Assembly (NCBI GenBank): GCA_003576905.1
Contig: QEVG01000022.1
Coordinates: 1-64,000 of the forward strand
DNA from: Planctomycetota bacterium
GTDB lineage: Bacteria; Planctomycetota; Phycisphaerae; UBA1845; UTPLA1
Direction of reading: 5' to 3'
Length of the DNA stretch: 64,000 nt
Shown here: positions 1-64,000 of the stretch, piece after piece
Layout: each line of letters starts with the position of its first letter
Numbering within the stretch: position 1 is the stretch's first letter
The notes under the pieces: generated by a model
Databases searched by the model: none
What the model was told of the DNA's origin: nothing
Seen by the model: only the letters and a program-made list of their open reading frames with translations
Position numbers and translations under genes: made by a program

Positions 1-992
1 TCATCATGGCCCTGGTGACGACGTTCCTGACAACACCGGTGCTCAACTGGGTGTACCCGGACCGGTTGCTGCGCGGGGCGCGGGAACTGATGGCGGGAGA
101 GGCGGAGGGGCGATTCGGTGTGCTGGTGCCGGTATCTCTGCCGCGGAGCGCCCCGCCGCTGTTGCGGCTGGCGGACATGATTACGGGGCCGGACAACACG
201 GCGCGGAGCATCATCGGCCTTCATCTTCGGCCGGCGGTGGAGCACGAGGCCTTTCGTGCCGCCGTGAATGATCTGAACGCGGACCGCTCGGAGACGCTCG
301 ACGCGCTGGTGGCGCAGGCGGCACAGGAGGGCGTTCCGGTGGAGCCGATGTCGTTCGTAACGCGCGATCCGGCGGCGGACATCGTGCGGATCGCGCACGA
401 ACAGAAGGTGAAGCTCGTTCTGATGGGATTTCATAACCCGGTGATCGGTCAGACGATCCTGGGCGGGACGGTGCATCGGGTGTTGCAGGGGGCCGAGACG
501 GACGTGGCGATCTTCGTCGATCGCGGGATGCACGTTCGACCAAAGAGCATCCTGGTGCCGTACCTGGGCAGCCCGCACGACAAGCTGGCGCTGGAGATGG
601 CGGCGCGGATGGCGCGGCACGCCAAGGCGGCGGTAACGGTGCTGCACGTGGTTTCGCCGGAGCGGGAGGCCGAGCGGACGCGCCTGGGGGCGCGCGAAAG
701 CGCGGACAAGGTTTTTTCCGATCCGACCCAGCCGGCGCCGGTGACATTCAAGGTCGTTCCGCACGCCGATCCGATCGCGGCGGTGCTCGAGCAGGCCAAA
801 CCGTTTGACCTTGTGGTGATCGGCGTGGCGGAGGAATGGGGGCTGACGTCGCAGCTCTTTGGCTGGCGCGCGGAGCGCATTGCGCGGGACTGCCCAAGCC
901 CGCTGGTGATCTTCCGTCGGTGTGGTCCGCAGGCTCAGACGGCGCCGGCGGGCGATCCGAAGTCGATGCCGGGAAGCCTCCAGCCGGCGTAA
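1..992 (+). CDS. Cation/proton antiporter C-terminus with tandem universal-stress (UspA) domains, 5'-truncated
   Basis: This is the 3' end of a gene that begins before the window; the reading frame is open back to the first bases. The visible first 20 residues are hydrophobic and end in a V-Y-P motif (VLNWVYP), as at the end of the last membrane helix of CPA2-type Na+(K+)/H+ antiporters. About 300 soluble residues follow that look like two universal-stress-protein domains, one around residues 35-170 and one around 180-310. The second contains SILVPYLGS near its start and a late VVIGV segment, the usual alternating strands of the fold. Antiporter-Usp fusions are common in bacteria, where the Usp part is thought to sense nucleotides. 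A free-standing double Usp protein starting at the ATG at position 6 is the alternative, but the hydrophobic start argues for truncation. Confidence 0.7.
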   Translation, partial: IMALVTTFLTTPVLNWVYPDRLLRGARELMAGEAEGRFGVLVPVSLPRSAPPLLRLADMITGPDNTARSIIGLHLRPAVEHEAFRAAVNDLNADRSETLDALVAQAAQEGVPVEPMSFVTRDPAADIVRIAHEQKVKLVLMGFHNPVIGQTILGGTVHRVLQGAETDVAIFVDRGMHVRPKSILVPYLGSPHDKLALEMAARMARHAKAAVTVLHVVSPEREAERTRLGARESADKVFSDPTQPAPVTFKVVPHADPIAAVLEQAKPFDLVVIGVAEEWGLTSQLFGWRAERIARDCPSPLVIFRRCGPQAQTAPAGDPKSMPGSLQPA

Positions 993-1202
993 TGTCCGCG
1001 CGGCGCGCGGCGCGGCGCGCATGATGGGATTGCGGGGCCTCGTGCGATGCGGAACTCGGTCCGCGAATGTGCCGTCTTCCCGCGGGGGCGAGGAGACGTG
1101 GCAGGCTTGAGGTTTGACCCGGCGGAATGCGGCATTGTAAGATAACGACGATAAGCCTCCGGCAGAGCGGAGAATGGCGCGCGTGGGGAACCAGGCTTCA
1201 CT

Positions 1203-2522
1203 TTGAAACAGGATCGACGAATTGAGACCGGCGTTCAGGCGGAGCGGGCCGTGCTCGTGGGTCTCATTCTGCCCGGCGCGGACAACGGGGGTACGCGGTA
1301 CGACCCGCTGGCGGAACTGGCGGCGCTGTCGGAGGCGGCGGGGGCGCACGTGGTGGGCCGGGCGCTTCAAAAGCGGGCGAAGATCTGCGCGGGGACATAC
1401 ATCGGCAGCGGCAAGGTTCAGGAGCTGGCGCTGTACGTCGAGGACAAGGAAGCCGACGTCATCGTCTTTGACAACGAACTGACGCCGTCGCAAATCCGCG
1501 AGATCGAGAAAATCTGCAAGCGCCGTGTGATCGATCGAACGGAGTTGATCCTGGATATCTTTGCCAGCCGGGCGCGGACGCACGCGGCGCGGCTTCAGGT
1601 CGAGCTGGCGCAGCTCGAGTACACGGCGCCGCGGCTTCGCGGCATGTGGTCGCACCTCGAACGCATTGCCGGTGCGGGCGGCGGGACGAAGGTGGGCGCG
1701 GTCGGCGGTATCGGGACGCGCGGGCCCGGCGAGCGGCAGATTGAAATCGACCGGCGGCTCGTGCAGAAGCGGGTGAGCTTTCTACGAGAGCAGATCGCCC
1801 AGATCGACAAGCGCCGCATCCGCGAAGTGAAGGCGCGGAGCGATTTCTTCACGATCAGCCTTGTGGGTTACACGAACGCGGGCAAGAGCACACTGATGAA
1901 CGCGCTGACGGGCGCGGACACACTGGTCGCCGACAAGCTCTTCGCGACGCTGGACACCAAGACGCGGCGGTGGGACCTGGGCGGCGGGCAGACCGCGCTG
2001 TTGTCGGACACGGTCGGCTTCGTTCGCAACCTGCCGCACCGGCTGGTGGCGTCGTTCCGGGCGACGCTGGAAGAGACGATTCACTCGGACCTCCTGCTGC
2101 ACGTCATCGACGCGTCGGGGCATGACGCGGCGGGCCAGATTCGCGCGGTGGAGTCGGTGCTGGCGGAGCTGGGGTGCGAGGACATCGCCCGGATCAACGT
2201 GCTGAACAAGATCGACGCGGTGGACGAGGACTCGGCGCTGCATCTCCTGCGACTGAACCTTGAAAACGCCGTGGAGGTATCCGCGGCGACGGGGGCGGGC
2301 CTTGGCGACCTGTGCGAGCGCGTGCTTCAGTTGATGCGCGACCGCTATGTCCGCATCACGATCGAAGCCGACACGGGCAACGGCAAGCTGCTTGCGTACG
2401 TGAGCAAGCACGGGCACATTCTCGGGACCGACTATTTCGACGACCGGATGCGGCTGGATCTCCGGCTGCCCACCGCGGAAGTCTCTCGTGTGATCAACCT
2501 CGGCGGGACGGTCGTGGCATAG
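1203..2522 (+). CDS. hflX: GTPase HflX (ribosome-associated)
   Basis: The 439-residue protein has the HflX layout: an N-terminal nucleotide-binding-like domain, a glycine-rich linker (GAGGGTKVGAVGGIGTRGPGE, read around residues 157-177), a helical segment, then a TRAFAC GTPase domain. The G1 loop GYTNAGKST lies at residues 222-230, the switch threonine at FATLD (247-251), the G3 motif DTVG at 269-272, and the G4 motif NKID near 338. HflX proteins bind the large ribosomal subunit and split or rescue stalled 70S ribosomes under stress. The start used is a TTG with no strong Shine-Dalgarno; the next start candidates are far inside the conserved N-domain. The gene stands alone, about 210 bp after the antiporter gene. 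Confidence 0.93.
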   Translation: MKQDRRIETGVQAERAVLVGLILPGADNGGTRYDPLAELAALSEAAGAHVVGRALQKRAKICAGTYIGSGKVQELALYVEDKEADVIVFDNELTPSQIREIEKICKRRVIDRTELILDIFASRARTHAARLQVELAQLEYTAPRLRGMWSHLERIAGAGGGTKVGAVGGIGTRGPGERQIEIDRRLVQKRVSFLREQIAQIDKRRIREVKARSDFFTISLVGYTNAGKSTLMNALTGADTLVADKLFATLDTKTRRWDLGGGQTALLSDTVGFVRNLPHRLVASFRATLEETIHSDLLLHVIDASGHDAAGQIRAVESVLAELGCEDIARINVLNKIDAVDEDSALHLLRLNLENAVEVSAATGAGLGDLCERVLQLMRDRYVRITIEADTGNGKLLAYVSKHGHILGTDYFDDRMRLDLRLPTAEVSRVINLGGTVVA

Positions 2523-2731
2523 GATGCGGGCCGTCGCTTTCCGCGGTCCGCGGGCGGGCAAGAATTATCCATTCGATGTGAGGCGTAGGATTTCCGGTCC
2601 GGCGCTGCGCGCGGGCGCGGAAATACGCGTTTCATAAAGTGTGGGGTCGGTCGAGCCGAGATCAGAAGGTCGGATATCAGGTCATTGCCTGCGTTTTCGG
2701 TCCTTGCCGGCAGGCGAACGGGGGTCGCGTC

Positions 2732-3439
2732 ATGAAACAGAAGCATGCACTGGATGCGGATGCGTCGTCGCGCACGCTGGAAGCGGCGATTCGCACGCAG
2801 TCGCAGGTGGTACTCGAGTTTCCGGCCTATCCCAATCACAGCGTTAACGGTTTTCTGATTTCGGGGGATCAGAAGGCGATTCTGCTCGAGATCACGGGCC
2901 GGCCGGCGCTGAATCCCGCGGACCTGGTCAATGCCACCTGTCATGTGCGGCTCTACAGCGACCAGCGCTATGAGTTCGCCTCGGAAGTAACAGCGGCGCC
3001 GCACTGGGGCGAGACGCGCTCGCTGGCACTCACCCGCCCGGCAACGCTCAACGTACTGGAGCGGCGGCGCTTCGTGCGCGCGCAGCTGGCGCCCTCGTCG
3101 AAAGTCATTCTCGAATGGACGACGAACGGCAGTTCGCACCGGCATACGGCCTCGCTGTTGAACATCAGCGCGGACGGGCTGGCCTGCCGGATCGAGGACG
3201 CGGTGGCCGGGGCGCTGGAGGGGGCCGCTGCGCTGCGGGCGCGCTTTGACCTGCCCGGCGGGGCGCGGACCTTTCGTTTGACGGCGGACGTATCTAATCG
3301 AACGCCGGCGAGCGGCGGGCACACGATCCTGGGGCTTCAGTTTCGGCGGACGCCGGACCAGGCTCCGCAGCTCGAGGCGCTGAAGGATTCGCTGGGTCGC
3401 TATACCGGCGTCAACCGAGAGGCGGAAGTACCCGCATGA
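2732..3439 (+). CDS. PilZ-domain protein (probable c-di-GMP receptor), first of a pair
   Basis: The protein shows the two PilZ signatures: an arginine-rich RxxxR segment (RRRFVRAQL) and, about 50 residues later, NISADGLACRI, which fits the (D/N)xSxxG motif. PilZ domains bind cyclic di-GMP and act as effectors in motility, exopolysaccharide or adhesion control. The N-terminal half resembles the YcgR-like accessory domain that precedes PilZ in flagellar-brake proteins. The frame is open further upstream, but the ATG at 2732 follows a purine-rich stretch (aacggggg), so I chose it, giving 235 residues. The stop overlaps the start of the next PilZ gene by four bases (ATGA), so the two are probably cotranslated. 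No flagellar or polysaccharide gene is adjacent, so the output is unknown. Confidence 0.8.
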   Translation: MKQKHALDADASSRTLEAAIRTQSQVVLEFPAYPNHSVNGFLISGDQKAILLEITGRPALNPADLVNATCHVRLYSDQRYEFASEVTAAPHWGETRSLALTRPATLNVLERRRFVRAQLAPSSKVILEWTTNGSSHRHTASLLNISADGLACRIEDAVAGALEGAAALRARFDLPGGARTFRLTADVSNRTPASGGHTILGLQFRRTPDQAPQLEALKDSLGRYTGVNREAEVPA

Positions 3440-4206
3440 GCCGCGCCGCGACGCTCGACGAAACGAGTCTCCGATCGATCCTGACCTGGGCGGCGGAGCG
3501 CCAGGCCCCCGTGACGGCGTCGCTGATCTCGGAGGGTCGATGGTGCAACCTGCGCTCGCACGTGATCCGCTACGACGGGCAGGCGCATGTGCTCCAGATT
3601 GTGTATCCGATATCAACGGACACGATGGCCCCGCCTGAGATCACCGCCGGCGAGGAACTGGGCCTGTCGCTGCGCCGCGGACATAAGAAGTGCGTGTTCG
3701 TCTGCCAGGTGCTGATGCGCCGGCTCGACAAGGGGGGCGACGGACAGGCGCTCGACACGCTCGTGGTGCGCGCGCCCCGGCAGATGCGCGAGCTTCAGCG
3801 ACGCGTCTATCAGCGCGTGATCATTCCGGAGGAGCGATTCATTGCGACGCGGCTCTGGCAGGGCGGATTGCCGTCGCCGGGCGAGCCGTGCTGGCCCATC
3901 TGTTCGGGTCGCGTGGCGAACATGTCACTGGGCGGTATGCTGATGGACATCCGCGCGGATCAGAATCCGCGGCTGGGCGTCGGCGACGTCGTGGGCGTCG
4001 AGATTACGCACATGCCGGGCCGGGAGCCGCTGATGGCCGAGGCGCAGTACCGGCATTGCGTGATGACCGGTGCGGATCGGATCGGGATCGGGCTTCAATT
4101 CGTCGGCCTGGAGCACGAGCGTCCGGGCCGGACCGGGATATCCGAACTGGCGGAGTTCGTTCGGTCGCTTCGGGCGGGCGGGGCGAGAATCGACCGGGAA
4201 GAGTGA
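3436..4206 (+). CDS. PilZ-domain protein, YcgR-like, second of a pair
   Basis: The 256-residue protein carries RRVYQR (RxxxR) near residue 121 and NMSLGGM (NxSxxG) near residue 160, the cyclic-di-GMP-contacting motifs of PilZ. The preceding ~110 residues look like a YcgR-type N-domain. It overlaps the upstream PilZ gene by ATGA and the two have the same domain order, so they look like a diverged duplicate that may form heteromers or answer different c-di-GMP levels. This second statement is inference. No membrane segment or signal peptide is visible, so it is probably cytoplasmic. About 450 bp without a protein gene follows. Confidence 0.8.
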   Translation: MSRAATLDETSLRSILTWAAERQAPVTASLISEGRWCNLRSHVIRYDGQAHVLQIVYPISTDTMAPPEITAGEELGLSLRRGHKKCVFVCQVLMRRLDKGGDGQALDTLVVRAPRQMRELQRRVYQRVIIPEERFIATRLWQGGLPSPGEPCWPICSGRVANMSLGGMLMDIRADQNPRLGVGDVVGVEITHMPGREPLMAEAQYRHCVMTGADRIGIGLQFVGLEHERPGRTGISELAEFVRSLRAGGARIDREE

Positions 4207-4396
4207 CGGCATTTCGCGCAATGGGCCGGACTTCGGGATGACCATCGATCGGGCGTGATACCGTGCAGGGGGTCGAAGCGCGGCCGCGCAGGGTTCGCAC
4301 GGGGCCGGGCAGGAATTGCGGGCTTGCGCGCGGCGAGGGCCGCGCCGTCGGATGAGAAGCGAAGGGGGGTTGCATGAACCGGCGAAATGTGCGCGC

Positions 4397-4435
4397 AAAA
4401 AAAGAGGATCGGAGCTCGCCGTTACTCCGATCCTC
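4397..4435 (-). terminator. Rho-independent terminator, minus-strand orientation
   Basis: An 11-bp perfect inverted repeat (4404-4414 with 4425-4435, arm GAGGATCGGAG on the plus strand) with a 10-nt loop is flanked on its left by seven A residues (4397-4403). On the minus strand this reads as a GC-containing hairpin followed directly by T7, a textbook intrinsic terminator. There is no T-run on the plus-strand side, so it does not terminate the PilZ genes. Confidence 0.75.
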
Positions 4436-4480
4436 CAAGCCAGGCTGTCCCGCCTAACAGCGGAAGACCCACAGCCTCAC
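4397..4480 (-). ncRNA. Candidate structured small RNA ending in an intrinsic terminator (minus strand)
   Basis: Read on the minus strand, this 84-nt stretch folds into two consecutive stems. The first pairs AGGCTGT (4477-4471) with ACAGCCT (4448-4442) and encloses a smaller CCGC/GCGG hairpin (4463-4460 with 4453-4450). The second is the 11-bp terminator listed separately. No coding frame on the minus strand in 4436-4660 resembles a protein, so the terminator must serve a non-coding transcript or a very small gene. The 5' end is not located; it could lie as far up as about 4600. It does not match RNase P, tmRNA, SRP or 6S RNA as I know them. It lies between PilZ genes and a lipoprotein gene, both on the other strand. 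Confidence 0.35.
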
Positions 4481-4569
4481 GATCCATATCGGCACGGATT
4501 CGCGTGCGCTTGAGCGGTCCCGAAATGTTTTGGCGGCGCGCCTATTGCTCGTTGCGTGCTTATCGGAGC

Positions 4570-4598
4570 TTGATGGCCGGGGGCGGGAATGGGATACT
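4570..4598 (+). promoter_or_regulatory. Sigma-70-like promoter for the lipoprotein gene
   Basis: TTGATG (4570-4575) and GATACT (4593-4598) are separated by exactly 17 bp; each matches four of six consensus bases. Transcription would begin near 4605, about 60 bases before the chosen ATG at 4664. It overlaps the possible 5' part of the minus-strand RNA candidate. Confidence 0.4.
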
Positions 4599-4663
4599 CG
4601 CGCGTCATGCGGCGCGCGCGGCGAATTCGATTTCAAGGAAGGGGGGCGGGCGGCGGCGCGTCA

Positions 4664-5227
4664 ATGCTGAGTGTCATACTAATGGCCCTCTCGTGCGCAT
4701 GGACGCTCTCGGCGGGCTGCGAGGATGAGATCCCGCCGCCGCCGGAGACGCCGGCGGCGCGGCGCGAGCCGGACATCGACGCGGCGCACATGGCCACGTT
4801 CAGGGCCGACCGCGAGATTCACTTCACGAACGCGGTGTTCGTGTGCCAGCCGGATCCTTCGCGGCCGGGGATGGTGGCGGTGAGCCTGACGACGAGTCGC
4901 GAATCGGCGGACGGCTCGCGCATGATCTTCGGCGCGTTCGCGGAGGGTGTGGCGGCAGAGTCGCTGAAGGACAAGAGCGTGGACATCCTGGGGGGCTCCC
5001 TGTTCGACGTGCGCGGCAGCGGCGTTTTTACGGCGATCGCCGCGTACCAGCCACGGTTCACGAAGCTGAAGGTCGAGAAGATCGAGGGCGGCAGCGTGCA
5101 CGGCGTAATCCAGGGCGAGTTTTACCGCTTTCGCGCGACGCGATTGACCGGGAAGCCGGAGCCGATCGAAGGCGAGTTGCGCTTCAAGGCGAAGCTGCTT
5201 GATCCGAGGGGCGCACGCGCGCCCTGA
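4664..5227 (+). CDS. Predicted lipoprotein, unknown function
   Basis: From the ATG at 4664 the 187-residue product begins with a short hydrophobic stretch ending in LSAGC, which reads as a signal peptidase II lipobox with Cys19 as the lipidated residue, then a proline-rich tether (PPPPE). The mature part has no motif I recognise; it is mixed alpha/beta in character and ends with a basic region. The frame is open further upstream (to 4589), but those residues are Arg/Gly-rich and would bury the signal peptide. A purine-rich stretch lies about 15-25 bases before the ATG. It stands alone between the RNA candidate and the radical-SAM operon. Confidence 0.6.
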   Translation: MLSVILMALSCAWTLSAGCEDEIPPPPETPAARREPDIDAAHMATFRADREIHFTNAVFVCQPDPSRPGMVAVSLTTSRESADGSRMIFGAFAEGVAAESLKDKSVDILGGSLFDVRGSGVFTAIAAYQPRFTKLKVEKIEGGSVHGVIQGEFYRFRATRLTGKPEPIEGELRFKAKLLDPRGARAP

Positions 5228-5305
5228 CAGGCCCGCGCGCCTTCGCCGGCGAAGCGACAGGGCGGGGCTGGACGCCGCCCGCGCGCGGCCCATGCGCCGG
5301 AAAGT

Positions 5306-5334
5306 TTGGCCGGGCTCCGCGTTCCTACTACAAT
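5306..5334 (+). promoter_or_regulatory. Promoter of the radical SAM / halogenase-like operon
   Basis: TTGGCC (5306-5311) and TACAAT (5329-5334) are spaced by 17 bp, which puts the transcript start near 5341. This excludes a translation start at 5306 and supports the GTG at 5384 for the first gene. Confidence 0.5.
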
Positions 5335-5383
5335 AGAGTCTGTTCCCCAATGGCCAGGCGAGCCGGTTGACGATGTCCGGAGC

Positions 5384-6736
5384 GTGCGAAAAGCGGTGAC
5401 GTTTCCACTACCCCAGGTTAGCGCAGACGCCGCCTCGGCCCGCGAGCCGACGGAGGTGGGAAGCTATTTCATTGCGAATTATCCACCGTTTTCGGCGTGG
5501 AGGGCCGAGCATGCGCCCCGGGCGGCGGCGGCGCTGGACGCCCCGGCGCGGACGGACACGCCGCTGGGGCTTTACCTGCACATTCCGTTCTGCCGGAAGC
5601 GGTGCAAGTTCTGTTATTTCCGAGTGTACACGGATAAGAACGCGGGCGAAGTGGATGTCTATACCGATGCGCTGGCGCGCGAAGTTTCGCTCTATGCCGG
5701 GCGCAAGGGACTGGCGGGGCGGCAGTTTGAGTTCGTGTATTTCGGCGGGGGCACGCCGTCGTTCCTGTCGAATGAGCAGCTCAAGCGGCTGATCGGCCGC
5801 ATCCGGGAGCACTGGAACTGGGACGCGGCGCGCGAGGTGACCTTCGAGTGCGAGCCGGGCACGCTGAAGGAGAGCAAGCTGGCGGTCATCCGGGAGATCG
5901 GTGTCACAAGACTGTCTCTCGGCGTGGAGCATTTTGACGACGACGTGCTGGAATACAACGGCCGGGCCCACAAGTCCGCGGAGATCTTCCGGGCGTATGA
6001 ATGGGCCCGGGCCACGGGGTTTCCGCAGATCAACATCGACCTGATCGCCGGCATGGTGGGGGAGACCGAGGACAAGTGGAAGGACACGGTGGAAAAGGCC
6101 GTGCGCCTGGACCCGGACAGCGTGACGATTTATCAGCTTGAACTGCCGTACAACGCGGTGTTCTCGCGGGAGTCGCTCGTCGGGGGGACGACGCCGACCG
6201 TGGCCGACTGGGCGACGAAGCGCCGCTGGGTGGACTACGCGTTTCGACAGTTCGAGGGGGCGGGGTACGGCATTTCCAGCGCGTACACGCTTGTGAAGAA
6301 GGGGCGGCACGCGGGGTTCATTTATCGCGACAGCCTGTGGCACGGCGCGGACATGGTGGGGACGGGAGTCGCGTCCTTCTCGCACTTCGGCGGCGTGCAT
6401 TACCAGAATCATGACCAGTGGGACGACTACATCGCGCGCGTGCAGCGGGGGGAGCTGCCGATTGCCCGGGCGCTGCCGGTTGAGAAGGACTCGCTGTTGA
6501 TTCGGGAGCTGGTTCTCCAGCTCAAGACGGGGCGGATCGATCCTGGATACTTCGCGGGGAAGTTCGGAGTCGATGTGTCGGCGCGGTTCGCGGAGGCGTG
6601 GGCCGGCCTTCGGAGCGAGGGGATGCTCGAGGCGGCCAATGTCGAAGTCCGTCTGAGCCGGGAGGGGCTGCTGCGGGTGGACACGCTCCTGCCGCGATTC
6701 TTTGAAAAGCCCTACCGAGACGTTCGTTACACGTGA
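5384..6736 (+). CDS. Radical SAM protein, HemW/coproporphyrinogen-oxidase-like
   Basis: The protein has the radical SAM cluster motif CxxxCxxC (CRKRCKFC, Cys70/74/77 from the chosen start), preceded by LYLHIPFC, which is typical of the HemN/HemW branch. It is followed by the SAM-contacting GGGTPS segment (YFGGGTPSFL) and a C-terminal HemN-like domain. Proteins of this branch use a 5'-deoxyadenosyl radical for decarboxylation, or in HemW for heme handling; many unrelated biosynthetic enzymes share the sequence. The neighbours (chorismate-lyase-like, halogenase-like) suggest a pathway-specific role rather than heme synthesis, which is inference. In-frame starts upstream of 5341 would precede the promoter, so I chose GTG 5384; GTG 5396 is also possible. 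The conserved block begins later, at VGSYFIANYPPFSAW. Confidence 0.82.
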   Translation: MRKAVTFPLPQVSADAASAREPTEVGSYFIANYPPFSAWRAEHAPRAAAALDAPARTDTPLGLYLHIPFCRKRCKFCYFRVYTDKNAGEVDVYTDALAREVSLYAGRKGLAGRQFEFVYFGGGTPSFLSNEQLKRLIGRIREHWNWDAAREVTFECEPGTLKESKLAVIREIGVTRLSLGVEHFDDDVLEYNGRAHKSAEIFRAYEWARATGFPQINIDLIAGMVGETEDKWKDTVEKAVRLDPDSVTIYQLELPYNAVFSRESLVGGTTPTVADWATKRRWVDYAFRQFEGAGYGISSAYTLVKKGRHAGFIYRDSLWHGADMVGTGVASFSHFGGVHYQNHDQWDDYIARVQRGELPIARALPVEKDSLLIRELVLQLKTGRIDPGYFAGKFGVDVSARFAEAWAGLRSEGMLEAANVEVRLSREGLLRVDTLLPRFFEKPYRDVRYT

Positions 6737-6740
6737 TATC

Positions 6741-7310
6741 GTGCAAACCCGGCTTCATGCATACGGCGACCCGCGAGAGGCCCTGGCGGATTTCTGCGCG
6801 GAATTTCAGTTGTCCGGCGGGGTTGCGGATCATGCCGAGCAGGTGTCGGTCGAGGCGATGCCTCCGGTTTATCGAAATCTGCTCGTACACAACGAGCATA
6901 TGACGGAGAAGCTTCGCGGTTTCTGGGGCAGGGATATCCACCTGAGCGTTCTGCGCCATCGGGAAGAGGGGGACGTGTATCAGCGGCACATCCTGCTTCA
7001 GCTTGCGGCGACGGGCCGGGTTGTGGAAGTGGGGCTGGCGCGGATCGACCTGAGCTATACTTCGGACGCCGTGCGCGAGAAGATCATCGAACGGCGGACG
7101 CCGCTGGGTGACGTGCTGATCTCGGCGAACGTGCTCCGGCGGATTGAGCCGCGGTGGTATTTCCGGTTCGGGGGCGCGTGCCCGCTGTTGGCGGATTTTC
7201 GCGATCCGGAATTAAGCGCGGCGTATGGGCGGCTGGGGACGATTTTCTGCGACGATGCCCCGGCGATTGAACTGCTTGAAATCGTGACGGATCGAGGCGA
7301 GAAGGCGTGA
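6741..7310 (+). CDS. Chorismate-lyase-like (UbiC superfamily) protein
   Basis: About 190 residues with the order of features of UbiC-type chorismate pyruvate-lyases: HMTEKL (compare the SMTKR segment of UbiC), an arginine in YQRHILL that aligns with the substrate-binding arginine, then TPLGDVL, aligning with the PLGRYLF segment, and a later CPLLADF block. UbiC makes 4-hydroxybenzoate from chorismate. The catalytic glutamate of UbiC is not obvious; an aspartate sits near that point, so activity is uncertain. GTG 6741 is five bases after the stop of the previous gene; TTG 6702 is the alternative and would overlap it. The stop overlaps the next gene's GTG start, so translation is probably coupled. 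Confidence 0.6.
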   Translation: MQTRLHAYGDPREALADFCAEFQLSGGVADHAEQVSVEAMPPVYRNLLVHNEHMTEKLRGFWGRDIHLSVLRHREEGDVYQRHILLQLAATGRVVEVGLARIDLSYTSDAVREKIIERRTPLGDVLISANVLRRIEPRWYFRFGGACPLLADFRDPELSAAYGRLGTIFCDDAPAIELLEIVTDRGEKA

Positions 7311-8575
7311 ACACGCACTATGACGTAATCATCATCGGAGGCGGGCCGTCGGGCGCGACGGCGGCGACGATCCTGGCGGACCACGGGCACAAGGTGCTCG
7401 TGCTGGAGCGCGGGAAGTTTCCGCGCCACCACATCGGCGAGTCGCTGATGCCGAACACCTACTGGACGTTCAAGCGGCTGGGCGTGCTGGACAAGATGAA
7501 GGCGTCGAACTTCACGGTAAAGGAAAGCGTGCAGTTCGTGTCGCCAAGCGGCAAGGACTCCGCGCCGTTTTTCTTTCCGGACTGGGACCCTGCGGAGTGG
7601 ACGTACACGTGGCAGGTCGAGCGGGCGCGGTTCGACCATATGATGCTGGACAATGCCCGGGAGCACGGGGCCGAGGTGACCGAACAGGCCAACGTGCGCG
7701 AGGTGCTTTTTGAGGGCGATCGGGCGGTGGGGGTGAGAGCGGTCATCGGGGGCACGGCGCGGGAAATTCGCTCGAAGGTGGTGGTGGACGCGTCGGGGCA
7801 GTCGGGAATCATCTCGCGGCAGCTTAAGCTGCGTTACGGGGATGAAAAGCTCAAGAACGCGGCGATTTATTCGTACTACAAGGGTGCGCTGCGGGACAGC
7901 GGGCGCAACGCGGGGGCGACGCTGGTCATCGCGACGCCGGAGCCGGGGGGGTGGTTCTGGTTCATTCCGCTGTCGGACGGCATCACGAGCATCGGGGTCG
8001 TGGCGCCGCCGAATTATCTTTACAACGGCCGGGGCGATGATCCCGGGGCGATTCTGGACGAGGAGATCGCAAACTGCCCGGGCATGGCGCGGCGGCTGGA
8101 GAACGCCGAGCGCGTGGCAAAGATCTACACGACGGCGGATTTTTCGTACCGGTCGAAGCGCTGTTCGGGGGACGGGTGGATATTAATTGGCGACGCGTTC
8201 GGGTTTCTGGATCCGCTGTATTCGTCGGGGGTCATGCTGGCGCTGAAGAGCGGCGAACTCGGCGCCGATGCCGTCCATGAGGCGTTGGCGGCGGGCGACA
8301 CGAGTAGCGCGAAGCTGGGGACCTTCGGCCCGGCGGTGGCGGAGGGGATGCAGCGCATCCGCATGCTGGTGTATGCCTATTACGATCCGAACTTCCGCAT
8401 GGGGGCGTTCGTGCGGGAGTTTCCGCAGTACAAGAACCACATCACGCGTATTCTCATCGGCGACGTGTTCAATGATGAAGTGGCCGAGGTGTTCGGCGTG
8501 ATGAAGGATCGCATCGCCCTGCCGGAGTCGATCGCCCTTGAGGCGGCGGGTGCGGGGAGCGCGGCGGCCGGATGA
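7307..8575 (+). CDS. Flavin-dependent halogenase-family oxidoreductase
   Basis: The 422-residue protein has an N-terminal FAD-binding GGGPSGATAAT (GxGxxG, residues 11-21), the GES motif (44-46), and a WxWxIP signature (WFWFIP, 216-221). It also has a late flavin-contacting segment around GDAFGFLDP. WxWxIP is a hallmark of flavin-dependent halogenases, and a lysine (K72 in FTVKESVQF) falls where the catalytic lysine is expected (71-79 in known enzymes). Such enzymes use FADH2, O2 and chloride or bromide to halogenate electron-rich aromatics. Related FAD reductases and hydroxylases share the fold, so halogenation is a prediction. It needs a flavin reductase, none of which is in the window. GTG start overlaps the previous stop; its stop overlaps the next ATG. 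Confidence 0.72.
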   Translation: MNTHYDVIIIGGGPSGATAATILADHGHKVLVLERGKFPRHHIGESLMPNTYWTFKRLGVLDKMKASNFTVKESVQFVSPSGKDSAPFFFPDWDPAEWTYTWQVERARFDHMMLDNAREHGAEVTEQANVREVLFEGDRAVGVRAVIGGTAREIRSKVVVDASGQSGIISRQLKLRYGDEKLKNAAIYSYYKGALRDSGRNAGATLVIATPEPGGWFWFIPLSDGITSIGVVAPPNYLYNGRGDDPGAILDEEIANCPGMARRLENAERVAKIYTTADFSYRSKRCSGDGWILIGDAFGFLDPLYSSGVMLALKSGELGADAVHEALAAGDTSSAKLGTFGPAVAEGMQRIRMLVYAYYDPNFRMGAFVREFPQYKNHITRILIGDVFNDEVAEVFGVMKDRIALPESIALEAAGAGSAAAG

Positions 8576-8814
8576 AGCGGGTGGTCATCGTTCTTGTCGC
8601 GCTGCTTCTGGCCGCGCACCAGGATTACTGGGCGTGGGACCGGATCGAACCGCTGGCGTTCGGGTTCATGCCGATCGGCCTGACCTGGCACGTGGGGATC
8701 TCGATCGCGGCGGCGATTGTCTGGGCTCTTGCCGTCCATTACTGTTGGCCGGCCGACGTGGTCGTGGTGGCGCCCTTGCCGGGCGCGGCGCGGTCCGAGC
8801 GGCCGGAACTATGA
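8572..8814 (+). CDS. Small membrane protein (DUF3311-like), symporter partner
   Basis: An 80-residue protein with two hydrophobic segments (about residues 3-17 and 40-62). It lies directly between the halogenase-like gene (ATGA overlap) and the sodium:solute symporter gene (ATGA overlap at 8811). Small two-helix DUF3311 proteins are commonly encoded just before SSS-family symporters and are thought to be accessory subunits. Assignment rests on size, topology and position. Confidence 0.6.
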   Translation: MKRVVIVLVALLLAAHQDYWAWDRIEPLAFGFMPIGLTWHVGISIAAAIVWALAVHYCWPADVVVVAPLPGAARSERPEL

Positions 8815-10442
8815 CGGCATTCTGGATCATCCTTGCCTATCTTGTTGTTCTCCTGGCGCTGGGCTTTGCGAGCAATCGATTCGCGAAGAAGACGCAGGAA
8901 GATTACTTCCTCGCGTCGCGCGGCGTCGGGCCGTTCATGCTGCTGATGTCGCTCTTCGGGACGACGATGACGGCGTTCGCAATGGTGGGCAGCAGCGCCG
9001 AGGCGTCGCAGACAGGCATCGGCGTGTACGGGATGATGGCCAGCGCCAGCGGCATTGTGCACGCGATGTGCTTTTTCATCGTGGGCGTGAAGCTCTGGGC
9101 GCATGGAAAGCGCTTCGGTTATCTGACGCAGATCGAGTTTTTTCGCGATCGGTTCGAGTCATCGGGGATCGGGCTGGTGCTGTTTCCGATCCTGGTGGCG
9201 ATGATTTTTCCGTATCTGCTTACCGGCGTGCTGGGACTGGGATCGTGCATTACCGGCGTGACGCAGGGGGCGTTTCCAAGTGCGTTCGCGTCGACGAACG
9301 GGGCGGTGCCGCCGTGGCTCTCGGAGGGAATCATCGTCGGCGTCGTGCTGATTTACGTGTTCGTGGGAGGGGTTCGCAGCACGCTTTGGGTCAACACATT
9401 TCAGAACGCGCTTTTTCTGACGCTCGGCGTCGCGGCGATGTTCGTCATTGCCGACCGGCTCGGCGGATTTGACAACGCGACGCGCATGGCGGTGGAGAAC
9501 AAGCCGAGCCTTCTCAAGCGGACCCTCGATCCCAAGGACCGGCCGGCATACGAGGCGAGCGTGGCGCGATACGAGGCGGCGCTGGAGAAGTGGCAGGAGG
9601 CGAAGGCAGGTCCGCCGCCGCGCAGGCCGGCCGCGCCGGGTCTGGGGAAGCTGGAGTTTCTGAGTTACCTGCTGATACCACTTTCGGTGGCGACGTTTCC
9701 GCACCTGTTTCAATACTACCTGACGGCGCGGAACGCGAAGGCGTTTCGAATGTCTGTGATCGGGCACCCGATCTGCGTGTTGATTCTGTGGATGCCGTGC
9801 GTGCTGCTGGGTGTCTGGGCGGCGACGGCGGTGGTCGACGGGCGGCCGGTGGTGCCCCCGGACACGAATCCCAACCAGATCCTGGCGATGGCGATCAAGA
9901 ACCTGACGGGGCCGGTGATGGGCGGGCTGATGGCGGCGAGCATCCTGGCGACGAATTCGCTGGATGCGCAGTTCCTGGTGCTGGGCAACATGTTCACGAA
10001 TGACATCGTGACGCACTACCTTGGGCGAAAGCGCTTCACGGAGCGGCAGCTCCTGGCCCTTGGCCGGGCGTTCGTGGTCGGCGTGGTGGCGGTGACGTAC
10101 GTGGTGTCGCTGGCGGAGCCGCGGGCGGTGTTTCGAATGGGGATCTGGTGTTTCACGGGGTTTACGAGCCTGTTTCCGGTGACGATCGCGGCGCTTTACT
10201 GGCGGCGGGCGACGAAATGGGGGGCCTATGCGTCGATCGTGGCAGGCGGGGCGACGTGGTACGGCTTCTTTCACGCTTCGGGGTTTGGGTCGGTCGAGCA
10301 CTACACCGTCTGGGGGATGCTGCCGGTCGCGCCGGTGACGCTGGCGTCGACGATCGCGCTGGTGCTAGTATCCATCGTGACGCGCCCGCCGAGGCCGAGC
10401 ACAGTCGAACGTTTTTTCGGGAAGCCCGCTCATGCCCAATGA
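8811..10442 (+). CDS. Sodium:solute symporter (SSS family)
   Basis: The 543-residue polytopic protein begins with a hydrophobic helix and shows the SSS-type early motif DYFLASRGVGPFMLLMSLFGT, read around residues 25-45, with many membrane segments to the C-terminus. A charged, alanine/proline-rich loop of about 60 residues (roughly 235-295) interrupts the middle of the protein. The substrate cannot be read from sequence; relatives move pantothenate, proline, sugars or organic acids with Na+. The frame is open well upstream, but ATG 8811 overlaps the preceding stop and starts the first helix, so I chose it. In this operon it could import a precursor or export a product. Confidence 0.85.
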   Translation: MTAFWIILAYLVVLLALGFASNRFAKKTQEDYFLASRGVGPFMLLMSLFGTTMTAFAMVGSSAEASQTGIGVYGMMASASGIVHAMCFFIVGVKLWAHGKRFGYLTQIEFFRDRFESSGIGLVLFPILVAMIFPYLLTGVLGLGSCITGVTQGAFPSAFASTNGAVPPWLSEGIIVGVVLIYVFVGGVRSTLWVNTFQNALFLTLGVAAMFVIADRLGGFDNATRMAVENKPSLLKRTLDPKDRPAYEASVARYEAALEKWQEAKAGPPPRRPAAPGLGKLEFLSYLLIPLSVATFPHLFQYYLTARNAKAFRMSVIGHPICVLILWMPCVLLGVWAATAVVDGRPVVPPDTNPNQILAMAIKNLTGPVMGGLMAASILATNSLDAQFLVLGNMFTNDIVTHYLGRKRFTERQLLALGRAFVVGVVAVTYVVSLAEPRAVFRMGIWCFTGFTSLFPVTIAALYWRRATKWGAYASIVAGGATWYGFFHASGFGSVEHYTVWGMLPVAPVTLASTIALVLVSIVTRPPRPSTVERFFGKPAHAQ

Positions 10443-10854
10443 GTTCAAGATCCTGCGCCGCGTTCAGTTCGCCGAGACCGACACGGCCGGCGTGATGCAT
10501 TTTTCGAATTACTTCCGCTGGATGGAAGAGGTCGAGCACGAGTGGATGCGTTCACTGGGGATGAGCGTCATTCAGCCGCACGCGGTGGGGACGGTGAGCT
10601 GGCCGCGGGTAACGGTGAGCTGTGAATACTTTGCGCCGGTGCGGTTTGAAGACGTCGTCGAACTGCGGCTGGAAGTGATGACCATCGGCGACAAATCGCT
10701 GACGTACGAGGTGACGTTCTGGAAAGACGGTCAGAAGACGGCCCGGGGGCGGGCCAAGGCGGTCTGCTGCCGGACGTTCGATGGCGGGAAGTTTGAGTCG
10801 ATCACGATCCCCGCCGACGTGCGGGCGCGCCTGGAGGGGAAGGGCGCGACCTGA
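10432..10854 (+). CDS. Acyl-CoA thioesterase, YbgC/4HBT hot-dog family
   Basis: The 140-residue length and the active-site segment ETDTAGVMHFSNYFRW near residues 14-29 fit the 4-hydroxybenzoyl-CoA thioesterase/YbgC hot-dog family; the Asp in this segment is the catalytic residue of the family. These enzymes hydrolyse acyl-, hydroxybenzoyl- or short-chain CoA thioesters. The start overlaps the end of the symporter gene by 11 bases, and the gene closes the operon that began at 5384. With a chorismate-lyase-like protein in the same operon, an aromatic thioester substrate is attractive but unproven. Confidence 0.85.
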   Translation: MPNEFKILRRVQFAETDTAGVMHFSNYFRWMEEVEHEWMRSLGMSVIQPHAVGTVSWPRVTVSCEYFAPVRFEDVVELRLEVMTIGDKSLTYEVTFWKDGQKTARGRAKAVCCRTFDGGKFESITIPADVRARLEGKGAT

Positions 10855-10989
10855 GGCTTGCGGCGCGATGCTCAGGAACCGGGCGGAGCGGAATTGAGAC
10901 GCACAGCATCGGAATTGGCGTCGCCGCGCGAAGGCGCGACGCGATTCTCCCCAATCCAGTCCGCATTCTGCAGTTCCGAGATTACGGTC

Positions 10990-10995
10990 TATACT
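10990..10995 (+). promoter_or_regulatory. Possible -10 element (TATACT)
   Basis: TATACT at 10990-10995 is a five-of-six match to the -10 consensus and lies 66 bases before the ATG at 11061. No good -35 is visible at 16-18 bp (TCTGCA is the best), so only the -10 half is supported. Confidence 0.3.
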
Positions 10996-11060
10996 GCGTC
11001 TGTTCGGGTAAGAAAAACGCGCCGCACGGCGCTCAGGATTCCCAGCACCGGAGACGCTTC

Positions 11061-11525
11061 ATGAAACAATACCTCCCGTACGTGTTTATTCTCATGGCCG
11101 TCATGTCGTGGGGCGCCTATGTGCCGACGATCCATCACGGGCAGCTTGGTTTCGGCGAGCCGAAGGGACCGCTTCGGGCGTTCCTGTTCGTGGGGCTGGC
11201 CTATTTTCTCGTGGCGGTGTGCGTGCCCGGTCTGCTGATTCTGGGCAAGGCGGAGCCGGCGGTGTTTCCGATGAAGGGCATGTCGGTATCAACGATGGCG
11301 GGGGTCCTCGGGGCGCTCGGGGCGCTGGGCGTGATCCTCGCGCTGCGCACGGGGGGAAAGCCGATCTACGTCGCGCCGCTGGTTTTTGCAGGCGCGCCGA
11401 TCATGAACGTGATCGTCACGATGATATGGGACCGGCCGCACAGGGCGCCGGCCATGCCGTTTTACCTCGGTATCCTGATGGCCGCGGTGGGGGCGGCGCT
11501 GGTGCTGCGCTACAAGCCGGCTTAG
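11061..11525 (+). CDS. Four-helix membrane protein, unknown
   Basis: The 154-residue protein has about four hydrophobic helices: near 5-25, 43-65, 78-95 and 133-150. Its small residues at helix ends resemble half of an EamA/DMT-type transporter, but no diagnostic motif is present. It lies between the thioesterase operon and a beta-propeller gene with its own -10-like element upstream. Function is unknown; a small-molecule transporter subunit is one possibility. Confidence 0.65.
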   Translation: MKQYLPYVFILMAVMSWGAYVPTIHHGQLGFGEPKGPLRAFLFVGLAYFLVAVCVPGLLILGKAEPAVFPMKGMSVSTMAGVLGALGALGVILALRTGGKPIYVAPLVFAGAPIMNVIVTMIWDRPHRAPAMPFYLGILMAAVGAALVLRYKPA

Positions 11526-11620
11526 GCGGACGTCGGAAGGAGGCGGAGAACGAGCCATATCGAAAACTTCGCCGCCGCTCATCGATTGATGCCGGCGGAG
11601 TATCGACGCGGGATGTGTTC

Positions 11621-12862
11621 ATGCGAGCGAACAGTTGGCGGTTCATATGTAGCCGGATGGTACCGGCGGCCGGCGCGGGCGGGTTCGCGGCGCCGAGGGG
11701 TCGGCGTGCCCGGCGGATTCTTCATTGCGTGATGGCATGGTCCGCGGCTGCGCCCCTGTTCGCCGGGCAGGCGGCGTCGGCTCCGTCGACAACGAGGCCG
11801 GGCGCTTCCGCCGACTGGCCGATGTTTCGGGGCAACTCGCTGCTTACCGGCGTTGCGACGTCGACCCTGCCAGAAAAGCTGGAGGTGCGATGGCGCTTCG
11901 AGACGGGCGAGTTGGTTCAGTCGTCGGCGGCCATAGTCGAGGGCGTGGTCTATGTCGGCTGCGACGACGGGAAGCTCTACGCGCTGGATCTGAAAACCGG
12001 CTCCGCGCGCTGGAAGTTCGACACCAAGAGCGCGATCAAGTCGTCGCCGACCGTTTACGAGGGCCTGGTGCTCTTCGGCGATGACGACGGCGTCCTGCAC
12101 GCCGTACGGGCGCGCGACGGCAGCGAAAAGTGGAGCTTCAAGACGGAGGCGGAGATTGCCGCGTCGGTGAATTGCAAGGGGGACCGGCTCGTCTTCGGCT
12201 CGTACGATGGATCGCTTTATTGCCTCGCGCTGGCGGACGGAAAGCTCTTATGGAAGTTTTCGACTGAGAGCCGTATCCACGGCACGTCGGCGATTGTCGA
12301 CGGCCGGGTGCTCGTCGCGGGCTGCGATGAAAATCTTCACGTCATTCGACTGGAAGACGGTACGCCCGAGCGGGCGGTGCTGATGGGCGGCGTGTCGGGG
12401 TGTTCGGCGGCAATGGCGGGGGACCGGGTGTATGTGGGCACCTTCGGAAACCAGGTGCTGGCGATTGACTGGAAAAAGGGCGAACGGGTCTGGATGTATG
12501 AAAACCCCGACCGGCAGTTTCCGTACATGGCCTCCGCGGCGCTGACGGATCGGCTGGTGGTCATCGGGGGGCGTGACAAGGTGATTCACGCGCTCGATCG
12601 CGAAACCGGCAGGGAGGTCTGGTCCTTTCAGACCCAGGCCCGCGTGGAGTCGTCGGCAGTCATTGTCGGCGAGCGGGTATTTGCAGGTTCCTCCGACGGG
12701 AATCTGTATGAACTTGACCTGGCGACCGGCACGGAGCGCTGGCGCTTCGAGACCGGTGCCGGGCTGATCGCCTCTCCGGCAGTGGGGGAGGGCTGCCTGG
12801 TCGTCGGAGCCGACGACGGCGTGATCTACTGTTTCGGGGAAAAGCGCGGGGCGGACAGGTAA
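11621..12862 (+). CDS. Exported PQQ-like beta-propeller repeat protein
   Basis: After an N-terminal region ending in an alanine-rich export-like segment (MAWSAAAPLFAGQAASA, around residues 38-54), the protein begins with DWPMFRG, a common opening of planctomycete PQQ-propeller proteins. About eight blade repeats follow with the recurring pattern V-G-x-x-D-G-x-L-Y-A-L-D-x-x-T-G-x-x-x-W. Blades of this type occur in BamB and in quinoprotein dehydrogenases, but the metal and PQQ ligands of the enzymes are not apparent, so a scaffold or binding role is more likely. ATG 11621 gives 413 residues; a shorter start at 11732 would leave a neater signal peptide. Confidence 0.8.
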   Translation: MRANSWRFICSRMVPAAGAGGFAAPRGRRARRILHCVMAWSAAAPLFAGQAASAPSTTRPGASADWPMFRGNSLLTGVATSTLPEKLEVRWRFETGELVQSSAAIVEGVVYVGCDDGKLYALDLKTGSARWKFDTKSAIKSSPTVYEGLVLFGDDDGVLHAVRARDGSEKWSFKTEAEIAASVNCKGDRLVFGSYDGSLYCLALADGKLLWKFSTESRIHGTSAIVDGRVLVAGCDENLHVIRLEDGTPERAVLMGGVSGCSAAMAGDRVYVGTFGNQVLAIDWKKGERVWMYENPDRQFPYMASAALTDRLVVIGGRDKVIHALDRETGREVWSFQTQARVESSAVIVGERVFAGSSDGNLYELDLATGTERWRFETGAGLIASPAVGEGCLVVGADDGVIYCFGEKRGADR

Positions 12863-13147
12863 GGCGACGGGCGGCCGGAGTTCTTGCGGGCTGCGGCAGC
12901 GTGAGAGGGGACCGGCTCGTCCGTTTCACACAGGCGGACTGGAAGGATGTTCCCCCCTTCCGTTTCCCGCGTGATCGAATTTTTGGTCCAGGTAAGGCGG
13001 CCGATCGCCTGGCGCTGCCCGAATTGGAGACCGATCGGAGCCGGGCCGGGGGGTGGCGAGAGGGACCTTCCGCGATTAAGCTTCCAAGCTGGTTTGATAC
13101 CGGCAACTGGCGGGTCGGATCATCAGCAAATTAAGGAGACCCTTGGC

Positions 13148-13798
13148 ATGATTTCTTCTTTCTCAACAATCGTTCGGACGATCTGTGTCGCGGCGGCGCT
13201 TGTCGTGTTTTCAGCGGCGGGAACGGCCCAGGCCGGCCTGGTGTCGCTGTTCGCGACCCAGAACCAGGACCTCGAAAGCAGCTTCACGCTCGACTTCGGC
13301 GAGTTTGGCGGGCCGCGGTCGGCCCTGATCTCGCAGACTGAGTTTCAACTGGACCTGAACCCCGACGCGGCGCCGGGCCTATCGGCGGCGTTTGCCTCGT
13401 ACAGCCAGAGCGCCGATCCCCTGGCACTGCCGAATCCGTTCGGCGGTGACGACCTTTCCACGGGCCCGCTGACGATCAGCATCGAGGAGTCGTACGGCGG
13501 CACGTACAATTCGCTGACCGGACAGGTGACCACCAGCGACCTGTATCGGATCGAGTTCACCGGCGACCTGTCGAGCCTCGGAATCTTCTCCCCGGTACTC
13601 CTGCCGGGCACGTCGACCGGGCTTGTGACGTTTAACGGTCCGAACAGCGGCGACATCGCACTCAACTGGTCCGGCACGCACACGATCGGCGGGCTGTCGT
13701 TCAACTACGTCTGCGCGACGAACACGACGTTTACGCCCGAACCGGCATCGCTGGCGCTTCTGGGCCTCGGGGCGATGATGCTCCGCCGACGCCGATGA
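13148..13798 (+). CDS. PEP-CTERM sorted secreted protein
   Basis: A 216-residue protein with an N-terminal signal peptide (hydrophobic core about residues 10-27, cleavage near AQA-G). The C-terminal tail is a PEP-CTERM signal: TPEPASLALLGLGAMML followed by a run of arginines. Such tails are recognised by an exosortase that anchors or processes exported proteins, usually in exopolysaccharide-producing bacteria. The middle is Ser/Thr/Gly-rich and beta-strand-like with no recognised catalytic motif. The ATG at 13148 is preceded by an AAGGAGA Shine-Dalgarno. The ~285 bp upstream holds no credible gene. Confidence 0.88.
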   Translation: MISSFSTIVRTICVAAALVVFSAAGTAQAGLVSLFATQNQDLESSFTLDFGEFGGPRSALISQTEFQLDLNPDAAPGLSAAFASYSQSADPLALPNPFGGDDLSTGPLTISIEESYGGTYNSLTGQVTTSDLYRIEFTGDLSSLGIFSPVLLPGTSTGLVTFNGPNSGDIALNWSGTHTIGGLSFNYVCATNTTFTPEPASLALLGLGAMMLRRRR

Positions 13799-13902
13799 TC
13801 GGCGGCTCATGAGTTTCGCGGAAATCACCACCGGCGTGCGTTCGACCTGGGTCGTTCGCACGCCGTTTCATTTGGCCGCTCGTCTATGATCTGTTTCTCG
13901 CC

Positions 13903-15207
13903 ATGAAGGTCGCATACCTTACCGCCGGCGCCGGGGGCATGTACTGCGGAAGCTGCATGCGCGATAACACGCTCGCGGCGGCCCTGATCCGCAAGAAGCG
14001 CGACGTGACATTGATCCCGGTCTATTCGCCGATTCGCGTGGACGAGCCCGACGTCAGCACGGAGCGGGTCTATTACGGGGGGATCAACGTATTCCTGCAA
14101 CAGAAATCGGCCCTGTTTCGGCATGCGCCCCGGCTGCTGGACCGGCTTCTGGATTCACCGCGGCTGCTGGAAAGGGCCATGCGCAGGGCCGGCTCGGCTC
14201 GGACTGAAGAGCTCGGGCCGCTTACGCTGTCCATCCTCCGGGGCGAGGAGGGGGCGCAGCGCCGGGAACTTGAGAAACTGATCGAGGGGCTTGGCCCCCT
14301 TAGGCCCGACGTCGTGCATCTGCCCAACGCGATGTTCGTGGGGTTGGCGCGGTCATTGCGTGAGGCGCTGGGCGCGGCGGTGGTCTGCTCGCTGACCGGC
14401 GAGGACATTTTTCTGGAGTCGCTGCCGTCGCCGCATCGGGAAGAGGCCTACGGACTGATTCGCCGTGCGGCGGGCGATGTGCACGGTTTCTTTTCCGTGA
14501 CGCGGTACTACGGGGAATATGCGCGGCGGAGGTTCGGAGTCAGCCAGGACCGCCTCTACGCGGTGCCGATGGGCATCCGCGTGGATGACATTCCGCCTGC
14601 ACCGGCGAATCGCGGCGGCGCGGAGCCGTTTACGCTCGGATATCTGGCGCGCGTGTGTCCTGAAAAGGGGCTCCACGTGCTGTGCGAGGCGTTCATTCGG
14701 CTGCACGACAGGGGACTGCGGCCGCGGCTGAAGATCGCGGGATACGTCCCGGAGGGCAGCCGGGAGTACCTGGAAGAGATTCGAACGGGCCTGAGCGAGC
14801 GCGGGCTGGACGGCTTCGTTGGCTGGCTTGGCGAAGTCGATCGGGTGGGGAAGCTGGCGATGCTGGCCTCCTGCGACGTCTTCAGCGTGCCGACCGTGTA
14901 CCGGGAGGCGAAGGGTATTTATGTGCTGGAGGCGCTGGCGCACGGCGTGCCCGTGGTACAGCCGGCGCACGGGTCGTTTCCGGAGTTGATCGGAGCGACG
15001 GGCGGGGGCGTGCTGTTTGAGCCGTGCGACGCGGGCGAACTGGCCGATGTGATCGAGCGGCTGATGGGCGACGAGGCGGAGCGGCGGCGGCTGGGGGCGG
15101 AGGGCCTCCGGGCCGTGCGCGAACACTTTACGGATGAACGCATGGCGGAAGCGGCGTGGGACGCATTTGAGCGGATCGCCGCGCGGGCGGGCACGCGTGG
15201 CGGGTGA
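13903..15207 (+). CDS. GT4-family glycosyltransferase
   Basis: The 434-residue protein has the GT-B fold signatures of family GT4: an N-terminal glycine-rich segment (TAGAGGMYCGSCMRDN) and a C-terminal nucleotide-sugar domain with GYLARVCPEKGLHVL (residues about 247-261). A late block, REAKGIYVLEALAHGVPVV, holds the family's Ex7E-like acid pair. These retaining enzymes transfer a sugar from a nucleotide donor to glycans, lipids or small molecules. No other glycan gene adjoins it. A TATGAT -10-like element (13885-13890) ends only 12 bases before the ATG, so the leader would be very short. Confidence 0.88.
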   Translation: MKVAYLTAGAGGMYCGSCMRDNTLAAALIRKKRDVTLIPVYSPIRVDEPDVSTERVYYGGINVFLQQKSALFRHAPRLLDRLLDSPRLLERAMRRAGSARTEELGPLTLSILRGEEGAQRRELEKLIEGLGPLRPDVVHLPNAMFVGLARSLREALGAAVVCSLTGEDIFLESLPSPHREEAYGLIRRAAGDVHGFFSVTRYYGEYARRRFGVSQDRLYAVPMGIRVDDIPPAPANRGGAEPFTLGYLARVCPEKGLHVLCEAFIRLHDRGLRPRLKIAGYVPEGSREYLEEIRTGLSERGLDGFVGWLGEVDRVGKLAMLASCDVFSVPTVYREAKGIYVLEALAHGVPVVQPAHGSFPELIGATGGGVLFEPCDAGELADVIERLMGDEAERRRLGAEGLRAVREHFTDERMAEAAWDAFERIAARAGTRGG

Positions 15208-15274
15208 GGCGTTCAGCGCGCGGGCGGCACGGGCCGCTCCGTGTCGGGCTCCTGTCCCGCGCGCCGGGTTACCC

Positions 15275-15280
15275 TACAAT
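15275..15280 (+). promoter_or_regulatory. -10 element giving a possibly leaderless ABC transcript
   Basis: TACAAT at 15275-15280 ends six bases before the ATG at 15287, so RNA synthesis would begin at or next to the start codon. The same TACAAT hexamer is used at 5329-5334. A convincing -35 is not visible. Confidence 0.35.
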
Positions 15281-15286
15281 GCGGCG

Positions 15287-15964
15287 ATGGGTTCGGGACT
15301 GGTCGCACAATCCATCGGCAAGTCGTACCCGACGCGCGGCGGGCCGCTGGTCGTGCTTCGTGACGTGTCGATGGCACTCGAGCCGGGGGCGGCGGCGGCG
15401 ATCGTGGGGCCGTCGGGGTCGGGCAAGAGCACGCTGCTTAACATTCTCGGGACGCTGGAGCCGCCGACGGAAGGCAGCCTGTCCATCGACGGGCAGAATC
15501 CCTACGCGCTGGACGAGCCGGCGCTCGCGGTGTTTCGCAACCGGCAGATCGGGTTCGTGTTTCAGGATCACCATCTTCTGCCGCAGTGCTCGGTGCTCGA
15601 GAACGTTCTTGTGCCGACAATGCCGAACGGGAATTCGGAACAGCTTACTGAGCGGGCGCGGTCGCTGCTGGAGCGCGTCGGCCTTTCCGGGCGGCTGGAT
15701 CACCTGCCGTCGGAACTCTCCGGCGGCGAGCGTCAACGGGCGGCGATTGCGCGGGCACTGATCAACGGCCCGAGGCTGCTCCTTGCGGACGAGCCGACGG
15801 GAAATCTGGACCGGGCCAGCGCGGAGGGAGTCGCGACCCTGCTCCTGGAACTTCCGAGGGAGGAAAGCGCCACGCTGGTCGTTGTGACGCACAGCGCGCA
15901 GATCGCGGAGATGATGCAACGGCGGTTTGAGATCCATGACGGCCGGCTGATGCCGAGGGCATGA
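15287..15964 (+). CDS. ABC transporter ATP-binding protein, LolD/MacB-like
   Basis: The 225-residue ATPase has Walker A GPSGSGKST (near residue 44), a Q-loop in FVFQDHHLLPQ, signature LSGGERQRAAIARAL, Walker B LLLADEPTGNLD and the switch histidine in VVTHS. This is the LolD/MacB/FtsE class that powers FtsX-fold permeases in moving lipoproteins, peptides or lipids across the envelope rather than importing solutes. The frame is open upstream into the glycosyltransferase, but the conserved start and the -10 element support ATG 15287. The permease gene starts 10 bp after its stop. Confidence 0.9.
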   Translation: MGSGLVAQSIGKSYPTRGGPLVVLRDVSMALEPGAAAAIVGPSGSGKSTLLNILGTLEPPTEGSLSIDGQNPYALDEPALAVFRNRQIGFVFQDHHLLPQCSVLENVLVPTMPNGNSEQLTERARSLLERVGLSGRLDHLPSELSGGERQRAAIARALINGPRLLLADEPTGNLDRASAEGVATLLLELPREESATLVVVTHSAQIAEMMQRRFEIHDGRLMPRA

Positions 15965-15974
15965 CATTTTCGCC

Positions 15975-18900
15975 ATGATTCTGAACCCTTCGATCCTTCA
16001 GCGGCGGAGCCTTCGGTATTACTGGCGCGCCGCGCTGGCGGTGACGCTGGGGGCCGCGGCGGGTGCGGCCGCGCTGACCGGGGCGCTATTCGTCGGCGAC
16101 TCGATGCGGGCGAGCCTTCGGGCGATGGCCGTGGCACGGCTGGGGCCGGTCGATTTCGCGCTGGAGGGGCGGCGGTTTTTTCGCGAGGCGCTGGCGGCGG
16201 AGCTGGCCAAGGAGTCCGATGGGTCGGGCCGTACGGCGACGGTGTGCCCGGTCATCACGGTCAGTGCGGCGATCAGTCATGCCGGAACGGCGACGAGGGT
16301 CAACCGGATTCAGGTGCTGGGTGTTGATGAGCGGTTCTGGGGGCTTTACGGGTCGGGAGAGAGTTTCGGACGAAGCGGCGGGCGGGGTGTGGCGCTGAAT
16401 GCGGCTCTGGCGGAAGCCCTTGGGGCCATAGTCGGCGACGACGTTCTCGTGCGCGTGGAGAAGCATGGCGACGTGCCGGTTGAGACGCTTCTCGGCCGGC
16501 GGGATGACACGATCGCGACACTGCGGCTGACCGTCGAAATGGTGATACCGACCGAGGGGCCGGGGGCCTTTGCCCTGCGGCCGGGGCAGCTCGCCGCGCG
16601 GAACGCGTATGTGCCGATGGTCACGCTCCAACGGGCGCTCAAACAGGAGGGGCGGGTCAATACGCTTCTCGTATCGGAGGGGATGGGACGCGGCGCGGAT
16701 ACGTCGGGCGGCGGGAACGGGGTCGATTGGCAGGAACTGCTGGCAAAGCGACAGACGCTTGAGGATCTGGAGCTTCGGCTCAGGGTCAACGAGCGGGAGG
16801 GATATGCGTCGCTGGAGTCCGTCCGACTGTTGATTGAGTCCCCGGTGGAGGACGCGGCCAAGTCGGCGGCGGAGGCGGCGGGGCTTCGGCTCGTGCCGAT
16901 TCTGACATACCTGGCGAATTCGATCTCTTGTTCGCCGGTGAGCGGATCGGGCGGCAGGCCGGACCGGGTCATTCCCTATTCGACGGTGACGGCGTTTGAC
17001 GCGGCCCGTGCCCCACAGGGCACGTTTGTATTGACGGACGGCGGCCCCGCGCCTGTATTGGGGGATCGCGAGATTCTGTTGAACGAGTGGGCGGCGACGG
17101 AGCTGGATGCCAAGCCGGATGACACCATTACACTCACCTATTTCGTTTCGAGGCCGGGCGGCGGTCTCGAGGAAAGGAGCAGCGCGTTTACGCTGCGCGG
17201 CGTCGTTCGAATGTCCGGCTGGGGGGCGGATGCGGGGCTGACGCCGACATTTGAGGGCATTACCGACGCGAAGCGGATCAGCGACTGGGATCCGCCGTTT
17301 CCTTTCGACATGAAGCGAATCCGCCCGAAGGACGAGGATTACTGGGACGCGCACAAGGCCCTCCCCAAGGCGTTCGTTTCTCCCGAGGCGGGGCGGCGCG
17401 ACTGGAACGCGGACGGGCGGTTCGGCTCGTACACGGCGATCCGCATCCTCCCGCAGGCGGGCGGCTCGATCAGCGATGCCGCGAGAACGTTCGCTGCCGG
17501 ACTGCTGAAGGAGCTGCGTCCGGCGGAGATGGGGCTGCGCTTCACGCCCGTGCGGGCCGACGCGCTGGCCGCGGGGGAGGGCAGCACGGACTTCGGGCAG
17601 CTTTTCATCGGATTCAGTTCGTTTCTGATTATCGCGGCTGCCATGCTCGTGGCGCTACTGTTCCGGTTGAACGTAGAGCGCCGCGCGGTCGAGGTGGGGC
17701 TGCTGTCGGCGGTGGGGATATCGCTTCGACAGGTCGGGCGGATTCTGGCCGGGGAGGGGGCATGGGTCACGGTGGTCGGATCGGCGGCCGGACTGCTGCT
17801 CGCGGGCGGGTACGCGTGGCTGATGCTGGCGGGGCTTCGGTCATGGTGGTCGGCGGCGGTGAATGCGCCATTTTTGACGCTCGCCATGTCGCCGGCGAGT
17901 GCGGCAATTGGTTTTTTTGCGAGCATGGCGATCGCCATGATCTCGATTGTCTGGGCGGTGCGCGGATTGGCGCGGAGCTCGCCGGCGGCGCTGTTGTCCG
18001 GGACGATCGGGGCTCGCAGCCGGTGGGTCTCGCCGCGCAGGCGCTTCGTGCTGCGGGCGCTGGCGGTCGGGTTCTTTGTTCTGTCCGGAAGCCTTTCGGT
18101 CGGCGCGTTTCTGTCGGATCGAATCCCGCAGGCGCCGGCGTTTTTCAGCGCGGGGTTTTCGATGCTCGTGGCGCTCCTGCTGGGGATCTGGCTCTGGCTG
18201 CTTAGGGAGCCTCGGGGAGGGCGCGCGGGACCGATCCAACTGACTCCGCGAAAGCTGGCGTTGCGCAACGCGCGGCGACAGCCGGCGCGAAGTCTGCTGG
18301 CGGTGGGTCTTGTTGCGTGCGCGACGTTCGTTGTGGTCGCCGTGGGAGCGAGCCGGAAGAGCCCGGATGCGGACGCCGCGCGCCGCAGCGGGGGCACCGG
18401 CGGCTATTCGCTTATGGCCGAGAGTGTCGCAGGTCTGCCGTACGATCCGGCCACGGCGGAGGGACGCGCGTCGCTGGGGCTTGGCGATGAAGCGCGGGCG
18501 CTCTGCGGAGCCGCCACGATCATGTCGTTTCGGCTCAAGCCGGGCGACGATGCGAGCTGTCTGAACCTGTATAGGGCGCGGCAGCCGAGAATCCTTGGGG
18601 CGCGAGGGGCGTTCATCGAACGGGGCGGATTCCGTTTCTCGACGAGTCTTGCGGCGTCCGCGGAAGAGCGCGCAAATCCGTGGATGTTGCTGAATCGACG
18701 GCCGGCAGACGGAGCGATTGCGGCAATCGGTGATGAGAGCGCGGTGCGCTGGCTGCTGCACCTGGGATTGGGGGATGATCTTCCGATCGCCGACGAGCGG
18801 GGCGGCCCGGCAAGACTTCACATCGTCGGGATGCTGTCGGGAAGCGTGCTTCAGGGCGAGTTGATCATATCGGAAGAGAACTTCCTCCGGCTTTTTCCGT

Positions 18901-19430
18901 CGGTGGGCGGGTACGGTGCGTTTCTGATAGACGTGCCCGGGGAGGGTGCGGCCCGGCTCGAAGCGGCTCTGGAGAAGGACCTGACGCGGTACGGAATGGA
19001 CGTGGAGGCGTCGCGGGAGCGGCTGCGGCAGTATCTTGCGGTGGAGAATACGTACCTTTCGACGTTTCAGACGCTGGGCGGGCTGGGACTCTTGCTGGGT
19101 ACGATCGGCCTGGCGGCGGTGATGCTGAGGAACACGTGGGAGCGGCGTGGCGAGACGGCGCTGATGAGGGCGCTGGGGCTGCGTGCGGGCGTCTTGTTCC
19201 GGATGGGGCTTGCGGAGCATGTCTCGCTGCTGCTGGCCGGGCTGGGGGTCGGCACGGCGGCGGCGCTGCTGGCGGTCATGCCCCATGCAATCGGCAGTCC
19301 CGGCGACGTGCCCTGGGGGCCGTTGGCATTGACACTCTTGACCGTGTTTGCAACGGGGACGGTGGTGGGAGGGCTGGCCATTCGTTCGACACTTCGCACT
19401 CCGGTGCTCATGTCGCTCCGAAAGGAATGA
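15975..19430 (+). CDS. Very large FtsX-fold ABC permease
   Basis: At 1151 residues this is far longer than LolC/E (about 400) or MacB (about 650). An N-terminal helix (about 20-42) is followed by a ~500-residue exported region. A block of helices spans about 540-740, a second exported region about 765-1020, and three more helices reach the C-terminus (about 1035-1145). Both helix blocks resemble FtsX/MacPB permease domains, so the chain looks like two permease halves in one polypeptide. It pairs with the ATPase 10 bp upstream, and presumably acts on an envelope substrate that cannot be named from sequence. Confidence 0.85.
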   Translation: MILNPSILQRRSLRYYWRAALAVTLGAAAGAAALTGALFVGDSMRASLRAMAVARLGPVDFALEGRRFFREALAAELAKESDGSGRTATVCPVITVSAAISHAGTATRVNRIQVLGVDERFWGLYGSGESFGRSGGRGVALNAALAEALGAIVGDDVLVRVEKHGDVPVETLLGRRDDTIATLRLTVEMVIPTEGPGAFALRPGQLAARNAYVPMVTLQRALKQEGRVNTLLVSEGMGRGADTSGGGNGVDWQELLAKRQTLEDLELRLRVNEREGYASLESVRLLIESPVEDAAKSAAEAAGLRLVPILTYLANSISCSPVSGSGGRPDRVIPYSTVTAFDAARAPQGTFVLTDGGPAPVLGDREILLNEWAATELDAKPDDTITLTYFVSRPGGGLEERSSAFTLRGVVRMSGWGADAGLTPTFEGITDAKRISDWDPPFPFDMKRIRPKDEDYWDAHKALPKAFVSPEAGRRDWNADGRFGSYTAIRILPQAGGSISDAARTFAAGLLKELRPAEMGLRFTPVRADALAAGEGSTDFGQLFIGFSSFLIIAAAMLVALLFRLNVERRAVEVGLLSAVGISLRQVGRILAGEGAWVTVVGSAAGLLLAGGYAWLMLAGLRSWWSAAVNAPFLTLAMSPASAAIGFFASMAIAMISIVWAVRGLARSSPAALLSGTIGARSRWVSPRRRFVLRALAVGFFVLSGSLSVGAFLSDRIPQAPAFFSAGFSMLVALLLGIWLWLLREPRGGRAGPIQLTPRKLALRNARRQPARSLLAVGLVACATFVVVAVGASRKSPDADAARRSGGTGGYSLMAESVAGLPYDPATAEGRASLGLGDEARALCGAATIMSFRLKPGDDASCLNLYRARQPRILGARGAFIERGGFRFSTSLAASAEERANPWMLLNRRPADGAIAAIGDESAVRWLLHLGLGDDLPIADERGGPARLHIVGMLSGSVLQGELIISEENFLRLFPSVGGYGAFLIDVPGEGAARLEAALEKDLTRYGMDVEASRERLRQYLAVENTYLSTFQTLGGLGLLLGTIGLAAVMLRNTWERRGETALMRALGLRAGVLFRMGLAEHVSLLLAGLGVGTAAALLAVMPHAIGSPGDVPWGPLALTLLTVFATGTVVGGLAIRSTLRTPVLMSLRKE

Positions 19431-19561
19431 AACGGGTCACTTCGACGCGGCAAGCTACGTGTATTTGCATATGTGTTCCGGCGCGACCGGCGGTCCGCGG
19501 GAGCAAACTGGTTCTGCATGCGTGAAGGTTCTCCTCTCTCATTTCCGGTTTGCGGAAGATT

Positions 19562-20671
19562 TCAGACGATCTCGATGGCCAGGGCCTCGGCGACCGCCGT
19601 CAGGCGCTCCGCGGTCTGGTCAAGCGGGGCGTCGAGGGTGGCGATGCGATCCAGCACGCTGAGGCACTCGTCGGCGCCTTCGCCGCGAACGCCGGCGATG
19701 GCGACGCAGGGCACTTCGGCGGCCCGGCACATGCGGCCCACGGCTCCGACGACCTTGCCCATCATGGACTGCCGGTCGATGCGGCCTTCTCCGGTGATAA
19801 CGAGGTCGGCGCGGCCGATCAGAGAGGAGAGTCCGACGGCTTCGCTGACGAGATCGACGCCCGGCATGAGGACGGCGTTGCAGAGGCCGATGAGCGGAAG
19901 TGCCACACCGCCGGCAGCGCCTGTGCCCGGCTCGGCGCGGAGCAGCCTGCCGGAAGCGGCTTCGAGGAGGTCGGCCCAGTGGGCCAGGCCCGCGTCGAGC
20001 AGCCGGACCGCCGCGGGGTCGGCACCCTTCTGCGGGCCGAAGACGGCGGCTGCGCCGCTGGGTCCGCAGGCGGGATTAAGGACATCGGCCGCGATGGTGA
20101 CCTGTACCGAATCGAGGCCCTCGGGCGGGCGATCCCAGACGAAGTAACTGATTTCCGCCAGGGAGCCGCCGCCCGCGCCCGGCGTCATGACGCGTCCCGC
20201 GCGGTCGATGAGCGAAAGACCGAGGGCCTGCATCATGCCCGCGCCGCCGTCGAGCGTGGCGCTGCCGCCGACGGCGAGGATGATCTCGTCCACGCCGCTT
20301 TCGATGGCGGCGCGGAGAACCTCGCCAAGGCCGTAGGTCGTGGTCTTGATGGGATCGCGCTCCTCCGGCGCGAGGAGCGCGTATCCCGCGACGCCGGCCA
20401 GCTCGACGATGGCGGTGGCAGCTCTTCGAATCAGGCCGACCGTCGTCTCGACGGGTCGCATGAGCGGGTCGCGGGCGGCGACGCGCCGGCGGCTGCCGTG
20501 CAGGGCGTCGAGGAGCACGTCGAGCGTTCCCTCGCCCCCGTCGGCCATCGGGACAACGTGGATTTGTGCCTCCGGGCGGGCACGGCGCACGCCGCGCGCG
20601 ACGGCCTCGGCGGCGGCGCGCGCGGCGAGGCAACCTTTGAAGCTGTCGGGGCAGATGACGACGGTCAGCAT
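19562..20671 (-). CDS. glxK: Glycerate kinase (GarK/GlxK family)
   Basis: The 369-residue product opens with MLTVVICPDSFKGCLAA, the diagnostic start of the PF02595 glycerate kinases. It continues with PMADGGEGT, VGGSATLDGGAGM, a central NPACGPSGAA block and a C-terminal ITGEGRID motif. The enzyme phosphorylates D-glycerate to 2- or 3-phosphoglycerate, feeding glyoxylate or sugar-acid carbon into glycolysis. The open frame runs further upstream to 20806, but ATG 20671 is where homology starts and it overlaps the stop of the HtrA gene by one base. No other glyoxylate-pathway gene is adjacent. Confidence 0.92.
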   Translation of the reverse strand: MLTVVICPDSFKGCLAARAAAEAVARGVRRARPEAQIHVVPMADGGEGTLDVLLDALHGSRRRVAARDPLMRPVETTVGLIRRAATAIVELAGVAGYALLAPEERDPIKTTTYGLGEVLRAAIESGVDEIILAVGGSATLDGGAGMMQALGLSLIDRAGRVMTPGAGGGSLAEISYFVWDRPPEGLDSVQVTIAADVLNPACGPSGAAAVFGPQKGADPAAVRLLDAGLAHWADLLEAASGRLLRAEPGTGAAGGVALPLIGLCNAVLMPGVDLVSEAVGLSSLIGRADLVITGEGRIDRQSMMGKVVGAVGRMCRAAEVPCVAIAGVRGEGADECLSVLDRIATLDAPLDQTAERLTAVAEALAIEIV

Positions 20672-22152
20672 TACTTCGCCTGAAGGGCCAGTTCGGCCCG
20701 GATCAATCGTTCGCCGTCGATGCGCAGCACGTGCACGGGAATGAGATCTCCCGAGTTCACCTGTTCGATCAGCGGGCCGAGGGCCGCAAGGGATGTGACG
20801 GGCCATCCGCCGAAGAGGGTGATCAGATCTCCGGCGGAAAGCCCGGCTTCGGCGGCCTGAGTGCCGGGCTCGACGGATTTCACTTCGAGGCCGATGGCCC
20901 TGCGCAGTCCCCGGCGGCGGAGGTCCGCGGGATTCAGTTCGCGGACGTGAATGCCGAATCTCCGCGCCATGAGCGCGGCACTATCCAGTTCGGGGATGGC
21001 GAGCATTTTCACGGGTCGAACCGATCGCTCTCCGCCGCGGAGAAGATCGAGCCGGAGCGTGTTTCCCGGCCGGGCATGGTGGAGGACGCTGAACGCCTCC
21101 ATGAAGCGCGGCGTGGCGGTGTCGTTGATGCCAACGACGACGTCGCCGGCCCGCACGCCGGCCTCGTGCGCGGGAGATCCGGGATCAACCGATCGGATAG
21201 CGATGCCGGGTGGGTTCGTCCGGGGCTCCTTGCTGTCAAAATGGATGCCGAACTCGACGCGGCGGAGGCGCTGAATGTCCAGCATGGCGGGAAGCAGGTC
21301 GTGGAGGCGATCGACGGGAATGGCGAAGCCGATGTTCTGCGCGTCGCCGCGAATCGCGGTGTTGATGCCGATGAGTTCGCCCAGGACGTTGAGAAGCGGA
21401 CCGCCGGAGTTGCCGGGGTTGATGGATGCGTCGGTCTGGATGAGTCCTGAATAGACCTGGTCGCGCGAGAAGCGCAGCTCCCGGTCGAGGGCGCTGATGA
21501 TCCCGGTGGTGATGGTGTGCTGATATCCGAAGGGGTTTCCGATGGCGATGACGGTCTCGCCGGGCATGAGGTCGTCGCTGCGGCCCATTCGGAGGAAGGG
21601 GAGGGGCCGGTCGGCGTCGACCTTGAGGACGGCGAGATCGTGGCGGCGGTCGCGGGCGATTTCCTCGGCGGGCAGTTCGGTGCCGTCGGCGAAGGTCACT
21701 TTTATTTCGGACGCGCGGTCGATCACGTGTGCGTTGGTGACGATGTATCCGCCCTCGTGGATGACGAAGCCGGAGCCTACGCTGTTGGTCTTGAAGCTGC
21801 GCGGGCGCGCCGCGGGGAGGTCGAAGATGTCTTCGAAGATGCTCTCCACGCCGAACCGGCGCTGCATGGTGACGATGGTGGTGGTGGAGAGATTGACGAC
21901 CGCCGGGCTGCATTCGCGAAAGACGCGGACGGCCGGAGTGATCCTCTGCGCGGCGGCATCCTGGGCGCGGGCGGCGGAGCACACCAGGGCACCGACGATA
22001 CCGGCGGCCGTGACGCCCATGCGCGGGCGCAGGGCGCGCCCTGCGGCGCACGTTGGAGGCCGGGGTGGTCGAGAGCGGCCCGCGCTCCGACACATTTTTG
22101 GGAGGAGTCGGAGCCACTCCGACGGACGGGTCCGACGAGGATGAGTGATCAT
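20671..22152 (-). CDS. HtrA/DegP-type periplasmic serine protease with two PDZ domains
   Basis: The trypsin-fold catalytic triad is complete: His142 in TNAHV, Asp172 in HDLAVLK and Ser249 in GNSGGP (numbering from ATG 22152). Two PDZ domains follow, around residues 285-385 and 400-490. HtrA proteases degrade or refold damaged envelope proteins. ATG 22152 overlaps the stop of the metallophosphoesterase gene as ATGA. An ATG at 22020 would give a typical signal peptide ending AARA-QD, so the first 44 residues may not be used. The stop overlaps the glycerate kinase start. Confidence 0.93.
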   Translation of the reverse strand: MITHPRRTRPSEWLRLLPKMCRSAGRSRPPRPPTCAAGRALRPRMGVTAAGIVGALVCSAARAQDAAAQRITPAVRVFRECSPAVVNLSTTTIVTMQRRFGVESIFEDIFDLPAARPRSFKTNSVGSGFVIHEGGYIVTNAHVIDRASEIKVTFADGTELPAEEIARDRRHDLAVLKVDADRPLPFLRMGRSDDLMPGETVIAIGNPFGYQHTITTGIISALDRELRFSRDQVYSGLIQTDASINPGNSGGPLLNVLGELIGINTAIRGDAQNIGFAIPVDRLHDLLPAMLDIQRLRRVEFGIHFDSKEPRTNPPGIAIRSVDPGSPAHEAGVRAGDVVVGINDTATPRFMEAFSVLHHARPGNTLRLDLLRGGERSVRPVKMLAIPELDSAALMARRFGIHVRELNPADLRRRGLRRAIGLEVKSVEPGTQAAEAGLSAGDLITLFGGWPVTSLAALGPLIEQVNSGDLIPVHVLRIDGERLIRAELALQAK

Positions 22153-23018
22153 AGGTCCAGCACCTCGTACTGCTTTTCGCGATACGTCGATCCTATGCTT
22201 TTGCATACGAGACTTCCCTTGCGGCAGGTTCGGGCGCGGTGCGAGTGGCCGCAGAACGCGTGGGTGACTTTTGGAAAATCGAGCAGCGTTTCGCCGAGCA
22301 GCTCGCTGCCGAGGAATCCGCCGGCAAAGGCCCAGTTGGGAACGATGGTGGGTGGAACCAGTTCGGCGAAGGGCAGGTGGTGCACCGCGGCGATGACGCG
22401 CGATACCCGATCGTGAACTTCCGAAAGATGCCGCCGAAGCTTGTCGGCCATGCGGCGGGTGAACTCGACGTCGCTCTCGGGGAGGCGCACACGCTCGCCG
22501 TCCATCCAGCGGCTGGTGACGTCGAGCGCGCCCGGCGGCAGATCGGCCTCGTGGCTGAGAAGGTGGCGATGCTTGTCGAAATACGCCGCAGCCCCGGGCC
22601 CGACCTTATGCTGATAGAAGCGAAGCGGAATCTTCATGCCGGACGGGCGGAATGAGAAGTCGTACCAGCCGACGTTTCCGACGAAGGCAGTGTCTTCGAG
22701 GACAAGGGGGCTTTCATCGAGGTAGTGAACGCCGTTCCTGCGGCACGCCGCGCTGACGTCGTTCTCGTAGCGCGCGAGCGAATCGGCCCCGCCGACGGTC
22801 CAGAGTTCGTGGTTGCCGGCGACGGCCATCTTGACGCCGCGGAACGGCTCGAAGAGGCCGAAGACTCTGTCCATGACCGTCAAATCGGTCGAGGCGGTGT
22901 CTCCGACGAAGAGCAGGCAGTCACCGCCGCCCGCACAGATTTCCTTGGCGATTTTCTCCGTTGGCTCCCGGCTTCGCGCCACGTTGTAATGGAGGTCGGA
23001 AGTGATGATGATCCGCAT
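22149..23018 (-). CDS. Calcineurin-like metallophosphoesterase
   Basis: A 289-residue protein that carries the full metallophosphoesterase set: DLH (residues 8-10), GD (39-40, FVGDTAS), GNHE (68-71), a mid-protein VHH, and GHSH near the C-terminus. These bind a di-metal centre and hydrolyse phosphomonoesters or diesters; the substrate cannot be inferred. ATG 23018 begins exactly at the first conserved strand; upstream in-frame residues to 23318 are not conserved in character and cross the divergent ABC gene. It is the first gene of the coupled phosphoesterase-HtrA-glycerate kinase unit. Confidence 0.87.
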   Translation of the reverse strand: MRIIITSDLHYNVARSREPTEKIAKEICAGGGDCLLFVGDTASTDLTVMDRVFGLFEPFRGVKMAVAGNHELWTVGGADSLARYENDVSAACRRNGVHYLDESPLVLEDTAFVGNVGWYDFSFRPSGMKIPLRFYQHKVGPGAAAYFDKHRHLLSHEADLPPGALDVTSRWMDGERVRLPESDVEFTRRMADKLRRHLSEVHDRVSRVIAAVHHLPFAELVPPTIVPNWAFAGGFLGSELLGETLLDFPKVTHAFCGHSHRARTCRKGSLVCKSIGSTYREKQYEVLDL

Positions 23019-23162
23019 GAGAGAACCGCTGACAACCCGTGCCGGCGCCGTCCAGACGAAAACACAAAGCGGACGGAGGACCGAAGCCGGTATACAGAAT
23101 AGCCGATACCGCATGTCCCGGCATGCCGCGGCGCGGCGGGATTCCGGGGCCGACGAAAACCC

Positions 23163-23903
23163 ATGAATGTAGTCGTTGAGATTTCCGACCTCCATAAGAC
23201 CCATCGCCTCGGAGACGAGTCCGTGTTCGCCCTGCGCGGCGTCGGACTGAGCGTCGATCGCGGCAGGTTCGTGGCCATCATGGGGGCCAGCGGGTCGGGC
23301 AAGACCACGCTCATGCACCTCATCGGCGGGCTGGATCTTCCCGACAAAGGCTCGGTGAAGGTAGACGGCTTGGAGATACCCGCCCTGTCAGACGAGGAGC
23401 GGACGCTGTTTCGCCGCCGGCGGCTGGGGATCGTCTTCCAGGCGTTCAACCTGTTGCCCTCGCTGAGCGCCCTTGAAAACGTCATGCTCCCGATGCTCGT
23501 GGATGGGCGGCCCTACGCGGAGGCCCGGCAGCGGGCGGATGAACTGATGGCCCAGGTGAACCTGTCGCACCGCCAGCGACACCGCCCCGCGACGCTGTCC
23601 GGAGGCGAGCAGCAGCGGGTGGCGATCGCCCGAGCGCTGACGACCCGGCCGACGTTGATCCTCGCGGACGAGCCGACGGGCAATCTCGATCCGACATCGG
23701 CGGCGTCGATCTGGAGGCTGCTGCGGCACCTGGCGAGCGAGGGCGGCACGACCGTATTGATGGTGACGCACGAGGCGGCGGCGGCGGCGCACGCGGACGT
23801 TGTTCACGTACTTAAGGAAGGCCGCTTCACTGGCACCATCGAGGCGGGAGGCTGTGCGGATGCGACTCTGGTGGCAACTCGCTACGCGCAACTGGCGGAC
23901 TAA
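23163..23903 (+). CDS. ABC transporter ATP-binding protein, MacB/LolD-like (second system)
   Basis: The 246-residue ATPase has Walker A GASGSGKTT (near residue 42), signature LSGGEQQRVAIARAL, Walker B LILADEPTGNLD and H-loop MVTHE. It belongs to the same LolD/MacB class as the ATPase at 15287 but is a different paralogue. The next gene begins 44 bases before its stop, so both halves of the transporter are made from one message. It is divergent from the metallophosphoesterase gene, with about 145 bp between the two starts. Confidence 0.9.
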   Translation: MNVVVEISDLHKTHRLGDESVFALRGVGLSVDRGRFVAIMGASGSGKTTLMHLIGGLDLPDKGSVKVDGLEIPALSDEERTLFRRRRLGIVFQAFNLLPSLSALENVMLPMLVDGRPYAEARQRADELMAQVNLSHRQRHRPATLSGGEQQRVAIARALTTRPTLILADEPTGNLDPTSAASIWRLLRHLASEGGTTVLMVTHEAAAAAHADVVHVLKEGRFTGTIEAGGCADATLVATRYAQLAD

Positions 23904-26673
23904 GCCGGGCCGCACGGCGCTGACCGGCGCGGCGGTCGCGCTCGGCGTCGGCGTCGTCGTCTGGGTAACGTGCTGCTACGAATCCGTGCGCCAGGGCGTG
24001 ACGCGGGTCGTGCTGGAGTGGGTCGGTTCGGCGCACGTCATTGTCGAGCCGGTCGAGGGCGTCTGGGCCGTATTTTCGCAGGGACTCGAAGCGGAGATCG
24101 CGGCGCTTCCGGGCGTGGCGCACACGACGATCCGCACGCGGGAGTACGTGGACGCGCGGCCCGCGCCGAAGACGCCCCCGGCGCTGGGAAGCGAACCGAG
24201 CCGGTCGCGGCCGTACGAACGGATCGAAGTCTCGGGAGTCCTGCCCGAGAAGGAAACGGTTTTTCGCACGTACCGAATGGCCGCGGGGCGGTTCTTGAAT
24301 TCGGACGACGTGGATGCGCTGCTCATTGAGAAGCTGCTGGCCGAGGAGTTCGGCGCAGGTGTCGGTGACAGGATCGTGCTGCGTTCGCTGCGCGACCTGG
24401 AACACACGAAGACATTTACGATCGTGGGAATCGTTGACCGCCGGCGGGCGAGTGTGAACCAGGCGCCGATGACCTGGGCCCGGCTGGAGGACGTTCAGGC
24501 GCTCTCGGGACTTCCGGGCCGGATCAAGGGAATCGACGTGATGCTCGCCGACGCGGGCGTGCCGTCGATTCGCGCCGCGGCAGAACGCATCCGCGCGCTG
24601 ATCGACCGGCACAACGCGCGTCCGCGGAAGGACGATCACGAATCGGAGTCGTTGAATGTCAAGACGACGGAGACCCAGCACAAGAAACTCGGTGCGGCCC
24701 AGGGCCTGTTGCAGTTCATCATGCTGCTCCTGTCGTGCGTCGTGCTGTTGACGGCGTTTTTTATCATCCTCGCCTCGATGAGCATGGGCGTGACGGAGCG
24801 GATCGCCGAATTGGGACTGCTTCGCTGCGTGGGCGTGACGCGGGGGCAGGTGGCGGGGCTGGTGTTCCTCAGCACGCTGCCGCTGGGGTTGGCGGGAACG
24901 ATTGTCGGCGTGCCGCTCGGTGTCCTGCTCCAGTGGATCACCATCGAGAGCGCGCGCGACTACCTCGGCGACCTGGTCATCAACCGGTGGGGCGTCGCGC
25001 TGGCGGTGGCGGGCGGGCTGGGTACGACGTTGCTCGGAGCGGCGGTGCCGGCCGCGAGTGCCATGGCTATTTCACCCGTGGAGGCGGCGCGGGCGTCGGG
25101 GGGACATCGCTTTCTGCCGGGTGTCTGGCTTCTGGCGCTCGTCGGCGCGATTCTGCTGGGCGGGCACGAGTACGTTCAACGCGCAATCAGCCGTTCGGTC
25201 GAGGGGTCCTTCGGGACCGTGGCCGTTGGAAGCCTGCTGCTGCTTTACGGCGGCTGCGCGCTGATCGCGCCGGCGGTCGTCGTGTTGCTGGGGCGGCCGG
25301 CGGTGCGCGTCGCGGGGGGGGTTCTGCGGCTGCGGCCTCAGCTGCTCGGCGATGAGATTGATAAAGCGCCGTACCGATCGGCCGCGATCTGCTGCGGTCT
25401 GGCGGTCGGGCTGTCGCTTATCGTGGGGCTGATCGTCTGGGGCCAGTCGGTGAAAGAGGGCTGGCAGTTTCCGCGGGAGTTTCCGGATGCGATGCTTTAC
25501 AGCTACGCGCCGATTCCGCTCGAGGAGGTCCGCGCCCTGCGGGATACGCCGGGCATTACGGACTTCACGGTATGTGACGACTTCGGTTTTTCGCTGAGCA
25601 AGCCGAGCAAGCTGTCCATCTTCCGGTCGCTGTCGATGTTGGAACAGTCGTCGCGGTTTCTGGCGATCGAACCCGAGGAGGGGCTGCGAGCGGTAAAGCT
25701 GGCTTTCCTGGAAGGCGACGAGCGGGACGCGACGGAAAAGCTGAAGGCGGGGGGCCATGTGCTCATCACGCGCGAGTTTTCCCAGGCCCGGGACAAGCAT
25801 CTCGGCGACACGCTTGAGATTTGGGTGGGTGACAAGCAGGCGACATTCACGATTGCCGGGGTCGTCGGGTCTCCAGGCCTGGACATCGCCGTGAGTTTTT
25901 TCAACGCGACCGAGTATTTCCAGTTTTACGCGGTGGGAGCGATCTTCGGCACGCTGGACGACGCCGAGAGGCTCTTTGGCCGGCGGTATGGAAAGCTGAT
26001 GCTCTTTAACTTCCCGAAGGCGGCCACGCCCGGCGCCGACAAGGACGGAGCGGTCCTCGGATCGACGGATGGCTCGGCGGGATCCGCCGCGCGGCTGACG
26101 CCCGCGCAACCGGGCGAGCGGCAGACCTTTTCCCTCGGGCCGGGACCGATTCCCGAGACGGGTCCGCAGGAGGCCATTGTGAACCGGATGCTCAAGCGAC
26201 TGGGTTTTCCGCCGAAGGCGTTCGTCACGGCGCGGGAGCTGAAGACGCAGATCGACGAGAACATCAATCGCGTGACGCTGCTGCTCTCGGCGATACCGGC
26301 GGTCGGACTGCTGATTGCGGCGCTGGGGGTCGCGAACCTGATGGCGGCCAACGTCGCCAGCCGTACGCGGCAGATCGCGGTCCTTCGCGCCATCGGCGTG
26401 ACGCGGAGGCAGATGGCGCGGATCGTCATCGGCGAGGCGGTCGTGCTGGGGTTGATCGGTAGTGTCATTGGCGTGGCTCTCGGGATGCTCCTGGCGCGGG
26501 CGAGCAACGTGATGACGACGGCGCTATCGGGATTTGAGCCGGTCTTTGCGATCCACTGGACATTTGTCGCGGCGGGGGCGGGCCTGGCGACGCTGCTCTG
26601 TGTCATGGCGGCCTTGGCCCCTGCCGGACGAGCGAGCCGCACGCGAATCGTGGCGGCCCTGGCCGAGGGATAA
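23860..26673 (+). CDS. FtsX-fold ABC permease (second system)
   Basis: The 937-residue permease has an N-terminal helix (about 22-42), an exported MacB-like domain, and a first block of helices at about 285-440. A second block follows at about 450-540, then another exported domain and a C-terminal FtsX domain (about 825-935) containing SRTRQIAVLRAIGVTRRQM, a common cytoplasmic loop of this fold. It contains two FtsX units in one chain. ATG 23860 follows a GGGAGG-rich stretch and lies inside the ATPase gene, so translation is coupled. It precedes the ole genes by 70 bp; whether it serves that pathway is unknown. Confidence 0.87.
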   Translation: MRLWWQLATRNWRTKPGRTALTGAAVALGVGVVVWVTCCYESVRQGVTRVVLEWVGSAHVIVEPVEGVWAVFSQGLEAEIAALPGVAHTTIRTREYVDARPAPKTPPALGSEPSRSRPYERIEVSGVLPEKETVFRTYRMAAGRFLNSDDVDALLIEKLLAEEFGAGVGDRIVLRSLRDLEHTKTFTIVGIVDRRRASVNQAPMTWARLEDVQALSGLPGRIKGIDVMLADAGVPSIRAAAERIRALIDRHNARPRKDDHESESLNVKTTETQHKKLGAAQGLLQFIMLLLSCVVLLTAFFIILASMSMGVTERIAELGLLRCVGVTRGQVAGLVFLSTLPLGLAGTIVGVPLGVLLQWITIESARDYLGDLVINRWGVALAVAGGLGTTLLGAAVPAASAMAISPVEAARASGGHRFLPGVWLLALVGAILLGGHEYVQRAISRSVEGSFGTVAVGSLLLLYGGCALIAPAVVVLLGRPAVRVAGGVLRLRPQLLGDEIDKAPYRSAAICCGLAVGLSLIVGLIVWGQSVKEGWQFPREFPDAMLYSYAPIPLEEVRALRDTPGITDFTVCDDFGFSLSKPSKLSIFRSLSMLEQSSRFLAIEPEEGLRAVKLAFLEGDERDATEKLKAGGHVLITREFSQARDKHLGDTLEIWVGDKQATFTIAGVVGSPGLDIAVSFFNATEYFQFYAVGAIFGTLDDAERLFGRRYGKLMLFNFPKAATPGADKDGAVLGSTDGSAGSAARLTPAQPGERQTFSLGPGPIPETGPQEAIVNRMLKRLGFPPKAFVTARELKTQIDENINRVTLLLSAIPAVGLLIAALGVANLMAANVASRTRQIAVLRAIGVTRRQMARIVIGEAVVLGLIGSVIGVALGMLLARASNVMTTALSGFEPVFAIHWTFVAAGAGLATLLCVMAALAPAGRASRTRIVAALAEG

Positions 26674-26743
26674 CCGCGCCGGTGGACCTCTCGCCGTCGA
26701 TCGCTCGACTTCCCCGGCGGCTCCAGTTACCTTTCGCTCCCCC

Positions 26744-29356
26744 ATGCGGGACAAAAGCGCCTTTACGCATCTCTACCCGTTCGAGAGCCGATTCCTCGAC
26801 CGCAACGGCCTGCGCTATCACTATCTCGACGAGGGGTCGGGTCCGCCGGTGCTGATGGTTCACGGCAACCCGACGTGGTCGTTTTACTATCGGGCGCTCG
26901 TGAAAGCGCTGCGCGGCACGCATCGGTGCATCGTGCCCGACCATATCGGCTGCGGCCTTTCCGACAAGCCGGACGACACGAAGTACCGATACACGCTCGC
27001 CAACCGGGTCCACGATCTTGACGCGCTGCTTACGCATCTGGATATCACCGGGGACCTGACGCTCGTCGTGCATGACTGGGGCGGGATGATCGGACTGGCG
27101 GCGGCCCTGCGCCGGCCGGAGGCGGTGCGGCGGCTGGTGATCCTGAACACGGGGGCGTTTCTGCTTCCCGCAGGCAAGCGGCTGCCCCTGCGGCTCGGGC
27201 TGCTCCGCACGCCGAATCCGCTTGCGACGCTGGCGGTATGCGGGCTGAACGCCTTTGCCGGGGCGGCGACATGGATGGCGACGCGCAAGGGACTTTCGTC
27301 GGACGTGAAGGCCGGGCTGCTGGCACCGTATGACAACTGGGAGAATCGTCGCGCGACGCTGCGGTTTGTTCAGGATATCCCGCTTGGCCCGAAGCACCCG
27401 GCCTATGCGACGGCAAAATGGACCGATGAGAATCTGCACCGGCTGGCGGCGCTGCCGGCGCTGATCTGCTGGGGCGATGGCGATTTTGTGTTTGATCGCC
27501 ACTTCCTCGCGGAGTTTCGCCGGAGGTTTCCGCTGGCCGAGGTGCATACGTTTTCCGATGCGGGGCACTATGTCCTGGAGGACGCCGCAGATCGCGTGGT
27601 TCCCCTGGTCGAGGATTTTTTGCGGAGGCACCCCATCGGACGAGTGGCGGGCCGTGACCCATGCGGCCAGACGGGCGCGGGGAGCATCTCGAACGAGTCT
27701 ACATCCGGCGGAGTCGTGCTCAACGTCGCGGCGCACCTGCGCGACACGGCGGCGCGGCAGCCCGATACGCCCGCGATCGTGTGGGCGCGCCGTCGCGACG
27801 CCACGGGACGGGCCGATTACGCGCAGGTAACGTTTGGAGAGCTTGATCGCGAGACGGACGCAGTGGCACACGGGCTGTCGGGCATCGGCGTGACGCCCGG
27901 CATGCGGGTCATCGTCATGGTGCGACCGAGTCTCGAGTTTTTCGTGATTACGTTCGCGCTGTACAAGATCGGAGCGGTGCCGGTCCTGATCGACCCGGGA
28001 ATGGGCAAGCGCCGGATGGTCGCGTGTCTGCGCGAGGTAGACGCGCAGGCGTTTGTGGGCATTCCGCTCGCGCACCTGCTTCGCGTGGCGCATCGGCGGG
28101 CGTTTATGACGTGTCACATTCGCGTCACGGTCGGGGGCAGGTGGGGCTGGAGCGGCGCAACGCTCGATGAACTGCGCGCGGGCGTGCGGTCGCCGTTCGA
28201 TATCGCGCCGACGCGGCCGGAGGACCCGGCGGCGATCATCTTCACAACCGGCAGCACCGGCCCGCCCAAGGGAGTGTTGTTTCAGCACGGCGTGTTCGAC
28301 GCGCAGGTGCGGATTCTCCGCGAGCATTTTGGGATTCGACCCGGTGAGATCGACCTGCCCACGTTTCCGCTGTTTGCCCTGTTTGATCCGGCGCTCGGGA
28401 TGACGGCGGTGCTGCCGGAGATGGACCCGACGCGACCGGCACAGGTCGATCCGACGAAAATCATCGGGGCCATTCGCGACCGCGGCGTGACGCACATGTT
28501 TGGCTCGCCGGCGCTGCTCGATCGAGTCGGGCGATACGGAGAGGCGCATGGTGTCCTGCTGCCTACGCTTCGCCGGGTGATCTCCGCAGGCGCACCCGTG
28601 CCGCCGGTCACTTTGGAGCGATTCGCGAGAATGCTTCCCGATGAGGCGCGGATTCACACGCCCTACGGGGCGACGGAGGCGCTGCCCGTGGCGTCGATCG
28701 ACCATCGCGAGATACTCGGCGAGACGGCCGCGAAGACAGGACAGGGGGCGGGCACGTGCGTCGGGAGACCGGTGTCCGGTGCGACGGTGCAAATCATCGG
28801 GATCAGCGACGAACCGATCGAAACGTGGTCGGACGGGTTGATGAACCCGCGCGGGGAGGTGGGTGAGATCGTCGTGAGGGGGCCAATGGCGACGCGGCGG
28901 TACTGCACAGACGAGACGGCCAACCGGCTGGCAAAGATCCGCGACGGGGCGGACGTGTGGCACCGAATGGGCGATGTCGGCTACTTCGATGAACAGGGTC
29001 GGCTGTGGTTCTGCGGGCGAAAGGCGCATCGGGTCATCACCGCCGAGGGGGTGATGTTCACCGAGCCGGTGGAGGCCATCTTCAACAGGCACCCGCGCGT
29101 GTTTCGATCTGCGCTGGTCGGCGTCGGGCGTCCGCCGGATCAACAGCCCGTAATCTGCATTGAGCTTCAGCCTGGAGACAGTGGGGCAGGTGTCGAGCAG
29201 TTGACCCACGCGCTGCTCGCCGTTGCGGCGGCGCATCCGCACACGCGGACGATCCGGAAAGTGCTCATACACCCCGGGTTTCCGGTGGACATCCGGCACA
29301 ACTCAAAAATTTTCCGGGAAAAGCTCGCGCCCTGGGCCGAGGAGCGTCTTCGATGA
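26744..29356 (+). CDS. oleBC: OleB-OleC fusion: beta-lactone decarboxylase / beta-lactone synthetase
   Basis: The 870-residue protein joins two enzymes of long-chain olefin synthesis. Residues 1-300 are an alpha/beta hydrolase of the haloalkane-dehalogenase type: HGNPTW (40-45), nucleophile Asp111 in VVHDWGG, and His275 in DAGHYV. This matches OleB, which decarboxylates beta-lactones to cis-olefins. Residues about 325-870 are an acyl-AMP-forming domain with IFTTGSTGPPKGV (499-511) and PYGATEALP, matching OleC, which makes the beta-lactone from a 2-alkyl-3-hydroxyacid using ATP. OleBC fusions are known in some bacteria. OleD follows with an ATGA overlap; OleA is not in the window. Confidence 0.88.
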   Translation: MRDKSAFTHLYPFESRFLDRNGLRYHYLDEGSGPPVLMVHGNPTWSFYYRALVKALRGTHRCIVPDHIGCGLSDKPDDTKYRYTLANRVHDLDALLTHLDITGDLTLVVHDWGGMIGLAAALRRPEAVRRLVILNTGAFLLPAGKRLPLRLGLLRTPNPLATLAVCGLNAFAGAATWMATRKGLSSDVKAGLLAPYDNWENRRATLRFVQDIPLGPKHPAYATAKWTDENLHRLAALPALICWGDGDFVFDRHFLAEFRRRFPLAEVHTFSDAGHYVLEDAADRVVPLVEDFLRRHPIGRVAGRDPCGQTGAGSISNESTSGGVVLNVAAHLRDTAARQPDTPAIVWARRRDATGRADYAQVTFGELDRETDAVAHGLSGIGVTPGMRVIVMVRPSLEFFVITFALYKIGAVPVLIDPGMGKRRMVACLREVDAQAFVGIPLAHLLRVAHRRAFMTCHIRVTVGGRWGWSGATLDELRAGVRSPFDIAPTRPEDPAAIIFTTGSTGPPKGVLFQHGVFDAQVRILREHFGIRPGEIDLPTFPLFALFDPALGMTAVLPEMDPTRPAQVDPTKIIGAIRDRGVTHMFGSPALLDRVGRYGEAHGVLLPTLRRVISAGAPVPPVTLERFARMLPDEARIHTPYGATEALPVASIDHREILGETAAKTGQGAGTCVGRPVSGATVQIIGISDEPIETWSDGLMNPRGEVGEIVVRGPMATRRYCTDETANRLAKIRDGADVWHRMGDVGYFDEQGRLWFCGRKAHRVITAEGVMFTEPVEAIFNRHPRVFRSALVGVGRPPDQQPVICIELQPGDSGAGVEQLTHALLAVAAAHPHTRTIRKVLIHPGFPVDIRHNSKIFREKLAPWAEERLR

Positions 29357-30345
29357 GCGGAAGGCGGGTGCTGGTGACCGGCGGCGGCGGGTTTCTTGGC
29401 CGCCGCATCGTGGAGATGCTCGTGGAGCGCGGCGACGCGGTGCGGAGCTTTTCGCGCGGTGAATATCCCGAGCTGCGGGCGCTGGGCGTGGACGTGCGGC
29501 GCGGGGAGCTGGAGTCGGCCAGAGATGTTCGCCGGGCGTGCGAGGGGTACGAGGTCGTCTATCACGCCGCCGCGCTGCCGGGCATCTGGGGCGATTACCA
29601 GGAGTATCACCGGCCCAACGTGGTCGGGACACGAAACGTACTCGAAGCGTGCCGGGCGGCAGGTGCGCGGGCGCTGGTGTATACCAGTTCGCCGAGCGTC
29701 GTGTTCGACGGGCGCGACATGGAAGGGGTCGATGAATCCGCGCCGTACCCGGACCGCTACGAGGCGCATTATCCACGGACGAAGGCGATCGCCGAGCGGG
29801 AGGTACTGGAGGCGAACGGGCCGATGCTCGCGACGGTGTCTCTGCGGCCGCACCTGATCTGGGGGCCGAGGGACAATCATCTGGTGCCGCGCATTTTCGC
29901 GCGGGCTCACACGCTGCGGCGCATCGGCGGACTCAACAAGCTCGTCGATTCGACCTACATCGATAATGCGGCGGAAGCGCACGTGCTGGCAGGGGATTCA
30001 TTGAGGCCGGGGGCGCCGCATGCCGGGCGGGCGTACTTCATCAGCAATGGCGAGCCCCGACCAATCTGGGACCTGGTTAGCGGAATTCTGGCGGCGGGCG
30101 GATTGCCCCCGGTCACCCGGTCGGTGCCATATTCAGTGGCACTAACGGCGGCGGCGACGATGGAGGCGGGATGGCGGCTGCTGCGGATTCGGCGCGAGCC
30201 GAAGTTGACGCGCTTCCTGGTGCATGAGCTGACCACAGCGCACTGGTTCAATATCTCGGCGGCTCGGCGGGCGTTCGGGTATGTGCCGAGGGTGACGATT
30301 GAGGAGGGGCTTGCCCGGCTAAAGGAGTGGCTTAAGAAGAGCTGA
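29353..30345 (+). CDS. oleD: OleD, 2-alkyl-3-oxoalkanoate reductase
   Basis: A 330-residue short-chain dehydrogenase/epimerase-fold protein. The NAD(P)-binding GGGGFLG is at residues 10-16, the catalytic serine lies in YTSSPSV (110-116), and Tyr140/Lys144 form the YxxxK pair (YPRTK). It overlaps the oleBC stop by ATGA. In the ole pathway OleD reduces the beta-keto acid made by OleA to a 2-alkyl-3-hydroxyacid, the OleC substrate. On its own it could be called a sterol/NSDHL-like epimerase; the oleBC neighbour decides the call. Confidence 0.88.
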   Translation: MSGRRVLVTGGGGFLGRRIVEMLVERGDAVRSFSRGEYPELRALGVDVRRGELESARDVRRACEGYEVVYHAAALPGIWGDYQEYHRPNVVGTRNVLEACRAAGARALVYTSSPSVVFDGRDMEGVDESAPYPDRYEAHYPRTKAIAEREVLEANGPMLATVSLRPHLIWGPRDNHLVPRIFARAHTLRRIGGLNKLVDSTYIDNAAEAHVLAGDSLRPGAPHAGRAYFISNGEPRPIWDLVSGILAAGGLPPVTRSVPYSVALTAAATMEAGWRLLRIRREPKLTRFLVHELTTAHWFNISAARRAFGYVPRVTIEEGLARLKEWLKKS

Positions 30346-30684
30346 CAACGCGTAGCAAGTCGATTTAACCTTATGTCTTTTAGCAGGTTACGCCCTGATC
30401 ACCACACGCCCGAAGATCAGAAGTACGTGCGTGGGGTGGCCTGAATCCTCACCTCCGGGGGCGAAAACGTCCGAAAACTACAGTTGTCTGGCCGGGTTCG
30501 GGAACGGGAAACTGGTGATGTGCTTGTCTCGCCGTGACAAGTCGTACGGTCGAGCATAGGATTATGGGTCTAGCCGGAAACGGGCCGGCATAATGGTACA
30601 ACGTTTCACCTGGCGAGAATCGGGGATTGCGGCCCTTTGGGCGACGCCGATGGATTCCGCATGTTCGTATCGTATGGTGTTTCT
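30346..30684. other. Non-coding stretch with inverted repeats
   Basis: No convincing protein gene lies in this 339-bp gap after oleD. It holds several imperfect inverted repeats: CTGATC/GATCAG around 30396-30421, a CACCACACGC/GCGTGGGGTG pair (one mismatch) around 30400-30441, and GCCGG/CCGGC around 30574-30590. They might be terminator or regulatory structures, but none carries a T-run, and I find no tRNA-like cloverleaf. Confidence 0.3.
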
Positions 30685-30900
30685 ATGAGCATGAACGACA
30701 AGCTTACGTCTTTGAACCAGCGGATGGACGAACTGCGCCGCGAACTGAGCGACCTTGCGGCCGTCCGCCCGCACTCGGACAACGCCGCACTGGTGGACCT
30801 CGAAAACGCTCTGCTGCGCGAACTGGCGAAGGCAGAGGCCCAGGTTCGCCAGATCCAGAATTACATCGATCGCTGTTCGCCGGTCGGGGCCGCTGACTGA
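30685..30900 (+). CDS. Small coiled-coil protein, unknown
   Basis: From the ATG at 30685 the product is 71 residues: a heptad-like helix (LTSLNQRMDELRRELSDL), a short linker and a second amphipathic helix (LENALLRELAKAEAQVRQI). It reads as a soluble helical hairpin or coiled coil. I do not recognise the family. An in-frame start at 30637 would add 16 residues. The ribosome-binding site is weak and codon use is like that of the neighbours. Confidence 0.5.
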   Translation: MSMNDKLTSLNQRMDELRRELSDLAAVRPHSDNAALVDLENALLRELAKAEAQVRQIQNYIDRCSPVGAAD

Positions 30901-30997
30901 TCATTCCCGCCGTCTCACGGCCGGGCGCTGCACTTTTTCTCAAATGCGGCGAATATCCAACCACATCTGAAAGCACCTCGAAGGGCCTTCGTTTTCC

Positions 30998-31035
30998 GCA
31001 GGGTAATTCCCTGCGCGCGGGCATGCCCGTATAGT
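30998..31035 (+). promoter_or_regulatory. Two adjacent palindromes and a -10 element before the S9 peptidase gene
   Basis: GCAGGG-taatt-CCCTGC (30998-31014) is followed three bases later by the perfect 12-bp palindrome CGGGCATGCCCG (31018-31029), which directly abuts TATAGT (31030-31035), a good -10 hexamer. The transcript would start near 31042. The positions suit repressor binding, but no regulator gene is adjacent. Confidence 0.4.
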
Positions 31036-31082
31036 GACCGACCGGTCGCACGCTACAAATTGTTCTGATCTGGAGGTGCATC

Positions 31083-32996
31083 ATGAAGCAGTCGCCCATG
31101 ACCTGCGGGGCCCTCGCGCGAGTGCGCGCCCGCATACTCGTTCTCGCGATCGTGTCAGTTGCAGCGGCCGGCACGGTTGCCGTCGCCGAAGAGCCGTCGA
31201 TCCAGCAGTTTGTAGAGATCAAGTGGCCGCGGGCCGGACGGCTCGCGCCCGACGGCACGTTTTATTACATTCACAATCCCGACGGCCTGAACCAGCTCTA
31301 TGCGCGGCCGTCGGGGGGCACAGACGCCCGGAAGCTCACGGACTTCCCCGACGGTATCTCGTCCTATTCCCTTTCCCTGGACGGCAAGTGGATCGCGCTG
31401 ACCGCGGCGATCGGCGGAAACGAACAGACTGATATTTACCTGATGGACACGTCGACCGGGCGGACGCGGGCGCTGTTTGCGCACCCGGACGTCGTGTATG
31501 GGTCGGTCGCGTGGCGTCGTGATTCGCGCGGATTCGCTTTCAAGGCGAATGATCAGTCGCGTTCCGATTTTTACGTCTATACATTCGACCTGGATCGCAA
31601 CTCGACGCAGCGCGTGCTGGCCCAACCGGGTGATACCTCGCCGGCGGACTTTACGTCGGACGGCAAACGGCTGATGTGCGTTCGCATGATCTCGGCGACG
31701 CACACGGAGCTGTTCGAGGTGGACCTGGCATCGGGCACAACGCGGCAGGTAACGCCGCAGGGCGAGGCATGGGCGTTCGAGCCGGTCGGCTACCTGGCCG
31801 ATGACAAGACCTTCCTGGCCAACAGCGACTACCGCGGCGACAAGAACAACACGGTGGCGATCGAGTGCGCGTCGGGGAAGATCGAGCGGCTGTTCCCGGA
31901 CTGGGCCGGGTACGACACGGACTACGGCGTGTTGAGCGAAAAGCGCGACATGCTGGCCGTGTGCCTGAACGACGACGGCTATGGAAAGCTGAACGTGCTG
32001 ACGCTTCCGGATCGGAAGGCGCTCAAGCTGCCTTCGCTTCCTCGCGGCGTCATCGGGAGCGTGTCTTTCCAGGGTGGGCACATGCTCTACGCTGTGGACA
32101 ACGCGAACACGCCGGGCGTCATCTACAAATGGGCAACGACGTCGGCGGATGCCTCGCCGGTGGCTCTGACGGAAGCCGAGACGCAGGGCATCGACCTGGC
32201 GCGTTACCCGCTGCCCGAGCTGATCCGGTACAAGTCGTTCGACGGACTGGAAGTGCCGGCGTTTCTTTATCTCCCGCCGGGCTACAGCAAGGGGTCGAAG
32301 ATACCGTTCATTGTTACGTACCACGGCGGTCCGGAGGGGCAGTACCGGCCGAGCTTCAACTACCTGAACGCGTTCTTCCTGTCGCGCGGCTTCGGTATTC
32401 TTGCACCAAATGTGCGAGGGTCATCGGGATACGGCAAGAAGTATCTCGAGATGGACAATTACAAGAATCGCATGGCGAGCGTGAAGGACGGCATCGAGGC
32501 GGCGCGCTGGCTGGTCAGGGAAGGCTACAGCACGCCGCGGCAGATTGCCGCCTACGGGGGAAGTTACGGCGGGTTCATGGTCATGGCGACGATCACCGAG
32601 GCGCCGGACGCATTCGGCGCGGCGTGCAACATCGTCGGCATCTGCAACATGGAGACTTTTCTCGAACGCACGAAGGACTATCGCCGCAAGCTGCGCGAAG
32701 TGGAGTACGGTCCCCTTTCGGACGCCGAGTTCCTCAAGTCCATCTCTCCGATCTACAAGGTGGATCGAATCGCCTGTCCGCTCCTGATCGCGCACGGGGC
32801 CAATGACCCGCGCGTACCGCTGCACGAAGCCGAACAGCTTCACGCAAAAATGAAGGAACTGGGCAAGCCGGTGGAGATGCTCGTCTTTCCAGACGAGGGT
32901 CACGGGTTTGCAAAGGAACCCAACCGCATTACGTTTGCCGAGCGCGTTGCCGAATTCTTTACGCGAAATCTTACGAAGACACCCGGAAGGTCATAA
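31083..32996 (+). CDS. Exported S9-family prolyl oligopeptidase
   Basis: The 637-residue protein has an N-terminal signal peptide (hydrophobic core about 17-34), a WD/PD40-type beta-propeller (about 45-370) and a C-terminal alpha/beta hydrolase domain. The serine-peptidase triad is present: Ser494 in GGSYGGF, Asp575 in GANDPRVP and His607 in DEGHGF. HGGP (414-417) forms the oxyanion site. S9 enzymes cut short peptides, often as dipeptidyl- or acylaminoacyl-peptidases; the export signal points to peptide nutrition in the periplasm. A GGAGGTG Shine-Dalgarno precedes ATG 31083. Its stop overlaps the stop of the convergent protease gene. Confidence 0.92.
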   Translation: MKQSPMTCGALARVRARILVLAIVSVAAAGTVAVAEEPSIQQFVEIKWPRAGRLAPDGTFYYIHNPDGLNQLYARPSGGTDARKLTDFPDGISSYSLSLDGKWIALTAAIGGNEQTDIYLMDTSTGRTRALFAHPDVVYGSVAWRRDSRGFAFKANDQSRSDFYVYTFDLDRNSTQRVLAQPGDTSPADFTSDGKRLMCVRMISATHTELFEVDLASGTTRQVTPQGEAWAFEPVGYLADDKTFLANSDYRGDKNNTVAIECASGKIERLFPDWAGYDTDYGVLSEKRDMLAVCLNDDGYGKLNVLTLPDRKALKLPSLPRGVIGSVSFQGGHMLYAVDNANTPGVIYKWATTSADASPVALTEAETQGIDLARYPLPELIRYKSFDGLEVPAFLYLPPGYSKGSKIPFIVTYHGGPEGQYRPSFNYLNAFFLSRGFGILAPNVRGSSGYGKKYLEMDNYKNRMASVKDGIEAARWLVREGYSTPRQIAAYGGSYGGFMVMATITEAPDAFGAACNIVGICNMETFLERTKDYRRKLREVEYGPLSDAEFLKSISPIYKVDRIACPLLIAHGANDPRVPLHEAEQLHAKMKELGKPVEMLVFPDEGHGFAKEPNRITFAERVAEFFTRNLTKTPGRS

Positions 32997-34844
32997 GCCA
33001 ATCAGGTCTTCGACAAACGCGGCGGCGTCGGCTTCCGGAGTCCCGGTCGCATAGTCAGCACATGCCGGCAATTCGCCCGGTTCAGGCAGCATGCCGAGCT
33101 TGGCTCGAACGAAGCCGGCGACATCGGTGGCGTCGAGGACGGCGTCCTGGTTCATATCTCCGAGCAAAAGACACGGCTGAGGGCAGAGCCCGATGTCACA
33201 GGGAACGCCGTTGCCCTGGTACGTTCCGCCGCACAGTTTCTCGGAAACGGCCTGGCACGATCCGTCGCCGAGGCAGCAGGCGCCCTGCGGAAGCTGGCAC
33301 GCAACGCTCAGGAACCCGTCGCCGGAATCGAACTGGTCGCGCCCGCCCAGACGGATCAGGTATGTCTTTCCGAGAATCGCGGAAATCGTGACCGTGCTCG
33401 CGCCGGCGGACGCGCCGCAGGGATGTTCCGCGTCGTCGTCGTTGCAGCCAAGCCGAAGCGCGAACAGCGACTGATTGTTGCAGACGATGTCTTCTGTGCC
33501 GTCAAAGGGACCATAGATCGCGAGGTCGGAGTCGTAGTTCGGGTTGCTCATGCCGTGAACATCGCCGCAGGTGCTTGTGGTGAGCGTCCCCGTGCAGGTC
33601 GCGACGTAAGTGAACCAGATGTCGCGGCCGGTCAGCCGCGCTCCGCCGTCGTTGCACATGCCGACCGGATTGATGGGGCCGTCGGTCGTGGCGGCCATGG
33701 TCGAGAATGGGATAACGCCATCACCCATTCCGCCGTTGAACGGGATGGCCGCCGCGCAGGTGTCGTTGACCGGCTGCACGAAGCCGCCGCACAGAGAGTC
33801 GCGCGCGTTGACGAACGCGGGCACATCCCACCGTGTCGCATAGTTCGGGCAGGGGCAGTGCGTGGCGATGCCGATGATGGAACCGTTCTGAATGAGCGAT
33901 GATCCGGAATTGCCCCCGCGCAGGTCGATCGAGGGGCGAAAGCTGTTGCTGAACACGTTGCTGATGGGACCGGACGCAAACTGCTGCGTCTGGCTGCGCG
34001 TGCAGGTGTCGTCGACACCGTAGCCGTACATTTCGGCCGGGAAGGCGACGTCGGGCGGGACCGTGGCGATGGGCCGGAGCGTGCCGTACCGTTCGAAGGG
34101 AAGCTGACCCAGGTTGTTCGTGCCGGTGGTCATCACCGCCCAGTCCTGACCGACGCCGGAGTTTGAGGATTGAAACGCCGTCACCGGGAACTGCTCGGCG
34201 ATCGGCGGATGCGACAGGCCGCAATTCGGCTGCGATGGCGGAACGTTGAACTGAATCACCATGCTGCCGAAGATGCAGTGCCCGGCGGAGACGAGACAAC
34301 TGTCTTCGTTCCAGACCGATGCGGTGCATCCGGCCGGCAGAAGGCGTCCGGCCCAGGTCTCGCTGGAGGGAACGCGGTCGTCTGTTTCGCCGCAGATTCC
34401 ACATTGCCCCTGGCTGCCGCGGGGGGTCGGATCGGCGATCTGGCGTTCTAATTGAAATATGGAAAAGCGATTGGCCTCAGTTTCTGCGTCGGCAATGAAC
34501 TCGACGATTACCGCGTCGCCGTTGAAATACGCGGAAGTTCCGCCCCAGAGCGCCATGTTGGCGGCGTCGAGTATCTGGGATTCGCCGTCCAGACGGGAGG
34601 TAAGCCGCAGGCGGCTGCCCTTTTCGAGCTGCACATCCCGAAAATGCAGGCGGAGCCAAGCCGCGCCGGGCCGGAACACGAGATGCGATTGCAGCGACCG
34701 GGCCAACGGTGCCCGGTTGGCGAGGAGTCCACTGTCGTGTTGGTAGGCCTCGTATTCGCCGAGGGGGTGATCCAGGGTCTGCTGACCAAGGGCGGATGCT
34801 TCGGCGATGATGATAACGAGGGCGGCGGCGAGCAGATGTCGCAT
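32991..34844 (-). CDS. Secreted trypsin-like serine protease with dockerin-like tail
   Basis: The 617-residue protein starts with a signal peptide (residues 1-20). It has a trypsin-fold triad: His189 in SAGHC, Asp234 in GQDWAVM and Ser313 in GGNSGSS. A cysteine-rich region with WFTYVATCTGTLTTSTC-type sequence, common in planctomycete secreted proteins, follows. Near the C-terminus GDMNQDAVLDATDVAGF (about 571-587) matches one calcium-binding dockerin half-repeat. Many paired cysteines fit an extracellular enzyme. It is likely a secreted protease or peptide-bond hydrolase. The gene is convergent with the S9 peptidase, and the two stops overlap by six bases. Confidence 0.82.
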   Translation of the reverse strand: MRHLLAAALVIIIAEASALGQQTLDHPLGEYEAYQHDSGLLANRAPLARSLQSHLVFRPGAAWLRLHFRDVQLEKGSRLRLTSRLDGESQILDAANMALWGGTSAYFNGDAVIVEFIADAETEANRFSIFQLERQIADPTPRGSQGQCGICGETDDRVPSSETWAGRLLPAGCTASVWNEDSCLVSAGHCIFGSMVIQFNVPPSQPNCGLSHPPIAEQFPVTAFQSSNSGVGQDWAVMTTGTNNLGQLPFERYGTLRPIATVPPDVAFPAEMYGYGVDDTCTRSQTQQFASGPISNVFSNSFRPSIDLRGGNSGSSLIQNGSIIGIATHCPCPNYATRWDVPAFVNARDSLCGGFVQPVNDTCAAAIPFNGGMGDGVIPFSTMAATTDGPINPVGMCNDGGARLTGRDIWFTYVATCTGTLTTSTCGDVHGMSNPNYDSDLAIYGPFDGTEDIVCNNQSLFALRLGCNDDDAEHPCGASAGASTVTISAILGKTYLIRLGGRDQFDSGDGFLSVACQLPQGACCLGDGSCQAVSEKLCGGTYQGNGVPCDIGLCPQPCLLLGDMNQDAVLDATDVAGFVRAKLGMLPEPGELPACADYATGTPEADAAAFVEDLIGL

Positions 34845-35145
34845 GACGGGTTCCTGTCCGATGGTTCGGTTTTCTGTTCAGCGGGTCGCCTTCGTCGCGG
34901 ATACGTGGGACGAAGGTAGCCACGGCCGGATGGACAAGAGACCCACGCTTACGATCTCATCGTATCAAAACCCGGCGGGGAATAAAACGGGCGGACGCGG
35001 GAAAGCGCGCGCAAGTCCTGTGAGGGTCGCGGGTTGGTTTGTAGGGAATGAACCAATCGAAGCGGCCCGCGCGGGAATCATCCGCACGCGGGCCGCCACC
35101 ATGGAAGCGAACGAGATTCTAGCGCGTATTCGCGTGCCGGTGGGT
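34845..35145. other. Intergenic gap between two minus-strand secreted-protein genes
   Basis: This 301-bp gap holds the terminator of the proline-rich gene at 35062-35096 and, nearer 34845, the unassigned promoter of the protease gene. No credible small gene is seen. Confidence 0.4.
35062..35096 (-). terminator. Strong hairpin after the proline-rich protein gene
   Basis: GCGGCCCGCG (35062-35071) pairs perfectly with CGCGGGCCGC (35087-35096), and the 15-nt loop contains a further CGG/CCG pairing. On the minus strand the downstream bases are only moderately T-rich (TTCGATTGGTTC). It lies about 50 bases past the stop at 35146 and is probably the transcription end. Confidence 0.5.
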
Positions 35146-35895
35146 CTACCAGCGGACGCGAACCCGAGTCCCGTAGGCGTTTACGGCCACCAGTCCCCCT
35201 TCGCGATAAACGCCGACCTGCCGATAGAAACCGCCCTGGCGATAAGCGCCCATGTCACGCATGAAGCGGCCATCGTCCCGGATGACGGGCGGCGGCGGAG
35301 CCGGGGGCGCGACGATCACGGGCGGCGGAGGAGGCGGAGCGACGATCACCGGGGGCGGGGCTGGAGCCACGATGACCGGTGGCGGCGGGGAAGGCACGAT
35401 GATGGCGACGCGCTCGCAGCAGACATTGGTGTCATCGTCGTCGAGCGCACAACCGCCGCCGGCTGGAACGACTCGGGCTTCCACGCGCAGATCGCGCGGA
35501 TGGGCGAATGAACCGTCCGGGATGTTCACCGAGATGAGATCTCGGAACCGGGCCTCTTCGCCGTCGTCATCTACCTCGATGGGCCGATCGAGCGGGATTG
35601 TGATTACGACCTGCTGCCCCTGCGGATCCACGACCAATCGGTCGCACTCCATCAGTTGCAGTACAAGATCGAATCGCTCGTCGGCGCAGGCATCCTCGAT
35701 TTCAACCTCATACTTGATGTGCAGGGGCCACTGCCCGGCGTCGAAGCGGATGCGGGCTTCGAGTTCCTCGATGTCAGCTTCAGCTTCGCTGTGCCGAGAC
35801 CACTTGTGGTCGTCTGCGTTCCCCGCCAGAGGCGAAACAGAGATCGCGGCAAGTGCCGCAACGAACCAGCGGAATCGAAGAGTCCTATGAAACAT
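35146..35895 (-). CDS. Exported proline-rich repeat protein, unknown
   Basis: The 249-residue product has a signal peptide (about 1-25, ending LAGNA-DD) and an acidic domain of about 120 residues with paired cysteines. Four tandem PPPVIVAP-type repeats follow (about residues 170-215), then a Tyr/Arg/Gly-rich tail with repeated YRQGG, YRQVG and YREGG units. The proline repeat suggests a stiff, extended spacer through the cell wall or periplasm. No catalytic motif is recognised. ATG 35895 is preferred over ATG 35904 because GGGAAAGGG sits nine bases upstream of it. The matching DNA is a short imperfect tandem repeat (35280-35420). Confidence 0.65.
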   Translation of the reverse strand: MFHRTLRFRWFVAALAAISVSPLAGNADDHKWSRHSEAEADIEELEARIRFDAGQWPLHIKYEVEIEDACADERFDLVLQLMECDRLVVDPQGQQVVITIPLDRPIEVDDDGEEARFRDLISVNIPDGSFAHPRDLRVEARVVPAGGGCALDDDDTNVCCERVAIIVPSPPPPVIVAPAPPPVIVAPPPPPPVIVAPPAPPPPVIRDDGRFMRDMGAYRQGGFYRQVGVYREGGLVAVNAYGTRVRVRW

Positions 35896-36066
35896 GACGC
35901 CCATCCCTTTCCCGGCCGGGGCGTAATCCGCCCTTCGCAGCCGTTGCATTATATATGGACACGCGGGCGGCCTGGCGGTTAGAGAGGGCGCTTGGGCGTA
36001 GACACGGTGGAATTGAGTCCAAAACGAGGGTCGGGATGCCCGGACCCGCGGAACCGATGTATTGAC

Positions 36067-37164
36067 ATGTCCCTTCAGCCCGCGATGGAGACAGATCGCA
36101 CGCCGCGCAGGCGTTACCGGCCGCACATGAAGTGGCTGCTGGCGGGCGCAAGTCTGGTCTGTGCCTGCGGCGCGGTCGAGCTTTGGGTGCGGATGCTCGA
36201 CCTTGGCCCGGCGGTCTATGGGCCGCGTCGCTTCGAGCCGGGAGGGGCGGTGCCGTTTGCGACGATCGACGCCGGGGGGCGGTCGCTGCTCGTTTATCGC
36301 GCGCATTCCACGTTTTCGTCGGTTTACGACCCGGCAGGGGATTCGCGGCGGTATTTCGGACCGGAGGGGCGGGTGGTCTATCGCATTAACGCCCTTGGTC
36401 TGCGGGGAGGACCGATCGCAATCGAAAAGGAGGCGGGCGGATATCGGGTCATCTGTCTGGGGGACTCCATAACGTTCGGGGAGGGGGTGCGCGAGGAGGA
36501 TACTTTTGTGGCGCGCTTGCAGGGGGAACTCTCGGCGGCGATGCCGGGCCGGGCGGTCGAAGTGATCAACGCCGGGGTGCAGGGCTACGGGACGCGCGAA
36601 GAGGAACTGATGTTCGACAGGCTCTGTGTACCCCTGGCCCCGAATGCGGTTGTGCTTCAGTTCTTTTTGAATGACGCGACGGACTTTGGCGAGACGATCC
36701 GCCAGAATGACGATCGAACGCGCGCGCTGGAGTTGTCCCTGCCCGCGCGGGCATCGCGCGTCTGGGAGATCATCGAGCGGAGCCGGCACGCCGCACGGTT
36801 GCAGAGGGAGTATTTCGCGACGACGCGCAGGTCGTTCGATTCGCTGCAATGGGACGCGTGCCGAAAGTCTCTTGCGAACATGGCGGCGGAGTCGAAACAG
36901 CGCAACATCAGGTTTGTCGTGATCGTGTTCCCGATCTTGTGGGGGCTGAATGGCGAGTACCCGTTTGAGAATCTGCATGCAAAGATCGCGGACGCGTGCC
37001 GTCAGGCAGGATGCGCGCACATCGATCTGCTTGAGGACTATCGCGGCAAGGCTCCAGAGTCACTGTGGGTGCATCCGACGGATCACCACCCGAACGAAGC
37101 GGCGCACGAGATCGCGGCCCGGCGCATCTCGGCGTACCTGCTGGGCGGGCGCGACCCGGCATGA
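36067..37164 (+). CDS. SGNH/GDSL-family hydrolase, membrane-anchored
   Basis: The protein has an N-terminal signal-anchor (MKWLLAGASLVCACGAV) preceded by basic residues, then the SGNH blocks: GDSITFGEGV (block I, nucleophile Ser), NAGVQGYGT (block II), FFLNDATD (block III with Asn) and DHHPNEAAH (block V Asp/His). Members are esterases, lipases or polysaccharide O-deacetylases acting outside the cytoplasm. Starts at 36067, 36085 or 36127 are possible; I used 36067, which leaves a basic N-terminus before the helix. The frame is open to 35992 but without a start I trust. Two hairpins with T-runs follow the gene. Confidence 0.8.
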   Translation: MSLQPAMETDRTPRRRYRPHMKWLLAGASLVCACGAVELWVRMLDLGPAVYGPRRFEPGGAVPFATIDAGGRSLLVYRAHSTFSSVYDPAGDSRRYFGPEGRVVYRINALGLRGGPIAIEKEAGGYRVICLGDSITFGEGVREEDTFVARLQGELSAAMPGRAVEVINAGVQGYGTREEELMFDRLCVPLAPNAVVLQFFLNDATDFGETIRQNDDRTRALELSLPARASRVWEIIERSRHAARLQREYFATTRRSFDSLQWDACRKSLANMAAESKQRNIRFVVIVFPILWGLNGEYPFENLHAKIADACRQAGCAHIDLLEDYRGKAPESLWVHPTDHHPNEAAHEIAARRISAYLLGGRDPA

Positions 37165-37285
37165 AGTGCCGATCGCGCAGAATTGTCACGTGGAGGCGCG
37201 AAACGACCGATAGTCCCGCACGGGGCAGCCGCGCAGCGGCGAAATTACGCTGAGAATAATTATGCGAGGATCATCTGGATGTTAG

Positions 37286-37305
37286 GCGCCGTAGGCGCTT
37301 TGTTT
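37286..37305 (+). terminator. Intrinsic terminator after the SGNH hydrolase gene
   Basis: GCGCC (37286-37290) and GGCGC (37294-37298) form a stem with a 3-nt loop, extended by one wobble and one A-T pair, followed by TTTGTTT (37299-37305). Confidence 0.5.
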
Positions 37306-37314
37306 CCACTTTTA

Positions 37315-37342
37315 TCGGCACCTGCGCCAACGCCGATTTTTT
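37315..37342 (+). terminator. Second hairpin with T6, tandem terminator
   Basis: TCGGC (37315-37319) pairs with GCCGA (37332-37336) over a 12-nt loop, and six T residues follow (37337-37342). It probably backs up the preceding hairpin and separates the SGNH gene from the UVR-motif gene. Confidence 0.5.
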
Positions 37343-37389
37343 CCGCTTGTCAGTACTGAAAACCGGCGCGCGATCCGATGGATGGGTTG

Positions 37390-37395
37390 TATAAT
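37390..37395 (+). promoter_or_regulatory. Consensus -10 element (TATAAT) for the UVR-motif gene
   Basis: A perfect TATAAT lies at 37390-37395, with the transcript expected near 37402 and a leader of about 46 bases to the ATG at 37448. The region 17 bp upstream is GC-rich (CGCGCG), so a -35 is not evident. Confidence 0.45.
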
Positions 37396-37447
37396 TAGGT
37401 GACTCCCGACTCCGTTCGCCCCACGCTCGGTCAAAGAGGAGACCGTT

Positions 37448-38239
37448 ATGGCGTCATTGGACCTCCGAAGAATCCTGGCGGGTTGGACCTACGAGCCCAA
37501 CCAGATCACCGTCCGGAAGATCACGGGCGACGACGGGGTCGTGAAGATCCAGATGCGCCTGGACCTGGGACTCCTCCAGATGGAAGTTACCGGCCGGCCG
37601 GATGGACAGCGGCCGCAGGGGGCCGAGTCGCTGCTGGTCTTCCACGAGACCCGCCTGGAAGAGCACATCGAGAAGAACGGCACCGATCTCGGCTACGAAC
37701 TGACGCCGGGGGACTGCCAGTCGCTGCGCGAGGAGTCGCTTCAGTATTACCACCGGTATCTTGCCGAGTTCGTCCTCGAGGATTTCGAGGGCGTCGAGCG
37801 CGATACCGCCCGGAACCTCCGCGTGCTCGACCTGTGCCGGAAGTACGCCCGCGAAGAAGGGGATCGCGCGGTGCTGGAGCAGTACCGGCCCTACCTGATC
37901 ATGATGCACACGCGGGCGCAGGTGCACATTGCCCTGCGGCGCGGCGCGTTCAAGACGGCGATGGCCCGCGTGTGCGCGGGGCTGACGCAGATTCGCGAGA
38001 TCCTGATGGCCGCCGGGCAGGATGAGCTGTATGACGAGTTGACGGAAGTATCCATTCTGACGGCGCTGCGGAACGAGATCGAGGCGCGGCTGCCGGCCGA
38101 CCCGCTGCGGAAGCTCGAGAGCGAGTTGCAAAAGGCGGTCGACGAGGAGCGCTACGAGGACGCGGCGATACTGCGGAACCGAATGGAAGCCATGAAGAAC
38201 CGCCACGTCGGATCCTCGGTCCGGCGAAAAAAGAAATAG
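37448..38239 (+). CDS. UVR-motif (UvrB/UvrC-interaction) protein, unknown role
   Basis: The 263-residue protein ends in a UVR motif (LQKAVDEERYEDAAILRNRM, about residues 226-245). This helical hairpin mediates UvrB-UvrC contact and also occurs in McsA and Clp adaptors. The N-terminal 200 residues are helical and mixed-charge with no cysteine-pair zinc site like McsA, so it is not a typical McsA. It may be an adaptor or a DNA-repair accessory. AAGAGGAG lies just before ATG 37448. A strong terminator follows, shared with the convergent kinase gene. Confidence 0.7.
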   Translation: MASLDLRRILAGWTYEPNQITVRKITGDDGVVKIQMRLDLGLLQMEVTGRPDGQRPQGAESLLVFHETRLEEHIEKNGTDLGYELTPGDCQSLREESLQYYHRYLAEFVLEDFEGVERDTARNLRVLDLCRKYAREEGDRAVLEQYRPYLIMMHTRAQVHIALRRGAFKTAMARVCAGLTQIREILMAAGQDELYDELTEVSILTALRNEIEARLPADPLRKLESELQKAVDEERYEDAAILRNRMEAMKNRHVGSSVRRKKK

Positions 38240-38262
38240 CCACTGTGAACCCCGCGAGGGGG

Positions 38263-38296
38263 AGCACGGTCTGTCATGGTCAGGCCGTGCTTTTTT
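38263..38296 (+). terminator. Intrinsic terminator between convergent genes
   Basis: AGCACGG-TCTG (38263-38273) pairs with CAGG-CCGTGCT (38281-38291) with one G-T wobble around a 7-nt loop, and TTTTTT ends at 38296. It ends the UVR-motif gene and its 3' arm lies within the last codons of the kinase gene on the other strand. Confidence 0.75.
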
Positions 38297-40859
38297 GTTG
38301 CGCGGGCGCGGAAGAGCAGGGCGCGCCGGCGTCGCTTGCCGGCGCGGATGCCGGCTGAGATGTCGGCGGCGTGAGTTGGATGGCGCGCTCGCGCCAGTAA
38401 GCGGTTTTTTCGGCGTCGGCGTTGTTCGGCGACTCCTTGTACCTGTCGCCGTAGAGGTTCATGAAGCAGACCGCCAGCGACTGATGCCAGTAGCGATCCA
38501 CCTCCGGATTGCCCTCAAACAGTTTCTGTACTTCAAGAAGCAGTTCCTCGGCCTCGCTGAACTTTTTCAACTTGAGCATGCACGCGGCCAGGCCCAGCTT
38601 GGAATGGCCGGTCTGGAGGTGGCTTGGCGGCAGCGAGGTTCGGCAGATCTCGAGGGCCTCGCGAAAGAGCGGCTCCGCACCGGGCAGATCGCCGCGCGTT
38701 GCCACGATATTGGCCAGTGTGTAGATGTGCAGAGCGACGGTGGGATGCGCGCTTCCGAGCACGCGGCGGTATTCATCAATCACGTGTCGGAACATTTTTT
38801 CCGCTTCGGGCAGGTCGCCCTTGCGGCGAATTGTTTCGGCAAGCGTCCCCAAAGATCTCAGCGTGTCGGGATGGTCCTTGCCGAGCACGCGCTCGCGCAG
38901 GGCGACCCCCTCGCGGAGGATATTTTCGGCTTCTTCAAGGCGGCCCGTGTACTGGAGAATGATGGCGAGGTTGTTGACCGTTCGCATGCTCTCCGGGTGG
39001 GTCGGGCCCTTCACGCGCGATTCCACCTCGATGACCTTGCGGAGAATCGCCTCGGCTTCATCGGTTCTCTGGAGCATTTGGAGATCGATCGCCAGGTTGT
39101 TCAAGGACGTGAGCGTGTCAGGGTGTTCGGGTCCGAGCGTGCGCGTTCGAGCTTCCAGCACGATCCGGTTCAGGGCTTCCGCTTCGAGTGGATTGCCCTG
39201 CTCTTTCAGGACTTCCGCGAGATTGCTCCGGGATATCAGCGTGTCGCGGTGTTCCGGACCGAGCAAGAGGGTTCGCCCTTCGATGGCCTTTTCGCACGCG
39301 GCCTGGGCGTCAGGCAGGCGCCCCTGCTCCTTGTAAAGCATTCCGAGATCGTTGAGTACCCCAAGCGTTTCAGGGTCCATTTCGCTGGCGGCGGCGCGGA
39401 ACAGTTCGAGGGACTTTTCGAGTTGCCGGGCGGCCGAGGGCCATTCGCCGATCGCCTGGTAACTCAGCCCGATCGTTCGGCGAATGCTCGCCTCAACGGC
39501 GGGCTGCCCGGCGAGTTCGCGTTCGACGCGGGCGGCGGCGTCATCGAGCACGAGCCGCATCAGGCGCTTGTCAAGATCGCCGGCGGTGGCGGGGTCGATT
39601 CCGCTGAGCATGTCCTGTGCGAACCGGGCGATCTGTATTGACTTCGCGGCTTCAAGATCCGCACGGCGCTGCGCGGCGACGGCCTCGTCGCGCTCGCGAA
39701 CAGCCATGCGCCAGAGCGCGAGCGAAACGACGCTCGCGGCCAGGACGAGGACGAGGAAACCGGCGGACACGGCGGCGGCGACGCGATGCCGTTTCAATGA
39801 TTTGCCGACGACATACCACGTACCCTGGCGTCGGGCTTCGACGGGTTCTCCGGCGAGGTAGCGGCGGATGTCGCGGGCGAGTTCGCCCGCGGTCTGATAG
39901 CGGCCTTCGCGGTCCTTGCCGAGGCATTTGAGGACAATGGCATCGAGGTCTCGGTCAAGCCGCTCGGGGCGTCCGGACCCGGATGTGATGGCGCCGCGTC
40001 CGACGACGGAGGACGGCGCGGGCGGCTCGGCGCGGACGATGTTGTCGAGCACGTCGCGCATGCTCCCGGCGACGCGGTATGGAAAGGTCCCGGTCAACAG
40101 GTGGTAAAGCATGATCCCGAGGGAATAAACATCCGTGCGGGTGTCAATCTGGGCGGCATCGCCCTGCACCTGTTCGGGCGACGCCCAGGGCAGAGAGCCG
40201 ACGAACTGACCGGTGAGCGTCTGGCTGCCGAACGAGGCCGCCTCGCCGTCGGTGGACTTGGCGAGGCCGAAGTCGAGGATGCGCGGCCGGCCGTTCGTGT
40301 CGATTAGAATGTTTCCCGGCTTCAGGTCGCGGTGGATGATGCCGCGGAGGTGCGCGAAATTGACGGCCTCGCACACTTCGGTGAAGAGGCGGAGGCGACT
40401 CCTGATGTCGAGGTTCTCCGCGTCGGCGTAACGCTCCAGGGAGGCGCCGTCCACGAAGTCCATGATGAAGTAGTAACAGCCGGACTCCACGCCGCGGTCG
40501 ATGATCCCCACGATGTGGGGGTGGCTGAGCTGGGCGAGGATCGCCGTCTCGCGCTCGAATCGGTTTCGGTCCTGCTCGCCGGCAAAGGGCCCTTCGCGGA
40601 GGACCTTGATTGCGACCGTTCGCCGCGTGGAAGTCTGTATGGCCTGATAGACGACGCCCTGCCCCCCGCGGTGAATCTCGCGGAGAATCTCGTAGCCACG
40701 GATCGCGTCGACCGGGTGTTCGCCCCGATTCAGCCGGTCGGAGGTTCCGCCTTCGAAACCGGCCGGCCGCCGGTCGGCGCGGCGGGCGGACTCGAACTGC
40801 TGCCTGGCGGCGGCGATGAGGTCCGCGTGGTTTTTGGATGAGCCGGAATCGGGAAACAC
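38280..40859 (-). CDS. Membrane Ser/Thr protein kinase with tetratricopeptide sensor region
   Basis: An 859-residue PknB-type kinase. The glycine-rich loop is REIHRGGQGVVY (60-71), the ATP-lysine is Lys85 in VAIKVL, the catalytic HRDLKPGN has Asp178, and DFG is at 196-198. One membrane helix spans about 361-383, and about ten TPR-like repeats follow to residue 830, so the C-terminal sensor region lies outside the cytoplasm. The gene follows an ECF sigma factor gene by 86 bp on the same strand. ECF/STK pairs are a hallmark of Planctomycetes, where the kinase is thought to act on the sigma factor. The repeat count is by eye. Confidence 0.92.
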   Translation of the reverse strand: MFPDSGSSKNHADLIAAARQQFESARRADRRPAGFEGGTSDRLNRGEHPVDAIRGYEILREIHRGGQGVVYQAIQTSTRRTVAIKVLREGPFAGEQDRNRFERETAILAQLSHPHIVGIIDRGVESGCYYFIMDFVDGASLERYADAENLDIRSRLRLFTEVCEAVNFAHLRGIIHRDLKPGNILIDTNGRPRILDFGLAKSTDGEAASFGSQTLTGQFVGSLPWASPEQVQGDAAQIDTRTDVYSLGIMLYHLLTGTFPYRVAGSMRDVLDNIVRAEPPAPSSVVGRGAITSGSGRPERLDRDLDAIVLKCLGKDREGRYQTAGELARDIRRYLAGEPVEARRQGTWYVVGKSLKRHRVAAAVSAGFLVLVLAASVVSLALWRMAVRERDEAVAAQRRADLEAAKSIQIARFAQDMLSGIDPATAGDLDKRLMRLVLDDAAARVERELAGQPAVEASIRRTIGLSYQAIGEWPSAARQLEKSLELFRAAASEMDPETLGVLNDLGMLYKEQGRLPDAQAACEKAIEGRTLLLGPEHRDTLISRSNLAEVLKEQGNPLEAEALNRIVLEARTRTLGPEHPDTLTSLNNLAIDLQMLQRTDEAEAILRKVIEVESRVKGPTHPESMRTVNNLAIILQYTGRLEEAENILREGVALRERVLGKDHPDTLRSLGTLAETIRRKGDLPEAEKMFRHVIDEYRRVLGSAHPTVALHIYTLANIVATRGDLPGAEPLFREALEICRTSLPPSHLQTGHSKLGLAACMLKLKKFSEAEELLLEVQKLFEGNPEVDRYWHQSLAVCFMNLYGDRYKESPNNADAEKTAYWRERAIQLTPPTSQPASAPASDAGAPCSSAPAQQKSTA

Positions 40860-40945
40860 GCGAGCCGATTACCCTCCGAAGTGGGCGTAATTCCGGGGCG
40901 AGCCAGGGGACGCCCCAGACCTATGCGACAATATCCGCCAGACCT

Positions 40946-41584
40946 TCACGCGCGGGAGCCAAACCAGTTGGAAGCGGAACCAAGAAGTTCGCAGAGCCGG
41001 TCGTGCGCCCTGGCGCGGAGCATGTGGACGGCGCCGGCGGACCGATTCATTGTTTTGCAGACTTCGGCGATGGGGCGGCCTTCGAGGTCATACATCCGTA
41101 CCGTGGCGGCATAGTCGTCGGGAAGCCCGGCAATGGCGGCTTCGAGTAGGCGCTTCGTATCTTCCTTCGCGACGATTCGGCTCGGGGTCGCGCTGGTGGC
41201 GGCGAGGTGTTCGTACAGGCAGACGAAAGAATCGGCCGTGACGCCGGCCTCCACGCGGCGGCAGGGCTGGGGCTGCTTCTGGCGTTCAAGGCCCCGTATC
41301 GCGTCTCGGAGGTTGTTTTCCGCGATGCGTCGCAGCCAGGCGGTGAATGCGTCGGCCCGATCGGGACGGAAACTCCCGATCTGCATGAAGGCTTCCAGAT
41401 AGGTCACCTGCATCACGTCGCCTGGTTCGAGGACGTTTCGCCATTGGCGGCCGATCTTGAGCTTTGCTTCGACCTGCGGTCCGTGCGTGGCGAGGAGTTC
41501 CGTCAGGGCGTCGATGTCCCCCTGAACGGCGCGGCGGACCAGGTCGTGTTGGGGAGAATCGCTCTGCCCTTGAGAGGTGGACAT
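40946..41584 (-). CDS. ECF-type RNA polymerase sigma factor, paired with the kinase
   Basis: The 212-residue protein has sigma-70 region 2 (about 15-100, with DVMQVTYLEAFMQIGSF and TAWLRRIAENNLRDAIRG) and region 4 (about 135-200, with a helix-turn-helix around IAEVCKTMNRSAGAVHML). Regions 1 and 3 are absent, as in ECF factors. It lies directly upstream of the kinase gene, and no anti-sigma gene is present. That points to control by phosphorylation rather than by a membrane anti-sigma, by analogy with known planctomycete ECF groups. A GGAGG Shine-Dalgarno precedes the ATG at 41584. Confidence 0.88.
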   Translation of the reverse strand: MSTSQGQSDSPQHDLVRRAVQGDIDALTELLATHGPQVEAKLKIGRQWRNVLEPGDVMQVTYLEAFMQIGSFRPDRADAFTAWLRRIAENNLRDAIRGLERQKQPQPCRRVEAGVTADSFVCLYEHLAATSATPSRIVAKEDTKRLLEAAIAGLPDDYAATVRMYDLEGRPIAEVCKTMNRSAGAVHMLRARAHDRLCELLGSASNWFGSRA

Positions 41585-41732
41585 CGTGCCTCCGTGGAGA
41601 AGTGTACCGCTGATTGGGATGTGATGAATGATTCGGGCAGGCGCAATTAATCGCGCGTCGTTGGCTGCCGGCCTGGAACGGGGCGCGTGCTGAAGCTCAG
41701 GGGGTTCTTTTCGGGTGGGTGCGCTTGCTGCT

Positions 41733-41760
41733 ATTGTAGGAATCGCGGCGGAAACACTAA
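41733..41760 (-). promoter_or_regulatory. Possible promoter of the sigma factor/kinase operon
   Basis: On the minus strand TACAAT (41738-41733) has TTAGTG (41760-41755) at 16-bp spacing. The -10 is good and the -35 weak. The transcript would start near 41726, about 140 bases before the sigma factor ATG. Confidence 0.3.
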
Positions 41761-41846
41761 GTCGATTAATGGTTATAAGTGTATGTTTGATAATTGTTTA
41801 TATCTGTCGCTGTGCGGGTTCTTGGCAAAAAGCTGGGTCCGAGTAC

Positions 41847-41875
41847 TTGACAACACATCATTTGCTAAGCATACT
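41847..41875 (+). promoter_or_regulatory. Strong promoter of the padR operon
   Basis: A perfect TTGACA (41847-41852) is separated by 17 bp from CATACT (41870-41875). RNA would begin near 41882, giving a 22-base leader with GGAGA before the ATG at 41904. The -10 lies inside the operator palindrome. Confidence 0.7.
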
Positions 41876-41892
41876 ATGACGTGCATAGTATG
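41870..41892 (+). promoter_or_regulatory. PadR operator (perfect inverted repeat)
   Basis: CATACTATG (41870-41878) and CATAGTATG (41884-41892) form a perfect 9-bp inverted repeat around a 5-bp spacer (ACGTG). It spans the -10 element and the transcript start, so a bound dimer would block transcription. PadR proteins commonly repress their own promoter through dyads of this kind. Confidence 0.75.
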
Positions 41893-41903
41893 GAGAACAA
41901 AGT

Positions 41904-42263
41904 ATGCAGATCGAACGAGAACTCCTCAAAGGCGTCCTTCCGCTTGCAGTCATGAAGCTCCTGAAGCGCCGGGCCATGTACGGCTACGAGCTGGTGACCG
42001 AAGTCGCCCAGCGGTCCGACGGCGTGCTCAAGCTGGGCCAAAGCACGCTGTATCCGCTGCTCTACAACCTGGAGGCGCAGGGCCTCGTGGAGAGCGAATG
42101 GCAGGAGTCGGAAGGAGGCCGCGACCGGAAGTACTACAAGCTCACCGAGAAAGGCATGCAGCGGCTGGAGCGCGACCTGACCCAGTGGGAGGCGCTGGTT
42201 CACGGCATGGGTCGGCTGGTGCTCGGCGGGCAGGAAGCTCAGCAAGCCTGGGTTCGGTTATGA
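41904..42263 (+). CDS. PadR-family transcriptional repressor
   Basis: A 119-residue winged-helix regulator of the PadR-s2 type. It has the family motifs MYGYEL (residues 25-30), LGQSTLYPLLYNLEAQGLV (43-61) and a GRDRKYYKLTEKG beta-wing (72-84), plus a C-terminal dimerisation helix. It is the first gene of a two-gene unit and overlaps the following membrane-protein gene by ATGA. The adjacent operator supports self-repression. The inducer is unknown; many PadR proteins respond to phenolics or drugs, others to envelope stress. Confidence 0.9.
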   Translation: MQIERELLKGVLPLAVMKLLKRRAMYGYELVTEVAQRSDGVLKLGQSTLYPLLYNLEAQGLVESEWQESEGGRDRKYYKLTEKGMQRLERDLTQWEALVHGMGRLVLGGQEAQQAWVRL

Positions 42264-44023
42264 GCGATACAGCGCCTTCAATGCAAAGTGACACTTTTGA
42301 GGCACTGCCTGCGCCGCTGATGGAGCTGGTGGGACGCGTCGTCCGGACGACGCGCCTCTGGCCCAGCGAGCGGCGAGACGTCCAGGCGGAGCTCGAAAGC
42401 CACTTTCGCGAAGGCCTGATCGAGCTGACCCAGGAAGGATTGTCCCTGGATGAGTCCGTCGAGGCACTGCGCGACGGATTTGGAAACCCTGAACTCGCGG
42501 CGAAGCTGATTCGCCGCGGTAAGAAAAGAGGTAGACCGATGTTCTGGAAGTTCATGATAGGAACCGCCGTCGCCGGGCTGACCGGCGTGGGCGCGGGGGC
42601 CGGCTATGTGGCTGTCGCGTATTTCGGAAAGCCCAGTCCGACGGTGGACTACGTGGCGAAGATCAATGAGCCTGTCGCGCGGACGGCCGAGGACGACCGC
42701 GCCTGGCCGATTCTCCGGGACGTGATTCTCCAGATGAAGGAGACGGCGGCTGCTCACGAGGCGCGCAATTCGCTGCCGCTGCCGGGGGAGGCGACCTGGC
42801 CCGAGGCGATGGCATGGCTGTCGGAGAACCGAGGCCTCCTGCCGCTGATTGCCGAGGCTTCCGACAAGCCGGTGTTCGGCTTCGTCTATAACGACGTGAA
42901 GACGCACGAATTCATGATCGCGCGGGCACGCGCGCGCGGGCTTCATGACGAGGCCCAGCGCCTCGAGGCCGCGGGCGTGGTCGAGGACCCCCTGGCGCCG
43001 CCGACAGTCATGATTCTGCTTCCGCACTTGTCCGATGTGCGCGACATGGGGCGGCTCCTGGTGCTTGACGCCCGCGACCGGTTCTATCACGGCGATTTCG
43101 TCGGAGCCTGGCAGTCTCTCGACACTGTGTACCGGCTCGGGATGCAGCTCGTCGGCGGACAGACGCTTATCGAACAGCTCGTCGGCCGTGCGATGCTCGC
43201 ACTGGCCGGTCAGGACATGCGGCGCATGCTGTTTGACGTCCGCGACACCATTACGGCGGATCAGCTTGCGGCGGTGACGGCAAGCCGGGCACTCCGCGAG
43301 CCGAAGCGCGTGCTTCGCGCAGACCTGGACGGGGAGCAGCTTTTCTTTCAGGACGTGGTTCAGTACGTCTTTACGGACGACGGCAATGGCAACGGCCGTC
43401 TGATTCCCAGTCAGTTTGACAAGGTTTCATGGCTGGGCGCCGAGGTTCCGGTCGAACAATCGGCCGAAAAACTGGCGCGCGAGGCGCGGACGATGAGCAT
43501 CGCCGCGGTGCATGCCGACCGGCGCGACACGCTCGCGAAATACTTCGAGCTGTGGACGCGGATGAAGGAGCTTCTGGCGCTTCCGCTTTACGATTCGCGG
43601 CGCGCGGAACTTCCCAGCCTTGTCGATCAGGCGGTACAGGGGGAGCTCGGCGGGCGAAAGTACGCGCTGGTCGGCCTGCTGCTACCGAGCCTGTCCAACG
43701 CGGACCAGTCGATGCGCGAGGCGGACATGGAGCTGTCGGCGCTGCACGCCCTTGTCGCCGTGCTCGCGTACAGGCTTGAGAACGGCGTTTACCCCGCGCA
43801 GCTGCGCGACCTGTCGGGCGGCGGACTGACGCGCGAGCCGGTGGACGCATACAGCGGAATGTACCTCCGATTCCGGATGAACTCCGCCGGCATGCCGATC
43901 CTGTACAGCGTCGGCCGCAACCTGACGGACGACGGAGGCTCTGCTGAACCCGTCGAGGTCATGCCGGGAGGAAGAGCCTCGCCGCGCGATATTGTGTATT
44001 GGCCGGAGACACTCGGCCGTTAG
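42260..44023 (+). CDS. PadR-partner membrane protein with N-terminal HAAS-like domain
   Basis: A 587-residue protein. The first ~85 residues form an all-helical region like the HAAS/permease-prefix domain commonly encoded next to PadR genes, and a single membrane helix follows (about 98-118, FMIGTAVAGLTGVGAGAGYVAV, shortened here in reading). The remaining ~460 residues are an outward, helix-rich region with no recognised catalytic motif; it ends with a stretch (VYPAQLRDL, PVDAYSGMYLRFR) reminiscent of type II secretion-like or planctomycete pseudopilin-style tails. ATG 42260 overlaps the padR stop. Function unknown, probably an envelope sensor or effector controlled with PadR. Confidence 0.65.
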   Translation: MSDTAPSMQSDTFEALPAPLMELVGRVVRTTRLWPSERRDVQAELESHFREGLIELTQEGLSLDESVEALRDGFGNPELAAKLIRRGKKRGRPMFWKFMIGTAVAGLTGVGAGAGYVAVAYFGKPSPTVDYVAKINEPVARTAEDDRAWPILRDVILQMKETAAAHEARNSLPLPGEATWPEAMAWLSENRGLLPLIAEASDKPVFGFVYNDVKTHEFMIARARARGLHDEAQRLEAAGVVEDPLAPPTVMILLPHLSDVRDMGRLLVLDARDRFYHGDFVGAWQSLDTVYRLGMQLVGGQTLIEQLVGRAMLALAGQDMRRMLFDVRDTITADQLAAVTASRALREPKRVLRADLDGEQLFFQDVVQYVFTDDGNGNGRLIPSQFDKVSWLGAEVPVEQSAEKLAREARTMSIAAVHADRRDTLAKYFELWTRMKELLALPLYDSRRAELPSLVDQAVQGELGGRKYALVGLLLPSLSNADQSMREADMELSALHALVAVLAYRLENGVYPAQLRDLSGGGLTREPVDAYSGMYLRFRMNSAGMPILYSVGRNLTDDGGSAEPVEVMPGGRASPRDIVYWPETLGR

Positions 44024-44056
44024 CGGTTGCGGAATCGGCTGATTTGTAAATCTGAT

Positions 44057-44101
44057 CGCGGCACTTCGGTCACCTGCCGGGTCGAAGTGCCGCGTTGCAT
44101 T
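44057..44101 (+). terminator. Terminator hairpin between convergent genes
   Basis: CGCGGCACTTCG (44057-44068) pairs perfectly over 12 bp with CGAAGTGCCGCG (44083-44094) around a 14-nt loop. TTGCATTT follows on the plus side and AT-rich sequence on the minus side, so it may serve both converging genes. Confidence 0.65.
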
Positions 44102-45592
44102 TCAGGGCGACGCGGATTCATTTGCGGCGTCGCGCCGGGCGGAGACGTCGTCGCAGATCACGATCAGCGGGAGCCAGAAGACGAGCACCAATAGCGCGTA
44201 GGCCAGTAGGTTATGGCGGCTGTCCTCACACGCGTCCAACAGGGTCGTGGCGGCCACCTGAAGGACGAGTACGACCACGGCGAACGCGGAAGCGTAAAGC
44301 GCGCCGGTCTGTTTTTCGCGCCAGAGGATGACGGCGGCCATGCAGGCCAGCGCGGTAAGAAGCGGCCAGAAGACCTGGGAGCCTCCCGCCGCGACGATCA
44401 GCCGCTGGGGAAGTGTCATCAGATCCGTCACCGCGGCGCAGAGTCTGAGGCGCAGCGGCGAGGAGCCGTCGGCGGTGGCGAAGTAACCGGCCAGATTCTG
44501 CGATGTCACGTCCTCCGCCGCGAAGCGGAATGCGCCCAGGATCTGGCGGGCGGCGTAGCCGGGATTGGAGAAAAGGAATTGGGAATACGACGTGCGGCCT
44601 CGATCCACAAGCCACGCGGCGTAAACGGGCTGGTCGCGCCACCCGTCCCAAACGAAGCGACCCACCAGCGGCGCCAGCTCGCGCGGAAGGCCGAAGTCGT
44701 TTACAAAGGCGTCGAATCGCTCCGGATCGGGCAGAACACGGATCGACAGCACGTTGGTCAGCGGCCAGTCCGCCCGGCCCGACGCGACGGCGGCGCGCGA
44801 CTGCAACAGCGCAAGTCCGGCCAGGGCGGCGATCCAGAGGGCGGCGGCCAGGCGCGAGGGGCCGGACCATGCGCGCCATCGGCGGAGAACATGAATGAGC
44901 ATGACGCCCAGGAGGCCGAGCACGAGAGGTATGTGGGCATCTCGAAGCTGGAGGAAGATCGCGCAGAGCGGGAGCAGGACGCACAGCGTGACAGCGAAAC
45001 GCACAGGGCGACCGCCGGCCGGCTGCTCGTCAATAAACTCGGGGGCGTCCACGTCGCTTTTCTGGTGTGGCGGGGGCGTTTTCCGGGAGAAAGCAATGGT
45101 GAGCAACACGCAGATCATGAGAAAGCACGACAGCGACACGGACTCGCTGAGCAGGGCGGCGTCCCAGGGCCCCGAGAACCATGTGAGGCTGGTGAGGGCG
45201 AAGACGATGATTACGGCGATGCGTCCCCAGCGGGTGCGGCACAAGTGCCGAGCGGCTGTCAGTGCCGCGAGACCGAAGGCGAGGCCGGAAAGCAGCATCT
45301 GGCCATGAACGACTGGGACGAGCGTGGCGGCGTCCTCGGACGCTGCGCCGCAGAGATGGAGAAAGAGCGGATATCCGACGGGGCGCCACGTCGCCGCGCC
45401 GAAAAAGCCCCAGACGAGATCGCCGACCGGCTGCGCGGACTCGGAGAGGTAAACGTAGGAATCGGGATGCAGCACCGGGGCGGGGGCATGAACGAAGAGA
45501 TAGCGAAGCGCGATGAAAGAGATGAGGATCAGCCCGGCCGCGCCGCCCTGCCGGGCGGGGCGGAGAACGGGAGCGGGAGTGTTTCGGGGCAT
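44102..45592 (-). CDS. Polytopic membrane protein, possibly GT-C-type glycosyltransferase
   Basis: The 496-residue protein has about nine to ten membrane helices and a large loop between about residues 265 and 370. The first loop holds HPDSYVYL, an acidic motif placed where the catalytic Asp of GT-C (PMT-like) glycosyltransferases lies. The rest shows no family-specific motif. I call it a putative GT-C enzyme at low confidence; an uncharacterised transporter is possible. It is convergent with the PadR-partner gene, and miaA lies upstream on the same strand with 96 bp between. Confidence 0.55.
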   Translation of the reverse strand: MPRNTPAPVLRPARQGGAAGLILISFIALRYLFVHAPAPVLHPDSYVYLSESAQPVGDLVWGFFGAATWRPVGYPLFLHLCGAASEDAATLVPVVHGQMLLSGLAFGLAALTAARHLCRTRWGRIAVIIVFALTSLTWFSGPWDAALLSESVSLSCFLMICVLLTIAFSRKTPPPHQKSDVDAPEFIDEQPAGGRPVRFAVTLCVLLPLCAIFLQLRDAHIPLVLGLLGVMLIHVLRRWRAWSGPSRLAAALWIAALAGLALLQSRAAVASGRADWPLTNVLSIRVLPDPERFDAFVNDFGLPRELAPLVGRFVWDGWRDQPVYAAWLVDRGRTSYSQFLFSNPGYAARQILGAFRFAAEDVTSQNLAGYFATADGSSPLRLRLCAAVTDLMTLPQRLIVAAGGSQVFWPLLTALACMAAVILWREKQTGALYASAFAVVVLVLQVAATTLLDACEDSRHNLLAYALLVLVFWLPLIVICDDVSARRDAANESASP

Positions 45593-45688
45593 ACTTAAGA
45601 GGCATCGGCCAGACGGCGCGGATTCTGCAACCTTGCAACGCAGACGGGCCGACGGAGCGGAATCTGCCGCCGCGCAGTCGGCCGTCAG

Positions 45689-46651
45689 TCAGGGCGTCTT
45701 AATGGCGTCGAGGAGCCTGTGGGTGATCGATTCCAGGGGTTCGGGGGGAGCGGCGTCCACCCATCGGGCGGTCGGGAACTTCCGAAACCACGTGCGCTGG
45801 TGCTTTGCAAGGCGGCGCGTGTGGATCTTGACCTGCTCGACCGCTTCGTCAAGGGAGCACCGGCTCTCCAGGTGTTCGATGATTTCAGCGTAGCCGACGG
45901 CCTGGCGCGCCTGATGACTCAGTCCCAGCGGTTCGGAAAGAAGGGCCCGGACTTCGTCGACGAGACCCTGATCGATCATCTGCCGCACGCGCTGATTGAT
46001 GCGGCGGGCGTTGTCCTCCTTTTCCCGGCGGAGGCCGACGACAGCGGCGGAATAGCGCAGCCGGCCGCTTGTCCACTGTTGTTGTTGCCTGGAAAGCGGG
46101 GTTCCCGTCAGGTGCCAGACTTCAAGGGCCCGTTCGATGCGCTTGAGGTCGTTGGCGTGGATCCGTGCGGCGGCTTCGGGATCGACGCGGGCAAGCTCGG
46201 CGTGAAGCGCGGGCGTTCCCTCGCGCTGTGCCCGATCGCGGAGTGTCGCCCGAAAGGCATCGTCCGCCGAGGGGCCTTCGAACATTCCGTACATCAGGCC
46301 CATGAGATAGAGCGGCGTTCCCGCCGTCGCGAGGACGCGGCGTCCGCGGCGCAGGATGTCGGCGACGGCGGCGTCGGCCGCATCGACAAAACGGGCCACG
46401 CTCATGGATTCGTGGGGTTCGACGATGTCGATCATGTGGTGCGGGACGCGGACGCGCTCGCCGGCGGTCGGCTTGGCCGTTCCGATGTCCATGCGGCGGT
46501 ACACCTGCATGGAATCGATGCTCAGGATTTCGGCATCAAGCCGTTCCGCGAGCGCCAGCGCGGCCGCCGTCTTTCCGACGGCCGTGCAGCCGAGCAGCAG
46601 GATGAAGCGATTCGGGTCCGTTGAATCCACAAGGGTTCGCTTATCGGGCAC
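45689..46651 (-). CDS. miaA: tRNA dimethylallyltransferase
   Basis: The 320-residue protein has the P-loop GCTAVGKT (21-28), the DSMQVYRRMDIGTAKP block (46-61), HHMIDIVEP (71-79), GTPLYL (about 111-116), and QAVGYAEI near the C-terminus. These are all diagnostic of MiaA. It transfers the dimethylallyl group to N6 of A37 in tRNAs that read UNN codons, improving decoding. Length is normal. It is in a minus-strand unit that may read on into the membrane-protein gene. Confidence 0.96.
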   Translation of the reverse strand: MPDKRTLVDSTDPNRFILLLGCTAVGKTAAALALAERLDAEILSIDSMQVYRRMDIGTAKPTAGERVRVPHHMIDIVEPHESMSVARFVDAADAAVADILRRGRRVLATAGTPLYLMGLMYGMFEGPSADDAFRATLRDRAQREGTPALHAELARVDPEAAARIHANDLKRIERALEVWHLTGTPLSRQQQQWTSGRLRYSAAVVGLRREKEDNARRINQRVRQMIDQGLVDEVRALLSEPLGLSHQARQAVGYAEIIEHLESRCSLDEAVEQVKIHTRRLAKHQRTWFRKFPTARWVDAAPPEPLESITHRLLDAIKTP

Positions 46652-46675
46652 TTTAGCGACGGTCGGCGCGGCGCG

Positions 46676-47005
46676 TCACCACTTCTTGAACACGAAATAA
46701 CCCGCCGCGCCGATGCAGGCAAATCCGACCAGGTAGTTCCATTTCAGCGGCTCCTTGAGATAGACCACCGAGAATCCGCAGAAGACGACCAGGGTGATGA
46801 TTTCCTGAATCGTCTTGAGCTGCGCCGCGGAGAACTGCCGGTGTCCCCACCGATTGGCGGGAACCATGAGGCAGTATTCGAGAAACGCGATCATCCAACT
46901 GATCAGCACGACCTTCCAGAGGTCCACGTGTTTGAACCGAAGGTGCCCGTACCAGGCGATGGTCATGAACAGGTTCGACGCGAGGAGCAGCAGGACGGTG
47001 ATCAT
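46676..47005 (-). CDS. DUF486 small membrane protein
   Basis: A 109-residue, four-helix protein with the DUF486 sequence SNLFMTIAWYGHLRF (about 9-23), VPANRWGH and a C-terminal GFACIGAAGYFVF helix. The family is conserved and resembles a half-size DMT transporter; its function is unknown. ATG 47005 has GGGAAG five bases upstream and gives the usual family length, so I prefer it to ATG 47065. The stop is 24 bases before the miaA start. Confidence 0.8.
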   Translation of the reverse strand: MITVLLLLASNLFMTIAWYGHLRFKHVDLWKVVLISWMIAFLEYCLMVPANRWGHRQFSAAQLKTIQEIITLVVFCGFSVVYLKEPLKWNYLVGFACIGAAGYFVFKKW

Positions 47006-47619
47006 AAATGCTTCCCAGGGCGGCGGAAAGAAATACCCAGCCAGGTTCGGGCCGGTAGTGTGCATCGGAGGATTACCGTCGTACAGCGGGTCAAACGAGC
47101 GCACGCCGGCGGAAGAACGCCTCGGCTGAACAAGCATTGGCCGCTGGTCTAAGTGATTTATTTGCAGGGCGTTATGTGGTTCTCGCAGACGACGGGCACC
47201 GGATCGGCTTCCGGGCCGCACGTCGGGGGGCAGATTCGCCGCGCATCCGGGTACTGATTGGTGGATGCCGGAACACGATTCCGGTCCGGCTGCAACGCTG
47301 AGACGTGTAAGAGACAGGGGACAATCGGGAGGCACGAGCCATGTCCGCCAGAAAGGTTCGACGCATTCGACGCGGCTGCCAGCTCCGGTCGGGCAATCGC
47401 GAGGGGATGGGAGTGAGCGAACTGTTCACGGCGCCTCGGCGGGATGCGGCGGTCATCCTTTCGGTGCGGGACATGCGGCTGAAGCGCTATCTGCTTGGAT
47501 ACTGGCCGGAGGGGTGAAGGAAGCGAACAACCGGGGCACACGCAGGCAGCCGCCATGGCGAGCGGACGATACTTGTGTATCCTTTGAGCCCGGCGCGAGC
47601 TGGAAATGGAGGCCCTCCC
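47006..47619. other. Long stretch with little coding evidence
   Basis: This 614-bp gap separates the DUF486 gene (minus) and the cupin gene (plus). It contains one weak small ORF candidate (47341-47517) and a short inverted repeat, GATAC-ttgt-GTATC (47568-47581), about 40 bases before the cupin ATG. Longer minus-strand frames here are low-complexity Arg/Ser/Pro and extend into uvrA; I reject them. Promoters for both flanking genes should lie here but none is clear. Confidence 0.4.
47341..47517 (+). CDS. Small basic ORF, 58 residues, doubtful
   Basis: ATG 47341 is preceded by GGGAGG eight bases upstream, a better ribosome-binding site than most genes here have. The 58-residue product is Arg-rich (MSARKVRRIRRG at the start) with a hydrophobic middle. 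I recognise no family, and the arginine content is also what a random high-GC frame would give. Listed because of the ribosome-binding site only. Confidence 0.22.
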   Translation: MSARKVRRIRRGCQLRSGNREGMGVSELFTAPRRDAAVILSVRDMRLKRYLLGYWPEG

Positions 47620-47976
47620 ATGGACGCCGCGATTTTTCGCTGGGACGAACTGCCTGGTGACAAACCTATGGCCCTGCTCGAGCGCCGCCGGGTCATCGGG
47701 GAAAAGGCCATGATCTCGCAGGTGCGCCTTAAGAAGGGCTGCGACATTCCCAGTCATGCGCACGAAAACGAGCAGTTTGCCTGCCTGATGAGCGGACGCA
47801 TGCGATTCGGTCTGGGCGCGCCAGGGACGCCGGAGCACCGCGAGGTCGTGCTCCACGCGGGAGAGGTGCTCCACCTGCCCGCGCTTCTGCCCCACTCGGC
47901 GTTCGCGATCGAGGACTGCCTGATACTCGATATCTTCAGTCCGCCGAGCGAAAAGACCGGCATCGACCGGCACTAA
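47620..47976 (+). CDS. Cupin-domain protein
   Basis: The 118-residue protein is a single small cupin. The first motif is HAHENEQFACLMSGRMRFGLG, read at about residues 46-66, matching G(X)5HXH(X)3-4E(X)6G with His46, His48 and Glu52 as metal ligands. A second His in PALLPHSAF completes the set. Such single-domain cupins are metal-dependent dioxygenases, isomerases or sensors; which one cannot be told. GGAGG lies seven bases before ATG 47620. The uvrA gene begins 66 bp after its stop. Confidence 0.85.
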   Translation: MDAAIFRWDELPGDKPMALLERRRVIGEKAMISQVRLKKGCDIPSHAHENEQFACLMSGRMRFGLGAPGTPEHREVVLHAGEVLHLPALLPHSAFAIEDCLILDIFSPPSEKTGIDRH

Positions 47977-48042
47977 TCGGTGCGGTATCATCGCGCGGTT
48001 ACGGAACGCGTGAATCTCACGATTCCGGCCCGTGCGAGCGAT

Positions 48043-50853
48043 ATGGCCGACGCCGAAGCCAAGTGCATTACCATCCGCGGAGCGCGGACGCATAACCTCC
48101 GCAATATTGACCTGGATATTCCGCGCGACCGGCTGGTCGTCGTCACGGGGCTTTCCGGTTCCGGCAAGAGCAGCCTTGCGTTTGACACGATCTATGCCGA
48201 GGGGCAGAGAAAATACGTCGAGTCGCTTTCCGTCTATGCCCGGCAGTTCCTCGGGCAGATGGTCAAGCCGGACGTCGATCACATCGCCGGGTTGCCGCCG
48301 ACCATCGCCATCGCCCAGCAGAGCGTCCGCGCGAATCCGCGCAGCACGGTGGCGACCGCCACGGAAATCTACGATTACCTGCGACTTCTCTTCGCGCGCG
48401 TGGGCACGCCAAGCTGCCCTTCCTGCGGCCGGGCCGTGGCGGCCCAGACCGTGCCACAGATGGTCGATCGGCTGTTGGCGCTGCCGGCCGGCACAAAGCT
48501 GATGATTCTCGCGCCGCTGGTGCGCGGGCAGAAAGGCGAACACAGGGAGATGTTCGCCAGAGTCCTTCGCGAGGGATTCGTCCGTGTTCGGGTCGATGGC
48601 GACGTCTACGAAGTCAAGTCGCCGCCGAAGATCGACAAGGCGCGGAAGCACGATGTCGAGGCGGTGGTCGACCGGCTGATTCTGAACCCGGACATCCGCG
48701 CGCGGCTTACGGAGTCGATCGAGACGGCGCTGAAGACGGGCGAAGGGGTTGTGGTCGCGGCGTGCCAGCCGCCGGGGCGCGAGGACTGGCGCGACGAGAT
48801 CTTCAGCGAGCGATACGCGTGCACGCGGTGCGATGTGCGCCTGCCCGCGCTGGAGCCGCGCCTCTTCTCCTTCAATTCGCCGCATGGCGCATGCCCGGAG
48901 TGCGACGGGTTGGGCAACGTGCATGAGTTTGATCCGGACCTGGTGATACCGGACACGGGAATGGCCCTTGAGCGCGGTGCAATCGCGCCGTGGCGCGGCG
49001 GGCCGGGTGCGGTGTATGCGAAGCTGCTTCGGCAGTTCTGCGAGTTGTTCAAGGTGTCTCCGGCGACGCCAATCAAGGCGCTGCCTGAGCATTCGCGCCA
49101 CATTCTGCTTCATGGGACGAGCGAGGCGGATGAGAAGGCGCAGGGTGCGTCTTTCGAGGGAGTGCTGCCCAATTTACACCGCCGGTGGCGGGAGGCGGAG
49201 AGCGAGGCGGCCAAGGCGCGATTGCACGCGTTCATGTCCGAGCGGTCGTGCCGGAGCTGCCGCGGGGCGCGGCTGCGTCCCGAAGCCCTGGCTGTCAGGG
49301 TCGGCGGGCGGAACATTGACGAGATCGTGAGCCTGAGCATCGATGCCGCGGCGGGGTTCTTTTCGGCGCTGGCGTTCGCGGATGAGGCGGGCCGGATCGC
49401 CGCACCGATCGTGCGCGAGATCCGCCAGAAGCTCCAGTTCATGATCAACGTCGGTATCGGGTATCTCACGCTGTCGCGGTCCAGCGCGACACTTTCGGGG
49501 GGCGAATCGCAGCGCATACGGCTGGCGACGCAGGTGGGCAGCGGGCTGGTTGGCGTCTGCTATGTGCTGGATGAGCCGACGATCGGACTGCATCAGCGGG
49601 ACAACGCGCGGTTGATCCAGACACTGCGTCAGCTCACCGACCTGGGAAACACCGTGCTCGTGGTGGAGCATGACACCGACGCCATCCACTCCGCCGACTG
49701 GATCGTGGACATCGGTCCGGAAGCGGGGGCGCATGGCGGGCGCGTGCTGGTCAGCGGCCCGCGCGACGCACTGCTCGCGTCCCCGGAATCGATCACCGCG
49801 AAGTACCTGCGCGGCGAACTGCGGATCGAACGGCCCGCCCGGCGGCGCGAGGCGTCATCGCGCCGATGCCTGGAGATCAAGGGGGCGGCGGAGAACAACC
49901 TCAAGAAAATTGACGTGCGGTTTCCGCTGGGCGTGTTCTGCTGCGTGACGGGGGTTTCGGGGTCGGGCAAGTCAACGCTGGTGAACCAGATCCTGCTGCC
50001 GGGACTGCGGCGGAAGCTGGCCGGTTCGCACGAGCGGCCCGGCGCGCATGACAAGCTTCTGGGCATGGGGCAGATCGACAAGGTGATCGAGATCGACCAG
50101 TCGCCGATCGGGAAGAGCCCGCGGAGCAACCCGGCGACGTACACCGGCGTATTCGACCAGGTGCGCGAACTGTACGCCAAGACGCGCGAGGCGAAGATGC
50201 GCGGTTACAACGCAGCGCGGTTCAGCTTCAACGTGAAGGGCGGCCGGTGTGAGGCGTGCCAGGGGCAGGGCACGAAGCGGATCGAGATGCATTTTCTGCC
50301 CGATATCTTCGTGGAGTGCGCCGAATGCCGGGGCACGCGGTACAGCCGCGAGACACTGGATATCCGGTTTCGGGGAAAGACCATCGCCGACGTCCTGGCG
50401 CTTCGCGTCGAAGAGGCGCTTGATTTCTTCGACAGCTTCAGCGCGATCAAGCAGTTGCTCGCGGCCCTGCGCGACGTGGGGTTGGGATACATCCAGCTCG
50501 GCCAGTCGTCGACGACAATGTCCGGGGGCGAGGCGCAGCGCGTCAAGCTTGCCGCAGAGCTGGGGCGCTCGGCCACCGGACACACGCTGTATGTGCTCGA
50601 CGAACCGACGACTGGGCTGCACTTCGCAGACATTCACAAGCTGGTTGATTGCCTGAATCGCCTCGTGAATCTCGGGCACAGCCTGATCGTCATCGAGCAC
50701 AATCTCGACGTGATCAAGCAGGCCGACTGGATCATCGACCTTGGTCCGGAAGGCGGCGACGCCGGAGGAAGAATCGTTTCCGAGGGTACGCCCGAGGAGA
50801 TTACGGCCGATCCGCGCAGCCATACGGGGAAGTACCTTGCACGAACGCTCTGA
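48043..50853 (+). CDS. uvrA: Excinuclease ABC subunit A
   Basis: A 936-residue protein with the two-ABC architecture of UvrA. The first Walker A is GLSGSGKSS (about residue 32), a zinc-finger pair CTRC/CPEC lies near 250-290, and [14 protein letters not shown] is the first signature. The second Walker A is GVSGSGKST, the second zinc finger is CEAC/CAEC, and [15 protein letters not shown] and [13 protein letters not shown] are the second signature and Walker B. UvrA recognises DNA lesions and loads UvrB in nucleotide excision repair. ATG 48043 starts at the usual position; an upstream GTG (47980) would add 21 residues. It is convergent with the moaA gene. Confidence 0.97.
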
Positions 50854-50965
50854 ATGCGCTGCGTCGGGGTGCAGACGTCGCATGGGATGAAAGGGTGAGG
50901 AGCGAAAACGCGCTGTCCAGATTCGTCCACGCTCGCACTCGTTCCGACGCGGGCGATCCGGAGCT

Positions 50966-51943
50966 CTATCCGCCAAGGCGAACCATGACCGTCGATTGGG
51001 TGCCCCCGCCGCTCGGTGACTTTTCGGCGACGGCTTCTGTCACGATCTGATGCGCTGTGCGGGCACAGAAGCGGCCGTGTTGCCAGATGGGGGCGAGATC
51101 TGCGCTGCGTGGATCGAGGAGACAGGGGTAAAGCCTGCCGTCGGCCGTGACGCGAATCCGTCGGCACTGCGCGCAGAAGGGCCGGCTGATCGGCGCAATG
51201 AATCCGATGCATCCGTCGCCGGCGTCGCCTTGTATTCGAAAGCGCATGGCGGTTGAGCCCCAGCCGCGAAGGAGGGGCGTCATTTCAAAGCGCGCGGCAA
51301 GGGCCTTGCGTACCTCGTCGGCGGCCACGAATCGCTGCCGGTTGACGGTCGCCGCGGGGCCGATGGGCATGGCCTCCAGGTAGCGGATTTCGATTTCGCG
51401 GCGAATTCCCCACTCCGCCATGGGCACAACCTCGTCGTCGTTGAGTCCGCGGAGGACGACCATGTTGACCTTGGGCGGCGGGAAGCCGGCCTCCAGCGCG
51501 CCGTCGATTCCCTTGAGAACGGACGAAAGCGACCCCCCGGTCAGTCGGTGATACCGGTTGGGATCGAGCGAGTCGAGGGAGATGTTGAGGCGATCGAGGC
51601 CGGCCGCGCGCAGGCGGGCAGCCGTGGGTGCGAGGCGGACGGCATTCGTCGTCAGGGCGATGTCGAGGGACGGCGCCGCGTTCCGAATCGCCGCGACGAG
51701 CGGAACGAGCGTCCGGTGCAGGAGCGGCTCGCCGCCGGTGAGTCGAACCTGCCGCAGGCCGAAGGCACCATGAAGGAAGCGAACACACTCGACACGCTGG
51801 CCATCGGTAAGCGGTGCGGGGCCGACGACGCGACCGTCCTCGCCGGACGGCCGGCAGTAAAGGCAGCGCAGGTTGCACGCCGACGTGACCGACAGTCGCA
51901 GATGGTCGATGCGCCGTCCGCAGCCATCGATAAGCCGGGTCAT
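50966..51943 (-). CDS. moaA: GTP 3',8-cyclase MoaA, last gene of the molybdoenzyme operon
   Basis: The 325-residue radical SAM enzyme has CNLRCLYC (CxxxCxxC) near residue 23, TGGEPL, and a C-terminal second cluster motif around CAQCRRIRVTADGRLYPCL. MoaA uses SAM chemistry to begin molybdenum cofactor synthesis from GTP. Its start overlaps the preceding gene by ATGA, placing it in the same message as the molybdopterin oxidoreductase. No other moa gene is in the window, so the operon adds only this rate-starting step. Length is typical. Confidence 0.93.
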   Translation of the reverse strand: MTRLIDGCGRRIDHLRLSVTSACNLRCLYCRPSGEDGRVVGPAPLTDGQRVECVRFLHGAFGLRQVRLTGGEPLLHRTLVPLVAAIRNAAPSLDIALTTNAVRLAPTAARLRAAGLDRLNISLDSLDPNRYHRLTGGSLSSVLKGIDGALEAGFPPPKVNMVVLRGLNDDEVVPMAEWGIRREIEIRYLEAMPIGPAATVNRQRFVAADEVRKALAARFEMTPLLRGWGSTAMRFRIQGDAGDGCIGFIAPISRPFCAQCRRIRVTADGRLYPCLLDPRSADLAPIWQHGRFCARTAHQIVTEAVAEKSPSGGGTQSTVMVRLGG

Positions 51944-52902
51944 GCAATGGCTCCCGATGAGGCATGCCGTCGCCCCGCAGCTGAGGCTTCCGCGATCCGG
52001 ATTTCCGCGCAGCGGCCGCAAATACGTCGCAGAGGCGCATTGCCTTCCCCGTGCGATCCGGGAAGCGCGCTCAGTGCGGTCGATTCGGCCCAGTCGTAGG
52101 TCGGGAATCCGCACGACGGGCACCGCGCGCCGGGTTGGGGGCGCGGGTCGAACTCTTCGTCCGCCAATTGGTCGAGGAGCTTCGGAACACCGTGGCGGCC
52201 CCAGGCCAGGAAATCGGCGTAGGTGGGGCGCTGCCGGGCGAGGAGCTCCCAGACGCGATCAAAAAGCCCATCCGCATCGCGATCGCCCGTGCCGGGAAAG
52301 ACACGGAACAGCTCGGAACGGCGGCGCGGCCGTGCGTCGGCGGGGAGTTTGATTCCGGCCCGGAGACCGGTGCCGTGTTCAAGCCGGGCGTCTACGCTGA
52401 TCGCCCATAGCACGGCGAAACGATCCCGGGCCAGGTCGTGGAACGTGTTGGAGAACTGTGCCTTGGCGGCGGTTCGGTCGTAGGCGAATGCCGGGTCCAG
52501 CATGTCGTCGATGTGCAGGAATTCGTGCATCGCCCAGTAACGGAAGGCATGCTCCTCGAGAAGTCGCGTGAGCGAGAGGGCGAGAGCGATCGTGAAATTC
52601 CCGGGTGCGCCGTACAGTTCGGCGGCCTGGCCCTTCGGAAGCGTCTGGGCCACGACGATGCGGCTGACGGTGGCGCGGATGTGTTCGAAGGCGCCGGCGC
52701 AATCCGCGATTCGTGCCCGAAGACCCAATCCTTCGAACCATTCCTGGTGCAGCCGCCGGAAGGCCTCGTCGCGTGCGTTCGGCGACGGCGCGTCATAACA
52801 CCGTGCGAACCGGAGCTGGTACTCGGAGTGGAGGTCGGGATCGCGTCGCGCCGCTTCAAAGACGCCGCGTTCCATCAGTTCGGGTTGGATGACGATGATC
52901 AT
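51940..52902 (-). CDS. Unknown protein with HExxH and zinc-ribbon motifs, in FdhE-like position
   Basis: A 320-residue soluble protein in the molybdoenzyme operon, ATGA-coupled at both ends. It contains HEFLH (residues 126-130), a match to the HExxH metal-binding pattern, and a C-terminal Cys4 pair CPSC/CGRC (261-264 and 295-298) that looks like a zinc ribbon. I do not recognise the family. Position after a NarJ/TorD-like chaperone gene, and the Cys4 site, recall FdhE-type maturation factors, but the overall sequence is not FdhE as I know it. It may be a maturation or quality-control factor for the exported complex; a protease role is speculation, because HExxH can occur by chance. Confidence 0.6.
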   Translation of the reverse strand: MIIVIQPELMERGVFEAARRDPDLHSEYQLRFARCYDAPSPNARDEAFRRLHQEWFEGLGLRARIADCAGAFEHIRATVSRIVVAQTLPKGQAAELYGAPGNFTIALALSLTRLLEEHAFRYWAMHEFLHIDDMLDPAFAYDRTAAKAQFSNTFHDLARDRFAVLWAISVDARLEHGTGLRAGIKLPADARPRRRSELFRVFPGTGDRDADGLFDRVWELLARQRPTYADFLAWGRHGVPKLLDQLADEEFDPRPQPGARCPSCGFPTYDWAESTALSALPGSHGEGNAPLRRICGRCAEIRIAEASAAGRRHASSGAIA

Positions 52903-53717
52903 TTCCAGCCTCGGCTCTCGGCGGCGGCGGCCAGCGTGGGGCCGAGCTCGACCTGCCCGGCGTCCGGCGCGCCGCAACGGATGGCGACGTCATCTTCGCA
53001 AATGTCGCGTAATTCGATCCACTGGGCCCCGAGGGTGACACCGAGCGTGTCGCACCACGCCCGGAGGAGGGCGTCCGCAAGATCACAGAGCGGGGCCAGT
53101 GGACCGCCGGGCTCGGCACTGCGAACCCGGGTGAAAAACGCCGGCATCCATCGCGCAGCATGGTCTCGGAGGAATGCCCGCTGTGCGTCGCGACAGATTT
53201 CCGACGAGGGAGCGTCGGAGCTTCGGGAGGCCTGAAACTCCCGAAAGGCGAGGATGCAGAGAAACTCCCACTCGGCGACAAGATGGTCGTGTCGCTCGGC
53301 GAGCGGGCCGTCGAGCTGTAAACCGAAAGCATTGTAGAAGCCGGCGATGTCGGCCAGGGTCTGACTTTGCTGAAAGACCTCGGCCTGACAGTACTCGAGT
53401 TCGTAGGGAGGACAGTCGGAGCGAACCGAGTGTCCCAGGAGGCGGTCGCGCGCGTCGCGCAGCGCGTCGATGTCGGCGAGCGTGCCGAAGAGCGCGTCGG
53501 GCGTATCGACGGCGATGCGGGCGCGCAGGCAGGCCTGCTGCACCTCGCTCCGCAGGGCCGGCCCGGTCATCTGCGCGCGGAGCGCGTCAGCTCCGGAGAA
53601 GCACGCGGCGATGAACCGGGACAGAACGGCCCTGGCCCGCGCGGCCTCCCCTTCGTCCGAATGCGTGTCTCGGCCGTTCGACTCAGATGGAGTTGGCATG
53701 CTTGTCGGATCGGACAT
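52899..53717 (-). CDS. NarJ/TorD-family molybdoenzyme maturation chaperone
   Basis: The 272-residue protein contains PPYELEYCQAEVF and LADIAGFYNAFGL (about residues 105-135), the signature of the NarJ/TorD/DmsD chaperones. These bind the Tat signal or the apo-alpha subunit and hold it until cofactor insertion is complete. ATG 53717 has GGAGG upstream and lies 35 bases inside the beta-subunit gene. The stop overlaps the next gene by ATGA. In this operon it is probably the dedicated chaperone of the alpha subunit at 55943-59440. Confidence 0.83.
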   Translation of the reverse strand: MSDPTSMPTPSESNGRDTHSDEGEAARARAVLSRFIAACFSGADALRAQMTGPALRSEVQQACLRARIAVDTPDALFGTLADIDALRDARDRLLGHSVRSDCPPYELEYCQAEVFQQSQTLADIAGFYNAFGLQLDGPLAERHDHLVAEWEFLCILAFREFQASRSSDAPSSEICRDAQRAFLRDHAARWMPAFFTRVRSAEPGGPLAPLCDLADALLRAWCDTLGVTLGAQWIELRDICEDDVAIRCGAPDAGQVELGPTLAAAAESRGWK

Positions 53718-54960
53718 GGACGGGTTCCTCCACCTGCGTTCTGAACATTTCGCGGCCCTTGCGGTCGTAGGCAATAACGGTGTCGTTGTATGTCTCGAAC
53801 TTTTCGCCATCGACGGCCGTCTCGTAGACCTTCGGGCCTTCCTTCAGTTCGTAGCGATGAATGATTCGATTGGAGCGGCGGAACAACTGGAGGACAGCGA
53901 GCAATTCACGGTCAGGCCTGCGATAGCGGGCCACGGCGTCTTTTACGCCCGGACCGAACATTTGCTCGAGGTATCGCGTCGGCACCCATCGCGGCGGGAT
54001 GTAATAGCCGTTTGGCTCCGTGCCGAACTGCGGGTAGAGGGGCAGCGCCACCCGCGCCACGTGAACGAGGTAGTAGAGCGGGTTGTGGCGATCCTCGACC
54101 CAGACGTTGTTCTCGTCGACCTTGACGAGGCCCTGCATGCGCACCTGGCCGATGCAGGCGGCCATACAGCGCGTTTCCATCGGCACGCCGTCGGACTCGG
54201 GGTCCGTTCCTTCGACGCGCGGGTAGCAGGCAATGCACTTTTCACTGGTGCGCGTCGTGCCGCGGTACATGGACTTCTTGTAGGGGCAGGCTTCCACGCA
54301 CTTTCGATAGCCGCGGCACTCCTGCTGGTCGATCAGGACAATTCCATCCTCGGGGCGTTTGTAGATCGCGTTGCGCGGGCAGGCGGCGAGGCACGCCGGA
54401 TAGCTGCAATGGTTGCAGAGTCGCGCGAGGTAATAGAACCACGTCTTGTGCTTCTGATCGCCCGTAAGGGTTTCGCCGGCGCCGAAATCCATCGGCCGGG
54501 AAGGTCCGGAGGGGGGGACGTCTTCATGAATGTTGGGCGCGGTCCATTCCTCCTCCGTGGGCAGATACCCGAGAACGAGGTTGGGCTGGCTGCCGCGGGC
54601 GACGACCTGGGGGGACTCGAAGATGTTGTTCCCTTTGAGTTCGCCGTAGGGTTTTCGCGGTGAAGCATCCGGCGCGCCCTGCCAGGACATGCCGTTCGGA
54701 TTGGCCTGGGAGAGAAGATCGAGGATCTTGACGTCCCAGTGCTGCGGATACCCGCCGTAGGGCTTGGTTTCGACGTTGGTCCACCACATGTGCTCCTGTC
54801 CCTTGGAGAAGGTCCAGGTGCTCTTGCAGGCCATCGTGCAAGTCTGGCAGCCGATGCAGCGGTTGATGTTTATGACGAAGGCGAACTGCTCCTTCGGCGC
54901 CGCCTGGGGATACGGGTAGTTCATCGGGCGGCCGAGTTGCCAGTTGTAAACGGACGGCAT
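53683..54960 (-). CDS. nxrB: Iron-sulfur beta subunit, NxrB/NarH type
   Basis: A 425-residue electron-transfer subunit with four cluster sites. Cys35/38/41/45 (CIGCQTCTMAC), Cys182/185/190/194 (CNHCSYPACLAAC) and Cys242/245/265/269 are ligand sets for 4Fe-4S clusters. Cys215/221/225 with Tyr218 in place of a second Cys (CRGYRKCVEACPYKK) is the 3Fe-4S site; NarH has Trp there. The tyrosine, and the segment MYRGTTRTSEKCIACYP, are as I remember them in Nitrospira NxrB. No export signal is present, so it probably crosses the membrane folded with the Tat-signal alpha subunit. AAGGAG lies upstream of ATG 54960. Confidence 0.9.
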   Translation of the reverse strand: MPSVYNWQLGRPMNYPYPQAAPKEQFAFVININRCIGCQTCTMACKSTWTFSKGQEHMWWTNVETKPYGGYPQHWDVKILDLLSQANPNGMSWQGAPDASPRKPYGELKGNNIFESPQVVARGSQPNLVLGYLPTEEEWTAPNIHEDVPPSGPSRPMDFGAGETLTGDQKHKTWFYYLARLCNHCSYPACLAACPRNAIYKRPEDGIVLIDQQECRGYRKCVEACPYKKSMYRGTTRTSEKCIACYPRVEGTDPESDGVPMETRCMAACIGQVRMQGLVKVDENNVWVEDRHNPLYYLVHVARVALPLYPQFGTEPNGYYIPPRWVPTRYLEQMFGPGVKDAVARYRRPDRELLAVLQLFRRSNRIIHRYELKEGPKVYETAVDGEKFETYNDTVIAYDRKGREMFRTQVEEPVHVRSDKHANSI

Positions 54961-54988
54961 GGCGTACTCCTTGGCGTGACGCGTGACC

Positions 54989-55591
54989 TCAGACGGCTGC
55001 GACGCTCGATGAGAAATTCCAGCGGGCCAGTTCCTCGGCGATTGCGACGTACTTTCCGTGGCGGTCGCCGTGATTCGCTCCATGTTCCAGGCGCTCAAAT
55101 GCGTCGAGCAGTTGCGACTTCTGCCGAGCGCTCAGGACGTTTTCCGCCACCACGAAGAGGATGTTGTCCTCCTTCTGAATGTGCTGGCGAAGCAGGCAGA
55201 TGTAATCTCGCGCGGCACTGCGGACGCCGGCCAGCGCGGCCGCGTCGCCGTTCGCCGCGGCGTCGATGCCGGCGAGCATGTTTCCGATGCAGGTTCGGCC
55301 TGCGTCGTGCTCGTGAAGCATGCAGCCGATGGGGCCGCCCGCGCGCGGCATGCCCGTGCGTTCGAGCTCCGGAAAGAGGCATTCTTCTTCCTTGGCATGA
55401 TGGCAGCCGTCGGCGAAGTTGCGGAGGAAATCGATCGCCTTGAGCAGGAATGCCTTGTCGAACGCGCCGGACTGAAGCATGCGCTCGACGGCATCGAGGA
55501 CACGCTCGATGACCCGGTGTTCGCTCATCAGCACGGCTCGGACCTGTCCTTCTGTGGAATGTTCGTTGCAATGGCACTGGCAGGTACTCAT
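54989..55591 (-). CDS. Hemerythrin-like (HHE) protein
   Basis: A 200-residue helical protein with the HHE-type ligands: EHRVIERVL, HHAKEEECLFPEL, HEHDAGR and HIQKEDNILF. They provide the His/Glu set for a non-heme di-iron centre. The first residues (STCQCHCNEH) are Cys/His-rich. Hemerythrin-like proteins bind or sense O2 or NO, or repair di-iron/Fe-S centres (YtfE class). It lies between the alpha and beta genes, so it may protect the complex from NO or O2, or assist cluster repair. This role is inference. AAGGAG precedes the ATG at 55591. Confidence 0.82.
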   Translation of the reverse strand: MSTCQCHCNEHSTEGQVRAVLMSEHRVIERVLDAVERMLQSGAFDKAFLLKAIDFLRNFADGCHHAKEEECLFPELERTGMPRAGGPIGCMLHEHDAGRTCIGNMLAGIDAAANGDAAALAGVRSAARDYICLLRQHIQKEDNILFVVAENVLSARQKSQLLDAFERLEHGANHGDRHGKYVAIAEELARWNFSSSVAAV

Positions 55592-55594
55592 GTC

Positions 55595-55924
55595 TTACTC
55601 CTTGCTTTCGAGAACCGGCAGGCGGATGCCCGTTTCGGGGATGTTGTCGACGGATACCCGCGTTGACCGGGGGCCGCGACTCAGGAAACAGCCGTCGATC
55701 AGCGCGGCGATCGCGTCGCGGCCAAGCTGCGTGACCGCCATGCGCGGACCCGCAAAGTCAGGCCGCAGGAAAAGCTCCATGATTCCCTTCGGGCTGAAGC
55801 CCAAGCGCGCATACTCCTCGATGAAGCAGATCGCCATCTCGCGAGAGGCGTTGGCGTCGTCGGTCTCGATCTCGACGCCGTGAAGCGTCATGGGATCGGT
55901 TGCGTCGGGGTCGTTAAAGGGCAT
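55595..55924 (-). CDS. Small conserved-position protein, unknown (109 residues)
   Basis: The protein has no membrane segment, signal or recognised motif. It is rich in aliphatic and acidic residues, with a helical middle (MAICFIEEYARLGF) and a C-terminal region ending PETGIRLPVLESKE. It starts 18 bases after the alpha-subunit stop and ends 3 bases before the hemerythrin-like gene, so it is certainly translated with them. Its position between alpha and beta suggests an assembly factor or a small subunit. I have no family name for it. Confidence 0.65.
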   Translation of the reverse strand: MPFNDPDATDPMTLHGVEIETDDANASREMAICFIEEYARLGFSPKGIMELFLRPDFAGPRMAVTQLGRDAIAALIDGCFLSRGPRSTRVSVDNIPETGIRLPVLESKE

Positions 55925-55942
55925 GAGCGCATCTCCACCGAA

Positions 55943-58900
55943 TCAGAAGTCCTCGAATACGGGCTGGTCGCCCGCGGCGGGCTCTCCGACGAACTCGCCG
56001 GCGAGGTATTTCTTCATCACATCGCTTTCACTGCCGGGCGACATTCCGGTCGTCGCGGGCAGCCAGATTCCTTTTCCGCCGAGCCCGCCGTCCTCCGCCT
56101 TGACAACGCGGACAAGTGTTTCCTTCGGCACGGTGTTAATGGCATGGTTGTCGGCCTCGCCGCCGAAGATGAAGCCCATGAAGACCTTGGCCTTGTGGAA
56201 GAGCGAGTCGGTCTGGTGCATGGGCATGTGCCAGTTGCGCGTGATGCTCTGCTGCGAGCCGTAGCGCAGGTTCGCCTGATAGCCGTCGTCGGAGAGCGCG
56301 CGGCCGTCAGGGCGCGTCTCGTGCGCCTTGACGCTTTTTTCGGTGGCGATGTACGGCGCGTGCTTGATCATGATGACGCTGTAGGGATAGGCCGGGTTGT
56401 AGGTGGCCCGGAGCATGAGCCGCGCGACCTTGTAGAACGGGTCGTCCGGGCGAGCGCCGACATAGGGCCGATCGGCCGGGTTCGCGTCGACATAGACGTA
56501 GTCACCGTTGTTGATGCCCAGGTCCCGGGCGGCCTGCGGGTTAATGTGAAGCTGGTGCTCTCCGACGTAGGGAGCGCGGCGGTCCATTCGGTGCGGATCG
56601 CCGAAGTTGCTGTCGTAGATCATGTGCCAGTCGACGTTGCTCCAGCTCGAATGCACGCGGTGGCGGGTCTTGGGCGTCACCGCGAAGAAGCGATACCCCT
56701 TCTCCCAGAGAAAGTTCTTCGTCTGCTTGACCTGCTTCCATGGAAGCTTGATGTTGCGAACGGTCCGCTCGTCCCAGTGCTCGGCCTCCGGAGCGATGCC
56801 GTAGTCGTCGGGGCGCACGTACGGGTTGCTGGAGACAATCACGTTGGGCAGGTAGGGCGTCGCTTCGGTGCCTTCGCGATGGACGATGAAGTTTTCCCCG
56901 TACTCGATGGCCTCCGGCACGTCGGAGTAGGCATGCAGCCGCCCGGTGTCCGTGTGGAAAGGCTGGCTGTCGTGGATTTGCTCCCAGAAGGGAATGCGAG
57001 GATAGGTTCGGAAGAGCATCAGGGCCGCGCCCGGGGGGCCGTATTTGCCGGCCATGATGTCGGAGAGCTGGTAGCCGGCGGTCGTCGTGCAGGTGTCGAG
57101 GAGGCGCTGGATATAGACGCCGCGCTTTTTTTCATGCTCAAACTTGAAGTAGTCGTAGAAGCGCTTGTCGCCCAGTTCGTCGCCGACGGCCCGGCAGATG
57201 TTGGCGAGGATCCAGAGATCGTCGCGCGTGTCGAAGATGGGCTTGATGCCGCCTTTCCAGATTTGCAGGAAGGGGTTGGAACACGACGCCGTGATTTCGA
57301 GGTCTTCGAACTCGACCCAACTGTTGGCCGGGAGGCCGAAATCGGCGTACTGGACCGAGGATGTCATCACGATGTCCTGTGAGATGATCATCTCGATGTT
57401 CGGGTTGACGTTCTTGAACATGTCGTAGGCGTGCTTGGCGTTGTTGAAGAGGTTCACGTTGGTGAACTGCAGCGCCTTGGTCGGCGTCGGCATGTGCGAT
57501 TTGCCGGTAAAGACCTTGCGTCCCTTCGGCGTGTTGACAATAAGCGGCCGGTCACCGTGGTTCCAGTAGGCCGGCTCCTCGTCCTTGGTATAGAGGTGGG
57601 CGTGGACTTCCTTGCCATGAGCGCCGTCGTTGAGATTGGGCTCGAAGGGATCCTCGCCGATCCAGCCCTTAAAGCCCGGCCCGGTCTCCTTGCTGCCCTG
57701 GAAGAGCGCGGCCTTGTAGTTGCCCGCCCAGCCGTGCACGCCGGCGCCGGGCTTGCCGATGTTCCCGGTGAGAAGCATGGGCAGGAGGGCGGCACGGTTG
57801 GCCTCGGTGGCGTGGAACCAGTGATTGATGCCTTCGCCCTGATGAATGGCCACCGGACCGCCAGTGCGGGTCACTTCCCAGATGTCAGCCGCAAGGCGCT
57901 GAATCATTTCCTTTGGGCAGTGCGTGATGTCCGCGACGCTTTCGAGGTCGTAGTCCTGGAGGTGAATCTGGTACATCGACCAGAGCGTCATGACTTCCAC
58001 TTCGCTGCCGTCGACGAGCTTGATTTTCCACTTGCCCTCGATGGCCGGATCAATCTTCCTTGCGTCGAGCTTCTTTCCGACATCGTCGCGCGTGATGGCG
58101 GCTGGTTTGTTCGTCGCCTGATCCCAGACGACCCGATCGCCGATCTGGGCATACTGCTCATCCGTCAGGCCCTGAACTTTGAAGCTGACGCCGTCCTTCG
58201 TGAGGGCGTTCTTGTATCCGGGGAACACTTCGTCGGCGCGGAGCCGCTTGAGGTTGTCGCAGCGGACCAGCAGCGGGAAATCCGTGAACTGCCTCACGAA
58301 TCCCGGGTCGTACCACTTGTTGTCCATCATCAGCCGCGTGACGCCAAGCCAGAGGGCGGCGTCCGTCGCCGGACGGATGGGCATCCAGTAGTCGGCCTTA
58401 GTGCTGGGTGCGCCGTATTCCGGAGCGATGACGACAATCCGCCCCCCGCGCTCCATGCACTCGATGAACCAGTGGGAATCGGGGAGCTTGTTCTCCACGA
58501 GGTTCTTGCCGTCCATGATGATCAGCTTGCTGAAGCGAAGGTCGTTGAAGTCGCAGTCGGAGTTCTGGAGGCCGTGGACCCAGGGCTGGCCGGGCGTCTG
58601 ATCCCCGTGCCAGGTGTAATTGCTCCAGTTCCGACCGCCCTTGGCCTGATCGGGCCCGACCTTTCGGATGATCGAGTCGAGCAGGGCCATCGAGTTGTTC
58701 AGCCGATACATGCCGTACTTGCCTATGACGCCGAGCAGGCCCATGCCGCCGCGCATCTTGAAGGTGCGCGTGCCCGCGCCGCCCATGGCTTCGATCATTT
58801 CTTCGGGATAGCCCTGGTCGCGCAGAATTTTCGCGCCCGCCTCTCCGCTGTAGCGCTTGGCGATGGCGATGTAACCCCTGGCGATGTACTTCAGGGCGCT

Positions 58901-59440
58901 GTCCCAGTCGATGCGGACGTGGACGTCCGTGCCGCGGCTGTCGAACTTGTACTTGGACTTGTTCTCCGGCGTCAGGTCGGGGAAGCCGTCGTCGGCCCAC
59001 TGCTTCCAGCCCTTGCGGATGATGGGGTGCTTGAGGCGATACGGACCGTAGATGAGGCGGTGATAGGTGTACCCTTTGGCGCACTGCCGCGGATTCCAAT
59101 TCGGCGTCGCGTGGTGGCCGTAGATATCGCTGTAGGTCTCGTAGTCGTACTGCGCGCCCATGCGAACGATGACGCCGTTGCGCGTGTAGGCCTTCACGCG
59201 ACAGGCATGGGTGTCATTGGGTGAGCAGACCCAGCTGAACGAGCCGTCGTAACTGTACTGGTCGCGGTAGATCTTCTCCCAGTCGCGGGCCGGGTATCCG
59301 GCCAGCGGGTTGACGACATCGGGCCGCGCGGCCAGAGCACTGAGTGACCAGCTCAGGACGCCGCTTCCGCCCGCCGCCAGGACGCAACTGGTCTGGATGA
59401 ATTGCCGCCGAGTGGGTTCGTTTCGGTGCGGGTCAGACAT
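55943..59440 (-). CDS. nxrA: Molybdopterin alpha subunit, NXR/NarG type, Tat-exported
   Basis: The 1165-residue catalytic subunit starts with a Tat signal (TRRQFIQ, Arg11/Arg12, then a hydrophobic stretch), so the active site faces the periplasm. It belongs to the type II DMSO-reductase family. The 4Fe-4S (FS0) site reads Cys72-x3-Asp76-x3-Cys80-x39-Cys120, where NarG has His-Cys-Cys-Cys. Asp280 in YTWHGDQTP aligns with the Mo-ligand Asp of NarG. Whole segments (SPNDTHACRV, WNPRQCAKGYTYHR, RKGWKQWADDGFP) resemble NxrA of Nitrospira and anammox bacteria. The enzyme interconverts nitrate and nitrite; direction cannot be told. GGAGA precedes ATG 59440. Confidence 0.88.
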   Translation of the reverse strand: MSDPHRNEPTRRQFIQTSCVLAAGGSGVLSWSLSALAARPDVVNPLAGYPARDWEKIYRDQYSYDGSFSWVCSPNDTHACRVKAYTRNGVIVRMGAQYDYETYSDIYGHHATPNWNPRQCAKGYTYHRLIYGPYRLKHPIIRKGWKQWADDGFPDLTPENKSKYKFDSRGTDVHVRIDWDSALKYIARGYIAIAKRYSGEAGAKILRDQGYPEEMIEAMGGAGTRTFKMRGGMGLLGVIGKYGMYRLNNSMALLDSIIRKVGPDQAKGGRNWSNYTWHGDQTPGQPWVHGLQNSDCDFNDLRFSKLIIMDGKNLVENKLPDSHWFIECMERGGRIVVIAPEYGAPSTKADYWMPIRPATDAALWLGVTRLMMDNKWYDPGFVRQFTDFPLLVRCDNLKRLRADEVFPGYKNALTKDGVSFKVQGLTDEQYAQIGDRVVWDQATNKPAAITRDDVGKKLDARKIDPAIEGKWKIKLVDGSEVEVMTLWSMYQIHLQDYDLESVADITHCPKEMIQRLAADIWEVTRTGGPVAIHQGEGINHWFHATEANRAALLPMLLTGNIGKPGAGVHGWAGNYKAALFQGSKETGPGFKGWIGEDPFEPNLNDGAHGKEVHAHLYTKDEEPAYWNHGDRPLIVNTPKGRKVFTGKSHMPTPTKALQFTNVNLFNNAKHAYDMFKNVNPNIEMIISQDIVMTSSVQYADFGLPANSWVEFEDLEITASCSNPFLQIWKGGIKPIFDTRDDLWILANICRAVGDELGDKRFYDYFKFEHEKKRGVYIQRLLDTCTTTAGYQLSDIMAGKYGPPGAALMLFRTYPRIPFWEQIHDSQPFHTDTGRLHAYSDVPEAIEYGENFIVHREGTEATPYLPNVIVSSNPYVRPDDYGIAPEAEHWDERTVRNIKLPWKQVKQTKNFLWEKGYRFFAVTPKTRHRVHSSWSNVDWHMIYDSNFGDPHRMDRRAPYVGEHQLHINPQAARDLGINNGDYVYVDANPADRPYVGARPDDPFYKVARLMLRATYNPAYPYSVIMIKHAPYIATEKSVKAHETRPDGRALSDDGYQANLRYGSQQSITRNWHMPMHQTDSLFHKAKVFMGFIFGGEADNHAINTVPKETLVRVVKAEDGGLGGKGIWLPATTGMSPGSESDVMKKYLAGEFVGEPAAGDQPVFEDF

Positions 59441-59476
59441 TTTTCGTCTCCGCCAAGGGCGCGTCGGGCGCCGCGG

Positions 59477-61255
59477 TCATTCGATAACCATTTTCTGCCA
59501 GATGCTGATGCTCTTTTTTCCGTCGCGATCTCCGGCGCTGCCGTCCCAGATGGCGAAGGAGACGGGCAGATAATCGCCGGACTTGAAGGCACGCTCGGCG
59601 TCGCCGTTCTGTACCGAGCCATGATCGCAGGGAAGCGCGAGGGTCCGCTGGAGCTGGACCGACCAGACTCCGCGCGCGTAGGCCGCGCTTCCCTGGACGA
59701 GCTGCATCATGGGTGGCTTACCGGCGAGCGTGCCGGGTCCGCGGGCGGTCAGGCACTCGACCGGCGTCTTGAGGGTGGGATCGGCGACCAGATTGTCGGC
59801 GCCCCACGCGGTGATGTAAGTCGGGTTGTGCTCGGCGACATTGCCGTGCGGCCAGTCAACGACGGACATGTCCGGAGATCGAACCGGGCACTCGGCGTAC
59901 ATATCGGCCACGCCGTCGGGGAACGCGGCGTCGACGTCCTGGTAGCCGGACGCGATGTTCTTCTGGCGGTCCGCCTTCCACATCCAGATGTTGACGCCGC
60001 CGTGGTTGTTGCGGTCACCCATGTAGAAAGGCGGATCGGGCGCGAGGGCGAACTGAATCGCAACGGCGTCTCGAAACTCATCGACGCGCACGGCGCGCTC
60101 GTCTCGAGTCTGGTCGAGCCAGGACAGCCGGAACGCAATCTCGTTTCCATCGTGAAGCGACTGTACGACTACGCCTTCAACCCGCTCGTCGAGCCACCAC
60201 AGAGGCATCATGGCGACATACAAGGGCTTCGCCCGGTTCCAGGCTTCGTCCGTCGGTCCGGCGGGAAGCGACTCGACGCGGGAGGCCGTGAACGAACCCT
60301 GGCGAAGCTGGGCGCGATCCTGCGAACCGGCGCGGGCCAGGGACTGGACATAGTGAATCAGGTCCCACATGTCGGCGGGGGTGTAGGTGTCCTCGTAGGC
60401 AGGCATGGGTGTGCCGGGTATGCCAAGGACGATTCGGGCATACAGGGATGGGCCGTCCATCCCGCCTTTGAAGATGCCGTTGACGAAGGACCGCGGGGGC
60501 GTGGGGAATCCTTCGTCGTCGAACTTGACGGCCTCTGCCACGGGGTGACCGTCGATGCCGTGACAGGAGGCGCAGGCCTCGAGGTATATGCGGCGGCCGT
60601 TGAACCAGCGCAGGTCGTCAAAGGGGGCTTCTGAGGGAATCACGATCGGCGTGCCGGGCGTGGTTCGCTCGGCGAAGACGGTTGACGCTTCGGCCTCCTG
60701 ATAGGTTCCGTCCTCAAGGCCGGCGGCGAGTTCAATCGTGACGGCGGCGTCGCGAATGTACTTTACCCATGCGACCAGCGCCTTCAGATCAGCCTCGGGC
60801 AGGTGTCCCCACGGTGGCATTGCGGAGCCCGGCATGCCCCGCGTGATGACGCGGAGGATATCCTCGTCGTTCGGAACGCGGTTGTCGGTCGTGACGAGCT
60901 TGAACTTGCCCTTCTGGAAGTTGCGCGGGCGGGGGTTCATCAGGTAGGCGAAGCGGCCTGCCCCGTCGCCGGCGTCGCCGTGGCACAGGGCGCACTGCCG
61001 AGCGAACAGCACCTGGCCGCGCTGGAGTTCGGGGGTCAGGCTCGGCGGGGCGGCGCTCGGCGAGGGGGGAGCCTCGCCGGCGCCCCGCGGGTTTGAAACG
61101 GGTTGCATGTCGCGCGGGGCGGCGTCGTTTCTGGAGACTGCGACGGGCGCGCCCTGGGGGGAGCGGAGGTCGAAATACCCCGCGACGACGACGGAAGTCA
61201 TCAGGAAGATCCAGAGTATGGGAAGTACGTGTGTCTTGAAGCGGAGTCGGTTCAT
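59477..61255 (-). CDS. Gamma subunit: di-heme c plus heme b (EB_dh) domain, membrane-anchored
   Basis: A 592-residue protein with an uncleaved-looking N-terminal hydrophobic helix (about 6-26). Two cytochrome c domains follow with CALCH (Cys88-His92) and CASCH (Cys228-His232), each with a downstream GMPG/GIPG...MP methionine candidate. The C-terminal ~230 residues are like the heme-b-binding gamma subunit of ethylbenzene dehydrogenase and related type II enzymes. It would carry electrons between the alpha/beta pair and a membrane or soluble cytochrome partner. ATG 61255 has a GAGG site and sits 22 bases after the predicted transcript start; ATG 61276 would leave almost no leader. A pass-through c/b fusion is known from NxrC-type proteins. 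Confidence 0.85.
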   Translation of the reverse strand: MNRLRFKTHVLPILWIFLMTSVVVAGYFDLRSPQGAPVAVSRNDAAPRDMQPVSNPRGAGEAPPSPSAAPPSLTPELQRGQVLFARQCALCHGDAGDGAGRFAYLMNPRPRNFQKGKFKLVTTDNRVPNDEDILRVITRGMPGSAMPPWGHLPEADLKALVAWVKYIRDAAVTIELAAGLEDGTYQEAEASTVFAERTTPGTPIVIPSEAPFDDLRWFNGRRIYLEACASCHGIDGHPVAEAVKFDDEGFPTPPRSFVNGIFKGGMDGPSLYARIVLGIPGTPMPAYEDTYTPADMWDLIHYVQSLARAGSQDRAQLRQGSFTASRVESLPAGPTDEAWNRAKPLYVAMMPLWWLDERVEGVVVQSLHDGNEIAFRLSWLDQTRDERAVRVDEFRDAVAIQFALAPDPPFYMGDRNNHGGVNIWMWKADRQKNIASGYQDVDAAFPDGVADMYAECPVRSPDMSVVDWPHGNVAEHNPTYITAWGADNLVADPTLKTPVECLTARGPGTLAGKPPMMQLVQGSAAYARGVWSVQLQRTLALPCDHGSVQNGDAERAFKSGDYLPVSFAIWDGSAGDRDGKKSISIWQKMVIE

Positions 61256-61284
61256 GGCATCCTCGCTTTGAGCCATCGCCGGTT

Positions 61285-61312
61285 ATTATATATTTCTTGA
61301 TCTACATATCAA
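61285..61312 (-). promoter_or_regulatory. Strong promoter of the molybdoenzyme operon
   Basis: On the minus strand TTGATA (61312-61307) and TATAAT (61290-61285) are spaced by 16 bp, close to consensus. RNA would begin near 61278. The -35 hexamer overlaps one arm of the TTGAT-N6-ATCAA dyad (61297-61312). Confidence 0.7.
61297..61312. promoter_or_regulatory. Candidate regulator site TTGAT-N6-ATCAA
   Basis: A perfect inverted repeat with 5-bp arms and a 6-bp spacer overlaps the -35 of the molybdoenzyme promoter. A closely similar dyad lies at 62018-62033 before the divergent gene. The spacing (N6) differs from FNR boxes (TTGAT-N4-ATCAA). The adjacent Rrf2 regulator is the likeliest ligand. Confidence 0.45.
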
Positions 61313-61343
61313 CAATTGAGTCAAAAAAAACGGTTCCGCTTTC

Positions 61344-61754
61344 CTATCTTCCGCGGCCGCCCAGACCCTCCATCCCGACGTCTCCCAGGGTCACCTTCTC
61401 GAGCATTTCCCGGTAGGCCCGGGAAATGGGTTTCCAGAACTCGTGAAAGCCGCAGGGGTGGTCGTCGTGGCACCGCGGCTGGCCGAAGGGGCAGCGCGAC
61501 CGGTCCAGGACATCGTCAAAGGGGGCCAACACCTGAATCAGCTTGATCTTGTGGGCGGGTTTGGCGAGACGAAAGCCGCCCCCGACGCCGCGGGCGGATT
61601 CGAGCAGGCCCTCGCGCACGGCGTCGCGGAGGATGTGAGAGAGGTATTGTGCCGGAACCCCGGTCTTGGCGGCGATTTCCCGCGCCAGGACCGGGTGCTC
61701 GTCGGATTTACCGGCCACGTAAACCAGGGCGCGAAGGGCGTATTGTGCGGTCAT
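61344..61754 (-). CDS. Rrf2-family Fe-S transcriptional regulator (NsrR/IscR-like)
   Basis: A 136-residue winged-helix protein that begins MTAQYALRALVYVA, the usual Rrf2 start. It has GVPAQYLSHILRDAVREGLL as the recognition region and GVGGGFRLAKP as the wing. Three cysteines (CPFGQPRCHDDHPC) occur at C-x6-C-x5-C; NsrR and IscR have C-x5-C-x5-C at the same place, so an Fe-S cluster is likely. NsrR senses NO. The gene lies directly upstream of the molybdoenzyme operon on the same strand and is divergent from the 4Fe-4S protein gene. ATG 61754 is used, as the open frame upstream lacks homology. Confidence 0.87.
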   Translation of the reverse strand: MTAQYALRALVYVAGKSDEHPVLAREIAAKTGVPAQYLSHILRDAVREGLLESARGVGGGFRLAKPAHKIKLIQVLAPFDDVLDRSRCPFGQPRCHDDHPCGFHEFWKPISRAYREMLEKVTLGDVGMEGLGGRGR

Positions 61755-62049
61755 CGAGAGCACGGCAATTATGGACCTCCACGTCAAAATATAGATTATC
61801 ATCCCCCGGCGCGGCCGTCCAGTGTAATTTCGTACGGGCGCCGCAGGGCGCGCCACCGGCTGGTCACTGGATTTTCCTTCGGAGGTCCGCCTCTGCCGGT
61901 GTCTGGAATTCGAGGGCGTCTGAAAAAAGGGGCGGTCCGGGGGCGTTCCCGCCACCGGGGGGTTGGTTTGTAAAAAAGCGGCGCCGCAATCTGGACTGAA
62001 GACTTAAATATGATAACATGATAAAGATATCAATACTAGAGGCGCCGCC
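61755..62049. other. Divergent regulatory region of rrf2 and the 4Fe-4S/TPR gene
   Basis: The 295-bp gap has AT-rich blocks near 61770-61800 and 62000-62040, each near one of the two divergent starts, with GC-rich DNA between. ATGATAA occurs twice in tandem at 62010-62024 and once, on the other strand, near 61793-61800. No protein gene is seen. Confidence 0.5.
62018..62033. promoter_or_regulatory. Candidate regulator site ATGAT-N6-ATCAA
   Basis: TGAT (62019-62022) and ATCA (62029-62032) are separated by six bases, 17 bases before the ATG at 62050. The arrangement matches the dyad at 61297-61312, suggesting that one regulator acts on both units. Confidence 0.4.
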
Positions 62050-63990
62050 ATGCCGAAAAAGCCCAGCCTCCGCGCCCGCCGGAACCAGCAATCCGGGGCC
62101 GCACCCGACCGCCGTGCGTCCCGCGCCGCCGCCCAGGGAGCGGCCGACCCCGGGCGCTCGTACGGCTGGCGGCGCGCGCTGTGCCTGATTCTCGTGCACG
62201 TCCTTTTCGTCATTCACATCGTGCACTGGCGGCTTGCCGGGCGGACGCTCGCGCCGCTTGAGCTCAACGAGGTGATGTATACGCTGGAGATCGGGATCGT
62301 CACGGCGGGCTTTGTCTTCATGGCCGTCGCCTGCCTGGCTACGCTGATCTTCGGCAGGTTTTTCTGCTCCTGGGGCTGTCACATTCTCGCGCTGCAGGAT
62401 CTCTGCGCCTGGCTGCTCGCGAAGCTGCGCATCCGGCCCCGGCCGATTCGATCGAGAACGCTCGTGTTCGTGGCGCCGATCGCGATGCTGTACATGTTCG
62501 TGTGGCCGCAGATCACGCGGTTGCTCGACGGCCGGCCGATGCCGATCCTCCATCTGCGCGGCGACGGCGAGGGCTGGGCGTCGTTTGTTACCGGCAACTT
62601 CTGGCGAAACCTGCCGGGCCCGGGTGTCGCCATGTTGACATTCCTCATCTGCGGGTTTGCCATCGTCTACGTGCTCGGCGCGCGGTCCTTCTGCGCTTAT
62701 ATCTGCCCCTACGGCGCGGCGTTCGGGCTTGCGGACCGGCTGGCGCCGGGCCGCATCGTCGCCCGCGGAGATTGCTCCAGGTGCGGGCTCTGCACGGCGG
62801 TGTGCCAGTCGCGTGTCCGCGTGCATGAGGAGGCGTCGCTCTATGGGCGCGTCGTCAACCCGGCGTGTTTGAAGGATCTGGACTGCGTCGCGGTATGCCC
62901 GGACAAGGCACTGGCCTACGGCCTGGCACGGCCGCCGGCGTTTGACTTTCTGCGACGTCCGCGGCTTTCGCCCAAGGCCTACGACTTCACGCTTGCCGAA
63001 GATGTTGCGCTCGGCGCCGTGTTTCTCGCGACCTTTTTTGTTTTCCGCGGACTCTACGAGCGTGTGCCGTTTCTGATGACACTCGGCCTGTCGGCGATTC
63101 TCGGGGCTTTGGCCGTGCTGTGCGTCCGACTGGTTCGTGCTCCCCACGTGCGACTGGCGAATCTCCACTTGAAAACAGGCGGCCGCCTGACCGGCTGGGG
63201 GCGCGTCTTCGCAGCGCTGTGCGCCGGGCTCCTCCTGCTGACCCTGCACAGCGGGTTCATCCGATTCGAGCAGTTTCGCGGCGGGCGGGCGATGCGCGAG
63301 GCCGCCCGGGCCCGCGCGGCCAATGACCTGGGATCGCTGACGGCGTCGGTGAACCAGGCCCTCACGCATTTTTCAATCTGCGAGCGATGGGGACTGTATC
63401 GCCCGCCGGAACTGCTGCACCGCATGGGCTCGCTTCACCTCGAATTGAAGAATCACGAGGCGGCCGATGAATATCTCGCTCGCGCTTTCGCGGAGTCGCC
63501 GGACGATCAGTCGCTGCGTCATGATTACGCGAGCGCTCGGTTTGCCCTGGGACAGGCGGCGGCGCAGCAGGGAGACCTTCACCGCGCGACGATCCACTTT
63601 CGCAAGGCGGCGGGTGCCCGTCCCGACGTGCCTGAGTTTCACTACAACCTGGCGGTGATGCTCTCGGCCACCGGCCGGTTGGACGAGGCAATCGAGTCGT
63701 ACCGGGCCAGCCTTCGGTTGTCGCCGGAGGACGTCGATACGCTGAACAACCTGGGGTTGGCCCTGGCGCAGTGCGGCAGGCTGGACGATGCGCTCGTGCC
63801 GCTTCGGCGGGCGGTGATTGTGCGCCCCGACGCGGCGGATCCGCATTTCAACCTGGGACGCGTGCTGGCGATGAAAGGTCAGGAGGTCGAGGCCGCGATC
63901 CACCTGGCCCGCGCCGGGGAGTTGAATCCCGCTTACGAAGCCTATCGGAACGAAGTGACCCGGTCCGCCACGAACGCCCGCGGACGGTAG
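62050..63990 (+). CDS. NosR/NapH-like 4Fe-4S membrane protein fused to TPR domain
   Basis: The 646-residue protein starts with a basic tail, then about five membrane helices. Between them are FFCSWGCHI (about 103-111) and SFCAYICPYG (about 213-222), motifs shared with NosR, NapH and CcoG. Two ferredoxin-type sites follow: CSRCGLCTAVC (241-251, last ligand C-Q rather than C-P) and CLKDLDCVAVCP (276-287). The C-terminal ~200 residues contain about four TPR repeats. NapH/NosR-like proteins pass quinol or ferredoxin electrons across the membrane to periplasmic reductases, so this could serve the molybdoenzyme. The TPR fusion is unusual. ATG 62050; no strong Shine-Dalgarno. Confidence 0.85.
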   Translation: MPKKPSLRARRNQQSGAAPDRRASRAAAQGAADPGRSYGWRRALCLILVHVLFVIHIVHWRLAGRTLAPLELNEVMYTLEIGIVTAGFVFMAVACLATLIFGRFFCSWGCHILALQDLCAWLLAKLRIRPRPIRSRTLVFVAPIAMLYMFVWPQITRLLDGRPMPILHLRGDGEGWASFVTGNFWRNLPGPGVAMLTFLICGFAIVYVLGARSFCAYICPYGAAFGLADRLAPGRIVARGDCSRCGLCTAVCQSRVRVHEEASLYGRVVNPACLKDLDCVAVCPDKALAYGLARPPAFDFLRRPRLSPKAYDFTLAEDVALGAVFLATFFVFRGLYERVPFLMTLGLSAILGALAVLCVRLVRAPHVRLANLHLKTGGRLTGWGRVFAALCAGLLLLTLHSGFIRFEQFRGGRAMREAARARAANDLGSLTASVNQALTHFSICERWGLYRPPELLHRMGSLHLELKNHEAADEYLARAFAESPDDQSLRHDYASARFALGQAAAQQGDLHRATIHFRKAAGARPDVPEFHYNLAVMLSATGRLDEAIESYRASLRLSPEDVDTLNNLGLALAQCGRLDDALVPLRRAVIVRPDAADPHFNLGRVLAMKGQEVEAAIHLARAGELNPAYEAYRNEVTRSATNARGR

Positions 63991-64000
63991 CGGTCGGGCG

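Follow-up and report, generated by a model that had tools for sequence, protein, structure and literature searches.

The window, i.e., the whole stretch of DNA that was analysed (64,000 nucleotides), comprises bases 1–64000 of the 81,730 bases of contig C27, in a genome of 4.71 Mb and 65 contigs. Near its end lies a real and intact open reading frame with an ATG start, termed FeSTPR here, which has the following features:

62050..63990, plus strand: FeSTPR, 646 aa, Fer4_5-ferredoxin-TPR fusion
62176..62235, plus strand: TM1 region with the conserved HxxHW (H56, H59, W60) near its predicted periplasmic end (hydropathy, alignment)
62365..62382, plus strand: first Cys motif CSWGCH, CX3CH rather than CX3CP, with H111 (alignment)
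62692..62709, plus strand: second Cys motif CAYICP (CX3CP)
62773..62805, plus strand: ferredoxin motif 1, CSRCGLCTAVC, with four Cys
62866..62901, plus strand: ferredoxin motif 2, CLKDLDCVAVCP, with Asp276 replacing the second Cys (Asp in 42, Cys in 23 and Thr in 3 of 68 aligned rows)
63205..63261, plus strand: TM7 (residues 386–404) with H400 (hydropathy, model, alignment)
63406..63927, plus strand: TPR repeats (approx. residues 453–626), predicted periplasmic (Pfam, model)

In the following, relatives are called Asp, Cys or Thr rows after the residue found at the position of Asp276.

Domain architecture of FeSTPR

Pfam recognizes Fer4_5 in two stretches of FeSTPR (40 bits, cut-off 22) and many TPR models at approx. 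residues 453–626, among them TPR_2 with 82 bits (cut-off 27), while ferredoxin models match residues 240–287, all below their cut-offs. The NapH/MauN models TIGR02163 and NF007013 align to residues 196–291 with E-values of approx. 1e-15; their curated cut-offs are not reached (55.6 of 213.05 bits and 56.1 of 234 bits, respectively). When the PDB was searched with the membrane part, the sole match was a ferredoxin (E 0.097). These matches agree with the original prediction of a membrane 4Fe-4S module of the NapH/NosR/CcoG type fused to C-terminal TPRs.

The AlphaFold2 model of FeSTPR, based on a 13-row alignment, has a mean pLDDT of 69. Its TPR half is confident, with ten-residue pLDDT means of 89–98 over residues 451–630, whereas the membrane half is of low confidence and, consequently, no electron or cofactor path was drawn. 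The last helix is unbroken from residue 382 to 423 in the model, so that TM7 would pass straight into the TPR solenoid. As the architecture is kept across tens of genomes, it is due neither to chance nor to an assembly join. Judged from its domains, FeSTPR is one protein, in which a NapH-like membrane iron-sulfur module is followed by TPRs.

Membrane topology

Hydropathy indicates seven helices at approx. residues 44–62, 83–101, 137–155, 193–211, 313–331, 341–359 and 386–404. Across 42 relatives, loops assigned to the inside have 32, 28, 13 and 23 Lys plus Arg per 100 residues, and those assigned to the outside 8, 11 and 4; the same pattern was found in 23 more distant sequences (65 in all). 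The stretch directly after TM7 has 15.7 Lys plus Arg per 100 residues, which is not decisive on its own. Seven helices and an N-terminus on the inner side would place the ferredoxin part in the cytoplasm and the TPR arm in the periplasm. Based on the positive-inside charge rule, the TPR arm is thus predicted to lie in the periplasm, which is the side envisaged originally. The four-helix module with a cytoplasmic ferredoxin part that marks NapH is also present in FeSTPR, as judged by hydropathy and charge only.

Distribution and branches of the family

Genome surveys of FeSTPR relatives were conducted within Planctomycetota. Relatives with an E-value of 1e-20 or better are present in 80 of 298 genomes of the class, and at 1e-15 in 61 of 294 Planctomycetota genomes, anammox bacteria included. 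The latter are represented by family f70, in which six of nine genomes examined pass the hydrazine dehydrogenase cut-off; its homologs in G395 and G515 (both over this cut-off) and in G358 (under it) all combine Fer4_5 with TPRs. A contig scan using short exact peptides recovered 16 relatives, 12 strong and four weak. Ten of the strong ones are planctomycete records and two are labelled only 'bacterium'; seven of the 12 belong to Phycisphaerales, and the named ones are uncultured. The weak ones are records of other phyla. No Fer4_5-TPR fusion was found in the titles and abstract openings of a limited open-access literature.

The same fusion recurs among the relatives with the Asp-type ferredoxin variant, as a domain-architecture search suggested by the original prediction makes plain: Fer4_5 is present in 42/42 and TPR in 40/42 of them, with TPR_19 in 40/42 Asp rows and 20/23 Cys rows. 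H56 and H59 are each conserved in 40 of 42 Asp rows, the remaining two being gaps, and H400 in 41 of 42. H111 is invariant (42/42 Asp rows, 23/23 Cys rows); H59 and H400 are kept in 17 and 20 of the 23 Cys rows. Asp and Cys rows have in common a first motif of the CX3CH form, the HxxHW of helix 1 and the His400 of helix 7, none of which occurs in five NapH/CcoG-like proteins aligned alongside. The least conserved part of the family is the TPR region, and 148 to 328 residues follow TM7 in the Asp rows.

In a tree of 72 proteins (391 columns), a branch consisting mostly of CxxDxxCxxxCP sequences is set apart from a CxxCxxCxxxCP branch. The split has modest support (94/84), and long-branched rows are found on the Asp side. 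Two rows with Cys, L065 and L077, are placed on the Asp side; both are included among the 23 Cys rows in the neighbour and alignment counts. The Thr rows, three in number, are united with full support within the Cys branch, so that this Cys was lost in two lineages (Asp and Thr). In Pyrococcus furiosus ferredoxin, an Asp at this motif position serves as a cluster ligand. The window's FeSTPR is an Asp row, and a Cys-type paralog is found on contig C30 of the same genome. L010 and L011 stem from the same genomes as L057 and L059 and were excluded from the tree, the model alignment and the topology and neighbour counts; L108–L111 were left aside when Asp and Cys rows were compared. In the tree, L108 is represented by a different ORF (14510–15682), which stands by itself at the drawn root; the true homolog lies at 7820–9337.

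A divergent NXR operon

FeSTPR is divergent from the molybdoenzyme operon, as already noted in the original prediction, and an Rrf2-family gene lies in between. The following genes were assigned:

61344..61955, minus strand: Rrf2-family regulator (Pfam Rrf2, 104 bits), start probably near 61802 by codon score
59477..61276, minus strand: NxrC-like fusion of cytochrome c domains and an ethylbenzene-dehydrogenase-type domain (TIGR03477, 107.9 bits, under the cut-off of 169.85)
55943..59440, minus strand: NxrA, NXR alpha subunit, with a Tat-like signal (RRQF by eye), by homology to 7b04_B
55595..55924, minus strand: 109-aa protein without Pfam family, in several other NXR loci too
54989..55591, minus strand: hemerythrin-domain protein (Pfam, 81.7 bits)
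53683..55098, minus strand: NxrB iron-sulfur subunit, probably starting downstream of the start listed here
52899..53810, minus strand: NarJ-like assembly chaperone (PF02613, 62 bits)
51940..52977, minus strand: 345-aa protein without Pfam family, in other NXR loci too
50966..52123, minus strand: MoaA-like molybdenum cofactor gene (Pfam)

NxrA matches 7b04_B (PDB 7b04) with 1747.7 bits over 10–1151 of 1165. By sequence, the molybdoenzyme is classed as an NXR of the anammox/Nitrospira kind.

Co-occurrence with nxrA-like genes, for which the original prediction had called, is pronounced. Among the 298 genomes, a close FeSTPR was found in 22 of the 23 with a close NxrA (31 of 42 NxrA rows, those above 1100 bits), G029 being the exception, vs. 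15 of the 275 others; the FeSTPR fragments of G300 (two rows) and G291 (one row) were left out of this table. The FeSTPR group above 400 bits stands for the Asp rows but holds at least two Cys rows (G013 C70, G049 C41). These class-wide counts take descent into account within two families only, where the tables read 9/1/0/5 (p 0.002) and 13/9/0/6 (p 0.018); in the family tables, G012, where NxrA is partial and more distant and FeSTPR has no match, was entered as being without both. The 37 class genomes with a close FeSTPR include 15 without a close NxrA. G044 and G047, two of these 15, have a more distant NxrA, and in G007, also one of them, the contig breaks off within genes of the NXR-operon type. 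In 11 of the 24 genomes with both (the 22 plus G044 and G047), FeSTPR and NXR lie within approx. 7 kb. FeSTPR and NXR are strongly linked, without the link being obligate or exclusive. With co-occurrence and predicted periplasmic TPRs, we found the reverse of what would speak against the original prediction, namely cytoplasmic TPRs and no co-occurrence.

It has already been published that planctomycete MAGs carry NXR genes (PMC10732223). Clusters that include a five-heme cytochrome are described there too, although with NrfD- and ActD-type genes as neighbours, and neither TPR nor NapH is mentioned in its main text.

In L060, L063, L064 and L067, an extra gene is located between the NXR operon and FeSTPR. 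In L067 it is an NnrS-DUF1858 fusion which, together with a methyltransferase gene alongside, suggests nitric oxide stress handling. A COX3 protein with a cytochrome c domain (L074:12598–14022) adjoins a more distant NXR set (NxrA 62–63%).

A dyad common to both transcription units

The two divergent units have a dyad in common, as claimed in the original prediction, which also recurs in other NXR-linked loci:

61297..61312, no strand: dyad TTGATCTACATATCAA, exact TTGAT-N6-ATCAA, before NxrC
62018..62033, no strand: dyad ATGATAAAGATATCAA, TTGATN6ATCAA with one mismatch, the FeSTPR ATG following 16 bases after its end

Allowing at most one mismatch, the dyad occurs three times in the window vs. 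0.66 expected, a number reached in 2 of 100 shuffles; the third match (58038) is inside nxrA. In 1.3 Mb of loci, the exact dyad occurs only three times, and two of these sites precede NxrC in L007 and L057. With at most one mismatch, a dyad precedes FeSTPR in 5 of 13 NXR-linked loci, compared to 48 such sites in 1.3 Mb overall, and in L057 also the pentaheme gene. FeSTPR and the NXR operon may therefore be co-regulated, and the nearest candidate for a dyad-binding regulator is the Rrf2 protein encoded between the two.

A pentaheme cytochrome next to FeSTPR

Just beyond the window, downstream of FeSTPR, a c-type cytochrome with five CxxCH is encoded (C27:64119–65957). Its ortholog in L010 has a dockerin score at the C-terminus; the AlphaFold2 model of this ortholog (4-row alignment) has a pLDDT of 31. 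Neighbouring genes were called with a home-made codon-based caller. A gene with at least four CxxCH was found within 3 kb in 22/42 Asp rows vs. 0/23 Cys rows (p 5e-6), the background being 26 of 280 other genes from these loci. In 18 of the 22, the heme gene is on the same strand at less than 500 b, and 17 of these are pentahemes. Regarding the Thr rows, one gene is beside a pentaheme, one beside a pentaheme relative broken in frame and one beside NXR. For the 18 loci with an adjacent heme gene, NXR was seen within 10 kb in six and not seen within 10 kb in 12. In 20 of the 42 Asp rows no heme-rich gene was seen within 3 kb, with 5 of the 42 loci ending at most 2.5 kb from the gene, and 11 of the 42 have neither heme gene, NXR nor lyase (see below).

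Viewed from the cytochrome, strong pentaheme relatives (above 600 bits) occur in 19 of the 298 genomes, 16 of them within approx. 10 kb of a FeSTPR gene. The remaining three (G049, where the gene is near NXR, G055 and G142) are not near a FeSTPR gene. When weaker pentaheme relatives are included, 85 of the 298 genomes have one; the proximity counts cover only the 19 rows above 600 bits.

Several other genes were observed in these neighbourhoods. In L071, L077 and L081, the cytochrome near FeSTPR is not a pentaheme but a larger multiheme protein of 6 to 8 motifs. A beta-eliminating lyase of the tryptophanase type (PF01212) is encoded within 5 kb in 10/42 Asp rows and 1/23 Cys rows (e.g., L058:14601–16004, L121:6855–8288, L122:8950–10461). 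In the anammox-family genome of L110, an apparent NrfH/NrfA pair was recognized by eye (L110:11770–13831), 1–2 kb from the FeSTPR homolog. Beyond the window, an island at C27:66198–73171 (L007:12199–19172) holds a second Rrf2 gene and genes for Rieske, cytochrome b, octaheme HAO-like, cupin and NapA proteins. The octaheme protein has an HAO-type domain (Multi-haem_cyto, 82.7 bits; hydrazine dehydrogenase 67 bits vs. a cut-off of 900), and NapA scores 948.5 bits, above the cut-off for one model.

Proposed role of FeSTPR

The sequence shows the domains, the common dyad, and cytochrome and NXR genes that recur as neighbours; from these, we infer docking and a flow of electrons. In our preferred reading, for which we see roughly balanced chances, FeSTPR would be a NapH-type inner-membrane conduit between quinone and cytochrome, whose periplasmic TPR arm docks the adjacent pentaheme. 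The membrane module would exchange electrons, in either direction, with the quinone pool or a cytoplasmic donor via its iron-sulfur centres. The pentaheme cytochrome c encoded beside FeSTPR could dock to the TPR arm and pass electrons to periplasmic nitrogen-oxide enzymes, i.e., NXR, the octaheme HAO-like protein or the island NapA. The conduit role is drawn by analogy, as FeSTPR has the same module as NapH, the membrane part of which was proposed to oxidise menaquinol and to hand electrons to its periplasmic partner NapG (PMC5928378). The first Cys motif of NapH is required for electron transfer (PMC5928378). Further, the ferredoxin Cys has disappeared twice, each time in a lineage with a cytochrome/NXR context, which favours electron transfer without proving it. 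On the other hand, the 20 Asp rows with no heme-rich gene seen within 3 kb count against a conduit, as do the 11 rows with neither heme gene, NXR nor lyase, the three strong pentaheme relatives away from a FeSTPR gene and the spread of pentaheme relatives over 85 genomes. The Cys rows, in which the fusion is kept and none of 23 has a heme-rich gene within 3 kb, also count against it, as does the poorly conserved TPR region, which is odd for a fixed docking site.

Alternatively, FeSTPR could be a maturation factor for the pentaheme (or NXR), its TPRs holding unfolded apocytochrome while the iron-sulfur module feeds heme attachment or metal handling; we regard this as possible, albeit rather unlikely. 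Periplasmic TPRs of the CcmI/NrfG type bind apocytochromes, and the iron-sulfur modules of CcoG and NosR presumably supply electrons for the metal or heme handling of their enzymes. A TPR arm predicted in the periplasm and adjoining a multiheme gene would fit such a task, and a TPR part of variable length would suit a chaperone. NosR has a role in NosZ activation (PMC5928378). The CcmH/CycH TPR domain PF23914 is matched weakly (28.1 bits in FeSTPR, under the cut-off of 42; E 0.001 or better in 22/42 Asp rows), but this says little, as TPR models cross-match widely. However, loss of the ferredoxin Cys goes along with having the cytochrome as a neighbour, as would suit a tuning of electron transfer, and the ordinary CxxCH sites of a five-heme protein could be served by general systems. 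That the NapH-like module merely carries a generic scaffold, with a TPR arm organising unrelated envelope proteins and neighbours that reflect a common nitrogen-respiration island, is less probable still. Such a scaffold would accommodate the Cys rows, which retain the fusion although none of the 23 has a heme-rich neighbour within 3 kb, as well as the weakly conserved TPR sequence; it does not sit well with same-strand adjacency of the heme gene across families, also in genomes outside the class, or with a Cys lost twice in the cytochrome/NXR context.

The original prediction named the gamma subunit as an example of a periplasmic partner docked by the TPRs. Its periplasmic side is supported by loop charge, while no evidence was found for docking of the gamma subunit: the most consistent close neighbour is the pentaheme, and in 12 of the 18 loci where the two genes adjoin, no NXR was seen within 10 kb. 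Docking of NxrC is not supported. The divergent gene, the common dyad and NXR within approx. 7 kb in 11 of 24 genomes would fit FeSTPR as an NXR-specific membrane link, which we nevertheless deem improbable; the pentaheme is the likelier docking partner of the TPR arm. The structure paper on anammox NXR (PMC8387239) names NXR-A, -B, -C and NXR-T; the words TPR and tetratricopeptide are absent from its main text, and the lone match to 'naph' is a naphthoquinone. It does expect a further binding partner of NXR-C (PMC8387239). Finally, cytoplasmic TPRs recruiting a soluble donor were rejected on loop charge and are highly improbable. Nothing was found in their favour, the charge of the stretch after TM7 being indecisive, and the pattern of the other loops in 65 sequences stands against them.

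The conduit reading may be taken further, although we think this extension unlikely to hold in full. FeSTPR would then represent a planctomycete-specific class of quinone–cytochrome conduits, in which the TPR arm holds the pentaheme, H56/H59 and H400 bind a heme close to the periplasmic face, and a cluster site turned into an Asp or Thr type more than once, as a tuning to nitrogen-oxide respiration. In these bacteria it might supply the membrane link that is missing between NXR and the quinone pool. To our knowledge, little is known of the way in which periplasmic NXR and multiheme cytochromes are connected to the membrane. FeSTPR is a candidate for this link in many planctomycete genomes, and offers a testable partner, a putative docking arm and a diagnostic residue change. 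The phylum, holding both anammox bacteria and NXR-bearing uncultured lineages, provides the setting for such a candidate, and one paper on the structure of NXR does not settle which partner NXR-C has (PMC8387239).

Comparison with known systems

CcmI and NrfG are periplasmic TPR proteins which serve c-type cytochromes and are not known to have an iron-sulfur module. FeSTPR resembles them in its predicted periplasmic TPRs beside a c-type cytochrome gene, but carries an iron-sulfur module, and its score for their TPR model is under the cut-off. In CcoG/RdxA/FixG, Fer4_5 is followed by a ferredoxin, a later helix and an extracytoplasmic C-terminal domain. FeSTPR has this order in common with them, but its C-terminal domain is TPR, and the Ig-like FixG domain is absent among the 20 Pfam families it matches, so membership in CcoG was rejected. 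Relatives that we labelled CcoG-looking (L022, L023, L025) have neither the extra His nor the Asp. The four-helix module with two CX3C motifs is also known from NosR and PceC (RdhC) (PMC5928378). The NosR-type FMN domain was not found among the same 20 families, and FeSTPR was therefore not assigned to NosR.

The anammox-family protein (L108–L110) is similar in domain order (Fer4_5 and TPR in 3/3) and in CX3CH, at approx. 30% identity, but its second motif is CxxCxxCxxxC; none of the genes called in these stretches has an NXR label. With NapH/MauN (TIGR02163, NF007013), FeSTPR shares the Fer4_5 membrane module and a ferredoxin domain after the fourth helix, and all 42 Asp rows match these models at E 0.001 or better. 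The differences are a first motif of CX3CH, whereas NapH has two CX3CP motifs (PMC5928378), a second ferredoxin motif of CxxDxxCxxxCP instead of two four-Cys [4Fe-4S] motifs, three extra helices, the TPR arm and the conserved HxxHW and H400. Taken together, the motifs and domains indicate that FeSTPR is a variant of the NapH-like kind, outside NapH as defined by the models, rather than a new principle.
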